Shown here: positions 1 to 64,000 of the stretch, one piece after another
Position numbering within the stretch: position 1 is the first letter of the stretch
Layout of the letters: every line of letters begins with the position of its first letter
Source: Hyaloscypha bicolor E
Taxonomy: Eukaryota > Ascomycota > Leotiomycetes > Helotiales > Hyaloscyphaceae
Direction of reading: 5' to 3'
DNA length: 64,000 nt
Assembly: GCF_002865645.1 (NCBI RefSeq)
Contig: NW_020194585.1
Coordinates: forward strand, 868,001-932,000
The notes under the pieces: generated by a model
Told to the model about the DNA's origin: nothing
The model's input: only the letters and a program-made list of their open reading frames with translations
The model's database searches: none
Program-made: the position numbers and the translations under genes

Positions 1-3000
1 AACTGTCTGCTCCAATTTGCGTCGACGTCCGAAGCCGCTCGATGACCGGTGGTGCGCCGTCCCCACTGGCTGCATCCCCACTGGCTGCGTCCCCACTCGC
101 TGCTACAGGTTCGTACTCCTCCTCCCTATCCTGCCTTCTCCGTCTCAAAAACAAGATCAGCCCAAGAGCCAGCAATGCAAAAAGGATTACTGCAAAAGCA
201 ATCCCCACTTTCGCACCTGTCGAGAGACCACCTTTGCCGGACTTTGAGGGTGTAGCAGAAGTCGCGGTTGGCGATTGAGAGGCCGACGTGGAGGATATTG
301 ATGATGATGTTCTGCTTGAGCTGCTTGAGCTTGAACTTGTGCTACTCCTAGTACTGCTCTTGGAACTTGAAGTTAAAGATATCGTCGACAAAGTACTCGC
401 AGAAGCTGAACTTGGGCTTGTCTTCAGAGATATCGTCGTAGGTGTGCTCAAAATCACTTCTGTAATTCCAGAAATGACCGTCGTGAAGCCCGATAGCGAA
501 AATGCTGAGTTTACAGGGACTGTGGCTAGCCCTGTAAAGATAACTTCTGTTATGCCATTGATAACGGTTACCAAGCCTGGGATTGATGTTGAGAGCTGGA
601 GGGCTGTGGCGGAAGGTATGATCAAGAAAGGAGTTCCACTGATGGTAGTGGTCACACCGTTAAGACCAGGAGGAGCGTTGGCAAGTGGTATTTGAGTCGG
701 GCTTCCCACGACCGCGAAGGGAGTGCCGTTGATGATTGTTGTCGATAACACGCCGGTCTGAGTGGCTTGTACTGGAATATTCGTTGAACCAGGAACGGCA
801 ATAAATGGAGTGTTGTTGATAATTGTCAAGCTTCCGGTCAAGCCTGAGCCCCGAGTTAGTAAGGAAGCCTTCTGATATTGAGAGGAGAGCTGAGAGCTAG
901 GGAGCGAAGCACCAAGATAAAGGGGTATGACAGAATTCCGAGAAACTCCCACGGTCTGTACTCTCACGCCAAACTATAGTAAATCAGGATGAGAAATAAG
1001 CTTACCTGGTGGAGCATTTGAAAGAGGAATATTTGTAGCAGACGAGAAAACAATAAAGTTAGTTCCTCCAATGTTAGTTGTGCTAGGTCCATTGGGTTGT
1101 GGAGATGGTGCTGCAATGGTAGTAGGGCCGACTACCAAGAAAGGTGTATTATTAATTATAGTCGTAGGTACATTAGAGAGCTGAGGAGGAGCGTTTACTA
1201 CCGGAATCAACGTCGAAGAGGAGATAACGATCGAGGGAGAGCCATTTATTATTGTAACACTGGCTCCCGGGATGGAATCGGGTGTAGGGGTAAAGGGAGC
1301 AAATGTCACAGGGGCAGTCACAACTAGCACAGGGGTCCCACCAATCGTCGAAATTTGTCCCGAAAGACCAGGTGGAGCCGCGGAGAGTGGAATCGTAGTT
1401 GGCTGCACGATGACACCGACACCTGCTGAAGTTTGCCCACCGGATCCTGGCGTATTCCCTGGTGGGCCCGTTGCACATCCAATGATTTGGCAGATGGCAC
1501 TGGCAATTGGGTTGGGAGCAGTAGGAGGATTCTGGCCAGGTGGATTCTGGCCAGGTGGATTCTGACCAGGTGGATTCTGACCGGGTGGATTCTGACCGGG
1601 TGGATTCTGGACAATAGGTTGCTGGACAGGAGCAGGACGGGTCACAACGGTCACTACAGGATTCGTGATATCATTCCCACTGTCGGCAGGGACGTAGGTT
1701 GGTGGAGCTTGGGTTTGAACGGCAGCAACAGTGACAAAGTTGGTACTGGTGCCCACAGAGGGCGAGGGCGGAAATACGACATTCTCAAATTCAAGCACTG
1801 GAGTTGACTCGACGGTAATGCCTGTTGTCCCCGGTATGGTCTCTATAAAAGCAGTGGTAGTCGCCTCTACAAACGTGCTAAAGGAAGTCGATTCGGCCAC
1901 AGTCTGCTCTGTGAGAGTAAACGTAACAGGAGAGGTCCTAGTGATCGTCAAGTTGTTACGCGTCGTTGTGAAGATAGATTTGGAAATGCTTTCCCCTCCA
2001 GAGATGGTCGATCCTGGAATGATAGAGATGAGTGTCGATGTGATAAAAATGGTATTAAGGCTGGTTATTATTGAATCTGGTTGAGTGGTGGTCACATCGA
2101 AGAACGAAAAGCTGGCGGTAATTGTACTAATAATTGTTGATGCTGGAAGGGTGGTAGTAAATGTCGTAATGAAAGTTTCGACTGTTGAACATCCCGAAGG
2201 TACAATAGATGGACCAGCAGGTAAGCATGCCGCCAAGCCCGGGTACTGGGACGAATACGCTTCATCAGCTATCAGAAAGTTGAGAACTGTCTGTGGAACG
2301 TATCCGTAGTCTTCTGTGCCAGCCATAGGTGACATGAAACAGGTGTCTATCCCCGTTGCCCCAGATTCTCCCCTTGCTGGCTGGTAGATGAAAGGAGTTG
2401 TCAACGAAATGACAACAGGTGTACCTGCAGGAGCTCGAGGTTTAGGGCCGGGTATACTTGAGCTTGCAGCAGACTGATCAATCCCTGGCCCGCCAAAGTA
2501 AGCCTGGGCATTTGGATTCATGTTTGGAAATCCCCCGATTGATGTTCCGCATGCCAGGTTTCCGGAACCGTCTGTGATGGCTGCTGCGGTAATGACTTTG
2601 ACAGTAGAATAGATGTAAAAGGCAGCTGGGGATTGACTACAAAGACTTCTGGTTAGAAAAGTGCTTGAAACATCATTAATTCAAGGACTTACATCGTGAC
2701 TCCTCCAGTTGTCAAAGCAGTGCCATTGTTAAGTTGAGCCACCTCCGTAGGATGTGGGGCTCCATTGCCAAACAGAGAAATTGGATTAACCCCAATCTGA
2801 GCTGTGACTGGGATTGAAGCATTGGTCGTCTGAAAATGGAACTCGTAGCTGGTTATTGTTGTTGAAGGATAAGGTGTGAGATAGGCCGTGATTTGCGTCC
2901 GGGTAACCACCTGGAAGATCGAGCTTGTTGCCACAACACCCCACCATTCCTCGCTGACGACATCTTGGACGACAAAGCAACAAATATGATCAGGATTCGG

Positions 3001-3236
3001 AGATTCCGCCGTTTGTAAATGAGGCACCGAAGCAGAAGGTGTCTTGTTGATGGCGATCGATGTGCTCGATGTACTAGTGGTATTGGTTTGCGGAGGAGCT
3101 ACAGATGAACCTAGTTAGCAACTCACTGCTGGTAATGATATCTCTCTGCGGATCCTTTCTTACCTCGCGGAACAAAGTTTGCGCTGGTGTTCAAAATGAA
3201 TGTACTAAAAAGGAAAAGGAGATAGCACAGAAACAT
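1..3236 (-). CDS. Ser/Thr-rich cell-surface protein with tandem repeats and one membrane helix (partial, 3' end beyond window)
   Basis: Four exons read on the minus strand: 3236-3164, 3110-2693, 2636-1006 and 843-1 (introns 53, 56 and 162 bp; all phases agree). The protein is at least 988 residues and has no stop before the left edge. It opens with a signal peptide (MFLCYLLFLFSTFILNTSA), then a Thr/Ser-rich region likely to be O-glycosylated, a PPGQN pentapeptide tract, and repeated units of the type TIxGTPFxVV...NAPPG. After a Ser run comes one hydrophobic helix (about residues 915-938) followed by RRRR and an acidic tail, which places the C-terminus in the cytoplasm. This layout resembles fungal wall-anchored or sensor-like proteins, but no named domain was recognised. 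An upstream in-frame ATG at 3317 exists; 3236 was chosen because it starts directly at the signal peptide. Confidence 0.75.
1527..1610 (-). repeat. 15-bp coding minisatellite (PPGQN repeats)
   Basis: Five full copies and one partial copy of a 15-bp unit, ggattctg(g/a)cc(a/g)ggt on the plus strand, encode the PPGQN tract of the surface protein. Copies differ at only two positions, so the array looks young and is likely to vary in length between strains. Confidence 0.9.
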
Positions 3237-4005
3237 CGTGAAATGGTCAAGAAACCATCGAATTCTTCCAAGAGTGGGGCAAAGCGAACGGGCGGGAGAT
3301 ATTGCTTCAGGAGCCAAGTCCTAGACGTCCAGAGTTAAAAAGGCCGATCATGTTCGCCCGTGAAGCAGGATGATTCAGAAAGAGAACCCCAGCCTCCGCC
3401 TTCTTTAGAGTGTTCCCACTGGTTTTGCTTGCCGGAGCTGGGCAACGGGGCTGAGAAATGCCCATTTTTAACTGCGACCACTTGCACATGGAACTTTTTG
3501 TTGGCTGGGAGGACGACAGCATTTCCGATTGCTCTTGAATTCTGATAGGCTATGTGTGGTGTGGTCTCAGGAATATCAAGCCACTGTCTTACCCGAAGGG
3601 AGCTCAGCCACTGCCACCAAACGCCAAATCCGACGACTTGCACGGCACTTCCCTGAAATTCGTGCTGAAAATAGTCATTCGGCTTTGCCTGCTCCAATGG
3701 TAAAGGGTGCACCTCCCATGTCCTGCTGGAGCACTGCACGCCAAGTGTGCGTATCTCGCATTCTGGTGATCAGCCCAGAATCCGGAGGCTGAGTGAGCTA
3801 ACTCCGCAACCGAGCACTTTGAACAGCCTTGTCCAGATTGCCCGCAGGTAGGGTTTTCCCTATGAATCTCTCGAATCTCGATTGTCGCGATTACGCTAGC
3901 TGCTTCATCAATTAATGTTCCCACAAGCCGAGCCATCTACAATCCTCAAGCTTTTTCGACTCCTCGTGCTCTGCCCAATGCATATATCACTCTGCGACGC
4001 TTGAA
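3237..4005. other. Divergent intergenic region
   Basis: This lies between the minus-strand surface protein gene and the plus-strand aspartic-protease-like gene, so it presumably carries both promoters. Open frames here, such as 3335-3739 on the minus strand, show no recognisable domain or splice structure and were not called. Confidence 0.5.
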
Positions 4006-5795
4006 ATGATGCCTCGAAGATGGGATCTTCCTCCATGGCAGGATTTAAGAGTCCTGATTGCGTTCCTCTTCTTGCCAAATGTCCAGTCTGCATTGGGCCA
4101 GGTACAGTCGAGATCTACTTATCCCGCGCCGATTGTTGTGCCATCATCTGAGAGTTGGTTGTTCTCTCCAACCTCAATTGTGCCATAGCTTTTGCTGACA
4201 CAACTAGGGACGGCAATGATGGCCCCTGGTCAACTTTTGTCTTCCAGATTGGAACACCCCCGCAGACAGTCAAACTTCTTCCATCAACGGCCTCCTACGA
4301 GACATGGGCGATTGCACCCGAGGGATGTCAACCAGGAGACCCTTCCAATTGCCACACATTGAGAGGCGAGCTGTACAATTACAATACCTCATCGACTTGG
4401 GATCCGAATCTTACCAATACATCATCGCAAGTGTATCCACTCGAACTTGAAGTGCCGTTGGGCTATACCGGCAAAGGGCGCTATGGATTTGATGATGTTA
4501 CTTTTGGATACATAGGGAGTGGAGGTCTGCTGGTCAAGAACCAGTCAATTGCGGGTATTGCTACGAAGAGTTATTTTATGGGACTCTTTGGATTGACACC
4601 TCGGTCCAAAAACTTCACAAGTTTCAACAATCCTATCCCAAGTTTTATGCAAAGTTTGCAGAGTCAATCCACGATCCCAAGTCTCAGCTGGAGCTACACT
4701 GCAGGAAACCAATATCGTATGTTTGACTCCAACCGTCCTCTTCCATAGCGTAAATCCTATTTAGTCTAGGATACATCAGCTAATATCAATGGCCCAGGAC
4801 TCGGGAATGTGCTCGGAAGTCTCATTCTGGGGGGGTATGATTCTTCACGGTTTGTCAAGAATAATCTCAGCTTTGCCCTCGATGTCGACACTGAAATCGC
4901 TGTCGGATTGCAAGCTATCACAACTGGCACCGGCCAGTCTCTTCTTCCTTCACCCATCACAGCAATATCTCTGGATTCAACTCTGCCATACATTTACCTA
5001 CCAATCGAAGCATGCACTCAATTCGAGAGCGTTTTTGGCTTGACCTGGAATGATACAGCCCAGCTGTATTTACTTACTGATTCCCAGCACTCAGCGTTGC
5101 GATCCCAAAATCCTAGCATCACATTCGCGTTGGGAACCCCTCCATACACGGTTAATATCACTCTGCCATACGCAGCTTTCGACCTAAACGCATCCTGGCC
5201 TCTCGTCTCTTCTACGACGCCATATTTTCCACTGCGGCGGGCGGTGAACGATACATACGTGCTTGGAAGGACATTCTTCCAAGAAGCATACGTTATTGCA
5301 GATTACGAAGCCAAGAGCTTTTCAATTTCCCAATGCAAATGGGACAAACCACTCTTACAAAACATTGTCACAATCCTTCCACCAAATTCGACAAATAGCA
5401 CGGGCACCGCGACCACCTCGAACAGCCTTCCAACAGCCGCGATAGCAGGTATCTCCGTAGGAGGCGCAGCCATCGTTGTGATCTCGATTTTACTCTTGTA
5501 TCTGTTCCACTTTAAACCCCGACGCCAACGTGTGGCAGAACTTCCAACGAACACCCCGCCGCCTGCCTTAGATCAAGTCCAAGTCCTGAAAGCTGAGATG
5601 GGAGACACGAGCGTTGCATCTCCTATATTGTGCGAGGCAGAAGGAACGAAACACACTCCACCAGTGGAGATCGGGGAAGGGGAGCGGCCCATTTATGAGT
5701 TGCCAGCTCGCGAAGTACCTGCTTCGGAGATCAACAGCGTAAATGAGCCGAGGGAGATAATAGCAAGGCGGAATCATGTATTTTTCAAGGGTTGA
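4006..5795 (+). CDS. Membrane-anchored pepsin-fold (A1-like) protein, probably lacking protease activity
   Basis: Exons 4006-4157, 4208-4716 and 4798-5795 (introns 50 and 81 bp, phases consistent) give 552 residues. The order is N-terminal signal or anchor (VLIAFLFLPNVQSALG), a pepsin-like domain starting at WDGNDGPWSTF, a single helix at about residues 434-460 (AGISVGGAAIVVISILLLYL) followed by KPRRQR, and a cytoplasmic tail. At the first active-site position, where aspartic proteases carry DTGS, it reads STASYETW (about residue 76), so the catalytic Asp is replaced by Ser. The second site reads DSTLPYIYLP instead of DTGTT. The first intron removes an in-frame stop. Many potential N-glycosylation sites (NTS, NLT, NQS, NFT) support an extracellular domain. 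The fold assignment is firm; loss of catalysis is inferred. Confidence 0.8.
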
Positions 5796-6299
5796 CGAAG
5801 TCGATGTATAGAGAATATAATTAATGATCCTTCGGGTAAAACTCGAGAGCGCACTTTGATGCAAGAATTATGGTTAACTGCAGTGCTCACCTCCATTTCG
5901 AACCCAGATTGTTCACCGGGAAACATTAACCCTGAATCGCTTCTCACCAACCAAGCAAACTCTCTTTCTCAAGCGAACGCCGTTTTCAAATAAATCCCGT
6001 TCGCTGCTGGCCTTGACGAGGAGACAAGTTGTTCCCATATAAATAGTACATTGATGGGTTTCTCGTCTCGTATCTCGTGCAAACCACACTGCCATCTTCC
6101 TTGAGGATTTCTTGCATGTGCATTGCCTCAAGACAGCCTCGCTGCACAGCCACCACCAAAGCCATGACAACTCGGAGTCAGCCGGAGCCGGAGCCTCGTC
6201 AGGTAGCAACCAACACCTTCGCAATTGTTTCCCATTCTCGAGCTGCAGCCTTGTGATTTCAGTCATTAACCATAATTTCCTCAGCGTTCTTTCAGGAAT
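5796..6299. other. Intergenic region upstream of the NLR gene
   Basis: This holds the 3' flank of the protease-like gene and the 5' flank of the NLR gene. A possible TATA-like box (catataaatag) lies near 6036. No coding feature is supported. Confidence 0.4.
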
Positions 6300-9200
6300 A
6301 TGGATCCCCTGAGCGCAGCTGCGAGCGTCATTGCAGTGGTTCAGATCGCCGACAGGATCATAGACTTGTGCAGGGCATATATCACGGGAGTCAAGGATGC
6401 ACCTGCTGAGCTGAGAGCAATCTTGATCGAAGTTGGGAGCGTGAAATGTGTTCTCGAAGTCATCGAGCTGTTGGACACTTCTGGCGAGGCGGAGATTGCC
6501 TTCCAGGGCGTGGAGATTTTGGAAAAGCTACAGGGTCCGCTCGAGGGATGCAAAGAGGCCTTGAACTCTCTTGAGGGTCTGTTTCCACCCCAGTCAGAAA
6601 ATGCGGCGACTAGGAAAAGGAAAAGACTTGCAATCTCTCTGACTACTCTGGCATGGCCATTCAAGAGAGAGAAGGCCTTCAAGCTCCTCGAGGAGATAGG
6701 ACGACACAAGTCAACAATAGCACTTGGTTTGACGACCGAGGCTGCGTGAGTAAAAACAGGTGCCGTTTTCAAGAGACTCAACTGATTGTAATCGTATTTA
6801 GTCAAGATATAAAGCATATTCGAAAAAATGTCGAGAAGATTGGCGAAGCGATGACCGGTGAGAGACCCAAGCTACAGTGATGGTCGAGTTCGCTAATGCT
6901 GATATCTTTCCAGAGGCAGAGATGACGAAAGTTCTGAAATGGCTTGTGACAACCGATCCCTCACCAAACCACAACAATGCTTGCGAGCTTCATGAAGATC
7001 ATACTGGCCAATGGCTTACCAATTCTCCTGAATATGTTGACTGGAAATCCGGACGCTCTCGATTTATCTGGCTCCACGGGATTCCCGGTGCTGGAAAGAC
7101 CGTCCTCCATTCGTTCATCGCGGAAGACGTTAAAAGACATTGTAGAGGTATTGAAGGCTCGTCTTGCGCGTTCTACTATTGCTATTTTGCGCGGAACCAA
7201 GGTGAGACCACACACTTTCTGCGATGGGTCATTAGTGAGCTTTGCCGAAAGATTGGTGGGATTCCAGCCAGAATCCATACTCAATATAAAGCTGGACTAG
7301 GCCACTTGGTGGAGGGTACTCTGCTTTCAATGCTTGAAGCCGCGGCCGAGAACTTTTCCCGAGTCTACATTACGATCGATGCACTCGATGAGTCTGCCAA
7401 TCGTGAGCATCTCTTGAAGTTATTGCACAAAATTGTCAGGCATACAAAACTGGGAAATATCCAGCTTCTGGCCACGAGTAGAAAAGAATTGGACATCGAA
7501 AGTGCGCTCTCACCAATTGCCACTGGGTTATCTCTTTCGAATCCGTATGTAGATAAAGATATCACGACATATGTTAAAGGGCGCCTTCGGGAGGATCCCA
7601 AATTTGGCAGATGGCCCGAGAGCCTCAAAAGCGAGACAGAGGCAGCTCTTGTGAAAGGTGCAAAGGGAATGTAAGACTTCTCTCGAGCTCAAATATCTTA
7701 CTTAGCGGGGCTGATATATCCTAGGTTTCGCTGGGCATTCTGTCAACTTGACATCTTGAAACGACTGCACACCTTGCCCGAAATCCGGCTTGCTTTGACG
7801 CAGCTACCCAAAACTCTAGATGAAACCTACGAGAGGATACTCTGTAACATACCACCAGAGAGTCAAAACATGGTTTATAGAACTTTGAGCCTCGTTTCTT
7901 GTGGCTATAAGATAAATCTGCATAAGCTGGCGGACCTTCTTGCAGTCGATGTCGAGAATCCGTCGTTCGATCGAAAAAACCGCCCCTTCGATCTTCACGC
8001 CCCAGTCGAGGCATCTACATGTCTCCTGGCATATGATCACAGCGAACCGGGTACTGGCAACTTGCACCTCGCCCACTACACCGTCAAGGAATACCTGATT
8101 TCTTCCCGCATTGGCGATGGACCAGCAAGCATGTTTCAGTTGACGAATGACTCAATGTATGCCTTAGCTACATCTTGCTATATTATTTATATGCTCTACG
8201 AGGACTACTCTATGAAGCACAAACCTCTCATGGCTGATGCTACCCGGAATTGGCCTGATGGAATTCGCAGCATAAAGTCGAAGTCGATTAAAGAATCGAT
8301 TACCCCTTTAGTGATTCAATTACTCGACCCAAGAGAATCACATTATCCAGCTTGGAGAAATAAGGTTTCAGAGCTAGAATCAGGGAACTCATGCCAGCTC
8401 TGGTCAGCCGAAACCGGCGCAGAGTGCAGTGTTATCCTCGCTTCAATATGTTGGCTAGGTTTAATCGACGTTGTTCAAGTTCTCCTCGACATGTGGAAGG
8501 ACCCATTTATGTTCCAAGCGCCCCTCTATTGGCTCGGTAATATTGATTATACTCGAGTTGATTTCTCGTACGCAGTTTCGCCGGACGAGGTGAAACAGAT
8601 CTTTCTCGGACTGTTACAGGATGAGTGTTCAGGGCACGAAATCTTAACAGTTCCTCAAGTCGCTGTGATGCGCACGACTAGGGATGGACCACAGCCGCCG
8701 CACATTCTTGAATTGATGATTCCGAAGGGAGCAGATGTTAATATCTGCTCACTTAGCGGCTTCCATCCGCTGAACACAGTATTAAATTGCAAATTTAGTC
8801 GTTTAGGGTGGTCGATCGACGATCCCCACCGCCAATGCTGCCTTGACTTTCTCCTTGATAATGGAGCTCAACCAGATCCCGAACGATGTACGATCACACC
8901 ACTTCAGTCTACAATATTGGACGCACTATGTGGGCTTCCCGTTCTACATTGTGATCTTGAGGTCACATCCAGGATGTCACGAACAATCCTGGACAGCGGT
9001 GCTGCACCCAATCGTGTCGCCCATGACGAAACTAACGTGAAAAGAATTCATCACACTTGCAAATTATTCTTCAAAACATATGAAGAACATTCTTGTGTTT
9101 GGCAAGATGAGTCCGAGTATATAGAATCGGCTCTACAGGACCGAGGGATGTCCGTATTCTACGATACACCTCTTCGAATGGTGAAGAACATGAGGAGCAA

Positions 9201-9468
9201 AACAGCACAATCAGATCCAACATCTCCAGAATACCTTCCAGCTCTAGAGCAAATTGATACACTAGAGAACTTGCTAATCAGCTACGGGGCGAAGTCACTC
9301 CATCTTTTCCCAGTCAAAGGCTTGCCCGGATACGTCGAAGAGGACATGGAGGAATGGAGAAATTTCAATAACCCTCACACCGCATCTTCATCTTCACCGT
9401 TAACGTCTGCAAAGGCGCTTGATGCTGCTACAAGGACCGAATCGCCGCGGGTCAAGCGTACGATTTGA
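6300..9468 (+). CDS. NACHT-ankyrin NLR (STAND-type protein)
   Basis: Exons 6300-6745, 6802-6857, 6914-7670 and 7725-9468 (introns 56, 56 and 54 bp) give 1,000 residues. The N-terminus (MDPLSAAASVIAVVQIADRI) matches the Helo-like fungal N-terminal domain of STAND proteins. The hinge with DPSPNHNNACELHEDHTGQW leads into a NACHT domain with P-loop GIPGAGKT (about residue 225) and Walker B YITIDALDES (about residue 318). A helical section after NACHT (RWAFCQLDILKRL) is typical of the family. The C-terminal third holds weak ankyrin-type repeats (LIPKGADVN-like, LLDNGAQPD, LISYGAKS). Such proteins are candidates for non-self recognition and programmed cell death in filamentous fungi; that role is family knowledge, not shown here. 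The first ATG was chosen because it starts the conserved N-terminal domain. Confidence 0.88.
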
Positions 9469-10027
9469 TGAAACAAGTCTTCAGAAATATCCAAGATAGC
9501 TAATAAGGCAAATTCTATTCGATACTCAAAGCAATTTTGCTGAATTTTCATGGTCTAAGGCTCGTCGTTGCCTGGGTTCGCTATCTGAAACCGGACGGTC
9601 CGCTTATGTCACTCCCAACACTTCAAAGGTTCAACCCCTCCCCAAAATAAAGATTGCTTGACTAACAAATGACCAGATATTCGGAAGCAAAGTGTTATAA
9701 TTATGAGCGTTGTCTATTAAAAGAATCAAAAGAATGGCTGGATCTCTTCAAGTGTTTCCGCATGAGGGAACTCGTAAGCGAGGTCTCGCCACTTCCAAAG
9801 TTTTGTCTCAAAATTCGCCGGAAAATGAAAGAAAGACCGATTTCTAAAATAAAAAAGCTCTATTTTTTAAAGAATGGATGTAAGGAAGACACAAAATGTT
9901 CCGTGCCTTCTCTTTAAAATATTTATGTTGAATAACTCAAGAATGAAAACACACCCACTCTCCACCTTCTCCCCCTCTTCCCCACAACAGTCACGTTCAT
10001 CGCCAAATTCTCACCCTCTCATTCAAT
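9469..10027. other. Intergenic, convergent gene ends
   Basis: This holds the 3' flanks of the NLR gene and the small secreted protein gene. It is AT-rich near 9840-9950. No gene is supported. Confidence 0.4.
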
Positions 10028-10671
10028 TTAGCAGAATCCGCTCGCACTCGAAGTCCGTCCATAACTCGCCTTCCACGAGCTATGCGAATACCAGCCTGCA
10101 CCAGCCTGCGCACCGTGAGTGAACCCACACTTAGCATTAATATTCCCGAAGTCGCTCCACAGGTCATTGTAATGGCACGTCTGGCCCTTCCCGTAGTTGC
10201 AGCCGAACGCCACGCCGGTGCCGTAGTAAGCGGCGATGGAGCGCCCGCTGAAGAAGTAGCCGTTGCCGCATTGGTTGGCGAGGTTGCCTTGGGCTACGTT
10301 AACACTGTAGGAAGAAAGGTTAGCTATGATTAAAGATTAAGGTAGAAGGGGTAGAAGGGGCGGAAGGGGAAGGGTGGGACTTACTCGTCAGCAGGAGTGC
10401 CGAAACCGTTGCAGTTCGTGCTGTCGCGCTTGTCGAGGCTATCGACATCACGGGTAGTAAGAGGGTTCGCTTTCAGCGTCTCGTTGATAGGTGCAACGAA
10501 AGTCCAGGTTGTGGAGCCATCGTCTGCGAGATCAACGATGTAGATTCCGTGAGCGGTGTCATCTGATGGACCGGCAAGAGTGCCTTTGGTCTCAGTTGCT
10601 GGGCTTGGGAGTGCAGAGACGAGGCCGGATGCGGCAAGGAAGAGGGAGAAGACGGTTGTGAGTTGAACCAT
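10028..10671 (-). CDS. Small secreted protein with Kex2 site and six cysteines in the mature part
   Basis: Exons 10671-10385 and 10304-10028 (80-bp intron) give 187 residues. The signal peptide MVQLTTVFSLFLAASGLVSA is followed by a propeptide ending in a dibasic LDKR Kex2-type site at about residue 82. The mature domain of about 105 residues has six cysteines (NCNGF, QCGN, GCNY, TCHY, KCGF and the last residue GFC), enough for three disulfides, and is rich in Gly, Tyr and Trp. The combination suits an apoplastic or effector-like secreted protein, but no named family was recognised. The gene is isolated, with more than 2 kb of gene-free DNA upstream. Confidence 0.8.
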
Positions 10672-12899
10672 TTTGAGGAAGGTTGATAATGTTCTATGAG
10701 AGGAGGAAGAATGGAAAATCGGGGTAAAGGTGGTAGCTATGAGGGTTTCTATTGAGAAATGTTGGGAGGTGAAGTTTGTTTGGCTTGAGCTTGATGATGA
10801 AAGATTTGAGAGGTGATTTCGTCTGGACTTTATAGATTTCCTTCAGGCATGGGGCCAGCTCATACCTTACACGACATCAACAGCTCCTGACAAACTTATG
10901 ACCTCCTTTTCCAATCTGACTTCTCGCATTGCCTCGTAATCGGATGGGTGGTCGCCTCAAAGATCCCTTCTCGTCCAGTCTGATCAAGTGATGGATGAAA
11001 GGAAGTCGGTTGCAGAGAATATTCTGAACTCTCCATCCAAAGATAGCTTCAGCACTCACTGCGAGGAAGTTTTAGACGAATTAGAGTTACAGTCGGCCGC
11101 GCAGCTGAGGATCTAGAATGCATCGTGAGTTCATTGTTTGTATCTTGCGCCACTTCTCCGCCGAGCACGGGTCCGAATCCCTCGGAACGTTTCAGTAATC
11201 TAACCTCAACTGGGTCTTGAGATTCGACTTGAGATTCGGCCGAATGTTACAAATGAAGAAACTCAGCACGATCCCAATCTGGAAAATTCGCGATATGTGC
11301 AGCTGAATGACACTCGGCAAACGCTTGCTACCGCTCTTACTGGTAATTAACAAGGCTTACGGGGCTGTAAAGTTGGAAGCCTGTGCTGGCGAGCAAGGTG
11401 CGCAGAAGGCCAAGATCTCGTTCTTAAGCGGTGTGTTCGAGTCAAACAGGGGAAATGTGGACCCCACGCTGACCTGTAGGGTCCTATGCCGTGTTCCTGG
11501 CTAATGAACACGAATGCATTAGGCGCTTCAAGCTGAACAGGATGTGGTGTTACTTAAAGATGACACGTCCCCGGTAGAACTGATGAGAGGTATATTCCGA
11601 TTACAGGTACGTAAAAGAGGTGGGTCCTCGAAGATCTCGCGCCCCTGTGCGTGCATGCTGCAAGCAATTTTATCCCCGTTCCACTCCCACCCGAGGTGGC
11701 GTACTTGATTCCAATCAACGGGGATCAATATTCTCCGGATACTCTCCACGATCTCAAACCATAAAGTGATCTTCAAATTAGAGCTGAACCTAACGAAGCT
11801 CTCCCAGAATATTCGAGCAACTTCTCCTTTTATTTTTAAGAAATCCCTTTTGGAATTCACCTTTATAGCATGTTCCAGTTTTGATTTGTTTATTATCCTA
11901 GCCTTGCCCTCTCACAAGGGATGGACCCGTGGAAGACGATTTGCTGGCTGTGATGTAACCACACAGCGGCACAGCAGGGCTGAGTCGACTACTAATTTAC
12001 CCCACCGAACCGGCGTTTGAAGAGGCAGCAATGTGCGACAATGAGTGTAAGCTGACAGGAAGCAATTCGATTACAAAGCTGACAGCTAGAGTCTGGGGTT
12101 CATCTAAATTTCAGCCTCGGAAACTCTCTTCTCCACTACAATACCATGGGACAGATGAATCTGGAAATGTTCAAGGATCCGCAGTCTGCAAATTGCCGCA
12201 ATAGGCGAGCAAGATTGCGAAGAGAAGGTGTTACTGGATCCTGTAAGACACGGTAAGATGCTTCAATAGGCATTCAACCGGTCTAAGCCCGTTCTAATAC
12301 GACGTCTTGCAGCTCAGCAACGGCACAACTCTCCTTCGTCGAGAACTTTCTGCTCCTCCGGACCTCCCGGAAATGCCAAGTGAGATTCACCTTTCATGTC
12401 CGAAAATGAGGAACAACTTGGCAAACATGGCGATCTTTCGTACATGAAGAAACAGGAATACATTTACCACTTCTCAAACGTAATGAAAAATTAATTCCAT
12501 AACCAGAAAACTCTACTCCTTCCTCCTACAGTTAAAAAGGTCCTCGCTTCAGAGCCCTCAACCCAACAACACCACCCCACACAACCACCAGCTCGTATAC
12601 TTCACACTTATTCAACCCTCATATGCATGGCGGAAGACCAAGCTTCCTCAATGAATACGATATCGAGCACAAAACGCCATTTGGGCATTATAGCACTTGC
12701 TGATAGGATGCTCTTATCAGTGATCAGGAATAGGAGAGCAAATCAAGAAACATCCTCCCTCTACCGTGTGCATCGATCCACACAATTGATTATGCAAAGA
12801 AACGTAACTCCTCCAAGGTGCCATACACTCAAAAGGTTGAAAGGAATCCTCTCTACCCTCACTCCCGGCATACCTCGCAGCCTCGCCGAGGAGTGAAAC
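10672..12899. other. Gene-free intergenic region
   Basis: About 2.2 kb without a supportable gene. The short frame at 12627-12896 on the plus strand lacks domain, signal or splice evidence. The part next to 10671 presumably holds the promoter of the secreted protein gene. Confidence 0.4.
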
Positions 12900-14632
12900 T
12901 TATGCAGGCTTCCACTCAAAATGCCTCTTCCCCGTCACCGGCACCTGGTAATCCGTATCCAGCTTCCCATCCATCTCCTTACTATCATACATATGCTGCC
13001 ATCTCATTAGCATTGAAATTTTCATATCTCTCAGCATTCAGGAACTGCCAAAGACGAACGAGCATGGCCATACCTTCCCAAAATAATCCAACTCCGCCTC
13101 ATAAAACTGCGTCGGCAGCTCCAAATTCCCCATGTACTTCAACCACTCCAACGTAGCACTCATACTCGGCACAACAGCATTCTCCTGCACACCCTTCGCC
13201 ACCACTCGCTTCAAGCTCTCAAAGCCTTTCTTCAGAGCCGCAACAATGCTTGGCTCAAACAAGAGGTTGTGGTTTTTATAGATCGAGGTAGAGGAAGGGT
13301 GGAAGATCTCCGCGAGGAGAGAGGAGATATGGTCCGCTTGGATAATGCAGCCGGCGCGCCAGATCTGCACGACGTTGCCGAAGTCGATGCACCATTTGTT
13401 TTGCTTGTCTGCTACGTCGATGATGCTGATCCCTTGCACATACGCTGCTAGACACGTGCTGTACACAGCAAGACGGAGGTCCTCGATGAAAGCATCTTGT
13501 TCTGACGAGGAGGAGAACGTGAACTTTGAGGGCAAGAAGGAACCGTGGAATGTTTCAGCGACGTGTTTCCGTTGCCCGCGGAAAGCGGACACGACTCGTA
13601 GGCAATGAGCCGTTGACAACGTTGGGGCGGGGACGTGGAGAGAGGTAGCTTGCATGTTGGACCAGATTCCTGTCCCTTCTGAACCGTCGATGTCTTGCAC
13701 GACTTTGTCTTGCACGTCGCCGAGGACGTGGTATCCGGATTTGTCTTTTTTCTCGCATATTTCTGCGCCGATTTTGACGAGGAAGGTGTTTTTCTAGAGT
13801 CCCTGTAAGCGGGTGATTGAAAATGAGGGCGACAGGCATACGAGTTCTCCCTCCGTTGACCACTTTTCGAAGACTTTTCCGATATCATCATATTTCATAC
13901 CCATATGCTTGTTCATAATCTCCCACGCCTCACTGATACAACTCATCATGCCACTGCTTCCTTCAGCACCACTCTCCTCTTCCTGTGAGAAAGACTTACT
14001 GCTCAACCCCATTATGAATCATCTTGACATAATGCCCCGCCCCTCCCATCCCAATCTTCGCCACGCAAAGCGTCCCATCGGCAGCCTTCGCAGCCATCTT
14101 CTCAAAAAGCGGCAGCATGATATCGAGCGCTGCCTCCTGGCCCCCAGGACACATACTCGGTCCCCTTCTCGCAGCCTGATACCCACCACTCACGCCACAG
14201 CCAATATAATATACTCCCTGCGCCACCAACTTGCCTTGCCGTCTCTGCGTATTCACCCACTCCTCATTACTGCAATCGACAATAATATCCCCCCTATCAA
14301 GATACTTATACAGTCCTTCCACGACCGTGTCTCCTACTGTTCCATGCGGCAGCGAGAAGAAAATTACTTTTGGGGAGCCGAGGGAGGCAGCGAGGTCTTT
14401 GTAGTTCTCGTATTTGGAGAGCTTGGAGTGGATTCCCTGTTCTTTGGCGGATTTCATCAGGGCGTCGACTGTTTTGGAGGAGGGGTCTTGGATCGAGACT
14501 GAGATGCCGTTTTCAGCCATGAGGAGGGTCATGCCTCCTCCCATGGCGCCGGCCCCGATCATTGCTACCTTTCATTTGTTCAGTATAAAAATTCCCAGTC
14601 GGGGGAAGCTCCCGTACCTTCTCGATTGCCAT
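12900..14632 (-). CDS. 6-phosphogluconate dehydrogenase (decarboxylating) family protein
   Basis: Exons on the minus strand 14632-14618, 14568-14000, 13953-13842, 13793-13074 and 12995-12900 (introns 49, 46, 48 and 78 bp) give 503 residues. The Rossmann nucleotide motif GAGAMGGGM, the substrate loop VGCGVSGG-type sequence (YIGCGVSGGYQAARRGPS), the catalytic segment GGAGHYVKMIHNGVEHGMM and the C-terminal dehydrogenase domain are all present. The short last exon supplies a Lys-rich tail ending FEWKPA. The enzyme would convert 6-phosphogluconate to ribulose 5-phosphate with NADP+ in the cytosolic pentose phosphate pathway. Compared with housekeeping enzymes, the dinucleotide loop and the DCSNEEW region differ, so this may be a second paralog. 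The first exon codes only MAIEK; the five-exon model restores a full-length family member. Confidence 0.88.
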
Positions 14633-15548
14633 GATTGCCGTGCGGTAGAGATTCTTCCACTCTAACTTCAATACTTTATGCAAAAACGACAAGCCAAGGA
14701 AAGATTCAGGGGAATGCCAAGAATAAATAGGGACTCTAGAAGGGAAATACACCTATCGTCTGATGTTCAAAAGCTTGCTGCCTTTCGCGGTAGCTGGCGG
14801 TTGAAAACTTGAGTCGCTGAAGTGTGTCGGTGTCGTCACTCTGGTGACGTCGACCAGGATTTCGCGTCCTCCTTCCTCCTTCACGCGCGTGTCGACCAAT
14901 CGCGGGGCTAGATTGGAGCTATCCCTCCCCCCTTTTGCTTACCCCGGAGAGCCATTGTACGCGAGGTTGATATTTTCCTGTTTTGGGATGCAAGAATTGG
15001 AGATAAGATGGCGACTGGCAATTGGATGAAAAGGGGTGGAATGGGAAACACGTGTTACGGCCAAGGACCCTGGAACGGTGCTGCAGGGACTAAACCACAC
15101 TTCATAAAATATAACCTTGCACAAACATTTTGAGGCTGGAGATTTCATGCGATCTCGAACAGCACACACGATTGGGAAAAGGGGCCCCCTATTCATCCTC
15201 AAGGTGCCAAGAGTTCAACCCATCTCAAGCGATGTCGACCCCACCAGCCGAGGTTGCTCCTTCGCAGCGGGGATGTGTTGGTTCCTGCATAAGAGTTGCA
15301 CATGACGAATATTTCTCCGTCCACCCGACAACATCTGATCCCCATTGAGTCCTCCCCAAACCTCATCTTCAAGGATATTCAGAGCTCCGAATTGAATCGA
15401 ATCGACTACCAATTCAGCGTCCGTCGAAGACGAAACGGAATCCCCAATTCCAACAAACGTCACCTCACATCAATTACCCCGCTAAGGCAACCCCACCATC
15501 ACCACTGCAACAAGCAGAACATCAACAAAACCAACAACGAAATTCGCA
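14633..15548. other. Divergent intergenic region
   Basis: This lies between the 6PGDH-type gene and the SET/post-SET gene, which are transcribed away from each other. No coding feature is supported. Confidence 0.45.
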
Positions 15549-16503
15549 ATGGCACCTCTTACTCCTCACTGGTCTCAGCCCTCTCATCCTTCCATTCAAC
15601 AGGTCATCATCCCTTCGGACCCCAGCGACTTCACCACAAAGTCCATCTCCAAGGTCACCCTACCTCCTTACGCCCTCTTCGCAAAGCTCTCCTTCCCGCC
15701 CTGCGCCAAAGCCTCCGAGCCTACCTATGCAACGGTGCAAGTAGGGCGCGATGAGCACGTCGACTTGAACAGCGATCTGGTGTATATAAACCACAGCTGT
15801 GAGCCGAGTGTCGTTAGTACCCCTTCCATCCCCTTGCTCTGCTCTCCTGTTTCGCGTCTCTCACACTCCCATTCCCTTCCCCTTATTGCACCAAACAAAC
15901 ACAAACTGATACCGACACAAATGTAACCAGTAACAGATCTTCGACACCACCTCCCTCTCGATCCTCGCCGGTCCCCACGGTCTCAAAGCAGGCGACGAGC
16001 TGACTTTCTTCTACCCCAGCACCGAATGGGACATGGCACAAGGCTTCTCCTGTTTCTGCAGAGCAGCAACCTGTCGAGGATTCGTCTCCGGTGCGAAGAA
16101 CATGAAGCCCGAGCAGCTTGACGGCATGTGGTTGAATGCACATATCCGATCCCTTCTCGAGGAACGCGACGGCGTCCCTTCTACTTCTCTGAGTAACCTT
16201 ACTCTTGCTCCTGGAAGTTCGGAAAAGGGGAAAGGTTTGGCTGTGAACGGCACAAAGGAGGTTGAGAATGGTACTGCAGGAGAGAATGATCTGACAGAGG
16301 AAGCATTGAAGTCCGCCTTGGACCAGGCTAGGAAGATGGTCGACGCAGCCCAAAAGGCACTAGACACCTACAAATCTCTCCACGGCCGCTCCAGCGTCGA
16401 TGATTTGGCAGGTACTGGGGGCAAAGGAGCGGTGAGACAGAATGGCGTTGGTAGTAGGGAATTGAGTGGGGAGATGGGTGGTGATACTCAGGTTGAGGCT
16501 TAG
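15549..16503 (+). CDS. SET/post-SET domain protein
   Basis: Exons 15549-15812 and 15937-16503 (124-bp intron with GTTAGT donor, phase 0) give 276 residues. The signature YINHSCEPSV (about residue 80) followed by LAGPHGLKAGDELTFFYPST and the Cys cluster SCFCRAATCRGF match the C-terminal half of a SET domain plus a post-SET zinc-binding motif. The N-terminal SET half is short, as in the fungal family of small post-SET proteins, so methyltransferase activity is uncertain. The C-terminal 120 residues are low-complexity with a helical stretch (ALKSALDQARKMVDAAQKAL). The start ATG lies in a run of pyrimidine-rich 5' sequence. Confidence 0.75.
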
Positions 16504-16942
16504 AAGGTCAGGGGAGTATTAAAGGGTTTCCTTTGTTTGCTTTGTTTTGCGTTGGTTTCCTTACGCGTGAACTTGAGGGGAGGAGGGATTTCAACATCCA
16601 GAGTATTCCCATTTCATGTTCCCCTGACCTGGATTCAACACCGGTCACTTGAAGGTTTCTTCCGGACGTGACTTTATGAATGGGAAGCACTCGTCGACTT
16701 CAACATCCAAGTACCTTGTATTTTCCTTGGCTCTCAACCCGGGATTCAACACCCGACACATTTCATAGCTTTTCCTTCTGTTATTACAGTCCCTACATAC
16801 AACCAAAACCAATCAAGCAACCCCCACCCCTATAACTCCCATCCAATCTATAATATATACAGTACCATACCAGCTCAGCTATGCACGCATCCCAAGCAAA
16901 ACACAAATATCTCACACCATTAAAACTACATTTTTGTACAAT
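16504..16942. other. Convergent 3' intergenic region
   Basis: Gene ends meet here. AT-rich stretches near 16840-16930 may hold polyadenylation signals. Nothing else is seen. Confidence 0.35.
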
Positions 16943-18823
16943 CTAACGATCATCAAACCAGCGTCCCCACCCCTCGTTCTTCCCCCTCTCCGCGCCCGCC
17001 TTCCCCCCAGCATATTTCCTCTCCTCTTCCTCCCACTTCAACCGCTCAACCCTGTTCCTCTCCAAAAATGCCCTCGCGAACCGCCACGCCTCCGTATCCG
17101 CCAGGTTCCACGCCTCGATCGCCTTGCGGACCTTCTCTTCATCCGGCTTCCTAGCTTTCCCAAACTCAACTGCGCTTTTCAGCAGGCTCTTCTCCTTCGT
17201 CATCGCCACTTCTTCATCTGTAGGTGCTGATTCTGGGGAGTTACGGGGACCGGAAGAGACTTGGGGTTTGCGCTCGGGCCCTGGGACAGGCGTCTCGGAT
17301 TCGCCTTTATCTGTAGCGTTGCGTGGGATCGTGAAGCCGAAATACCAGTCTAGATCCTCGGGCATGTCTCTTTCTGCCGTTGTCCACAAAGAGTGAGAGG
17401 TGCCGTATTGGCTTGCGACTACGTCTTTGAACTTCACGACTCGTGGCGCGCCAGAGACGCCTGTCCCGAGGAGTTCGGCCGTGATGGTTGTCAGCCACGG
17501 GTCGCGCTTCGATTTACGCCGGATCCAGGGGATGGTGAGCTCGGATTCGGAGTTTAGGGAGGAGGACATGAGAGCTGTGGTGAAGGGGTGCGGGACGGTG
17601 CCGATGGTGTAGAGGTCTGAGGTGTTGCGGTAGACCGAGGGGTATGTGATTTGTAGGGGGTGGGAGGAGATGCAGGGGTTGCATTTTGGGTTATTTGGCG
17701 GGCAGGAGGAGGGGAGGGGCGATGAGGGACATTGGATGAGGAATTCAGCGAGCTTGCGGGCGGGGAGGATGGCTGTTGTCATGTGTTCTGGTTGCGGTTT
17801 GATGACTGCGATGCCTTTGGAGAAGGTGTTTTGCCAGGTTGTGTGGAGATGGGATACTGTGAGCTTGTTCAGAACCATCAATCCTCGTGGCCCATCGGCC
17901 TCGATTTCATCTGCCACTTTTGAGTATTTCTCTTTCACTGTCCTGGTGTCGTAGTATGCCAGAACTCCGTTCTTTGGTTCAATCTCGAAAGTCTCCGGTG
18001 AGACTGCCGTGATAAAGTCGGTGGACTCGTTCAAAGCTTTATTCGACAGAGCTTCCTTTACAGCAGCCGTGATATCAGCTTTCGAACCAGCAAACAACCC
18101 ACTCCCAAGCCTGTCGAATCTCGTCAATCGAGGATATTCCCCACGCCGTAAGAAGGCTAGAAGGGGATCCTCGTGAGATCCCATTGGAAGCAGTAGATAA
18201 TGGCACAGCATTCCAGTCCCCATATTCTCCCATGCCAACCATCGAGATATTTCAGTCTTGAGGAGTGGTTCGACTTCCAGCACTTGAAGCTCTGCATAAA
18301 GTGGGTTGTTCATTGCTTCCGCGGGGCTGAGAATTATTGGCTTGAATCCCTGTGCCCACCACGCCCTCCTCCATGTAACCAGAACGGCATTCTCAGCTTC
18401 CTTATGGCTTTTCCCCTTTTGCAGTGTGTAGTCGTAATATGCGTAAATCGGTGGTCGATCGATGAGAGGAGGTAGCAGCGATCGATTCTCGTCCAGCGTT
18501 ACTGATGAGGAAAACGGACTCATCCAGTTCCAATTGCTGTACCAGGATGCCTCCCCACTTGTGCTATTCTTCTGAACTGGTGGTGCGTGTGCTGCTTGTC
18601 GAAAAGGATTTAGAATGCTGGGTGAAAGTGTCTTCGGAAGCTTGGGTATAGGTATTTTGTGGTCTGTAAATCTACCTAGCGATGGCCCCGCTGGTATTGA
18701 GTTCGGCAGTGTGAAAACGAGTGTGAAGATGGCGAATACAGCGATTGTACTGAGGAGAACAGCAATTCGTTTGGGGGGCATCGGCGGCAGTGGCTTGCCT
18801 AATATACTTCGTTGAACTGGCAT
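16943..18823 (-). CDS. Type II membrane protein of unknown function
   Basis: A single-exon 626-residue protein. A short cytoplasmic N-terminus with basic residues (PPKRIAV) is followed by one hydrophobic helix (about residues 20-39), then a long luminal domain, the usual layout of Golgi enzymes. The luminal part starts with a Pro-rich stem and contains IYAYYDYTLQKG, WRRAWWAQGFKPIIL and a small CxxNNPKCNPC cluster. The C-terminus is a charged, probably helical tail (RVERLKWEEEERKYAGG). The IYAYYDY/WRRAWW context is reminiscent of glycosyltransferase-like proteins, but no DxD-type motif could be assigned with confidence. Confidence 0.75.
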   Translation of the reverse strand: MPVQRSILGKPLPPMPPKRIAVLLSTIAVFAIFTLVFTLPNSIPAGPSLGRFTDHKIPIPKLPKTLSPSILNPFRQAAHAPPVQKNSTSGEASWYSNWNWMSPFSSSVTLDENRSLLPPLIDRPPIYAYYDYTLQKGKSHKEAENAVLVTWRRAWWAQGFKPIILSPAEAMNNPLYAELQVLEVEPLLKTEISRWLAWENMGTGMLCHYLLLPMGSHEDPLLAFLRRGEYPRLTRFDRLGSGLFAGSKADITAAVKEALSNKALNESTDFITAVSPETFEIEPKNGVLAYYDTRTVKEKYSKVADEIEADGPRGLMVLNKLTVSHLHTTWQNTFSKGIAVIKPQPEHMTTAILPARKLAEFLIQCPSSPLPSSCPPNNPKCNPCISSHPLQITYPSVYRNTSDLYTIGTVPHPFTTALMSSSLNSESELTIPWIRRKSKRDPWLTTITAELLGTGVSGAPRVVKFKDVVASQYGTSHSLWTTAERDMPEDLDWYFGFTIPRNATDKGESETPVPGPERKPQVSSGPRNSPESAPTDEEVAMTKEKSLLKSAVEFGKARKPDEEKVRKAIEAWNLADTEAWRFARAFLERNRVERLKWEEEERKYAGGKAGAERGKNEGWGRWFDDR

Positions 18824-20089
18824 CTTGCGGGAGGTTCAAGTCCCTCTTCTTCGTAAGTCATCCGTATGCTACGAATTACTCAGCCCCGCATCGATTGATC
18901 AGATTGCGGATTCTGCAGACCCTGGATGTAGATTTTTGGATGCTGGGAGTTTGCCTCCTCGTGAGGGTGACGCGGTTGATCGCTATTAACAGGGTATTCT
19001 CGCTGCGTATCAAGAAATGTCTCTAAAGAAAGTAAAGGAGAATGGGTGAAAACAGGATGATGAGAAGGAAGTGAAGGCTGGTCAAGAAAGAGGAAAGGAC
19101 TGAGAAGTACGTGGTCATTGGCAAGTTGAGAGCCTCATTCGGCTGTCCAGCTCTGAAATGTCTCCCAATCTCGGACAGGGGCTGCGCGCACTTGACAGGG
19201 GTAGCAGTCACGTGCATTCTCCGTCATCGCACAATGTTTCGGAAAATTTCACAGCCTTGTATGAGACGACTCTGCTTTGCGGTGAAAGTATCTTTTTTTA
19301 AATCACATTCCTCTTCCGAGCGAGAAAACTCAAGTCGAGTTATGATCTTTGGCTTGGTTGATACTAAGCCCTCCGACTTTGCACAGTCATTTATTTATGA
19401 TTTTTTCGGAGATTGACATCACCGGGTCAAACGTTGCATCTCATAACTTCCCAATCTCAGGTCTTGGACACTGCTTGAAACCAGTTAATTGAGATCTACA
19501 ATATAGATTGGTCATATATCCGCTTGAAGAGGCTTTCCAAGCGCCGCCTTTCAGACGCTATGGGTTCAGAAAAGCCTCGTTTTTGAAGTGTGGTGAAGCT
19601 TGTTCTGACGATGGATAGGATGCCATTGTACATTTCGCAACCACAGATCTCCCGAGAGATACCATCGCTCCCTAGATGTCAGATATCAACGCTGCTACAT
19701 CGCTATAGGCTGACACAAAGTTCAGGAGGAAGACCTTTCAGCTGGTGGCTTTGTGGATGAAGAGATCATGGGTCGATACTTGTCATATCTTCCCCCATTG
19801 GGTTCTTGCAATTGCCAATCGGCCAGGGAAAGAAGAGCCTATCAGAAGCCAAGATCATTCCAGAGCAGAAGAGCGCTTTGCTAAGTGTTGGCGGCCGTTG
19901 AGCTTTAGTTTGAAGAAGAAAAAGCGATTTTTGTGGATCCTTGCTACGAAAATAATACAGCAGTGCGTCGGCCATGCCTGAATTAACCTGTTCCTGCTAA
20001 CCCATCAACCCACCTCTGTGATAACAATGTCTCTCGCCTGTATAAAACGGGAAGTTTACCTCAACCATCCTGTCTCACCCTCAATCTTG
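18824..20089. other. Intergenic region
   Basis: About 1.27 kb between two minus-strand genes. The part near 18824 presumably holds the promoter of the type II membrane protein gene. Short frames here show no domain. Confidence 0.4.
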
Positions 20090-20937
20090 CTATTCTTCCA
20101 GCCCACTTGGTACAATGTCTAGGTCGAAACGCTTCCTTCGTTCAAAGTGATGCTCCGTGAAAGTCGGATCAAGTTGCCCACGCAGGTACTCGAGTTGCGT
20201 ACGATCCGTCTCCTCATCTTCATCGTCTTTCTTGGTCTGAGTTCCCTTTGATATATCCGGTTCGTCAACCTCAGCATGATGGTTATTGACAACCACGACG
20301 AGATTGTCCTTCCAGCCGCGCTCGCGCATCAAGAACGGAGATCTCTTCAGTGTACGATCATCCAGCAGTAAATTGCGTCCAATATGCTGGCCTTGGAGCC
20401 AGGCAACTCCGATGTTATCGACTCGTTATACCACAATTTGTGGTTCATTGGCCAGGAACGCAGAGTTCGGGACTTCGTGTTGAATGGTCGAGATGACATC
20501 GGACAGAGTCTGGGTAGCGGAAAGCAATCCGATAAGTAAATACTGGATCATGGGTGCCATCGAGGAGCTGCTGTCGCTACGAGTGCCGTTAGTATTGTAC
20601 GCAGTCATCCTCATGTGAAGAAGTACTTACCAGTTTCGGTACAGTGGGGCTGTCGACAGGTGGCCGGAACCATTGGTGCTTGAGAGGTTGAGTGTGAGTG
20701 CTTGTCTGCTCTCTCCTCCAGCGCAGCAGGGCGGTTTCCAGCTCGTGCTGACCGAGGCTGCGACTGTTGTCCTTTGATGCTCTGGGATAATGATGGAGAC
20801 TCTCGACCTTTTGCGATCTCGGACACTAGAACGGCTTGTCCGTCCATATCCTGGGACATTGAAGGAGCTAGGTCCTTTGGGTTCAGGGACTTTGCTGGAG
20901 CGTGATCTCCCATGATGAGATGGCAATGAGTATGACC
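20090..20937 (-). CDS. Ser-rich protein of unknown function (5' end unresolved)
   Basis: Three consistent exons on the minus strand: 20937-20631, 20576-20432 and 20386-20090. The first intron (54 bp) has a GTAAGT donor and a perfect TACTAAC branch site. The second (45 bp, GTATAA donor, CAG acceptor) removes an in-frame TAA, and its length is a multiple of three, so without splicing the protein would stop. The first exon opens with an acceptor (CACACAG) and no ATG in frame, so a further upstream exon is likely near 21100-21190. The N-terminal part is disordered and Ser/Arg-rich; the C-terminal part contains GRNLLLDDRTLKRSPFL, a VVVVNNHHAEVDEPD stretch and an acidic DDEDEE run. No family was recognised. 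A nonsense-broken gene is the alternative if the second intron is not used. Confidence 0.45.
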
Positions 20938-22006
20938 CTGTGTGGGTGGTGGCCTTGGGATTGAATGATTGTGAATTGTTAGAGAATTTCCTTCGTCAAT
21001 TCAAGAAGGCGTGGGCTGACGACAGGAGAGGAAAGAGCGAGAGGACTGATGGTTCGTTCCTTCCTCGTTTTTCAACGCAGCGGACTCTGTCTGGAACTCA
21101 CTCAAGTCGGCAGGACCTCTCAATTCTCAATCCGTCATTGGCCAGACTAGTACTGGTACACTCAAAACGGCGTTTATTCTCCATGTCGCCCTCAAACTTT
21201 AGCATAATCAGCACAAGTTTCCGCGATTGAAAGCCTCAAACGACTCGAAAGGTTAGCCTTTCTACAATGCACAGTGCTTACGGGTTTGGAACACAAAGCC
21301 CAGAAGCGGACCTCTGATAAGCCTCCATTCCAGGACATACTTCCCATTTCGTGCTAAATTGTCTCATGCTTCAGGTCCAACTGTTCCTTGGATCGTGTTT
21401 TCTCCGGAAGTCTTCAAGGCGGCTTCTACTCTGCCGATGGGGAGGAAATCGGCATACCGGAAACTTGAATGTTAGCTGACAAGAGAAAATTACTTGCACT
21501 TGACTAGGAGGCATCAGAGAAGAGAGGCAGCTCCAGTACCTCAAAGCACTGGAACGCAATGTTGGGAGACATGCTCAACTTCATCTATTTCCGCAGGAAG
21601 CCTTCGAGGCGGTCTCTGCTCTGCTGATGAGTAAGTTTCCACTATCTGAAGAGAGAATGTTGAGCTGACTGAGATAAACAGAACATGCACTTGCTCGACT
21701 GGTATCTAAGCAAGAGAATTCGGCCCTTGGGTCGGGTCGGAGTCGTTCCACACTTGTAGTCGGAACTACGTGGCGGCCACGATCATATTGCCTGTCAAGA
21801 TTTATTTCCGAAAATTAGACATGGAATGGATCTCCCTTTCATTTTCCTCAAGCACTAGCTATCCACTCACAGCGTCTAAGACTCTGCTATTTCGATATGC
21901 TTTGCTCGATTCCGTTGTGCCAAGCTGCAGTTATCCTTCACAGTATGTCAAAGTTCCTTGTCCTAAGCTGCAGCCATCCACCACATGGCCCTCTAAGGCG
22001 AGACAA
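20938..22006. other. Intergenic region, possible upstream exon
   Basis: The sequence near 21100-21190 (minus-strand ATG followed by a Lys/Arg-rich start, MENKRRFEC) may be the missing first exon of the gene at 20090-20937, but several donors are possible. Nothing else is supported up to 22006. Confidence 0.3.
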
Positions 22007-23233
22007 TCACTGTACCGATGGAGAGTTGACTGTTGGGACATTGACGAATGGGTTGTTCAAGGGCAGGCTCCAGTTTGGAAAGGTATGCATCGCATTCGGT
22101 GCCAGAGCAGGAGGCTGTCCAATACGGCCAGGATATAAATCTCCCAGTTCCGCTTCCACCCTCACTTGTTCCACCGCTGACCTCAAGTTTCCACGATCAT
22201 CGAAATTCCGCATTGCTGAACGTCTTAGCAGCCTCAGCAAGTCCTTGAACTCCATGCGATCCCAATCAAAGGTATACAGGCTCTTGTCATTATACCATTC
22301 CATGCTCAAGAAACCTCTGCACAGATCGCCGTACGCACCGTTGATCATCCAGCCGGTTTCGTCAAAGCCGACTGCGAATGCATCAACGCGGTAGTGATTT
22401 CGGCCACGGACACTTAGACCAGCGGGAACTTTGTACACGTAAATAGATATGTCTACGTGGTTAACGCCTGGGAGTGAAGTCAAGCCGAATTCATAGAGGA
22501 TGGGGTTGTCCATGGCGAGTTCCTTGTGGTAGATGAGTTCCTCTATGACACGAGCGTGCATAAAGAAATTTTTGGGACAGAGCGGATCGTCTTGCAGAGC
22601 CTCTTGTAGATGGTTCATCAGGAGACACTGGAGTCGTGGGGTGTAGTATGATTGCTTTGCAGGTGCGGTCTTGCGAAAGAAAGGATTGACGGCTTGCGAG
22701 TTGGCTTGTTGTTGAGCAGCATCACTGTTGACCTGTGAAGCGGTACCGCCCGGTGGGTGAACAAGAGGGTTTCCAGCTTGGAAGTTGACCTGCTGTTGAG
22801 CAGCATCTTTGTTCACTGTTGACGCGTTGCCGACCGGCGCTTGAATGAAAGGATTCTCAGCTTGGAAGTTGACCTCCTGTTGAGTGGCATCCCTATTGAC
22901 CTGGGGAGCGTTGCCGACCGGTGGCTGAATGTCCTTTCCTCCTGTTTCTAACATATCATTGTTAGCATACTTCTTTCAGATGTTATAGGGAGTAGAATAT
23001 TCTAGTAACTGTTGGATATTGCAAGTAGATGTCCCAAGAGTTGCTGGACGTTGTTGCAAGAGAAATGAACGCTTCAGGAAGCTGGGAGTCTTACCCGAGA
23101 TCGGAATCTGTGGAGTTGAGTGTGGGTTTGAGTATTGGTTTGGGTATGGAGTTGTGTATTGAATTGTCCCCGACATGTCAGGTACAAGAGACTGACTCTC
23201 TGTCGGTGTACCGGTGTTGCTCCACGTTGCCAT
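22007..23233 (-). CDS. Unknown fungal protein with three N-terminal repeats; paralog of the gene at 23898
   Basis: Exons 23233-23095 and 22947-22007 (147-bp intron, phase 1) give 359 residues. Residues about 50-140 contain three imperfect copies of a 35-36-residue unit of the form PPVGNAxxVNxDAxQQxVNFQAxNP. The C-terminal domain carries HVDISIYVYKV...GRNHYRVDAF and FKDLLRLLRRSAMRNF, which align with NIKISIRVWKA...ENHYRIEAF and WMAVLRLLRRAAKRNF of the divergently transcribed gene next to it. The two are therefore paralogs. There is no signal peptide or membrane helix, and no known domain was recognised. Confidence 0.7.
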
Positions 23234-23897
23234 CTCTAGTGTAGCTTGCGGAGATGGAGTTGGTGAGAAGAGGAGTCGAGGGTTTGAGGAAGAAAGTTCT
23301 TCTATCTTATCGATAGATCAACAAATCAGTAGAGCTTTGAGGAATTCACCGACGCGACGCAGCTTTTTGGCTCCGAGGCGAGGGCGACACCGATTCAGAC
23401 ATTAAAAGGCGAAAGTACCGGTACTTTGAGAGAAGCTGATAGTTGCTCTTTATGATTATATTTTTTGAGAAGAGTGCCAAAGCCACTCCCTTATTTTGGC
23501 CGCAGATGACGACGACGCCGGCTCGGATGTAAAGTGCGGAAATTTCCACAGGACGGAATAGTTGTCCTTTCTTATTTCCTGTCTCGAATAAAAGACTCCA
23601 GGTTAAGAACTTCGTGGTCACTTTGAAGGGTGTTGGTTCTTTGCCATTTATAAAGCAGAACGGCTTTGTACTTGTGTTTAATTCACGTATTAACTTCTAG
23701 AAAATAAGAACTAGTTGGGATGTAGTAAATTTAAAAGCACTCTGCTCTAAATTTACAGAAGTAAGCTAGCTATACACCCCTGTCCAGACCCCACTTACTC
23801 GCTATTCAACTAAATTTTCCTGTGATCAAAGGACATGAAGAGGTTTCGAAACAAGTACCCTGCATAGCGGCAATAGCCCATCCAACTATCCAACACC
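23234..23897. other. Shared upstream region of the divergent paralog pair
   Basis: A 664-bp head-to-head intergenic region between two paralogous genes, so a shared regulatory region is plausible. It is AT-rich with a possible start-proximal tataaa-like sequence near 23650. No gene is supported inside it. Confidence 0.45.
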
Positions 23898-24722
23898 ATG
23901 GAGTCCTCCTCCGTCAAGCCAAGAGCACCTAGCAAGGCACCAAGCATGGCATCAGCAACCCGTTCCACGACACCCCCCAACAGTCCTCGAGAATACACAA
24001 ATCAAGTCCGAGTCCCTCGCCCCGAAGTCAGCAACCACACACGTCTCGTCTGTTGCCTCCTGAACTTCCTTCAAGCCGACATTCCCGAACCTTGCGGTTT
24101 CACTCCAAACTTCTTCAAAGTCCACAGCACGAATGGCTACGAGCTCTTCGCCACGCGTCTTCTCCCTACCTCTTGGGCTGTTACGACAGGTAGGCTTATT
24201 TATATACCTAGTTGCTGGCGCTCCGCTTGAGGCCTCGGAGCTAGGGAGCTTGAGGGGGGCCAGTATGGCATTGACTTGCGAGCTTGGCTCTACTCCTGAA
24301 CTGCAAGCTACCATTTAGGATTACATATTCTAATTCGGTGGTTAGTTGGTCTCTTCATCCCAGGTCTTGCCAACATCAAGATCTCGATCCGCGTTTGGAA
24401 GGCAATCGAGAACCACGAGAATCACTACCGTATCGAAGCTTTTGCATCCTGCTGCTCTCGTACAGATGGAATTCTCGCTGAGGGAAGAAAGCTATTGCGT
24501 GTTGAGATCTCTATTGGCTGGTGGATTCCTGAGGACCAGGATGCGAGCGACTTGGAAGATTTGGAGTGGATGGCAGTGTTGAGACTTTTGAGAAGAGCGG
24601 CTAAGCGAAATTTCAACATGTATGGAGAGGAGAGAACTGAAGAGGAATCGGAGGAGTTTGACCGGACACAAGCTCAGTTGTTCTATATTGGCGATCGGGC
24701 AAGAATTCGTGGAGAATATTGA
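23898..24722 (+). CDS. Unknown fungal protein, paralog of the gene at 22007-23233
   Basis: Exons 23898-24189 and 24364-24722 (174-bp intron, phase 1) give 216 residues. It lacks the 36-residue repeats of its neighbour; the N-terminus is Ser/Pro-rich (MESSSVKPRAPSKAPSMAS). The domain after residue 45 (TRLVCCLLNFLQ) and the blocks ISIRVWKA, NHYRIEAF and VLRLLRRAAKRNF match the neighbour block by block. A divergent duplication with loss or gain of the repeats explains the pair. Function is unknown. Confidence 0.7.
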
Positions 24723-26451
24723 GGGAAGGGGTAGTTCTTGCAACCTTCTTGTCTGGAATATGGAAATGGCGGCATCTCAGGGAGAAAGGGGGGGGATCGT
24801 TGTGGTTGATGGTGGTGGACACTTTGGAAGTAGAGAGCTTGTCTTGGATAACTTTAGAACCTCTCTCTCAGAATAATTTCTTGGGAGCAGGGCCTTTGTC
24901 TTGGATGGCTTTCAAATTGCTCTCTCAATGTAAATTTTGAAAATAGCAGAATGATCTTTCTTTATGCTCATTTCCGTAGTATCCCGAGATGCGGACAATT
25001 GAGTGAAGATATTCACTCATCCATTTAGAGTGGACAGGAGAGTCCTTTTGCAACTCTCTGCCTCCTCCTATTCAGCTCTGAGAATTCGATGGTTTCCATC
25101 ACTTTCTCTTCACCTCCTATTCCGGCTCGCTTACCATGTTTACACACACCCTTATTTGTGCTGAGAGAACATAGCGCCCAGAACTATTTCTGCTGAACAG
25201 AAATAACGTCCATCACTGTTTCCGCCCAGTAGCAGTAACACCCAGCACAAATTCTTCTCAGCAGAAATAGGAAAATGACTCCAAATTACGACGCACAACA
25301 TATCAGCATGACATCGTCAAATCAGCGGCTTTCATTGGCTGCAGTGGCAGAGAGTGGATGTCGGTCACGTGCAAGGTCTTCTTCCTTGCAGGGGCATTCC
25401 TGTGAACCATTGCCTCAAAAACGCGCGGATACTCTAAAGAAGGTTTTCTGAAATACATTGTGTTCCTTGACAATGGTTGTGGGGGGGAGAATGATGTGGG
25501 AGGCACGACGAGGAAGTCTCGGCTTAGCGAATGTAGCGGCATTCTTCGTGGCTTCTTAACTTGACGAAACCTCAAAAGAAATAGGTTGGCATAGCATCAA
25601 GAGATTTGTGGATCAATTGATAGTAGGTAGGAAGTCTTTGTTCATTTACAGAATGCCGAAAATATGAATCATTTCGGCTTTGAGCACAGAAAACCGTTCG
25701 AAAACCCAGCCATATTTCCTTGCATTCAAGTGCATCACTGCAAACCTAACCCCAAACCAGTTCACCCAAGACTTCCAGACTCCAAAATGTGCTCTATTGT
25801 CCATCCTTTGCATTCCAAACTCCATCTGGCTCAATGAGCTCATGTGACTGCTCCATCACTTACAACACTCTCAAACATACTCCGCCAACACCTCCGGAAT
25901 ACTCACATGGAGAAAATGTTTATAATCCAACACCTTAATTGGAATCCCCACCTCAGTTGCCAGCACCACATTACTAAAAAAAAACCTCGCCATCGGCATC
26001 TGGCCTCCCAACGTCCAATTAATCTTCTCCTTCAACCTCTTGAGCTCTTCCCTATCCCACCTCATCTCATCCACACACGGACTATAATTCTTGACCCACA
26101 CAAGTTAGGAAGAAGGAATTGATGGAGAGGTGTGGGTTTGATCAGGTTCAATTCAAGATTCACCAACATTACCTTTGGATGGAGAAATTAGACATATCAT
26201 ATTTTGGTCTTTTCTGTATAAAACTGAGAGCAAGCGTGGAACATGGGCAGCGAAGATACCACTTAACAATCTGGTTTGCACATAGGAATATAAATTTGAG
26301 AAAGATCTTCCATTAAATCATGTCGACAACGGTAATGTCCCACACTCATTAAGGTGGAAGCAAAGAGATAAAGTGATGAAGATGAAGTGGTAAACTCACC
26401 AGAGTCCAGCTGAGCCAGCTCAGTCCTGAGAGACCGCCGAATCCTTCTCCT
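24723..26451. other. Intergenic region with possible gene remnants
   Basis: A small inverted repeat (tttgtgctgag near 25156 against cagcacaaattc near 25242) spans about 100 bp. On the minus strand, 26101-25871 and 25843-25646 are two short open stretches with protein-like composition that could be remnants of one gene, but no family was recognised and no convincing splice joins them. Confidence 0.3.
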
Positions 26452-27162
26452 TCAACTCCTCACCCCCTTCTCTCCTTCCTCCACGCCTTGTTCTTCCTGT
26501 TCCTCCTCCGCATTTTCAAATTTTGCCTCCTCGTCTAGCGAGTAAGGTTCGGCGCCAGTGAGTTCATATTGTCCAACATTTCCCTTAGGCTTTGCCTTCT
26601 CCATTTTAGCCTTTGCCACCACCTCATCTAAAAACAAATGAAAAACATAGTAGGCGTCCACTTGCTGGTCTTTTGAAGCATCAAAAACTTTCTCGGCCAA
26701 AGAAAGAAGATTACTTGCGACGTCCTCCATGCTTTTGGCAAGCTCGACCTTCTCTTCAACTTCATTAAACTCCTCCTCGCCATCAGAATCCCCATACATA
26801 CCCTCCCTCTTCACATGAGCAACTTCGTCTTCATGAGCCTCCAAAGCCTCGACATAGCTATGCTCGACTTGTAGCAGCTCTGCTAAGTCCGCGTCACCAG
26901 ACTCAAGGTCTGAGTGTCTAACACGAATTTCCATAATCCGGCGCTTGATCTTGACGGAGCCTCGGATGAGATTATCCTTGTGGTTTTGCATGATGGAGAG
27001 GAACTCTTCGAATGCGGTGAGGAGCGGTGCATGCTTTTCGCCGTTGGCATAGGTGAAGCAACCGGGCATGCCGCAGCTGGTTGTGGTTGTAGCGCTTTCG
27101 AAGCTTGTGTTCAAGGTTGATGGTCTCTTGGAGTGGGGAGTGCAAGGATTGGAGGAAGACAT
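26452..27162 (-). CDS. Acidic, coiled-coil-like hypothetical protein
   Basis: A single open frame of 236 residues. The N-terminus is Ser/Thr-rich; the middle (LLTAFEEFLSIMQNHKDNLIRGSVKIK and following) is strongly helical with heptad-like spacing, and the C-terminus is Glu-rich (EEEQEEQGVEEGEKG). There is no signal peptide or membrane helix. It reads away from the NRK gene region and lies between AT-rich flanks. No family was recognised; the possibility of an extra 3' exon cannot be excluded. Confidence 0.55.
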   Translation of the reverse strand: MSSSNPCTPHSKRPSTLNTSFESATTTTSCGMPGCFTYANGEKHAPLLTAFEEFLSIMQNHKDNLIRGSVKIKRRIMEIRVRHSDLESGDADLAELLQVEHSYVEALEAHEDEVAHVKREGMYGDSDGEEEFNEVEEKVELAKSMEDVASNLLSLAEKVFDASKDQQVDAYYVFHLFLDEVVAKAKMEKAKPKGNVGQYELTGAEPYSLDEEAKFENAEEEQEEQGVEEGEKGVRS

Positions 27163-27750
27163 GGTTGATTGCGATTGAAAGATCTGTGGGAAGGTACGTG
27201 TGTTGGATCGAGTAATACTTGGAAATAGAAAGCTGAATCCTGCAGTGATGTTCTGTAGAATTAACTATCTGGAGTGACACTGAGAAGAAGGTCGACGAAA
27301 GGACTACAGGTTTCATCTTATGGATGGCTCGGGGTGGCTGTTCGTGATTGAAAGATCGCCAAGGTATTGAATGAGATTGTTAGCCACAATGCCACTGTGG
27401 ATTATAACAAAACTAATAAACAATGTCATCCACAAATAGATATGCTAGCTAGGACTAAGGAATTAGCCAAGAAAGAGAAAGAGCTCTTCTCTTTGACGCA
27501 ACCATGAAAGGAAACGTTGCAGGCAATTGAAACCCCAAACTCTGTGCATTGACAACTCTACTGTTGTCAAGTTTGGTTGTCAAAGGAATAAGATATTTTT
27601 CTGAGACAAAAGGACGAATGAGCGAATGACGGGTTCGGTACACGTTGACTGGAGCTAACTGCCAGTGGGAATGAAGCCTAGAACAAAAAACGATCAACCA
27701 AAATCATGCAAGAGAGATCTGGCGATGCTCAAAACCCTACTGAGAAAGGG
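27163..27750. other. Intergenic region
   Basis: 588 bp between the acidic protein gene and the 3' end of the NRK gene; it should contain the promoter of the former. No gene is supported. Confidence 0.4.
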
Positions 27751-28807
27751 CTACTGCTCAGCCTTGGCGAGTAACGGCAGTTGGTCCATCAGAGTGTGCA
27801 CAGCCCACCTCAACGTCGTCTCCATATCCCTGTCCACCCCATCGACTTGAGACTTGATACCCGTCTCCTTCACCACATCCTCCCTCAACGCTCCCTCCAC
27901 ATCTCCACTCTCAAACATCCACTTGTGGTCTTCCACATAGTTCGGCCAAACAATCTTGTCTACATATCCAGGTGGGTCCTCCCAGAATCCTTCAAGCGTG
28001 ACATATCCACTCCGTGCTTCCCGTCTTACCTTCGCCTTGGCATAGCTGACGCGGAGGAAGAGCTTGACATCGATCTGCGACTGAATCGGGGCCATTGATT
28101 TTGAGTACAGAAGGAAGCCGTCAAAGAGGCAAAGTCGAATTGCATTCGGCGAGTTCTCCAATATTCCGAAGCCACGATTTCCGAAGCTCGTCCAGGCTTT
28201 TACTCGTGCTTTGAGCTTATCAATGGTGGTTTGTGATACTGGGATATCACCCACTGTGTTCTGATCTTCTTTTGAGTCTATGAATGGCTGACGTGGTGTG
28301 AGGATTGATCATCAAAGCTCAGATATTGTGCTGACTGACTGGAAATGTGCCTTCGGCGTGGATGTGTTTGAGGGATTTCAGCATGTCAGGAATTGATAGT
28401 GATTCCGCGCAATCCCAATCTAGCAGATCATATTTCTTCGGTAGCCTGCAAATATATCAGTAAGTGAGCGCCTGGGGTTCTCGAACAAAGGAGAAGTATT
28501 CAGCTGCTTCAGAAGCCTCGGCACGTGACCATATTTTCTGTGCTCCCGTCTGAGCCGCCGCATCACCTTCAGGCAGTTGCTTGCTAGGGAGAGGGACAGG
28601 CTCCCGATGGAAAGCACCGAGAATGATAGAAATAGGATTATAGAGACATGAGAGCAAGACTCACTCAGTCTCCGGCAGATAGAAATCATCCTCATGAAGC
28701 ACGAACGTGTTCGGGAAAATATCTCGTAACAGACGGCTAATGCTGGTCTTTCCACTCGATGAGCACCCACTGATTCCGACTACCACCGCTTTGCGAGGGT
28801 TTGCCAT
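27751..28807 (-). CDS. Nicotinamide riboside kinase-like P-loop kinase
   Basis: Exons on the minus strand 28807-28665, 28445-28340 and 28287-27751 (introns 219 and 52 bp) give 261 residues. The P-loop GISGCSSSGKTS (residues 11-22) and the following HEDDFYLPE acidic substrate site (about residue 38) match NRK1-type kinases, and LLDWDCAESLSI continues the substrate-binding region. The C-terminal part contains the lid-like RVSYAKAKVRREARSGYVT and the W-rich EGFWEDPPGYVDKIVWPNYV segment found in fungal members. The enzyme phosphorylates nicotinamide riboside to NMN in NAD+ salvage; this is family knowledge. The second intron uses a GTCAGT donor. Confidence 0.85.
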
Positions 28808-29281
28808 GATACGTAGCTGTTGCGGATATTTGGGACGAGAACGATGGTGAGTTTGATGATGTTGGGATAGAGTTTCAAGATCGTAGCTTCGCTTAATGTT
28901 AGCGCAAGCTTAGCCCGAGGCAGCCCCCCTTTTCTCAAGAGACACTTGGGTGAGTCATACGGTAAACAGCACAGCAAGAGCAAGTGGATCCTTTCAAGCA
29001 GTGAAGCATTCATTCATCAATTTATTCCCAATGTCCGCCTCCGTAGGGGTATCTTTATGCGTGTCTGACCTTCATGAGTTCATGTCCCAGGTTCCATGCT
29101 TCCATGCCTCACCCTATATCAATTTGAACCTTGCCTATGCTAAAGGCCACAATGATAATAATATTTCAAAGAAATTCGTCGCTTCATCATTCATGGCTTC
29201 GTCACGTCATAAAACAAATCGGAAAAATTAAATACAAAATTCGTGAAATCGAAATGAGTGGATGGTCCTCTCCTCCAGGCA
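28808..29281. other. Intergenic region upstream of the NRK gene
   Basis: 474 bp holding the 5' flank of the NRK gene and the 3' flank of the next minus-strand gene. No coding feature is supported. Confidence 0.4.
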
Positions 29282-31750
29282 TCAAACAGCCCACAGGTCC
29301 CACAGCATCACAAAATCCTTGTGCAACCTGACCCTTTTGCACCAGTCATCCGTCTGCTTGAGCCACGTTTCAATCGGGCGATAGTATTTGTCCCCAGCAA
29401 TCATCTCTCGGCAGAACTTTGTCACAAACTCTACCTCCAACCTTGTACCCCGTCGTTTCGTAGCGAGGCGGTCTTCTGATTCCGCCATGATATCGTTGAC
29501 TATATTTTCTAAATTTTCCCAAAGTCTGCCGCTCTCATCGTAGAGAGGTCGGGGGAGTTTTCGCTTGACTGAATCGTCGGCATTTTCGATATCAGTCATC
29601 GCTGAACCAAGCTTCATAACTTGCTTTCCGAATCTCTTGATGGTGCTCATCTCGAATGACTCGTCTCGGAATGTATATGCCGTCCAGCCGTAGATCCAAT
29701 GCGTGAATGAGATCCCATCGAAGACATTGCCATGAAGATACATTGGAACTCGAGCCGGGTGCCAAAACTTGTGAAAGTAGCTTGCAGGAATACGGTAGTA
29801 TTGCAAATCGCAGAGCGTCGCCGGTGGTATATATTCTTTCTGAGTAACAAAGGAAGGGGTACGTGAAGATTGATTGGATCTCTTCCTTCTGGATCTCCTT
29901 GCTCCTTGTTCCTTTGTTAAGGCTTGTGAACTCTCCTGTAGTTCTTGATATTTATCGAAGTCGCGGAATTCTCGATGGAAGATAAAAGGGAGATCTTCGG
30001 GGTTGTATTTACAGGGACTGCTTCGCTGTTCATCGCTGAGCGCGTCGTCCTCAGCCCACCGCACTCGCTTTGGCGGCCCTTTTTGGGAAGTCGTCGAGCC
30101 ACCAGAGACGTGTGTGGAGGGGTCCTGAGGTAGCTTTTCCAATATCGGGATTCGTTCGGTATCCAAGGCTCTTGCGGTATCTTCGTAAAGGAAGACGTTG
30201 GGGTGTGCACCCGAAACAAAGTCGTCGTCAAGGACGTCTTCGATTTGAACGGGAGGAGGGCGGTTCGAAACAGGTCTCTCGGGGGCTAGTTCGTCCTCGT
30301 CTATCGTAGGCGGCTTGCCATCGACGGCCTCTTGTGCCGACTCAATTGCATCTTGCACCCCTTCATCGTCTGAGGACTCTGATGACTTGATTGGATTCTC
30401 CTCAACTTCATCCATACTAAAGGCAGGTTTCGAGAATTCAGCCCTTAGCTCCTCATCGAACACATCCTTTCGCTGGTGAATAACCTCTTCATCGTCTGAG
30501 GACTCTGATGACTCGATTTGATGCTCTTCGACTTGGTCCATATCAAAGGCAGGTTTGGAGAGTTCGGCTCCTGGCTCCTCGCCGAATGTATCCTTTCGGT
30601 GGCGAACAAACTCTTCATCAGTAATTTCTTCGACCTGGACGGCGAAAATGTTCGCGTATAGGTTTAGTTTGGAAGGAGGGGAATCTGGATGGTCGTCGAC
30701 TTCTTCGATAAGTGTCGACGAGGAAAGGTCGGATTCTTCGGAATTCTCAACCTGTAAAACAACTTCTTGAATGTTATCGAATATTGGTGAATCGGGTGCC
30801 TCCTCGATAATCTCGTCTTCGAACTCGTCCTCGTTAGCTGATACATCAGCCATCTCAACATCTTCCTCTTCCGAGACACTTGGAGATATTGTGGGGCCAG
30901 GAAGGAGCTGATACTGTTCGGGTAGAGGTGGCGACCAAGTATCTATTCGAGAGGGGCCTTGTAGGTAGAAGTTCGATCTGACTTTATGCAGCCTAGGTCT
31001 TGGGATGTGTCTTGCGCTGTCTGTTCCCTGATCATCCAATACACCTCGGTTGACAAGCTCATCGACGTAATCCTTGATCAGTCTTCTGTGCTTCTGAAGT
31101 TCGTAATTGTCATAACCCTCCTTCACAAGTTCATTGCGAAGTGTCCTCCAGAAGATTTTATCGTCGTTGGCGTAACTCGATCGAACAGAGCCCTCCCCGA
31201 CCACGGACGACAAGTTCGCTATCACCCAGTGTAACGATGTCCGAAGCCCTCGCAATGATCTACCATGCCTGCGTGATTGCTCCTCTGCCATCTCCAACGT
31301 TGTCTCAACCCTGCCTGGGGAGTGTAACGCGCAGAGGTTGAAGCCCATTGTGATCGCCGAGGCATGCGCAGATAGCTCGTTCCGGACTTCCCTTAAGTCT
31401 TTCGTCTCCCCATTGCCAAACTGTATCTTCTGCCATAACCTCCTACTCTTTCGCTGTTCTCTTCCTAAAGCATTGTACCTGGCCAACACCGTATTCATGA
31501 CCTTCAGTATGCCCTCACAATCCGCCGCGTGCTCCTCCAATTCCTGTCGTCGCTCGTCGTTCGCTCGGTTCACCAAGGAAGTGGGGTTTGCAAGTTCGTC
31601 CCGGAGTCGACTGAGGCTCTTGTAAAGGCCCAGAAGCTCACGCGTGAGCCCGTCATTCTCTCCAACGGCATCCTTCGAGCCTTGCAAGCAGTCCCACGCG
31701 AGTTGAGCTAGCATGACGCAGTCGCCTCCGACTGGTGATCCGAAAACCAT
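29282..31750 (-). CDS. 822-residue protein with fungal STAND-like N-terminus and acidic tandem repeats
   Basis: A single exon of 822 residues. The start (MVFGSPVGGDCVMLAQLAWDC) and the following helices resemble the N-terminal domain found in front of many fungal STAND proteins, but no NACHT or NB-ARC domain follows. The middle is highly acidic and contains two tandem units of about 46 residues built around (I/V)xxRKDxFxEExxAExSKPAFxMDxVEE, each followed by SSESSDDE. The C-terminal 200 residues are less acidic, with many aromatic residues (YFHKFWHPARVPMYLHG, FTHWIYGWTAYTF). The N-terminal similarity is a pattern judgement. Function is unknown. Confidence 0.7.
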   Translation of the reverse strand: MVFGSPVGGDCVMLAQLAWDCLQGSKDAVGENDGLTRELLGLYKSLSRLRDELANPTSLVNRANDERRQELEEHAADCEGILKVMNTVLARYNALGREQRKSRRLWQKIQFGNGETKDLREVRNELSAHASAITMGFNLCALHSPGRVETTLEMAEEQSRRHGRSLRGLRTSLHWVIANLSSVVGEGSVRSSYANDDKIFWRTLRNELVKEGYDNYELQKHRRLIKDYVDELVNRGVLDDQGTDSARHIPRPRLHKVRSNFYLQGPSRIDTWSPPLPEQYQLLPGPTISPSVSEEEDVEMADVSANEDEFEDEIIEEAPDSPIFDNIQEVVLQVENSEESDLSSSTLIEEVDDHPDSPPSKLNLYANIFAVQVEEITDEEFVRHRKDTFGEEPGAELSKPAFDMDQVEEHQIESSESSDDEEVIHQRKDVFDEELRAEFSKPAFSMDEVEENPIKSSESSDDEGVQDAIESAQEAVDGKPPTIDEDELAPERPVSNRPPPVQIEDVLDDDFVSGAHPNVFLYEDTARALDTERIPILEKLPQDPSTHVSGGSTTSQKGPPKRVRWAEDDALSDEQRSSPCKYNPEDLPFIFHREFRDFDKYQELQESSQALTKEQGARRSRRKRSNQSSRTPSFVTQKEYIPPATLCDLQYYRIPASYFHKFWHPARVPMYLHGNVFDGISFTHWIYGWTAYTFRDESFEMSTIKRFGKQVMKLGSAMTDIENADDSVKRKLPRPLYDESGRLWENLENIVNDIMAESEDRLATKRRGTRLEVEFVTKFCREMIAGDKYYRPIETWLKQTDDWCKRVRLHKDFVMLWDLWAV

Positions 31751-33135
31751 AGCTGAGCATTCTTCGCAGGCTGTGGAGGCGGTGACCTAGAAAGCAGCTA
31801 GACCATGATAGTCGAGAGGAATCCACATCCACATCCACCAACGCCAATTTCCCACGACTCACACTTGAAGTTTAAAGGTTGAGCGGATTGGGGCCATTCC
31901 CAGTTTTGCCTGCCAGGCTGCCCACTATGGGCTCAGAGCTGGGCTTTGCTGGCGTGCATCTTCGCGTGCATATTCCACCTCGTGTTTCGACGAATGGCGG
32001 TTAGAGACCCACTCGGGTCTCGCAACAAGTGGAATCTGCGACACCGCATCGCAATACAACAGAACAGCGCGCGACCTACCAAATGGACATGGTTTGAGGG
32101 TATTGATCAAAGCCGTGGTGGTTTGGAGAAGTGTTGGAAGAGTTGTGAGGTTGAGATAAAAGCTGCGCTCTAATAGGCTAATCATTTTGGGCTTAGCGCC
32201 CAGCCCCTGCAAGTTGCTTTGTACCTTTCCTTTGCTCCTTCTTTCCACCACACATCCCAGCTTAAAGATTTTGCAATCAGATCTTGTTATGCGTCGGTCT
32301 CGAAAGAGTAAGAGGACCACATGCTATATGAGCCGAAAACCATGTGTGCAGTTCGACCAGGCAGTGTCCTCCCCATCGTTCCCAAAATAGATGTCACGTG
32401 AGTTCTCTCATCAACTCCACTTAATTCCACTACCCTTGCGTGTACGGCGCTTAAGTCAAAAAAAGAGGTCCTCGGGAGCCGCTGGCTTGAACAAGAGGAT
32501 GCTTCCCCCCCTAAGAGAGAGCCCAACGAGTCGACAGCACCCCGAGTCTACCCGCTTAAACAATAACCGATACCGGCTGTTCTGTTTCGCGTTCACATAT
32601 CGTCAGGCTGCATGCTGCTCCGACCAACTGCAACTCTTCGTACTGTTGTGCCAGTGGCAATGGAAGAAGAGCCGCGTTCCTGCTTCCAGTAGCCCCAGTT
32701 ATTGCCACGGAAATTCATTCAGAAGGTTGAAACTAGCAGGGGTTCGCCTATTCTAGGAGGAGGCCGGGGTTACCCGGTCCATCGCTAAAGCAGTAGTAGA
32801 ATTCTTTCACACACACAAACCCGAGGAAACCATCCCCAGTGCTAGTCATGGCTTCCTTCGCCTCACCACGCCCCACCCGAGCCAATAAAGCAACTGTGAT
32901 CTCTTCCCCTCTCACAGCTCCAGCCTCTGTTTTCAACAATCTGAGCGAGTCCCTGGAATAATGCAGTTTTGGTCGCGGGTCATTTTCCGGGTCTGTTCTC
33001 TAAGTTCGTTGATTGCATGGTGGAATCTGATATCACAGAATAAATGCAGGTAGTTCCTGCTATAACGTTGCAGCATATGTCTAGCTATTGGATTGTCCAT
33101 CATATCCTTTGTCGAACAGCTGTTCTCTCCCTACG
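31751..33135. other. Intergenic region at the boundary to the transposon-rich half
   Basis: About 1.4 kb without a supported gene. The part near 31751 presumably contains the promoter of the 822-residue protein gene. Confidence 0.4.
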
Positions 33136-33957
33136 ATGTCTTCATTCAACCTCTCGAGCGTCGGCCCACGAACTACTCTTGATCCCGAATTCAGAGTCTT
33201 CCTCTCCAAGAACACCGAGCTCCACTTGGGAGGCTCGGGGGACTTCCACGACGAGAGCGCGCATTACACAAAGTGTTCTGCCTCCCGGCCCTACCCCCGC
33301 ACACCGCAAGCGCCAATCCGCGAGTTCACCGCAATTTGTGGTCCTCATGGCAACATCCCAATTGGAGTCTTCTACCCGAAATTCAGAGTAGAAAAGCGTA
33401 AAGTTGTGGACGTAGCAACGCTCCTATATCTTCACGGTGGCGGATACACTGTTCGTACCGTGGATGAGGTTGGGAATGGGTTAAGGATCCTAGCGGAGGA
33501 GTCCGATGTGCACGTCTATGCTGTCGAGTATCGACTACCTCCCGAATGGCGTGATCGCCAGCGCAGCTGGATGAGTATGAGGCTGTCGTCGAGTGGTTGC
33601 CGGGCGAGGGGGATAAGGCGCGAGGCATAATTAAGGTTCGAGTGATGGAAGATGGTGATAGGGCTGGTGGAAATATGAACAGCGACTTTGAATTTGAGGT
33701 TGAGACAGATAAGAAAATCTCTCGCAGCTCAGCTATTGCTCTATCCTGAGGCGAGGCTGCCATTCGGCATGCTGGCCGCTGCACAGAAGATCATTGGCCG
33801 CTACTCGGACTGGAAAGTAGCGTCCTTATGCCAACGGTGCATTGCTAACAGGTGTATACACAACGGCATTTCTCATTCGCAGCCTATTGGCTTCCCGGCT
33901 CCGACTCGCAAGTATATCCCTCGTGGGATTCCATATCTCAGCGATCTGGGGAATGTT

Positions 33958-34308
33958 TGTTGAAATTGGTACGCTACCATAGCTAGCTCACCAGTCCTTC
34001 CAGCACCAGGTTCAACCACTAATTTAGGGTTCTCCACTCTCATTTGTCATGCGTCACTCGCTGAGCTTACCAAGCTTACTAGTATATCGTCATTTTGATT
34101 ACTTTTGATTTATCAGCTGATTGATAATGTATCGGAGAAAGCGGGCTCGGCATTACCGGTATCGCCGAAGGGTAATGGGAATAAATCCCTTACTTTAGAC
34201 ACTTTTCCTCTGTTTTTATACTTCACTCTCCTGTATCTAGTTATTTTTTACAGATTGTTAACCTCTAATATATCGATTTTCCATCAATAAATCGATCACT
34301 TTCCAATA
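33958..34308 (+). repeat. 5' LTR of the copia element
   Basis: 351 bp, 342 identical to the 3' LTR. At five of the nine differing sites, all in the downstream half, this copy carries TpA where the 3' LTR has CpA. Confidence 0.95.
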
Positions 34309-34510
34309 GGTTCTGAGCCCGGCTAGTGCTTTACTAAGCGATCCAAGCGTCACTTGACCTTAGTACTTACTTGTCTATTCCAAAAACTATTACCAAAATT
34401 TATCAAAATCGTTAATTTTGGTGAATTATACCTATTAGTTTGGCTTTGCGTCAGCAGAATTCGCCAAAAACACAGCCATTTTCGGTTAGAAATTCTCCGC
34501 AAAATCCAAT

Positions 34511-37500
34511 ATGCCGGATTCCAAAAAATCAACCCATGTCACCTATAAAGATACCAAAATCGAGCCTCTCTCGGACGATAATATCTACTCCTGGATGGAC
34601 GACGCTATGAATCTCTTTATAGTCGAAGATCTATGGTAATTTGTCGATCCTGATCAAGCTCCTGCCCTTATTTCGTCCTAAAAGGACGATAAATCGATTG
34701 CTCGTTAATTAGCAATCGCCAGAGCGGTACTAAGTTTACTTATTACCCACGATACCTGGTAACAATTCAAGGAAATTAAGCTCGCACACCTGGTTTGGAG
34801 CGAGATTTAAGTCAAAGCTGAATAGCTAAAAGCTCAAAAGGAAGCCCTATACCTTTAATAAATGGAAACTATTATATTTGATAGTACCAAGGGAATGGAT
34901 GACTTCATTAACCGCATTAGTCGCAAAGTAGCTGAAATCAAGGGGGTAAATGGGTCGATTTCGAATGTTTCTGTGTCCGGATACCTGATTCGTGGCCTCC
35001 TAAAGGAATACGACTTATATAAGCCCCTCCTGAATTCCATCAGAGCTAACGTCGATAAATTGAAGCTGGAATTACTCAAAGCGGACGCTTCTACCAAGAA
35101 AGAGAAGCTTAGGGCTAAACCTCCCGCTTTCAACCCAGATACCACTCCAAAGGCACTAGCTGTCCAAGGGAGTGGAGAAAATCAGTCGAATAAGCCGAAG
35201 CGGGGAAGGGATCTAAATGCCTATTATATGTTCCATAAATTCAAAGGACATGATATTAAAGACTATACTATGTATAAATTGGCCTAGGATTACTTCAATT
35301 CCAATGGAAAGGACTCTAATTCCACTAATTAGGAGGCGCTATCAGCTCTATTAACTATCTATAAAAAAGCTTATACTGCCAAAAAATCAACTACTGGAAA
35401 ATCGACATTCAGTGCCCTGTTTAGTAGCTAATTACTCGACGACGATTTTACGAATATCTGGTATATTGATTCGGGCGCTACGGACCATTTTACGGGAAGT
35501 AAAAGCTCCTTCATTACCTACGAAGATATGGAACCGTTCCCTATTACCCTTGGTAACGAATCTACAATTCTCATTAAGGGTAAGGGAACCATTATTTTGT
35601 CAACCACTCCTGAGCTAAAAGTATAGCTAAACAATATACTATATAGCCCCCAATTCCGAAACACGTTATTATTATCGATTCCCAAAATTACCCAAGCTAG
35701 AGGAAGCGTTAATTTTTCTACTGGGAAAGCTTATATTATTAATAATGGAATGACTATAGTAACCGGTATATATAAACCATCTACTGGGTTATATCAGCTT
35801 GACCAATTTAGTTCAGGGCGTGCCCTAAAATCGTCAAAATCGGACGCGCTAGCCTCCCTGGAAATCTGGCACCAGAGATATGGCTACCTGAATACGAAGT
35901 ATATTCTGGAATCGGTAAATCATGTTAATGAACTCCAATTCAAAAATCAAAACCCATTTGACTACGATCCCTGTAATATGAGCAAAATCACTAGGGCTAG
36001 TATAAGCGATTTATACCCTGAAAAACTGCTTCCAGGGAAGTATATCGCAATCGACATGTGGGGGCTATCAAGGGTAGCCTCCCTTAGCGGAAATACTTAT
36101 ATACTATCTATTACTTATAAGGGATCTAAATATCACATGGCAGTATATAATTCGGACAGAAAGAGCTATTTTACCGATCTCCAAGACCAGGTTACCTTCT
36201 CTGAAACCCAAACTGGGAATAAAGTCAAACGCCTACATCTTGATAATGCTCCGGAATTTGTATCGGGCCAAGTCAAGGAATAGTGTAAATCAAAGAGTAT
36301 TCGCTTGGAACTAACCACTACCTATATACCTGAATAGAATGGTATTTCTGAACGCAGTATACGTACAATTATCGAATCAGAGCGTACGGAGCTAGAATAA
36401 TTAGGCTTGCTATACGAGTTTTGGGAGGAAGCAGCTACACATGGGATTTATGCCTATAATCGGTGCCACCTACCCAAAATCGGTATAACTCCGTATAAAG
36501 CGTTCTATAGGGCTAAACCGGACGTTTCCAATTTACGCATATTTGGTTCCTTAGCATATATCCATATACCTAAGGAAATAGCTTCATGGCACAAGCATAT
36601 GGCCAAGGCCTTTAGGGGCATTTTCACTGGCTATGGTAGTTCCGGATATCGAATTTGGAACCCACGCAAGCGTATATTCGTCGTTTCCAACCATTATACC
36701 ATTAAAGAACACGTTAAGGGAGTTTTACTCCTAAACCCAGCGTCCTAGCTATATAGAAGACTAGTAGGAACTACTACAGAATCTGACGATGGTTCCACCG
36801 ATAATTCGGATAACCCCGATACAGATTACGGAGATACCATTATTATCAATACTGGAAATTAATAGCTTAATAATCTATTAGAAAATAATAGAGAAAATTA
36901 CTCCGATACCAAAGGGGGTACTACTAAAAACGCGTCACGTAACGCAATTAGGGGTGCTCCTGACCTAAGCGAGCCCCCTGAGCCCCTATTTGAGAACAAC
37001 CAAGAACCTATAGCACCCACAGGTGCTTCTGAACAGGGTTCTACAAATCAGGAGGCGCCTAAAATGGTCAGTTTTAGGGGTAAACTACTCCCTAGACGTC
37101 CGAAATCGACTAGAATTACCGGGGAAACAGTGGATCACCGAGCTTTAATAGTCAGTAACCAGAATACAGAAGCTTCCAAAATTCCATTATTAATTAAAGA
37201 AGCTCTCTCTGGTCCAGATGCCTATCTTTGGAGACCTTCGATTAAGAAAGAACTGGACTCCTATTTGCGGAATTATACCTGGGATCTAGTGGTACGAAAA
37301 TACCAAAAAACCATCGGATACCGCTGGATCTTCAAAATCAAGTCTAATAGACGCCACAAATCTAGGCTTATAGCACAAGGCTATACGCAAGAATATGGCG
37401 TAGATTACTTTGAAACGTTTGCACTAGTTACTAGACTTTCTACCATTCGAATCATGTTAGCCCTAGCAGCTAAATATGGGCTATATATCCAACAAATAGA

Positions 37501-38713
37501 CATTCAGACAGCGTTTCTATATAGAGAATTAGAAGAAGAGTGCTATATGGAATAACCTCCTGGTTTTACCGAAGGAATGAACCTTATTTGCCGCTTACGG
37601 AAGAGCATTTATGGCCTGAAACAAGCCCCTAGGGTTTGGTATCAGGTAATTAATCGTTTTTTCCACTCTATTGGGTTCCAGTAATTACTTAGTGATCCAG
37701 CGCTCTATATCTACCGGGAACACGAGGTTGATTAGCTACTAATTCTAATTGCTATTTACGTGGACGATATGATTATTATAGGAAAAAACATGAACCATAT
37801 TAATAGAATCAAAGCTCAATTATATCAGAAGTTTGATATGACCAATATGGGAGAAATCAAAACGCTTCTGGGTATGGAAATCGTACGTTTGCGGGACGGT
37901 TCGGTGTTTTTATACCAAAATCGATATCTTATGAACATGCTCCTAAGGTATTAAATAGAAGGTTACATGCCCATTACCACTCTAATGGCCGAACCTACGG
38001 CACCTGATGGAATTAATATCGATATTACTAAATATCAAAGTCGAACTGGATCACTTATGTGGCCATCATTAGCTTCACGACCCGATTTCTGCTTTGCCGC
38101 AGGGTACTTAGGACGTTCTAATTCGTGTCCTAAAGCATCGCATGGTACCGCACAGAAGCGTATAATGCGATATATTAAGGGGTCACCTGATATGGGCATT
38201 CTATATAACGCTTCGTCTAATAAAGGGCTTATAGGGTACTCAGATGCCGATTATGGAGGCGATTTACAGGATCGCAAATCAACCTCCGGCATGGTTTTTA
38301 CCCTATTTGGTGGTTCCATTAGCTGGGCTAGTACCAAGCAAAAAACTATCACTACAGCCACTATTATAGCTAAATATGTCGCCCTGACGCCGGCAATCAA
38401 AGAAGCTTTATGGCTAAAGCAACTGTTTGAGGAAATATCGATTCCTATAGGCTTAATCGAGGTAAAAACGGACGCTCAGGGAGCTATGGATCTAGCTACG
38501 AACGCCCGATTTTCGCAAAAAACCAAGCATATCGATATTAGACACCATTTTATCAGGGACCACATTAACACCAAGGAAATCGATCTCAAGCACGTTCCTA
38601 CGGGGGAAATGACGGCCGATATTCTCACCAAACCACTCCCTAGACCGGCTTTTGAACTGCTACGATCGAAATTAGGGCTTATTAGCCTCACTGACGTCGA
38701 ACCTCGACTGTAA
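34511..38713 (+). pseudogene. Copia gag-pol polyprotein with 22 in-frame TAA/TAG codons
   Basis: From ATG 34511 to the TAA at 38711-38713 the sequence stays in one frame for 1,400 codons. The aspartic protease site is WYIDSGATDHF (about 35460). The integrase region has a HxxxH-type zinc area changed to HQRYGY...CNMSK, then IDMWG and the D-E residues around DNAPEF and NGISER. The reverse transcriptase has YRWIFKIKSNR, IDIQTAFLY and the catalytic YVDDMI (about 37758). RNase H has GYSDADYGGD and ending DILTKPLP. The frame is broken by 22 internal stops, 13 TAA and 9 TAG, none TGA, several at positions where copia proteins have Gln (for example ECYME-stop-PPGF and PE-stop-NGISER). Confidence 0.9.
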
Positions 38714-38723
38714 GGAGGAGGCG

Positions 38724-39074
38724 TGTTGAAATTGGTACGCTACCATAGCTAGCTCACTAGTCCTTCCAGCACCAGGTTTAACCACTAATTTAGGGTTCTC
38801 CACTCTCATTTGTCATGCGTCACTCGCTGAGCTTACCAAGCTTACTAGTATATCGTTATTTTGATTACTTTTGATTTATTAGCTGATTGATAATGTATCG
38901 GAGAAAGCGGGCTCGGCATCACCGGTATCGCCGAAGGGTAATGGGAATAAATCCCTTACTTTAGACACTTTTCCTCTGTTTTTACACTTCACTCTCCTGT
39001 ATCTAGTCATTTTTTACAGATTGTCAACCTCCAATATATCGATTTTCCATCAATAAATCGATCACTTTCCAATA
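38724..39074 (+). repeat. 3' LTR of the copia element
   Basis: 351 bp. At four of the nine sites that differ from the 5' LTR, all in the upstream half, this copy carries TpA where the 5' LTR has CpA. Confidence 0.95.
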
Positions 39075-39229
39075 ATGTTCCTCCAGCAGCCGTCTTCAGG
39101 TGCGGATTCGATCCTTTGCATGATGTAGGTGTCAAGTATGGTGCGAAGCTGAAGCAGGCTGCGATTGAGGCAGCCTGGCGTCACTTCGAAAAACTGGCAC
39201 ATGGCTTTTTGCAGACGTCTTGCATATAG

Positions 39230-40038
39230 TTCCATAGAACAACGGGGTAACAAAACCGGTTGGAAGGGACTCGAAGCTGTTGTCATATCGCAATTAATTT
39301 CAGCACTTGTATTTCGTCACATTCCACCTAGTGGTTGAATCGTGTATATACTTCACGAGTAGCACAATGGAACGATCCAGCAAAGGAGCCGGAGTAGGGT
39401 CCGTGAATCTGGGGAGACGGCCTTCAGTACACTTGTTAGCAGTGGTTCTACAGAGACAGCCTTACAGATCTGGGAAGCACTCTTCAGGACAAACGCGCAC
39501 CGCGTGTTGTCCTTCCTCAAGTATTGCTTGGCACGGAGCTTTGCAATATTTGACGACCTGGCAATGTTTGCCATGCCAATTCCCGTTTGTCTGGGGCCAA
39601 CGCAGTCTTTCCACCTCGAGGGAAACCCTGCAGCTGACCATCAAAGGCCAGACTGGATTCGTTTGCCCTCTTCTCGCCGTCTGTCTTGTGCCTTCTACCA
39701 GTGATCGCTTGTATCCTCCGTGCGTAATCTTTATGTTCTGCAATGTTGTATCCAAACAGGGCTGAGTGCAACTCGAGGCTTTGCCGTTGCAATATGACTG
39801 CTCGTGGAGGCGCTTTGTTTGCAAGGCTACAAAGGAGCATCTGCCGCGAACTCGTGTTGAAATCCGTCTCGATCCGATTGTGTGGGACGAAGCTTGTCTC
39901 TCCTTGCATATATCTTCTGAGACATCTTGCAGGCTTAGGTCTGGGACTTTTCGCGGTTTCGACGGGGTTGATCGAAAGCAAGCTACTTTTCTGGGGACAA
40001 CCCGCATACGTTGTCAAGCTCTCGCAACACTTGTCACT
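39230..40038 (-). pseudogene. Possible degenerate gene, minus strand
   Basis: Between the two transposons, minus-strand frames at 40017-39517 and 39574-39353 have protein-like segments (SSRQMLLCSLANKAPPRAV, then RCAFVLKSASQICKAVSVE) that sit in different frames. This looks like one decayed gene with frameshifts. No family was assigned. Confidence 0.35.
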
Positions 40039-40211
40039 TACAGTTATATGCGAAAACTCCCTGTTTTAGCGAATTTTAGCCGCATCATGCACTTTTGGTG
40101 CGCACCCCACCAAAAATTAATGATAATTGACAAAACTCACCCAACAATCGCACTACCACCTCCAGCACCATCCCAATTAGGCAATTTCGACTTTATTCGC
40201 AAGCTCCTACC

Positions 40212-42314
40212 ATGGCACGTTCAAAGAGCAAAAAAATCGAGAAACCACTGCCTTTAGTAGGCAAAAAACGACAGAGAAAACCTACGGCTAAGGCCTCCTC
40301 CGCTCTAGTAGCTCCCAAATAGCCTAAAATCAAGCTCACGACTGCTAGCAGGCCCCTAAAAGAGCCTTCTCCTGATACTGGTGCTAGCGGAGCTAATCCC
40401 CAAAGGGAGCGTACTATCGAAATATCGTCGTCGTCGTCCAGCGAGTCTCCAGAGCCCGAAGCTAAGACCCACGTGGTTACCGTGAACTGGCAGGTTTACC
40501 TGAACCATAAGCTAGTTCATTCGGAGTCTTTTCAGGAGGATTTTTTATTGATTCTACATAATGGATACCGATTTTGGCAGGGCTGGGTTCAGATGAGGGT
40601 CAACGAAGCGGCGAAGACGGATAAGGAGATTAAAGCTAGGAGAAAATGGAAGGAAATATATGGAGCTTTGAGTAATCGATAGATCTTCCATATCCAAGAT
40701 AGGGAGAGCTTTGAGAGGTTCGAAAAAATAATGGTTTCTAGGGGCTCAAAAGGCGTTAATTGCGTTATTAAAGCTCGATTCGTCACCAAAGGAGACCCCG
40801 AATCGTTACCGGAACCAGAGAAAGCGTCAGGAAAGAGAAGAAAAACACCAGATCCTCCCAAGCTAGTCTATTCAGATAACGACAGTGACGCTAAAAAGAG
40901 CATTCCCCCCATTAAGAAGGCTAGGAAAACAGCTACTACTATTGCTATTGCGTCTTTAGTCGAGGATAGGAAGACACAATCGAGATATCAGGAGAGATTG
41001 AGCCTACTTTTGCGGTATTGGAGATATAATAGGGGAGAAAGGGGAGGGTGCCTAAATAGGAATTAATAGTATTTTATCCATGAAGGGAACCATTTCAGGA
41101 TTAAATTAGACGACTTCTATAAATGGATAGATTAATGGAGAGATGAGCTTCCTAATAAGGCTAATACCACTACTATTCCTACTGATTTGATTATTAAATG
41201 GATACTATATGGCGAAAATTAATAGAGGATTAGTGGATAACGAAATGAGAGCAAAGGAAAGGTGAAGGAGAAGGAGAGAGTGAAGGATAAACCAAGAGAG
41301 GGCTCATCTTAACCTATTATTAACTATAACTACTATGGCGATAAATTCAAGGGAGAAGAGCCCTCCACTAGCTTATATAGCGTCCCACGGGTACTACTAC
41401 CCCGTCGTTCACCTGTATATCCCGCTGATTACGATCTAATTCCCCCCCCTGAGTTCGTGGCTATTGAGCAAGCTTCACGTCGTCGAGCTAAACTCCTCTA
41501 GTAAAACCAGCTTCTTCCCCGTCCACGAGCTAATTCGCCTTATTTTTAATATCGACGACCTTCTCCTCCTACTCTTCCACGTTCCCGGTATTAAGATCGC
41601 GATTGTCAAGCTGAGTACTTCTCTAGCGTCTTTAATTTGCGTGCTTTGCGAGAGTCTAGCCTAATTCGTGGAGATACTAATATTGGGGAGGAATTAGCGT
41701 TATTTAGGGCATGGCTAGATGCTCACTTACCTCGAAATTAACGAGCTGATATTAGTAATTTAATAGCTATGGCGTCAGAGGAGCAGATTAACCCGAAATA
41801 GCTAAAGGCGATGGAGAAATCGGAGGCTAAAGAGCATGGCATTCCATGGGGATTTCTCCTTGTCATAAAGGATCAGGTTTCCCCTTGGCGTACTATATGG
41901 AATTCGGAGGTTAATTAATCTTCTATATCAAATATGGGTGCTCCGGTACTAATTACTAATATAGTAGCCCCCTCCCAAAGCACTATTCCGGATACCCAAG
42001 CAGGAGACTCGATTTGACCAGATATCGTCTTTAGTACGTATCCTGAAGACGAGATTAGCTTTTACCAGGGCATAGGCAACTCACAGAAGCAGGATTAGGA
42101 AGAGTTTATGACTCCTGGGATATTTAATAACGATTGCGAATCGATTGGGGGTTAGATGGAGGATAATATTTAGAATCGAGCCTTGATTTCCATATATTAC
42201 GGGACTAGGAAGGCGAGGAATAGACTAATTAGATTACAGGATTTTAGGCTTTTTTAAAGAGATTTATTACTGGCGTTATGGTCATTGTTTTTAGTCGAGA
42301 TTATTAATATTTGA
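40212..42314 (+). pseudogene. Accessory ORF of the DNA transposon, unknown function
   Basis: One frame of 701 codons from ATG 40212 to TGA 42312-42314 without frameshift, broken by about 21 in-frame stops, of which all but one (TGA in SI-stop-PDI) are TAA or TAG. The N-terminus is Lys-rich (MARSKSKKIEKPLPLVGKKR), followed by a Ser run and an SESPEPE acidic stretch, then VNWQVYLNHKLVHSESF and helical, basic segments. It is not a transposase by any motif visible here; a DNA-binding or regulatory accessory protein is possible. Confidence 0.7.
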
Positions 42315-42576
42315 AGTTTTTCCCTTATACTAAATATTTTTGTAACTACACTATAGGATTTTTATATATTAGAATAATTAAAAGAGCTATTTCCTATAAT
42401 TCTAAATATGCTTTCGTTTTTTTAATAGTAGTTGTGGTTATTAAGAACCGTAGTGTTTTTTAATTAGCGTTAATATTGGCTCTCTAGTAAAGTAACAAGT
42501 GATTTTGGAACTACCTTTTATAATATTAAAATCACCAGAACTTTAAGTAATATTAAGTATGGCGATTCCATTAATT

Positions 42577-43578
42577 TTATACTAATTCTATAGGGAAATT
42601 CCGATATCCTGAATTATAGAAATGCCCCCTAGCCTTCCTAGCTGCCTCCGGCCCCCGTCCAAGCCTCCGAATAGTATTAATCAGATAATTTCCAAAGTCT
42701 GGATACTCCCCATAGACTTTCCTATAGTTCTTCCGCATATTAGACTTAATATCGTGAAAGCTCTCCTTGATTAGGTTCAAAATTGGGTAATAAGGAGGCA
42801 ACTAGCATATCCAAATACCCCGTACCCGGCACATATCAAGTATCCTCTGACTCCGGTATATACCACAGTTATCCATTATAATAATCGAATTTTTGCCCGG
42901 CCATGGATTATACTGCGAGAGCACCCTATTTTCCATCTAATCTTCAAAAATCTCGGCTATAATATTGCCTTAATAAACCAAAGGATCAAGGTACCCATTA
43001 ATCATATATGCTGGTAAAAGGGACTACTTAGGAGATCGCTTCAAGAGTATCTTTATCTCCGCAGGTAAGCCCTGAGGTACCCATCCATATTTCCTATGCC
43101 CCGTATGCTCATTAAAAGCTAATTCGTCCACGGTAACGATCTGATCTGCTCTCCAAAATCGAGAATCGTCATACCACTACTCAAGAAGCTCCTGGTTTTG
43201 CTCCGCCGCCACCGCCTTGATTTTCTTATGTATAATCTCTAATCTCTTCAAAAGACGCGAGATCGTCGTTTGGTGAGGTTTAATGCCGAATTCCTCATTA
43301 AGAAAGTCGATAATTTCCTCCTGGTAAACGTTGACATATCTCAGAACATGCTTCATTACCGCTTCTTCTATTTCTGGTATAATTATCGATCGACGGCCTG
43401 GTTTTTTCCGGGGATCCTAGCCAAGAGCTTTCCGAACCCGTATCTAATACCTCCGATATCGTATGGTTTCGTAAGTAGTATTGAATCGGGTTGCGATCTC
43501 GTGCAAATCGGGGTGATAAGGTTGTGCGACGATAGCGTCGATGGCCGCGATTTCGCGCGGGCTTAGGTGAGGAGCCAT
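42577..43578 (-). pseudogene. Tc1/IS630-type DDE transposase with seven in-frame TAA/TAG codons
   Basis: One frame of 333 codons from ATG 43578. The N-terminal helix-turn-helix region (MAPHLSPREIAAIDAIV, then YETIRYRRY) precedes the catalytic domain. Catalytic blocks are VDELAFNEHTGHRKYGW (first D), IIIMDNCGIY (second D) and LPPYYPILNLIKESF (third acidic residue). Seven stops occur, all TAG or TAA; several fall where glutamine would be expected, for example LLE-stop-WYDD. Trp codons are intact. The element is non-autonomous in this state. Confidence 0.85.
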
Positions 43579-43770
43579 AATCTGCTCTTATCATTAGCAA
43601 GAGCTACTTTAGGGGAGTAAATTGATCCACTTCTCATCTAATTCGGACGTGGTTTGGTGAAGCAATTGGTGGTTGAAGATAATTTAGGTAACTTTTGGTG
43701 CACCCATTTTTAAGTGTACCGCTTTTCGTCAAAAACTCGCTAAAACAGGGAGTTTTCGCATATAACTGTA

Positions 43771-44028
43771 AGCGAAAACGATCGAGCCAATCAGCGCGTC
43801 TTCTATGCACCCGAGATCCATCGTCTGAGCGCGTGCTCCCAGTGGCCCCGGCGCGCTGCGCTGCAAGATCAGGGTTGTACAGTAGTGTCCCGTCTCAACA
43901 ATCCCTCTTTGCCTTTTCGGCACACACCGCCAGGCTCAATCCTTTAAAGAATTGTTAATTTGTCAATTCGATCTTATCAGGAAGTTTCCCCGAGTTTGTA
44001 GGGGTTGATCCATTGAATTCCAGGCGCA
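43771..44028. other. Flank between the DNA transposon and microprotein gene A
   Basis: 258 bp holding the presumed promoter and 5' untranslated sequence of microprotein gene A. Nothing else is recognised. Confidence 0.35.
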
Positions 44029-44307
44029 ATGGTATGATTTGACTACCCTCCGCCCCCCCCTATCAAAACCAGAACGTTGAGCAATTGACGAGTGCAATTG
44101 CAGGGCCCGAAGCCGAAAAAGAAGAAGGTGGTCGTGTGGGTTTGGGTATGCGTAGGTCGCTGGCCTGATCAAGACGAAGCAGCAGCTCACGAAACGCTTC
44201 TTTAGTGCCATTGCAACGCTTCAGGAATGACATTGCTAGTGGAGTACTGCCCTGCGTGCCAAACCCCCAGATGTGCTGCGTGCGACGTACACAAGCAGAC
44301 ACGATGA
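44029..44307 (+). CDS. Cysteine-rich microprotein, family copy A
   Basis: Exons 44029-44031 (ATG only), 44104-44151 and 44206-44307 with introns of 72 and 54 bp give 50 residues. Exon 2 encodes GPKPKKKKVVVWVWVC: a basic run followed by a V/W-rich stretch. Exon 3 encodes CHCNASGMTLLVEYCPACQ and then TPRCAACDVHKQTR with a TGA stop. The seven cysteines (CCxC, CPxC, CxxC) could bind zinc; this is inferred from spacing only. Three more genes with the same exon plan and the same conserved blocks lie in this window. Both introns are GT-AG and in phase 0. No known family name is claimed. Confidence 0.78.
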
Positions 44308-45632
44308 CCTGATACTCATGCCTCTACCTTCGAGCTCAACCATGACAGAGAGAGAGGCCTGCGTCAAAATTCCTTTCCATCAACGGGCTCGGCTATCTTT
44401 CACAACAAATTCGCCAATTAATAAGGAAAGACGGCACATTTGTCGTATCAGGATGGAGAGGGAGGGATAGAAGGGGCGGGCGAGATGGAGATGGATTCCG
44501 GGAGAGCCGCCAGGTGGCAGAGGGCAAGAGAGGAGAGAAAAATTACGGCGGGAATTGGAAAACAAAAGCCTGAAAAGATATACCCCATAGACAATAGACG
44601 GAAATGGCTTCTCAATAATTCTCCAACTGACTCCGCCCTTCGGAGATAACAATATTTGTGCCCTCGACATTGTCGTGAGGGGCGGCGAAGCCGCGGGTAA
44701 GGCCTTGAAAGTTGGCCATATAACTCGTTGGTAGACAGGGGAGTTTGTCTTTTAGACAAGACCGATGAAAGAAATGACAGGCAAAATGCTCAGAACCGGT
44801 CTAACAGAATGGATAGAGGAACACGGCGGCAAATAGGAGACTGGATGGTCATGGACAACTGTCCACATTTTCTGCCATGACCCACCAAATAAGAGATTCT
44901 CTTCGCTGTTCCTTTTGAACAAGCTCGCTCACACACGCTCCTTTCCTACACACAATCCAGCAAACAGGAGCAGCCAGCCACTTTCTCCAGCCTTATACGA
45001 AATGACACTTTCCGTCCTTTTTCCCACACTGGATACGCACTCACGTAACGTACTTACAATAGAGTTGCTCATAGCATGTTGTGCATAATCGCGTGGGAGA
45101 AAGCTGTCTTTGGTCGTCCCGAGAGCTGGAATATTGAGGGGTCGATTGGAGTGCGGGTTTGTCCATGTTTCTGTGGGGATGTTGCGATTGTGATGGGAGT
45201 TGGAGATATGTCGAATCCGAGAGCCGAATACCTACCCATTGTTAATGTCCATATCACGTGATCTGCGTCGCTACAGCGCCATGCGCACTTTCGTGTTCTA
45301 ATAGCCAGTTCGTCCTCCTTTGCTCGCCGCTTCGCTCACAGTCAGGGAAAGCAAGTGTCCCACGAGAGCAAGTATCCCACGAAAGTAAGTATATTCCACC
45401 CTACCCGTGCAGCTGCGGCAGGGTGCGCTTTGGGTCCGTGCAAGTTTAAGCGAGGTCTATGCAGCGAATGATACAGTCTAATTCTCGATCTGAGACTTCT
45501 GATTCGCTCTAATTTGTGGTACAATTGATCATGGAATGTGCGCACCTGGCCGCAGCTGAACAGATAACAAGGGCTACTTTCCAATCGCAAAAACGCTCCA
45601 AAGGTAGGAACAACTCCACCCTTCTTACGGTA
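44308..45632. other. Intergenic region
   Basis: About 1.3 kb with no supported gene. At 45306-45365 a stretch (gttcgtcctcctttgctcg ... gggaaagcaagtgtccc) recurs in diverged form at 56184-56236, so it belongs to a dispersed repeat. Confidence 0.4.
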
Positions 45633-46016
45633 CCCGTTCGTACCTTCCACAAGTTACCACTGGCGGGTTCATGAAAGCGACTGGGCCAAATCACGTGCAC
45701 ACTATTTCAAGGATTCACAGCAAAATGCCCAATCTCTGAACCGCTCAAAACCATATTTGACTAATAATACCACAATTTCAATACTATTATTATATTCGTA
45801 CTTTCTAGAGTATTCTTTATAAACTGTAAACCTTTTATAATTTCTTGAGCACTTTGAAAAAATCTCAAAATATTTTGTATTCTAACAGGGGTAAAAGTGG
45901 GCGGCGGTTGAGTGTTTGGCCAGTGAATACTAGATAAGGTTAAAATAGTACGCACGTGATTAGGCCCAGTCGCTTTCACGAACCACCAGTGATGACTTGT
46001 GGAAGGTATGAACGGG
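45633..46016. mobile_element. 384-bp MITE-like element with long inverted repeats
   Basis: Left end CCCGTTCGTACCTTCCAC and right end GTGGAAGGTATGAACGGG are inverted copies. The inverted repeat extends about 65 bp with a few mismatches (to AAATCACGTGC on the left and GCACGTGATT on the right). The element is flanked by TA on both sides (45631-45632 and 46017-46018). The core is AT-rich and non-coding. Confidence 0.75.
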
Positions 46017-46018
46017 TA

Positions 46019-46631
46019 TATGACCTGGTAAAGTTTTGTCTATAAATCTATATATAGATAAGTATTTGCATAAAGTTAGATTAAAATTTAAAGTAGTTGT
46101 GTGAATTTAATTATTGATTTAAGCCCGATTTGCCATAAATTCCAGTGTCTTTTAGTGGCGTTTCTTACGATCTTTTCCTTCGTCTGGTGAGACATTGCAG
46201 CCGCTGGCGGCCAATCAGCTAAAGGAGACTCAGCCTGGGCTTTTGCTCGTGGAACTGGTGGACGAACCGATCGATCATCAGAAGTATTTCCCCACCATTC
46301 CAAACAGTTTCTCTTTCTTCTCTACGACACCGGAGAAACTTCCTTTTCGAGTCCATACAAAGGCGAGCGGCATTGAAACTCGTCCAATATCCTAAGCGAG
46401 AACGGGCGCAATTTTGACCTTCGCAAATACAGAAATTCTCACAATTCCCCCTTATCTTTAATCATCGCAAAAAGTTTGCAGAAGATAGATCTGCTTCTTT
46501 TCTATTACGCAAAGGACTTTTAAAAAGTTTCGTGCTTTCCATTGAGGTTTGGTATAATTTCCAAAACATAGCCATTTTGGTATTCCGGCTGCTGGCAGCT
46601 GGACGGTTTTCAACGCCGTGCCCTTCGTACC
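46019..46631. other. Upstream region of microprotein gene B
   Basis: 613 bp with no supported coding feature apart from the presumed promoter and 5' untranslated sequence of microprotein gene B. Confidence 0.35.
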
Positions 46632-46893
46632 ATGGTGGGTAAATCCACACAATTTCAGCCAGCAATAGGTAATTAACGGTCCAACAGGCACCGAAACCGA
46701 AGAAAAAGAAGGTGGCGGTTTGGTTCTGGGTGTGTGTAAGTCCTGACACTGCCTTCCACACCATACATATACGTCCGCTAATCTTCCCAAGTGTTACTGC
46801 AATGCGAGTGGAATGACTCTCTGCATCGAGATTTGCCCTTCTTGCTTGACTCCTCGATGCGCCGCTTGCGACGTTTTCAAGCAAACGAGATGA
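46632..46893 (+). CDS. Cysteine-rich microprotein, family copy B
   Basis: Exons 46632-46634 (ATG only), 46688-46735 and 46792-46893 with introns of 53 and 56 bp give 50 residues. Exon 2 encodes APKPKKKKVAVWFWVC; exon 3 encodes CYCNASGMTLCIEICPSCL and then TPRCAACDVFKQTR. It has an extra cysteine (TLCIE) compared with copy A. Gene plan, intron phases and the stop codon position are identical to copies A and D. Confidence 0.78.
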
Positions 46894-47580
46894 CTGGAAA
46901 GAACACACCGACCTTTCTGTTTCCCAAACAGATATCACGACTCGATCGAGCCTCTCCTCTGCGACTTTCCGTCCCATACACTTACGTCGACCTCCTCGAT
47001 AACACATCCCTTGACCATTCAGATGCGCACATACGCTCCTCTATTCAATCTCCTTCCCAACCCCACAACTCCGTACGAATAACAAGTTGGACTGTTGGTC
47101 AATAGATAAGGTGGAAATTCGCAATTGTTAAAAATAGAGGAGTTCAAAAGCGTCATGGACTGTATTTCTTAAAGGGTGGTGGGTATCTAGTTATACATTC
47201 TTGTTTTGTGTTGCGCTCATTTAGAAGAAGAACCTTGCCCGACGAGCCTCGATTCGCTAGAAGATAACCACATGGTACCCAAGAAAAGCTTCCGCAAATT
47301 TCTCGTAGATTGAAAACGAAATGCAACGGATAATTCTCGACATAAGAATCCCAAGCTTAATGGACAACTTTCCATGAGATATCAGCTAATAGTGCTGACT
47401 GTCAATCGCTTTTTTTCACGCTGAAGAGACACATGCTAATGTGATCTCCAATCCATGCCCCTCGCAGAACCAGGCCGTGAACTAAAGGTGCATTGCATAG
47501 GACACAAAAAGCATAAGAAGGAAACTTCCCAATACCGAACCGACTTCAGACGAAACAAAATCTCGAAGGAAATGACTGGT
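46894..47580. other. Intergenic region
   Basis: 687 bp between microprotein gene B and the 3' end of the arginyl-tRNA synthetase-like gene. No gene is supported. Confidence 0.35.
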
Positions 47581-49558
47581 TCAATTGATAATCGGAGTGA
47601 TCCCAAGCAGCTTCATCCCGTTTTCCAGTGTCTGTCTGGCACTATCATACAGCACAGATCGAGCGGCATACTTCGATCCTACACTGGATCCCTCTCCCCC
47701 AGACTCGTCTTCTTCGGCCTCCTCGAGACAGGAAGTGATCTCCTCCACCATCTGGAAAAGGTATGTAAGAATCGTTGCGGGATCCATGGTATGAAAGGCG
47801 GACTTGATAATTCCTGGGTACCGAGCCATCAATCGGAGCAGATCACACCACGGAGGTGCCCACAATGATGAGTAATCGATGTGGGGAATTTCTTCCAGCT
47901 TCAAGTTCACTCCAATACCAGCAAGCGCTGAGCACAGCCTTGCATGGCAGCGCAGCAAGTCCGGCCCCGTCTCGCCTTCCAATGCCAAGAGGCTGAGATC
48001 GGTATTGTTACCATGGCCTTTTTTGGAACGTAGCTCTTGCACGACCAAGGAGCTCACTCCCATTGCTTTTGCAACGGCGTCGCCGCCTTCGATGTGATAC
48101 TCATCGGGGCCAGTGCCCACAACTTCTCGCATGAAGTCCTCACGCTGGTCGAGAATATCACCCAGGAGTTGGGCATCACCTAGGTGGGATGATCGTCGGC
48201 TAGCCTTTGCAAAAGTGATGTGTTCTAACTTGTCCGCGATATCAGGATGGCCCATGAGCTCAACGGCTCTGAAAACTTGTCGAAAGTGCACATCCTGTTC
48301 ACAGACTACGTAGATCATCTTGTCAAATGAGTGTCGTTTGAGTCGATCAAATACCGTAGCAATGTCTCTTAGCAAATAAGTCGTAGAACCATTCCGACCT
48401 CGAACGATACCCTTGTCCAGTTTTGTGCCGTATTTCTCGTAATCGATAACCCAAGCCCCATCTTGCTCCTCATAAATGCCTCTGGATTCCAATATGGCCG
48501 CGACTTCGACCACAGCTTCCGGGTTCAGACTCACTTCGGATTCGCCCGAGTATTCGTCAAACTTGAGGTTCAGTCGCCCGTACGTCTCTACATAATATTC
48601 GACGGTGATGTCTCGAAGTTTCTTCCACAAGGCAATTGCACCCGGCTCACCGTCCTCCATCCCTTTGAAAGTGGCATCTCTTTCTGCGAATAATCCCTCG
48701 AGCTCAAGAATCGTTGCATCTTGCCCAGTATCTCGCGCGTTCTTTCTAGCTTCTAGTTCAGGCCGTAGCTCCTCTTCCATCTTGTTGTACAAGTCATGGA
48801 TATATCTGAAGAGATTTGTCTGGTCGTCGACCTTATGTGCGGAGTCGTATTTCTGCCAGCCCAAACCGAGCAGGCCAAGATGTTTGCCCCAATCTCCCAA
48901 GAAGTTTATCCTGACCACATCCCAACCCACTGCCTCGTACATATTTGCCACGAAAGCGCCAAGTATTGTGCTTCGTAGGTGACCAGCCGTGAAATCTTGT
49001 GCTATGTTTGGAGAGGAAAACTCGACGACAACCTTCTTGCGTCTAGACTCGGGATCATCTCGCAAGCTCCGAGGTTTTTCAATGCCGTATGTAGGTTTGC
49101 GGTCGCTGATATAGGGAAGGAAGAGTCGCGGGATGATTTTGGGGGAGAGAAAGAATCGAATATGGATGCCATCCTGGAAGGGAACTCCGAAGAGGGCATG
49201 AGGTTGGATCTGGACGGCATACACAAGTTAGATTTGGGCGACCATCCGAAGAGGCTGGAGAAGTTTGACAGACCTGTATGAGAAGTTCGCCAGCTAACTC
49301 TTTTGGGCGGCCACCAGGTAGTTTCAGGCGAGGCAAGACGATGTCTAAGTCACCGTCCTGAATTGTGCTTGGAGGCTGGATAGCCTTGTAAACAGATTCT
49401 GGATCAGCTTCCACAAGCCGCTGAAAATGTTCCGCAAGATAAGAGTGACACAGATCCATGGGGTCGGTGAGGACGTCAGCTGATGCAAAGAAAGGCACAG
49501 GTCCGAGCCCAAGCTCCGCCACAAAGGCCTGGAGGCTGGGAAGTGAGGTGGTGGCCAT
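47581..49558 (-). CDS. Divergent arginyl-tRNA synthetase-like protein
   Basis: Exons on the minus strand 49558-49274 and 49209-47581 (64-bp intron, phase 0) give 637 residues. The core matches class Ia ArgRS: VVVEFSSPNIAQDFTAGHLR (HIGH region, about residue 168), INFLGDWGKHLGLLGLG, DITVEYYVETYGRL, IVRGRNGSTTYLLRDIATV, and the C-terminal anticodon-binding helices ending MKLLGITPIIN. The first His of the usual HAGH is Thr (TAGH). In the region of the KMSKS-like loop (about residue 430) the sequence is KASRRSSHLGDAQLLGDIL instead of a STRKGT-type loop. Active aminoacylation is therefore doubtful. The protein may be a diverged paralog, a self-resistance or moonlighting copy, or a pseudoenzyme; a housekeeping role is less likely. 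The open frame itself is intact. Confidence 0.82.
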
Positions 49559-50038
49559 TTAGGCTCGTATCTGAGGTTGCTTAAAAAGAAAATTGGCGCG
49601 AGATTCTGCTTGCGGTGTGCCTCGTCGTGCCTCGTGTGCTCAAGGCTCATGAAGAGGGTGATGGTCGAGGTAGCATCCAACGCTGATGTGCTGGCGGGCA
49701 CAGGGCTTGGACGACCACATCGTGGCCTTCGAAGTTAGGGCAGAAGCAGCTTCCAGTCATATTCCAGTCATTGTCAGAAGGTTGATACCGTGATCATGTT
49801 GATAGGTTGGTGAAATGTGACCATCCATGGTTAGCTGCAGTTGGTTGCAAAGTTACGCTTGGGCGGCTAAGCCTTTCTGGGCGACATTTACCAACGCTAA
49901 GCATTAAGTGCTCTGGATAATATGGCGTAGAAAGGGTATCATTATCATAAGTGGAAATAAACAAAGATATAGCCCAGAGCAAGAGCAAGCTCCTTTCGAA
50001 GACACCATATAAATGCAAAATGGAATTCCCCTGCAAAA
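49559..50038. other. Intergenic region upstream of the ArgRS-like gene
   Basis: 480 bp between two minus-strand genes. It presumably holds the promoter of the ArgRS-like gene. Nothing further is recognised. Confidence 0.35.
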
Positions 50039-52635
50039 TCAGCTGTCCAGCCCCTGCTCAAGATCCTTAGGGACATCAGCCTTTCGACATATCCGACAAA
50101 GATATCGGAGAATCATCTGGGCCCATGAGCGCCACCTAAATGACGCTGCAATGCTCATAAGTACAAGAACTGCTAAAATTAAAAAGCAGAGTATGAATCG
50201 TTCAAAATTCGGAGTAAAAGGCAAAACCCCCTCTGTTGTACTGAACATGTTTGCAGCAAGGGTCAGCGGGAGATATGCCTGGTTAATGAGGAGAGTTAGA
50301 ACTATAAATATACACCTTGTCACTAAAAACTTACAATGGTAATGAAAGTAAGTATTTGAATATGGTGGGCAGACTTCTGCTGGAATATCTGCGCTTCGTG
50401 ATTCCCATGGTCATAAATGGCGTTAAGCTGCTTGGATCAACATCTACATATCAAAGCGGGTAGAGCGATAAGGTTGCAAATACAAAAGATAGAGTACTTA
50501 CGCCTTGGGGGCTGTCCTGGCAGAGCCCCTTTTCCAGCTTTACGAGCTTTCTGAGAATATCCTTCAAGTCCAGAAACACATTATCGACCTCATTGATCGA
50601 GGATTTCAAAAGCGAAGAGGTGGTTGGAAGGTCGTCGTCGAACAGAAAGTATGCGATATCCTTTCTCTGGAATCTGTCCCAGGCTTCGACAGTGTCCCCG
50701 AGGCTCCTTATTAATTTTCTCAGCAACGTTACCATTTCTCCGTTCCATGCACCGATTTCCCTCACTCCCCTCGTAGTAGAATAGTCGATATTCAAAGGCA
50801 AGTTCTGATTGTTTCTGGAGCTATGAAGTCAGCCAATCGTTGCCACGCTGCGAGTAGGATCGATAGATGGACATGGTTGAGTAACTATTGTTTGCACACC
50901 AGTCACGAAGTCATTATCCCAACCAACACTTACTGGTCAACATCCACTTCCACCTGACCAAGTATTGCCCTCCACTCCCGTCCTACTTGCTGTATCCGAA
51001 TTTCAAAAACCTTGAAGTAATACTCCCTTGGCGTCCAAATAAGATTGTGAGCAGTAAGCTGGCCAGCTGCAAGAGGGTCTGGTCGACCAGTGAGTGCATT
51101 CGTTGCCTGGTAGGCTTGCACACTATCACTCGATCCATAGTAAGTGTCGAAGGAGCCGTAGGCTGTCCAGACTTGGTGATCAATCCCGGTTACAGTGACT
51201 GATACTTGTGATTCATACAGACATAAAGGTCGTAGCGAACTATTAGACCCGGACAGGAAAGGCAGACGCCACGAACGTCTCAAAGGCTTGTGGTCGGATC
51301 CTTTCCGATGGTCCTGGAATAACTCCTTGCTCTCGGTCAACACGTAGAAAGGGATGTGCAGTTCGAAAGTAAAGACCTTGAATCCTCGAGACTATATCGA
51401 ACATGGTGTGATTAGTTTTTGGCAGATGTGTAGAATGCTTGGCTCCAAGTCTTACAGGAATCGTCACTCCAATAGCCGCCTTTGATGTCAAGTACTTATA
51501 AAAGAAATTCTTCAGAGTCAATGCATGGTTTCGCGGAGCCGTTGCTAGAACTACTTCCATGGTCGACGGAATCAAATCAGGAAGAAACCTGTCCGAGTTC
51601 GACCTATTAGAAAGGACATATTACAAGGCGTTGTGATACAACTTACAAAACCCTCCTCTCCGCATCGCATGCTGCATCTTGAGCGCTTTGAGCATAATTT
51701 TCTTGGGTCGAACTAATTTTGAAGCGCTATTCAATACGTCAGTACAGCTTCGAAATGTGAATAAATGTAAGATATCGGTTACCGGTTTGCTCAATTCTGC
51801 TCGTAGTTCCTTTATGGTCAAAGTCCAACGGCGTGGCCTGAAGTCTTTTTGTTTTAAAGGCATCCGACCGCCAGATTTCCTGTCATCAAGTAATGCAACG
51901 GGTTTCTCACATCCCTTATACATCGCTTGCTCAACAAAACCCGCAACCACATCAACTTGATCTCGATATGGCAAATTCTCTTCGTCTCCAGTCATTCCTT
52001 CCATAAAGACTCTGGCTGTCCCACGCCTGCCGCAAGATTCTTCATTTTCGTCACGCTCCCACCTTCCAGGCCCACTTTCTTCAAGTTGTTTGCCATCCTT
52101 CTCATCCCCGTTGTTGAAGCTATCAAAGTAGTATGGATAGGCTGGCAACCAATCAGGGTAGATTCGGTCCTCGGCCTCGGTTCGGCTCTTCTCTTGCTGA
52201 CCATCAATCATGTTCTTCTCCGCATCTTGTTCAATCTAAGCGAACTCAACTTAGCCCCACTTGATAATAACAGTGGAAAATCACGGAATTCTTGATGTTG
52301 TTGGAAGGTGGGGGGCCTTTCAAAGGTAGTTGGGTTCCCCAAAGCGATCAGATAAGGGGACAAAGTCGAGATATACATACTGAAGCACCACCATCCTCGT
52401 CGTCGTCGTCCTCATCATCGTCGTCCTCATCTTCGTCGTCCTCATCCTCTTCGTTTTCCTTCCACTCCTCTCCACTAGCATCTCTAAAAGCATCTCTAAA
52501 AGCATCTCGCAACCATTTAATGTATGGTTGGTTCTCGGCCTCACGATTGAAATATTGACGCCTCTCAAAGAACCTCAAGGGCCAGGAGCAGCGCAATGAT
52601 CTGCGAGGAACTTCGTCGCTTGTCACCGGTGTCAT
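50039..52635 (-). pseudogene. Fungal CorA-like membrane protein gene with a one-base frameshift
   Basis: Six exons on the minus strand: 52635-52381, 52235-51652, 51603-50934, 50820-50502, 50427-50335 and 50278-50039, coding for about 719 residues if the frameshift is ignored. Exon 1 ends in a long Asp/Glu run. Exon 3 contains IPSTMEVVLATAPRNHALTLK, FDIVSRIQGLYFRTAHPFL, TGIDHQVWTAYGSFDTYYG and PREYYFKVFEIRI. Exons 5-6 give the C-terminal membrane part (ILTFITIAYLPLTLAANMFS, then FILCFLILAVLVLMSIAA), the CorA-like helix pair. Within exon 3 the frame shifts by one base at the CGGG run (51248-51252): AFPVR and SNSSLRPLCLYES are in different frames. All other phases fit. The exon 2-3 junction uses an unusual GTTTTG donor. 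It may be a recent pseudogene or an assembly error. Confidence 0.75.
52382..52455 (-). repeat. Trinucleotide-rich acidic run
   Basis: A (tcg/tcc/tca)n-like tract encodes the Asp/Glu run at the end of exon 1 of the CorA-like gene. Such tracts often vary in length between strains. Confidence 0.6.
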
Positions 52636-54252
52636 TTCAACACGTGACTGCAGCCAGTCATCTTCAATCTATAGATGGCAGTGTTTATGAAATAAGCGAG
52701 GTGGGGCAAGCAATAAATATCACAAGGCATTCAGCAGGAAGTGGGAAATATGCCTAGTACTTATCAAAGCAAGGTAATGTGGGAACAACTCGGGCATGTC
52801 AGATGGTTGCTCCGAAAGAGGCAGCCCCGGTAAATAATATCCAAAGTCAAAGAGCGCCTTGGTTGCCTCGTCAATCAGAGTGCTGTAACATAGATCATAC
52901 GGAACTGTGCAGTCCAGTAGCTACCTGCCATACCAAGTCAAGCCCGATGAAGGAAGCCCAACGCGCCCCCCTCTGTCACCGCCCGCTGTGGGTGAAAGGG
53001 ATAAACGACTTGACGCTCATAGATAGTGCAGGGACACAATCCAATACTGGGACTTTATTATATTTGTTCGGCGGCAGAGAAACCCGGGTGTTTTTTGCGC
53101 CGAAGAGCTATTGGGTGGACATGGTTATTCCCCCTTCGCCGGCAAATCGTAACTTGCAACTTATGAGGCTGTGCGGTGAGTCGATATGCATCTATTTCAC
53201 AGCCTCAATCGGGATAATTCCACATGGCATATGGAGGGGTGCTCGAATGCTTTGCTGGATGCCAAAGAGCAACTCTCCTCGACTTTTGACAAGGCTTCAG
53301 CTCACACCTGCCTTGACTGCAGGCAGCGTAACCGAAGCGGAACTGCCCGAAAGTTACTTGAGATCCACTGCCATGCTGAGCCGCGTCAAACCACAGTCTT
53401 TTTCAAGTAGGAAGAGCTATCAGACGGGGCTGAGCGAAGCTTTGACCTCCTTCACGAATGCACAGATGACGTGGATGCACGACATCCGCAATGTTCTCCA
53501 GATTTAAGGCTGACTAGCTCAAACTTCGGAGTAAAGCCTTACATACTGACACCCAATGATAGTGCGGCATCCTGTCTCGTGTGCCCAACGCGATAAGTCG
53601 GGCGCCCATACGTGGCAACCCGAAGCGATATCAGCCAACCCTTAATGATTAAAGCAGTAACTATATCCAAGCGAGTCAGATCTCGGGATTAGGTGAATCT
53701 ACTTTTAAAACCTTATATATTTGCAACGTAGGGCCAGTCAAAACGTTCCGGGCAGCTTTGAAGGGTATAAAGAGCTCGCGAGCCTTCCAATATCTCCATC
53801 CACTGGCAGTCAGAATAGTCTGAACTCCCAAATACCGCCACTGTGTTTACCCGGAGACCCAAGTCGCATTGGATTGGAAAGCACACAGAGACAGAGATGG
53901 CTCTCAGAGCCCAACGGGCTTCCCACAAGGCTCTTTTAAATGGCGGTCAATAACTCGCTGCTACCAATTGCACGAAACTTTGCATGTGCACGAAGCCATT
54001 TTGAGCACCACGATAATTCTAACGGAAGAATGGCTCATAGCCCATGGAATGGATTCCACGACGGCCCATCATACATGCACGAGACGGAACGAAGAGCAAC
54101 TTTGCTGATTTGAAATGAGTGTGGCTTAGACCAAGAAATTTTGGCCTTGCTCAAGGTGGTGCATAATTTTGTACAGTGAAAGACCACCCCATTGGCTAAG
54201 AGTTCGACATCAAACTGCGTGTCAAGAACGCTAACAGAGCCACAATTGCAAC
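52636..54252. other. Gene-poor region
   Basis: A 242-codon open frame at 52779-53507 on the plus strand has no domain, signal peptide or splice support and a composition unlike the real genes here; it was not called. No other feature is supported in this 1.6-kb stretch. Confidence 0.35.
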
Positions 54253-54725
54253 CTAAACCCGGACAGCGCCCAGTGTCGTTCCATTGGTAACACTCGCGCT
54301 GACACCACTCGCGCAGCTCATCTGGCTACACTGAGCCTCGAGACTTGGCATCGATACAGCTCCTGCTTTTGTCTGATTTGCTGCTGCGGTCCACAGTACT
54401 CCGATCGCCGGCAGAACTTTACAACATCGATTGAAATTGACTGCGGCAGTTGTGTCCTGGGTTGTCATGTCTCCACTCTGAACACTCTGCAAGTTGCTGA
54501 CGATGCTTGGAAAGTTGCCCATCAAGACGTGCCAGCGTTGGCACCTGTTTTAGGGAGCGCAGCCAACGTCATTAAAGTTACTAGCTGCAGAGGCTTGTCT
54601 TTCGCGAAGACAATAGCAGCGGCCAGCTTTGTTTTGGTTTCAGGGTTGTTCTGCGTCCCCTGATTAGTTGCTGCAAATAGAGTGCCTGCGAAGAGTATGC
54701 AAATGATGGCCGAGAACTGCAACAT
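54253..54725 (-). CDS. Possible small secreted protein (splicing uncertain)
   Basis: A signal peptide (MLQFSAIICILFAGTLFA) starts at 54725, followed by about 45 residues (ATNQGTQNNPETKTK...). A second open stretch to 54253 contains NFNRCCKVLPAIGVL and LEAQCSQMSCASG, with four cysteines. The two stretches are in different frames. An intron from GTGCCA near 54540 to an unusual GGAG acceptor would join them, but this is weak; a frameshifted pseudogene is equally likely. No family was recognised. Confidence 0.35.
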
Positions 54726-56571
54726 TGGCTGAGGAGAGTGAATGGTGATATGACTTAAGGACTGATCATAGGAGAATATTCTGACGCAGGCTACCAGGCT
54801 CGACACCACCCAAACAATAACAGAATGAGTAAAGAAGAAAGAGAGGCTACGGCTGAGGACCCAACCTTGCGAGAGATATTTACACCATAGATCGGCTCCA
54901 AGTCATACTTCGAGCGAGCCAAGACGCCAGAAATATCATGCCTTCTGTTTTGATCTTCCATTCATAAACCCCGCAAGATAAAGCGATCATCCGCCGCCAA
55001 GAATGGCTGGAAGGCTCCTCACTGGTGGAAGCCGTATGTTAAACAACCAAGTTGTACCTACAATACATCCTGGCTGCCGATAAGAGTTCACCAGCCCCGT
55101 ATACCAAGATCAACGGAACGCCTTATGTGTACAAAAGGCAAAGTCAATCAGTCCCACCTTATAGTGGTCCGGATTAGCGCAGCTGACCGTTTCGAAACAC
55201 GATGGGGTGTTTCCACTCGGAGAAAGGAACTCCCAAGCGCGGCCTTGACGCAAATCCCCCTCATTTCGAAAACTACGGCCCCACTTGGGAAATCCCTAAT
55301 ATTAGGGGATCTCGATCCTCTTCTCCACCCATGCACAGCCGCAAGACATAGCCATAAACTGGATATACACCCCCTTCAACTTTGTGGAATCACACTAACT
55401 TATTTTGGCGCAGAAAGACGCCAGCCCCCGAGTGCATAACATAATCAGTATCACAGCGTATCAATACAATCCGACATCGACTCAGCCTCTCACATCCTGA
55501 GGCGGAGCCGTCAGGGAAAGGAAAATACAGAGCTGTATATGATGACATCTCGGCTCAATGATGGGACCCCTCCGAGAGGTTGGGGATCGTTCCCCGTCTC
55601 TTTGACAGCAGAACAAAGTGACACAAACATAAATATCAGATAAACGTTGTGCTTGGACTTGCAAGAAAAAATCCGTGCATGAAATGGTCAACAATCCTCG
55701 ACAAAATTGTGCTTCCACTTGGCCAAACCATCAACTGTTTGGTGATTAATTGCTGCCTTCAATCCGTGATTGAGACTCGATCCTTTCGCCACCGCGCCTG
55801 TGTCCAATATGTTGCTGTCCTGCTCCCGTTGATGGATGAGGAAGAGGTGGCTTCTGTTGGAAAGTTTTGATTTACAGCGCCTTGCGAAAATAAATCTTAC
55901 AACAGTATGCGAAACTAGTGCGAAAATCGATTTTTAAGCGAGCAGCGGCAGAAGTGTTCATTGGCCAACCACCCAGGCCACTCAACCGCCCAAATTTTAT
56001 TTCACCACAACAGCAGCATAAAAGATAACTTTTGATTTTGAGTAGATATTTGGAGCTCGGGAGACTAATCCTACAAGTTTTGGGAATTTTCTAAGTAAAT
56101 TGCTTTAAAAGCTTCTCAAATTTTTATATTCCGACAGGGGTAAGAGTGGGCGGTGAGTGGTCGATCAATACTTCTGATAATCGGTTCGTCCTCCTTTTCT
56201 CGCTTCGCTCACAATCGGGGAAAGTAAGTGTCCCGGCTCAAATTGTGTTCCTTATCTGGTGAGGCATTCCGACGCTAGCGGCCGCATAAATGCGGATGAC
56301 CTGATTCGAGGAGACTCTGATACCGGCCAACGGCTTGCCGAATTGGTGAAGGAGATTCGGTGGTTTCATTGCTGGCTAGAGCCTGCAGTAGGCCCATAGT
56401 TCTCTGAGGGGTCAGGGATCACCTCCAGCCCATGCAAGCACGGAAGGCTGGCGCACAGAGGAATGGAAAGGTCCTCGCTACGGTAGCTAGGATGCTGACA
56501 TCAATTTCCCTTCCCCGGTTCGGCAAGGCGTCGATCGCGTGCGGGCAGGGCCGAAGAAACGGACTCGAGTA
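54726..56571. other. Gene-poor region with diverged repeat remnants
   Basis: No gene is supported. At about 55960-56165 a pair of inverted segments (ggccactcaaccgccca and gggcggtgagtggtc) enclose AT-rich DNA, and tattccgacaggggtaagag near 56127 resembles tattctaacaggggtaaaag inside the 384-bp MITE at about 45876, so this looks like a diverged relative of that element. Confidence 0.4.
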
Positions 56572-56699
56572 CTCTCCCCCCCCCCTAAATAAATGTAACA
56601 GTGGGTCCAAGTGCAGGGGTTCTTTGGTATGGCAACTGGACGCGTGCCAGGCTGGTTTTGCGGGGACCCACTGTTACATTTAATTAGGGGGGGGAAGAG
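56572..56699 (+). mobile_element. 128-bp TA-flanked MITE, copy 1
   Basis: TA at 56570-56571 and 56700-56701. Terminal inverted repeats run from a C-rich end (CTCTCCCCCC) through taaatgtaacagtgggtcc to the matching ggacccactgttacattta and a G-rich end. The core contains a gcaggggttctttggtatgg segment shared, in reverse orientation, with copy 2. Confidence 0.8.
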
Positions 56700-56701
56700 T
56701 A

Positions 56702-57483
56702 TCTTCTGGAGACTTTCCCTCAGAATCCTAAAGTCGACTGCTGCTAACTCAATCGGGCGGTGCAACACTCACTCATAACACCCACGCCCGACGCAATACC
56801 TGGAAAAGAGAGGAGAATTTTAGTTAGCCAGCGCAGCGGTCTAGAGAGTGCAGGTGGCCTCCGGAGTGAACGCTCGCGCCCAATTTTGATATTCTGTGAA
56901 GGCAGAGAGGTTTGGTGGGGCAATGTTCAATTCCTAGTGGCTGAGTGGTCCGCTGCCCGGTTGGGTTAGCAGGAGTCGAGTGAGGGAAAGTCCTTCTGGA
57001 CGTTGCCTACTGTCGCGCAGGATGTGCCTCGGAGTTTGAAGTTCGTGCTCCGGACTATTCAGGAAGTTTGAGCCGAGTCTTCGACTCAGAGATAGCCCAA
57101 CAACTCACTCGTAACGGCCGCAAATGCGAGCCTAGCAGACGAGGCAAGCGCACCTTCCTAGATATTGGAGTTGCGGGAGCAGTGAAGGAAGGGGGAGGAG
57201 GCTCTCGTGAGGACCACTTTTGGAGGTGACTCGTGCGGCTTGATCGTTTCGAGATCGGGATCGCGAAAGAGCACGCAACCTAAGTGATGTTACTGTAAAT
57301 TACGCTCCGTAGTGCTGCCCCTCCAGGGGTCAAGCTGAGATGATTGGCTGAACCTTCTTCCCTCGCTTGCTGATCTCCAGCAATTTCACGGCCAATCGTC
57401 GCCCCTGGTCTACTAAGCGAGGCCACACTTCTCCTGAAAACGGCAGATTTTAACATCCACGCATAATTGACGCATTGCTCACT
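56702..57483. other. Spacer between MITE copies
   Basis: About 780 bp without a supported gene. Confidence 0.3.
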
Positions 57484-57485
57484 TA

Positions 57486-57611
57486 CTCCCCTCCCCCAAA
57501 ATAAATGTAATAGTGGGTCCCCGCAAAACCAGCCTGGCACGGTCCAGTTGCCATACCAAAAAGCCCCTGCACTTTGACCCACTGTAACATTTAATTAGGG
57601 GGGGGGGGGAG
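57486..57611 (-). mobile_element. 126-bp TA-flanked MITE, copy 2 (inverted)
   Basis: TA at 57484-57485 and 57612-57613. The core is the reverse complement of copy 1, with CTCCCC and GGGGAG ends. The two copies lie 0.9 kb apart in opposite orientation. Confidence 0.8.
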
Positions 57612-57707
57612 TACTGTATTGATGCGTTCTCGGCGACTACCCTACCCATTCATTTTGCAAGGCAAGGTATTTGAGCACGAGCAAACAGCTCCGGGGAAGT
57701 CGCGCTA

Positions 57708-57812
57708 CTTTCCCCCCTCGATAAAACGCAGCGTTGCCAGGCTGGTACGGCCATTTTGGCGTAGATCATACCCTGGCCGCATTACGTTTTATTCAGGGGG
57801 GTAGGAGGGGAG
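57708..57812. mobile_element. 105-bp TA-flanked MITE, related type
   Basis: TA at 57706-57707 and 57813-57814. It shares the C-rich/G-rich ends but has a different subterminal repeat (gataaaacgc against gcattacgttttattc) and a short core with tgccaggctggtac, partly shared with copies 1 and 2. Confidence 0.65.
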
Positions 57813-58725
57813 TAACACCCGCCACATTTGTTTGCCGAGCCGTGTCTTCCCTTTCACAATAATACAAAACAGTACGCAGTCTACGAGGTTACTTCTACGA
57901 AGTTACTTCCCACAAAATTTCGGGATTTTGATAGCAGTTATTGCGGGAGCTGTTGCAGAAAACGTTGTTTTTCGGCCCAGGTGTCGGTGTATCTCAAGTC
58001 GTGACAGACCAGAGGTGCGTGGCACGGTAGCCAGTAAGCACTTAAAGACGTAAATACCGGGGCAATTGAATGTACGGAGTAATGAGCGCCACAGACAGGG
58101 GAGTCATGCCAATGAAGGCTCGTGCTTTTCTTTCTGGTCTGTGACCCCCTGTCTGGTCAGATCCAATTTCCCATGAGAACCTTGTAGCCCCCTGTCTGGC
58201 CAGACCCAATTCCCATGAGAACGTTGTAGCCCCACCCGGATTCCCATTCTTACCGACACAGCGTCATCTGGAACGCCCACGTCCTCGCGTGTAGCGCCCG
58301 CGAGCGTAGGCCACCTCAGATCGGACCGTCGATCTCACTCCCTGGCCCCCCACCCTCTTGATCGGTTGAGTCAGGGTCGGGTTCTGCTGCTGGCACCTCC
58401 AGCGCGGCGGCACCTTGCTCTGCCGAAGTTGACGCCGAGTCAAGGAATGTAGGAGAAGGATTCCGTTCACGAATTATTGACCGGGAAAGCGGGAAAGGAT
58501 ACTACGTCCTCCTGCTCACCGTCCTTGAAAATTATTTAAGACTGCTCTTTGTCTTGACAGGAAGAGGTAACTCTGCACTCCTCTCCTTCTCTTCTCTTCT
58601 GTTCTCTTTCTTCTCTTTCTTTTCTGCGGAATTGGCTGAGTCGTTCTTTCATTCGTTCTGTCAGCCAATTAAAAACGTGAATGTTTCCAAGACCCTGGTT
58701 TCCCCGCCAGACGGCTGCTTATCGG
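57813..58725. other. Region upstream of microprotein gene C with a tandem repeat
   Basis: Two direct copies of a 42-44-bp unit (ccccctgtctgg(t/c)cag ... cccatgagaac(c/g)ttgtag) lie at about 58145-58232. A TATA-like attatttaag near 58532 precedes the pyrimidine-rich leader of microprotein gene C. Confidence 0.5.
58145..58232 (+). repeat. Two-copy direct tandem repeat, unit about 43 bp
   Basis: The two units start ccccctgtctgg and each end in ttgtag; they differ at a handful of positions. An inverted match to the unit start (agacaggggagtc) occurs near 58095. Confidence 0.7.
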
Positions 58726-59151
58726 ATGGTAAGATTCTTCCATGGCCCGGCCCGATAGTCATCGAAAGTATCCGAGTGCTAATTGGTGTGCAGCCTTCAT
58801 CCAAGAAGCTCAAAAAGAAGAAGGTGGTAGTGTGGATATGGATTTGCGTATGTTCTGATCCCACGGCAGAGCTTAAAAGCAGGACGAGTAAAAAGCTGAT
58901 TGCCTACCAAGTGCTACTGCAATGCCAGCGGCATGAGTTTATTAGCCGATCCCTGTCCTTCTTGTGGGACACCGCGATGCGCAGCGTGCGATGGTAAGCC
59001 TTGATTTTATAATGCTTTCCTGTTCCCCCCCAAAAATGCCTCTGGGAGCCTTAGGTTTGCTTTCGGGCAAACAGTTCCAACCATCTGAGCTCCACGGCAA
59101 TTAATTATTTCAGGACTAATCCTCTGTGTAGTCCACAAGCAGGCCAAATGA
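58726..59151 (+). CDS. Cysteine-rich microprotein, family copy C (extra intron)
   Basis: Exons 58726-58728 (ATG only), 58794-58847, 58912-58993 and 59132-59151 with introns of 65, 64 and 138 bp give 52 residues. Exon 2 encodes PSSKKLKKKKVVVWIWIC, exon 3 CYCNASGMSLLADPCPSCG and then TPRCAACD, exon 4 VHKQAK and stop. The third intron lies inside the Val codon of ACDV, where copies A, B and D have none. If it were retained the protein would end ACDGKP, losing the basic tail. It is the most divergent member, yet every cysteine of copy A is kept. Confidence 0.72.
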
Positions 59152-62107
59152 TTGCTGCTAGACAGTCACACCGTTTTGCAATATGCAATGGCATCAGAAT
59201 CCTTCGAAAAACTTTGTCTGACGGGATTCTCTTTCCACACTCATTCACGTTGCCTCGCTCTCTAACCAAGTTTCGATCAAACTTCGAGCACGAACGAGAG
59301 TAATGTCGGCTCATAAATCACTGCTTGTCGGTGGTTCGAGTATCCAGTCCTTCACATTTCCTTCAAGATCAACAATCCCGGGCCATTCAGCAGATATCGA
59401 GCAACCCTGCTACCGGCTACTCCATAAGCATACGTTCAGGAAACAGGAGTCATGATTCATGTTAAATTCCACTCTCAGACGCAAACACTGGCTTTCGGGC
59501 ACCGCTGTTTACGACAACGATTATTCTAGCTGGAGAAGTGATCTCGATTGGATAGATAGGATGAAAATGACTTTCGCGACAGGTTGCAGTCGAATTTCTT
59601 TCCGTCCTCGGCCGTGTTTGCAGAAACGTAACATCGGCCCAAGTACGGAGATCAACGACTATTCTTTCTGGACATTGCGTGGGCAGAGTTCGTGAAGGAT
59701 GATTTTGCCTGCCCTTGCTTGGTTGGTATGAAGGAGGGAGTTTCGCAGGCGCGAACGAGGGGAGATTGGGTTTCAAGCGAGACCATATGTTATTCATTTA
59801 TTGTACGTGTAGAGTTTCATTTTCAGCAGTTCTGGCGGTGTACGATAAGTGTTAAAGTGTATAATTAGTGTACGAGTATTTGTGTTTCGGCTGCTTTGGT
59901 TGATTGACAAGCTTCGGGTGATGTCACGAAGGCGCACAGTCTATTTTTAGTGGGTTGAGGAACACTAAAATCTCATACTTTTAAACATTGCGCATCGCAA
60001 CGCGACCATGTCTAAATACTTTAAACTAAGCTCTAGGCGAAAGAGAAGAAACTCAAGTATCTTTCACCCGTGTTTTAGTGATTCTAAAAAATTTGGGAGT
60101 TTTATTGCGATTTTTCAAAGACGAGGGGACGATTTTTAAGAACCTCGCTTAGCGAAATGGAGATTTTCAAAACTGTGCACCTTGTATCTGATCTTCTGTT
60201 TCCAAATTTTGGAAGGCGGGGTTGGGACGAATGATTCGTTCATTAAGTGTTTACAGTGGGTTGGCCAGCGAACAATTCCGTATCACGTGATATCAGTCTT
60301 TGAAATCATCAGGTTCGCGCTCAAGTTTCAAAGTATCTCGAGCTTCCATCACAACAGCAGCCCCTCGCAGAACCACGCACCACCCTCTGTTCGACGACTT
60401 GTCTCTCATTACTACACCCAAACTCCAAAGGGGACGATTTTACACGGTCATGCAACATGCCGCGCCCGTCGAGCCTCTCCTATGCTTCGAGCTAAAAGCA
60501 TGATCCATATCTGTACTGGACCCTCTTCACCTTCTTCTCTCTGCTCGCACAATCATTAGCAGCTTCCAGCGCCTCATGCTACCGACGAATCTTCGAAACT
60601 AATACTAGAAGCTTCGACATCTCTACAACGACTGCCAACAGTCCCCACACATAATGGTTGGCTCTAGGAGAAGAGAACATAATGGGCCAACATTGTGGCT
60701 ACTCAATGGATACATGCCACACATTAATGGCACATACAAGGCAGCTCTGCGGAGGCTCAGAAACGGCCCGTTAGAGCAATTTGGAGACTTGGAAAGGAAG
60801 TTCTTCAAGTTAGGACACTACGAGCTTTGCACCACAACTCACCATGGCCATCCCTCCAACAAAAACACGACACTTCTCTGGTCAAATCATCGCATAACAA
60901 AGGTTGGCTTCAGGAGGAGAGGATTTGGACCAATGCTGCCGCTCTATAAGGATACGCACTCCACAATCACGAAATTTGTGCAAGGTATACCTCCGCAGAT
61001 GCTCAGAAGACTCAACCAAAGGAAATGGAAGACTTGGGGAGGAAGTCCATCAAGGTCATGGACAACAAGCTACACCCAGCATTTGTTTATGCCCATTTCT
61101 CAATCCGGACACTACACTTCTCACGTCGAAGTTATCGGAGGGCCTCTGGCCTGCCATGGTACCACCCTTCTCTCATCAAGGCTACCCCACGGCTTCTGAT
61201 CAGCCTCGAGTACAAGGCAAGGAGAATCGAATTTTAAGGCACAAGTGTGCACGACACAAGCGCTCCTACAACCTGGCACCTCACGCTCGATGATCAACCC
61301 ACCAACTGGCCCCAGGCCTTCACAGGCAACAAAACAAACATTCCAATCCCTCCCCCCGAAAAAGGGTTTACAAATGCAGCTTGAGTGTATATGTAATGAC
61401 AGTTTCTACACTCATCCGCAAAAAGGGGTACAAACAGCGCTTTCGCTTCGTCTTTCTTCCTCTCTTCCCTCCATGTCGGTTGCTTTTATCCTATCTCTTC
61501 AGCTTCTCAAGGCAATTAGCTCTGAGATGTACCTGATTCGTTCTCTTTCACGTGCATCCGGCATTATCTAACGTTGCAAGAATTCACCGAAGTTTTGTTT
61601 CATTGAAGCAAAGATCCATTCCCGCCTTTCTATGAGTACGTGATCCCTTTCGACTCCTCTAATTCACATAAGTGCAAACCCCTGCTCCGTAACTGCGCTG
61701 CATATAACCAAGTCCTCCGCTTTCCTCATTCAGGTAATTGTACAGTATGGGTACATGTGAACCATAGGTAAGGTTATCCTCGAGCGCCCCTGCAATTCAA
61801 CAAAACAGGAGGATTGAGAGTATGCCTCATGTGCGACGCGTCATTTCGAAGATCGAACGAGAAGGATATCTCTTCGGAGAGATCGAACTGGTAGTAGGAC
61901 GATTGAAAGTGGCTGTTGTGCGCCAGTCGTGGTCGATGTGGATTGGGAAAACTTGCCGCTTGATAGCAAGAACCGGCCTCGCTCCCGCTCGTTGGTTGGG
62001 GTGTGCGCGAGGAAGAATAAATAAGTGCATAGGTTAGGAAGTCCATGGGATCTCTGCTGAGTCTTTTGTAGTCGTGAAACTCGAAGGTATATATGGGTAG
62101 GTAACGG
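59152..62107. other. Long gene-free stretch with a diverged tandem duplication
   Basis: About 3 kb without a supported gene. Around 60654-61200 two consecutive segments of roughly 250 bp are related (both start ggttggct(t/c)-like and share gctcagaa, gacttgg and ggacactac landmarks in order), suggesting an old tandem duplication. The 181-codon frame across it lacks any domain. Confidence 0.35.
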
Positions 62108-62394
62108 TCATCGCGTTTGCTTGTATACATCGCACGCAGGACACCTCGGGGTCCGGCAGGCAGGGCAGTACTCCACTAGCAACATCATTCCAGCAGCATT
62201 GCAGTGACACTGAGAAGCGTTTGTTAGTCATTGCCTCGTCTTCATCTGCGTTCCGAGAGTTCAAGTGGATGACAACTCACGCAAACCCAGACCCACACCA
62301 CAACCTTCTTCTTCTTCGGTTTAGGCGCCTATTACATGCCATTAGTCAATCGCTCCCGCTTGTTCCGTTTTTGCTTTTGGAACCACGTTACCAT
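62108..62394 (-). CDS. Cysteine-rich microprotein, family copy D
   Basis: Exons on the minus strand 62394-62392 (ATG only), 62328-62281 and 62209-62108 with introns of 63 and 71 bp give 50 residues. Exon 2 encodes APKPKKKKVVVWVWVC; exon 3 encodes CHCNAAGMMLLVEYCPACR and then TPRCPACDVYKQTR. The first intron has a clear TTGACTAAT branch region, the second ATGACTAAC. It is closest to copy A (LLVEYCPAC shared) although it lies 18 kb away on the opposite strand. Confidence 0.78.
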
Positions 62395-64000
62395 TTAAAT
62401 GCAATTATCTTGAGAATAATGTGTTTCGCTGCGTAGTACGATGGGGCGTCGAGAGACAGTACCAATACGAGTGCCTGAGATGCTTGTTGGCAATTGTGCC
62501 AGGACTCGAGATCAGGTGCGTCCAGACCAAATGAGAATCAGACAACTTCCCTCCTGTCAAGAAAGGGATATTGACTTGCTCTTATATCATAGGAAGGACA
62601 TCGTCTCTTCAATATTTCAAAAGCCAAAGACATGCGTATTCCATTTTCTTCGACTACCGGTTCTTCGGGCGGAAATTTCAGCCTCAAGGTCAGGTCTTCT
62701 TCGTTTCAGCCGCAAACATGTTTAAGTGGTCAGAATTCCAGGAGTCAAGGGACGTGGCTTATCTATCTACCACTCAGAAGTCATGCCTCGGCCGATGAAC
62801 ATTTGCTGCTTTCAGTCTCACGAGCTAATCGCGAGACGTTTCCCACCGTTTTTCGCCTATTTACCTTTCGCCTATTTAAAGGGAAATAGCGGTGGAACAC
62901 CTGGCGATTAGCACATATCACTCATCCACATTACGTCGCTCTGACTGGGATATAAACTACTGTAGATGAAGCATCAATATCATCATCTTTGCGTTAGCCT
63001 GGGAAAGTACGCCAAGCAATCTCTCGGGGGGAGTACTATTGCGGATTCCAAGCGTCACAAGAGCCCAAGGACTTGGGTTTCAGAACTGGCCTTTCGGGCT
63101 CGTATATCGCACGTGCCTGAATTGGCCAACAAACGACTCACATCAGGGTGGAAAAGCGGAGCATGAGCAACACATAACGATTGTTCCTCCTGTCACGGGC
63201 CTTCCCTCGGCTTCCGGGCAGGGAAGAGTGTCTCGGAGAGTTCGCGGTGAATCAGAGCCCTTGGGTGTGATGGTGAGGGCGTTCGTTTCGTGGCGAGGGA
63301 AATATTCCCTTTTCTAAGGGAAATAAGCGAGAATGCTTGCCCTTTTAAGAAACGAATTTTAAGTTTGCAGCATTTCAAACACCTATTTGGATACCCCTGT
63401 TCCACCCAATTCAATTTAAACTTAAACCACTAACTCTTTTAAGCCTAAGGCTTGCGGTGATAGCGCTGTTTGTTAAAATAAAATAAATTGTGTGGTTTCG
63501 TTGAGTCGTTATTTGCGGCTTGCGCGTAAACCGGGGGAATTTTGCAAGTCGTGGTGGTGATGTAGTGGGGGGGCCTTAAAAGCGGCAAAACAGCACGTGA
63601 GTGGGGGTTGCGTACCGTGATCCTTGCAGTTTTCAGCAGAAGTTGATACTTCACAAAGCCAGTGCCATAACAATAAGCATGCCCGAGTATTTGATAATAA
63701 GAAGCTTTTCAACCCTATTTTCCTTCCCTTCTGAAAAGATAGAACGTCAAAGCCCCACTGGTGATGACCAGAGCCGTGACGACTTTGAATCTGCGACCCA
63801 TATTAAAGCTGAACGTAAGTGCCCTTGGGAGTGGCGAGGCGTCTTTGGATACTCAAGTTTGGTTATTCCCTAAGACATTTTTGACCAATTGCCCGAGAGA
63901 TTGAGCGAGGGGAGCTTTGACAAGGCAACCGTCAATCTTCACACCTTTTCTGATTAATTAGTATTGAATATGACATATACAGGGATCGTTTACGCATTTG
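62395..64000. other. Right-end region without supported genes
   Basis: The first few hundred bases presumably hold the promoter of microprotein gene D. Open frames up to the right edge show no recognisable domain, signal or splice structure. Confidence 0.35.

Follow-up and report, generated by a model that had tools for sequence, protein, structure and literature searches.

Four small cysteine-rich genes form a cluster of about 18 kb within a repeat-rich region of the Hyaloscypha bicolor E genome, and the question is what kind of protein they encode and why they have been kept there. The window considered here is the whole stretch of 64,000 nucleotides that was analysed. The original prediction placed four copies of one gene family in it, and both direct reading and tblastn agree on their positions and strands; with the copy-1 protein as query against the window, copy 4 was recovered at E 9e-23, copy 2 at E 4e-19 and copy 3 at E 1.4e-14. 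The next-best place in the window, 23132-23214 (E 0.023 with copy 1 and 0.004 with copy 2), has been rejected as a fifth copy, since on reading it is rich in GT and lacks the cysteine array. The gene models are as follows:

44029-44307, plus strand: copy 1, exons 44029-44031, 44104-44151 and 44206-44307, read and translated
46632-46893, plus strand: copy 2, exons 46632-46634, 46688-46735 and 46792-46893; 50 aa
58726-59151, plus strand: copy 3, exons 58726-58728, 58794-58847, 58912-58993 and 59132-59151; 52 aa
58994-59131, plus strand: third intron of copy 3, phase 1 (GAT G/TC), GT-AG
62108-62394, minus strand: copy 4, exons 62394-62392, 62328-62281 and 62209-62108; 50 aa

The product of copy 1 has 50 aa, MGPKPKKKKVVVWVWVC continuing as CHCNASGMTLLVEYCPACQTPRCAACDVHKQTR. 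As anticipated, reading frames, splice sites and cysteines are kept in all four translated models, which contain 7, 8, 7 and 7 cysteines (copies 1-4) in proteins of about 5.6-5.7 kDa with a pI of 9.06-9.30. The introns measure 72 and 54 bases in copy 1, 53 and 56 in copy 2, and 63 and 71 in copy 4, all of them GT-AG, and copy 3 has one more than the other copies (65, 64 and 138 bases). Introns 1 and 2 are in phase 0, show GT...AG in 8 of 8 cases and occupy two identical positions across the four copies. A motif resembling a branch site, [CT]T[AG]A[CTG], is found 13-20 bases from the acceptor in eight of the nine introns, the exception being intron 2 of copy 1, where it occurs at -40 only. When the third intron of copy 3 is left unspliced the frame ends in CAACDGKP and a stop, and the VHKQAK tail is lost; a mobile introner was considered for this intron and rejected, since its genome matches are only itself.

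As modelled, the first coding exon is ATG alone in all four copies. In copies 1, 2 and 4 no second in-frame ATG exists between the nearest upstream in-frame stop (which in copy 4 immediately precedes the used ATG) and the used ATG, so the one-codon exon holds the sole start in frame. In copy 3 an in-frame ATG is located 15 codons upstream and would add 15 residues; a longer start is possible there. The rough chance of finding ATG/GTR in the right zone in 4 of 4 copies is 8e-7. Support for splicing of the four window genes is only indirect, and comes from paralogs. The database protein P0005 has neither intron and matches the exons of the paralog C70:2776546 at 155 of 156 residues, the single mismatch being a Met where the genome has GTG, and this match is probably cDNA evidence of splicing for that paralog; it also indicates a first exon longer than the one guessed in our alignment. 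For the four window genes no match of this kind was found. The gene model P0006 of H. bicolor E agrees with the exons of C51:2233201 at all 89 residues and joins them at the corresponding C/C.

Selection on the copies had also been proposed, with dN/dS as the check, and the comparison points the same way. Across the six copy pairs pN/pS is 0.09-0.22, with synonymous sites saturated in five of the six, and Fisher p values, computed on rounded counts, run from 1e-8 to 6e-18; therefore the four proteins are under purifying selection. The nearest copy to copy 1 is copy 4 (72.8% over 250 alignment columns). Shuffle controls consisted of a single shuffle per pair and covered intron 1 and the upstream flank.

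The four copies do not stand alone. The H. bicolor E genome contains 21 further loci with the same cysteine plan, which brings the total to at least 25; these come from 29 examined loci (all separate places from the genome searches except C3:336973, E 0.09 and with a stop), four of which failed the cysteine pattern. Thus, the shared plan originally recognised holds, while the supposed four-copy family is one clade of a larger one with relatives in other fungi. Similarly, the cysteines of the predicted array CxCNAxGM are conserved, but the unit begins one cysteine earlier, as W-x-C-C-x-C split by an intron. Of the 25 loci, 17 have this intron precisely where the C17 and C18 codons meet, including all four window copies, and this figure counts the loci compatible with a donor search that demanded W-x-C before the site (one donor, GTTCGT in L022, is poor); it is absent in seven and unresolved in one. 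Among 16 aligned members, a chosen set in which the first residues of the C70:2776546 and C28 paralog rows were guessed, the invariant columns are W15, C17, C18, C20, C32, P33, C35, R39, C40 and C43. Among 22 database members (P0002 numbering), C40, C42, C54, C57, R61, C62 and C65 are invariant, and W37, C39 and P55 reach 90%. The window proteins carry W, CC, C, C-x2-C, RC and C in register, and so belong to what is defined here as the W-x-CC-x-C mini zinc-ribbon family.

Database relatives have been found in H. variabilis, H. hepaticicola, Cadophora, Leptodontidium, Parastagonospora, Alternaria, Plenodomus and Paraphaeosphaeria, which we take to represent other Helotiales and the Pleosporales, that is, at least two orders. 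For example, K444DRAFT_617802 and K444DRAFT_610242 (H. bicolor E), V8E51_005563 (H. variabilis) and AA0116_g8042 (Alternaria tenuissima) show W-x-CC-x-C...C-P-x-C...RCxxC as in the window, and are true relatives, all uncharacterised. Many of the uncharacterised fungal relatives have longer heads or tails, whereas the window clade is a short form distinguished by CNASGM (or CNAAGM) and TPRCxACDVxKQ. In a tree of about 50-60 columns, with several low supports and rooted by choice on the C21:1399947 member, copy 3 groups with the H. variabilis protein P0002 (support 0.85); it was built from every matched locus but L045 (24 of 25), together with 18 of the 25 database proteins P0002-P0026. The 21 residues that precede the shared Met in the P0002 gene model have, by eye, no clear likeness to the window upstream frames.

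The original prediction knew of no described family with this plan, and named families indeed give no significant match: none was obtained for the family in Pfam, NCBIfam or PDB, and no description of it was found in the titles and abstract openings of the open-licence literature. In the AlphaFold2 model of P0002 the core, residues 31-70, has block means of 93-95, with strands at 33-38 and 66-71; two Cys knuckles in the sequence together with these strands agree with a zinc ribbon in the broad sense, and the predicted fold is a compact zinc-ribbon or NZF-like knuckle pair with a third CxxC. Fold searches returned no significant match, the weak ones including Trabid NZF1 (rmsd 0.6 over 26 columns, TM by target 0.86, Foldseek E 1.2), RanBP2-type fingers and rubrerythrins. 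Rubrerythrin/rubredoxin-like and DUF1610 zinc ribbons show a weak profile likeness over the knuckles, none of it significant (6ydh E 0.053, rubrerythrin E 0.46; for the C3 paralog, RUBY_RBDX E 0.056 and Zn_ribbon_NOB1 E 0.045). The fungal Zn2Cys6 cluster, CX2CX6CX5-12CX2CX6-8C, resembles the family in its six conserved cysteines, its fungal distribution and a basic stretch nearby. Membership in it (PF00172) was rejected on spacing, which in the window family is CX2CX11CX2CX4CX2C, and on the absence of any PF00172 match in the Pfam profile searches, whose filters drop most matches above about 0.1.

The reading we prefer, with a probability of roughly 0.4, is that old paralogs make up this local cluster of four genes and encode intracellular, basic, free-standing zinc ribbons that bind nucleic acid or a protein of the nucleic-acid machinery. 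The filamentous ascomycetes would then possess a family of miniature, free-standing zinc ribbons, in which a disordered lysine-rich head is followed by the beta strand VVVWVWV, and a single zinc is most likely bound between two Cys knuckles, C-C-x-C and C-P-x-C, in the manner of NZF or rubredoxin. A further pair, R-C-x2-C, would come after the knuckles, and the short C-terminal strand DVxKQTR probably pairs back on the first. The zinc-stapled module might in this way expose the aromatic strand and the basic head, and could bind its nucleic acid or protein partner in the nucleus or the cytosol.

A protein-protein adaptor like the NZF/RanBP2 fingers, recognising ubiquitin or a small GTPase, or a microprotein competing with larger family members, is the alternative that survives best, though we consider it rather unlikely. 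The series W-x-C-x2-C-x11-C-x2-C is near the NZF plan (W-x-C-x2-4-C-x3-N-x6-C-x2-C, with x10 between knuckles), the knuckle pair overlays Trabid NZF1 over the 26 columns mentioned above, and at C1:927601 a longer frame, of 469 aa, combines the module with an aspartyl protease domain. However, the spacer in the window copies is x11 instead of x10, the NZF asparagine, four residues past the second knuckle Cys, is Gly, and the Foldseek match is weak; the window proteins also differ in their third CxxC, their C-terminal strand and their free-standing 50 aa. In the same filtered Pfam searches no PF00641 match was obtained for copy 1, P0002 or the C3 paralog at E 10, nor for the 22 members at E 1, and NZF membership was rejected on spacing and on these absent matches.

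Metal buffering or redox activity, by a thiol-rich small protein storing Zn or Cu or cycling disulphides, would account for 7-8 Cys in 50-52 residues; it seems improbable given the fixed, ribbon-like spacing, the conserved W, P and R, and the confidently predicted core. Even less can be said for a secreted symbiosis effector of this root-associated fungus, for which small size, richness in Cys, clustering and the repeat-rich region might speak. Selection is purifying and not diversifying, the CxxC knuckles fit a reducing compartment, and the N-terminus, read directly, consists of a run of lysines and then a short VVVWVWVCC, which the model shows as a strand; such a lysine-rich start speaks against a signal peptide.

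The repeats that bear on the origin of the copies end upstream of two of the genes:

43400-43778, unstranded: where a multi-copy repeat resembling a transposon ends, upstream of copy 1
46356-46630, unstranded: high-copy repeat of about 275 bases, ending one base before the copy 2 ATG

Repeat matches upstream of copy 1 stop by query 371-379 (window 43770-43778), and copy 4 is the sole non-self match that extends into that gene. At copy 2, with 40 of 79 candidates scored, there are 41 non-self pieces, of which 29 terminate at query 325-331 (window 46624-46630) and none goes beyond. Genome matching of stretches covering all four genes gave no repeat match inside the coding regions; none of the four copies is inside a repeated element. 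The surroundings are thus repeat-rich, as predicted, and the repeats do not carry the genes. Copia-like frames are found close by. The TpA/ApT ratio peaks, with values of 0.86-1.12, at 34-44 kb, and the 56-58 kb stretch has 0.95; RIP-type decay of the copies was rejected, the ratio being 0.67-0.79 in the bins that contain them. That the copies are pseudogene relics or transposon-borne sequence, for which the repeat-rich setting, the repeat abutting the copy 2 ATG and the nearby Copia-like frames might argue, is largely refuted and extremely improbable, because all four copies have intact frames and splice sites, pN/pS is low and repeat matches stay outside the four genes, whose only non-self matches are those of copies 1 and 4 to each other.

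Returning to the free-standing zinc ribbon, a more specific and doubtful proposal is that this is an undescribed 50-residue zinc-ribbon family of at least two filamentous ascomycete orders, repeatedly duplicated and under purifying selection, whose small members may serve as nuclear or ribosomal regulators or else compete with their longer relatives, and in which the exon boundary falls between adjacent Cys, so that splicing would complete the metal site. Annotation easily overlooks genes that have only 50 codons and a first exon of a single codon. A single genome contains at least 25 loci of this family, which also has relatives in presumably two or more fungal orders, yet it is still without a significant Pfam or NCBIfam match. 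If the module does work as a stand-alone zinc ribbon, these genes would provide fungal cell biologists with a compact, testable microprotein set and with an example of paralogs kept amid repeat-rich DNA.

The four window genes have been confirmed at their predicted positions by reading and by search of the window, and after setting the intron boundaries they encode the following proteins:

44029-44307 (+), copy 1, 50 residues
46632-46893 (+), copy 2, 50 residues
58726-59151 (+), copy 3, 52 residues
62108-62394 (-), copy 4, 50 residues

The copy 1 protein reads MGPKPKKKKVVVWVWVC|CHCNASGMTLLVEYCPACQTPRCAACDVHKQTR, the other copies being close variants. In all four, the first coding exon as modelled is the ATG alone, with a GT donor directly after it. 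Copies 1, 2, and 4 have no second in-frame ATG between the nearest upstream stop and the start used; copy 3 has an additional one 15 codons upstream of its modelled start. Introns 1 and 2 measure 53-72 bases and have GT-AG ends in the four copies, and a branch-site-like motif lies 13-20 bases from the acceptor in 8 of 9 introns. Copy 3 carries a third intron (138 bases), which matched only itself in the genome search and must be removed to obtain the conserved VHKQ tail.

Selection between the copies, as originally proposed, is supported by pN/pS values of 0.09-0.22 over the six pairs (45 common codons; pS 0.58-1.05, pN 0.05-0.18; Fisher tests on rounded counts, p 1e-8 to 6e-18). For copies 1 and 4 dS is 1.09; in the other five pairs it is past correction. 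Third codon positions account for most differences (copies 1 and 4 differ at 3, 2, and 17 of 45 first, second, and third positions). Against an intronless paralog on contig C3, pN/pS is 0.36-0.44. Introns and 300-base flanks are 35-57% identical between copies, except in the copy 1 versus copy 4 introns (59% and 69%); the baseline from single shuffles is 33-64%.

The surroundings are rich in repeats, as had been noted, and contain these features:

35750-36283, Copia-like frame, gag_pre-integrs (E 0.00018, below the profile's cut-off)
37064-37555, Copia-like frame, RVT_2 (E 2.9e-24)
40031-40077 and ~43732-43778, matching inverted ends
45631-46018, MITE-like repeat, 80-base inverted ends 88% alike, partial matches at several genomic places
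46356-46630, high-copy repeat of ~275 bases upstream of copy 2 (genome search)
47581-49224, arginyl-tRNA synthetase frame between copies 2 and 3 (E 1.5e-60)

By eye, frames at 6300-9468 look like a NACHT/ankyrin-type protein of fungi (P-loop GIPGAGKT). The genome has many further places matching parts of 43400-43778, 45300-46630, and 59926-60188 (at least 51, 30, 41, 42, and 39 pieces per search, each including the query's own locus). The matching inverted ends suggest that a DNA transposon of 3.7 kb occupies 40031-43778 and stops ~250 bp short of copy 1; among the matches listed there, the repeat reaches no further than 43770-43778. Upstream of copy 2, 29 of the 41 non-self pieces listed end at 46624-46630 and none passes it, the ATG (46632) standing one base beyond. 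Because it ends flush before the ATG, this repeat may have displaced the original upstream DNA and may now supply that region. A transposon as carrier of the copies is nevertheless disfavored, since no repeat match enters the four genes among the matches listed, where the only non-self matches within genes are of copies 1 and 4 with each other.

Searches of the genome (82.0 Mb, 76 contigs) with five single proteins gave 29 separate loci, 25 of which match the exon-3 cysteine pattern. The window genes are real, conserved, and unnamed, but they are part of this larger set and do not form a family on their own. A GT-AG intron falls exactly between the adjacent cysteine codons in 17 of the 25, including the window copies; in seven there is none and the frame reads through, which leaves one locus undecided. 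Members have in common the arrangement W-x-CC-x-C-x(11-13)-C-x2-C-x3-RC-x2-C, and in most of them P directly follows the cysteine that opens the second knuckle. Local clustering recurs, as three loci sit close together both on C70 (2770720-2780174) and on C21 (1399947-1402776, one a distant form).

Splicing evidence comes from paralogs. Protein P0005 lacks both introns of the C70:2776546 paralog and agrees with its exons in 155 of 156 residues, the sole mismatch being the first Met (GTG in the genome). It is listed under the source 'lgn' with three contigs of up to 3,903 b; we infer the content of this source and read P0005 as cDNA, because such a protein is what a prokaryote-style caller would produce from an intron-free contig. 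The H. bicolor E gene model P0006 matches C51:2233201 at 89 of 89 residues, joined at the identical C|C. P0025 starts within the third exon of the C70 paralog, consistent with an origin in unspliced DNA or RNA. For the four window genes, no evidence of this kind was found.

Database searches gave 1, 3, and 23 matches at E limits of 0.01, 1, and 0.01, the named ones from Hyaloscypha, Cadophora, Leptodontidium, Parastagonospora, Alternaria, Plenodomus, and Paraphaeosphaeria. H. variabilis P0002 and the four window copies group as one clade in the tree (support 0.85), to which Cadophora P0003 (0.92) and the C3 paralog (0.875) attach. Since copy 3 pairs with P0002 (0.85), some duplication probably preceded the split of H. 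bicolor and H. variabilis.

The module also occurs in longer frames, among them:

L023 1453-2859 (C1:927601), 469-aa open frame, W-x-CC-x-C module at its start followed by retropepsin-like sequence

This frame matches Asp_protease_2 (E 3.9e-9), shows on visual reading a second D-S-G motif further upstream, and is possibly a mini zinc ribbon fused to an aspartyl protease domain. At C75:231980 (L042), F-box-like sequence LPLPKLTELTDDIHQRIGAFLSFDDLVQLSLSCK was seen by eye in frame after the exon-3 module. Two remoter relatives, L056 (C21:1402639) and L057 (C75:635480), read W-F-C-H-x-C-G-D-G-P...C...H-W-R-C-x2-C, and through them the family is connected to a broader His-containing group. Overall, the window genes form one branch within a broader class of zinc-ribbon mini proteins, and not a new kind of system.
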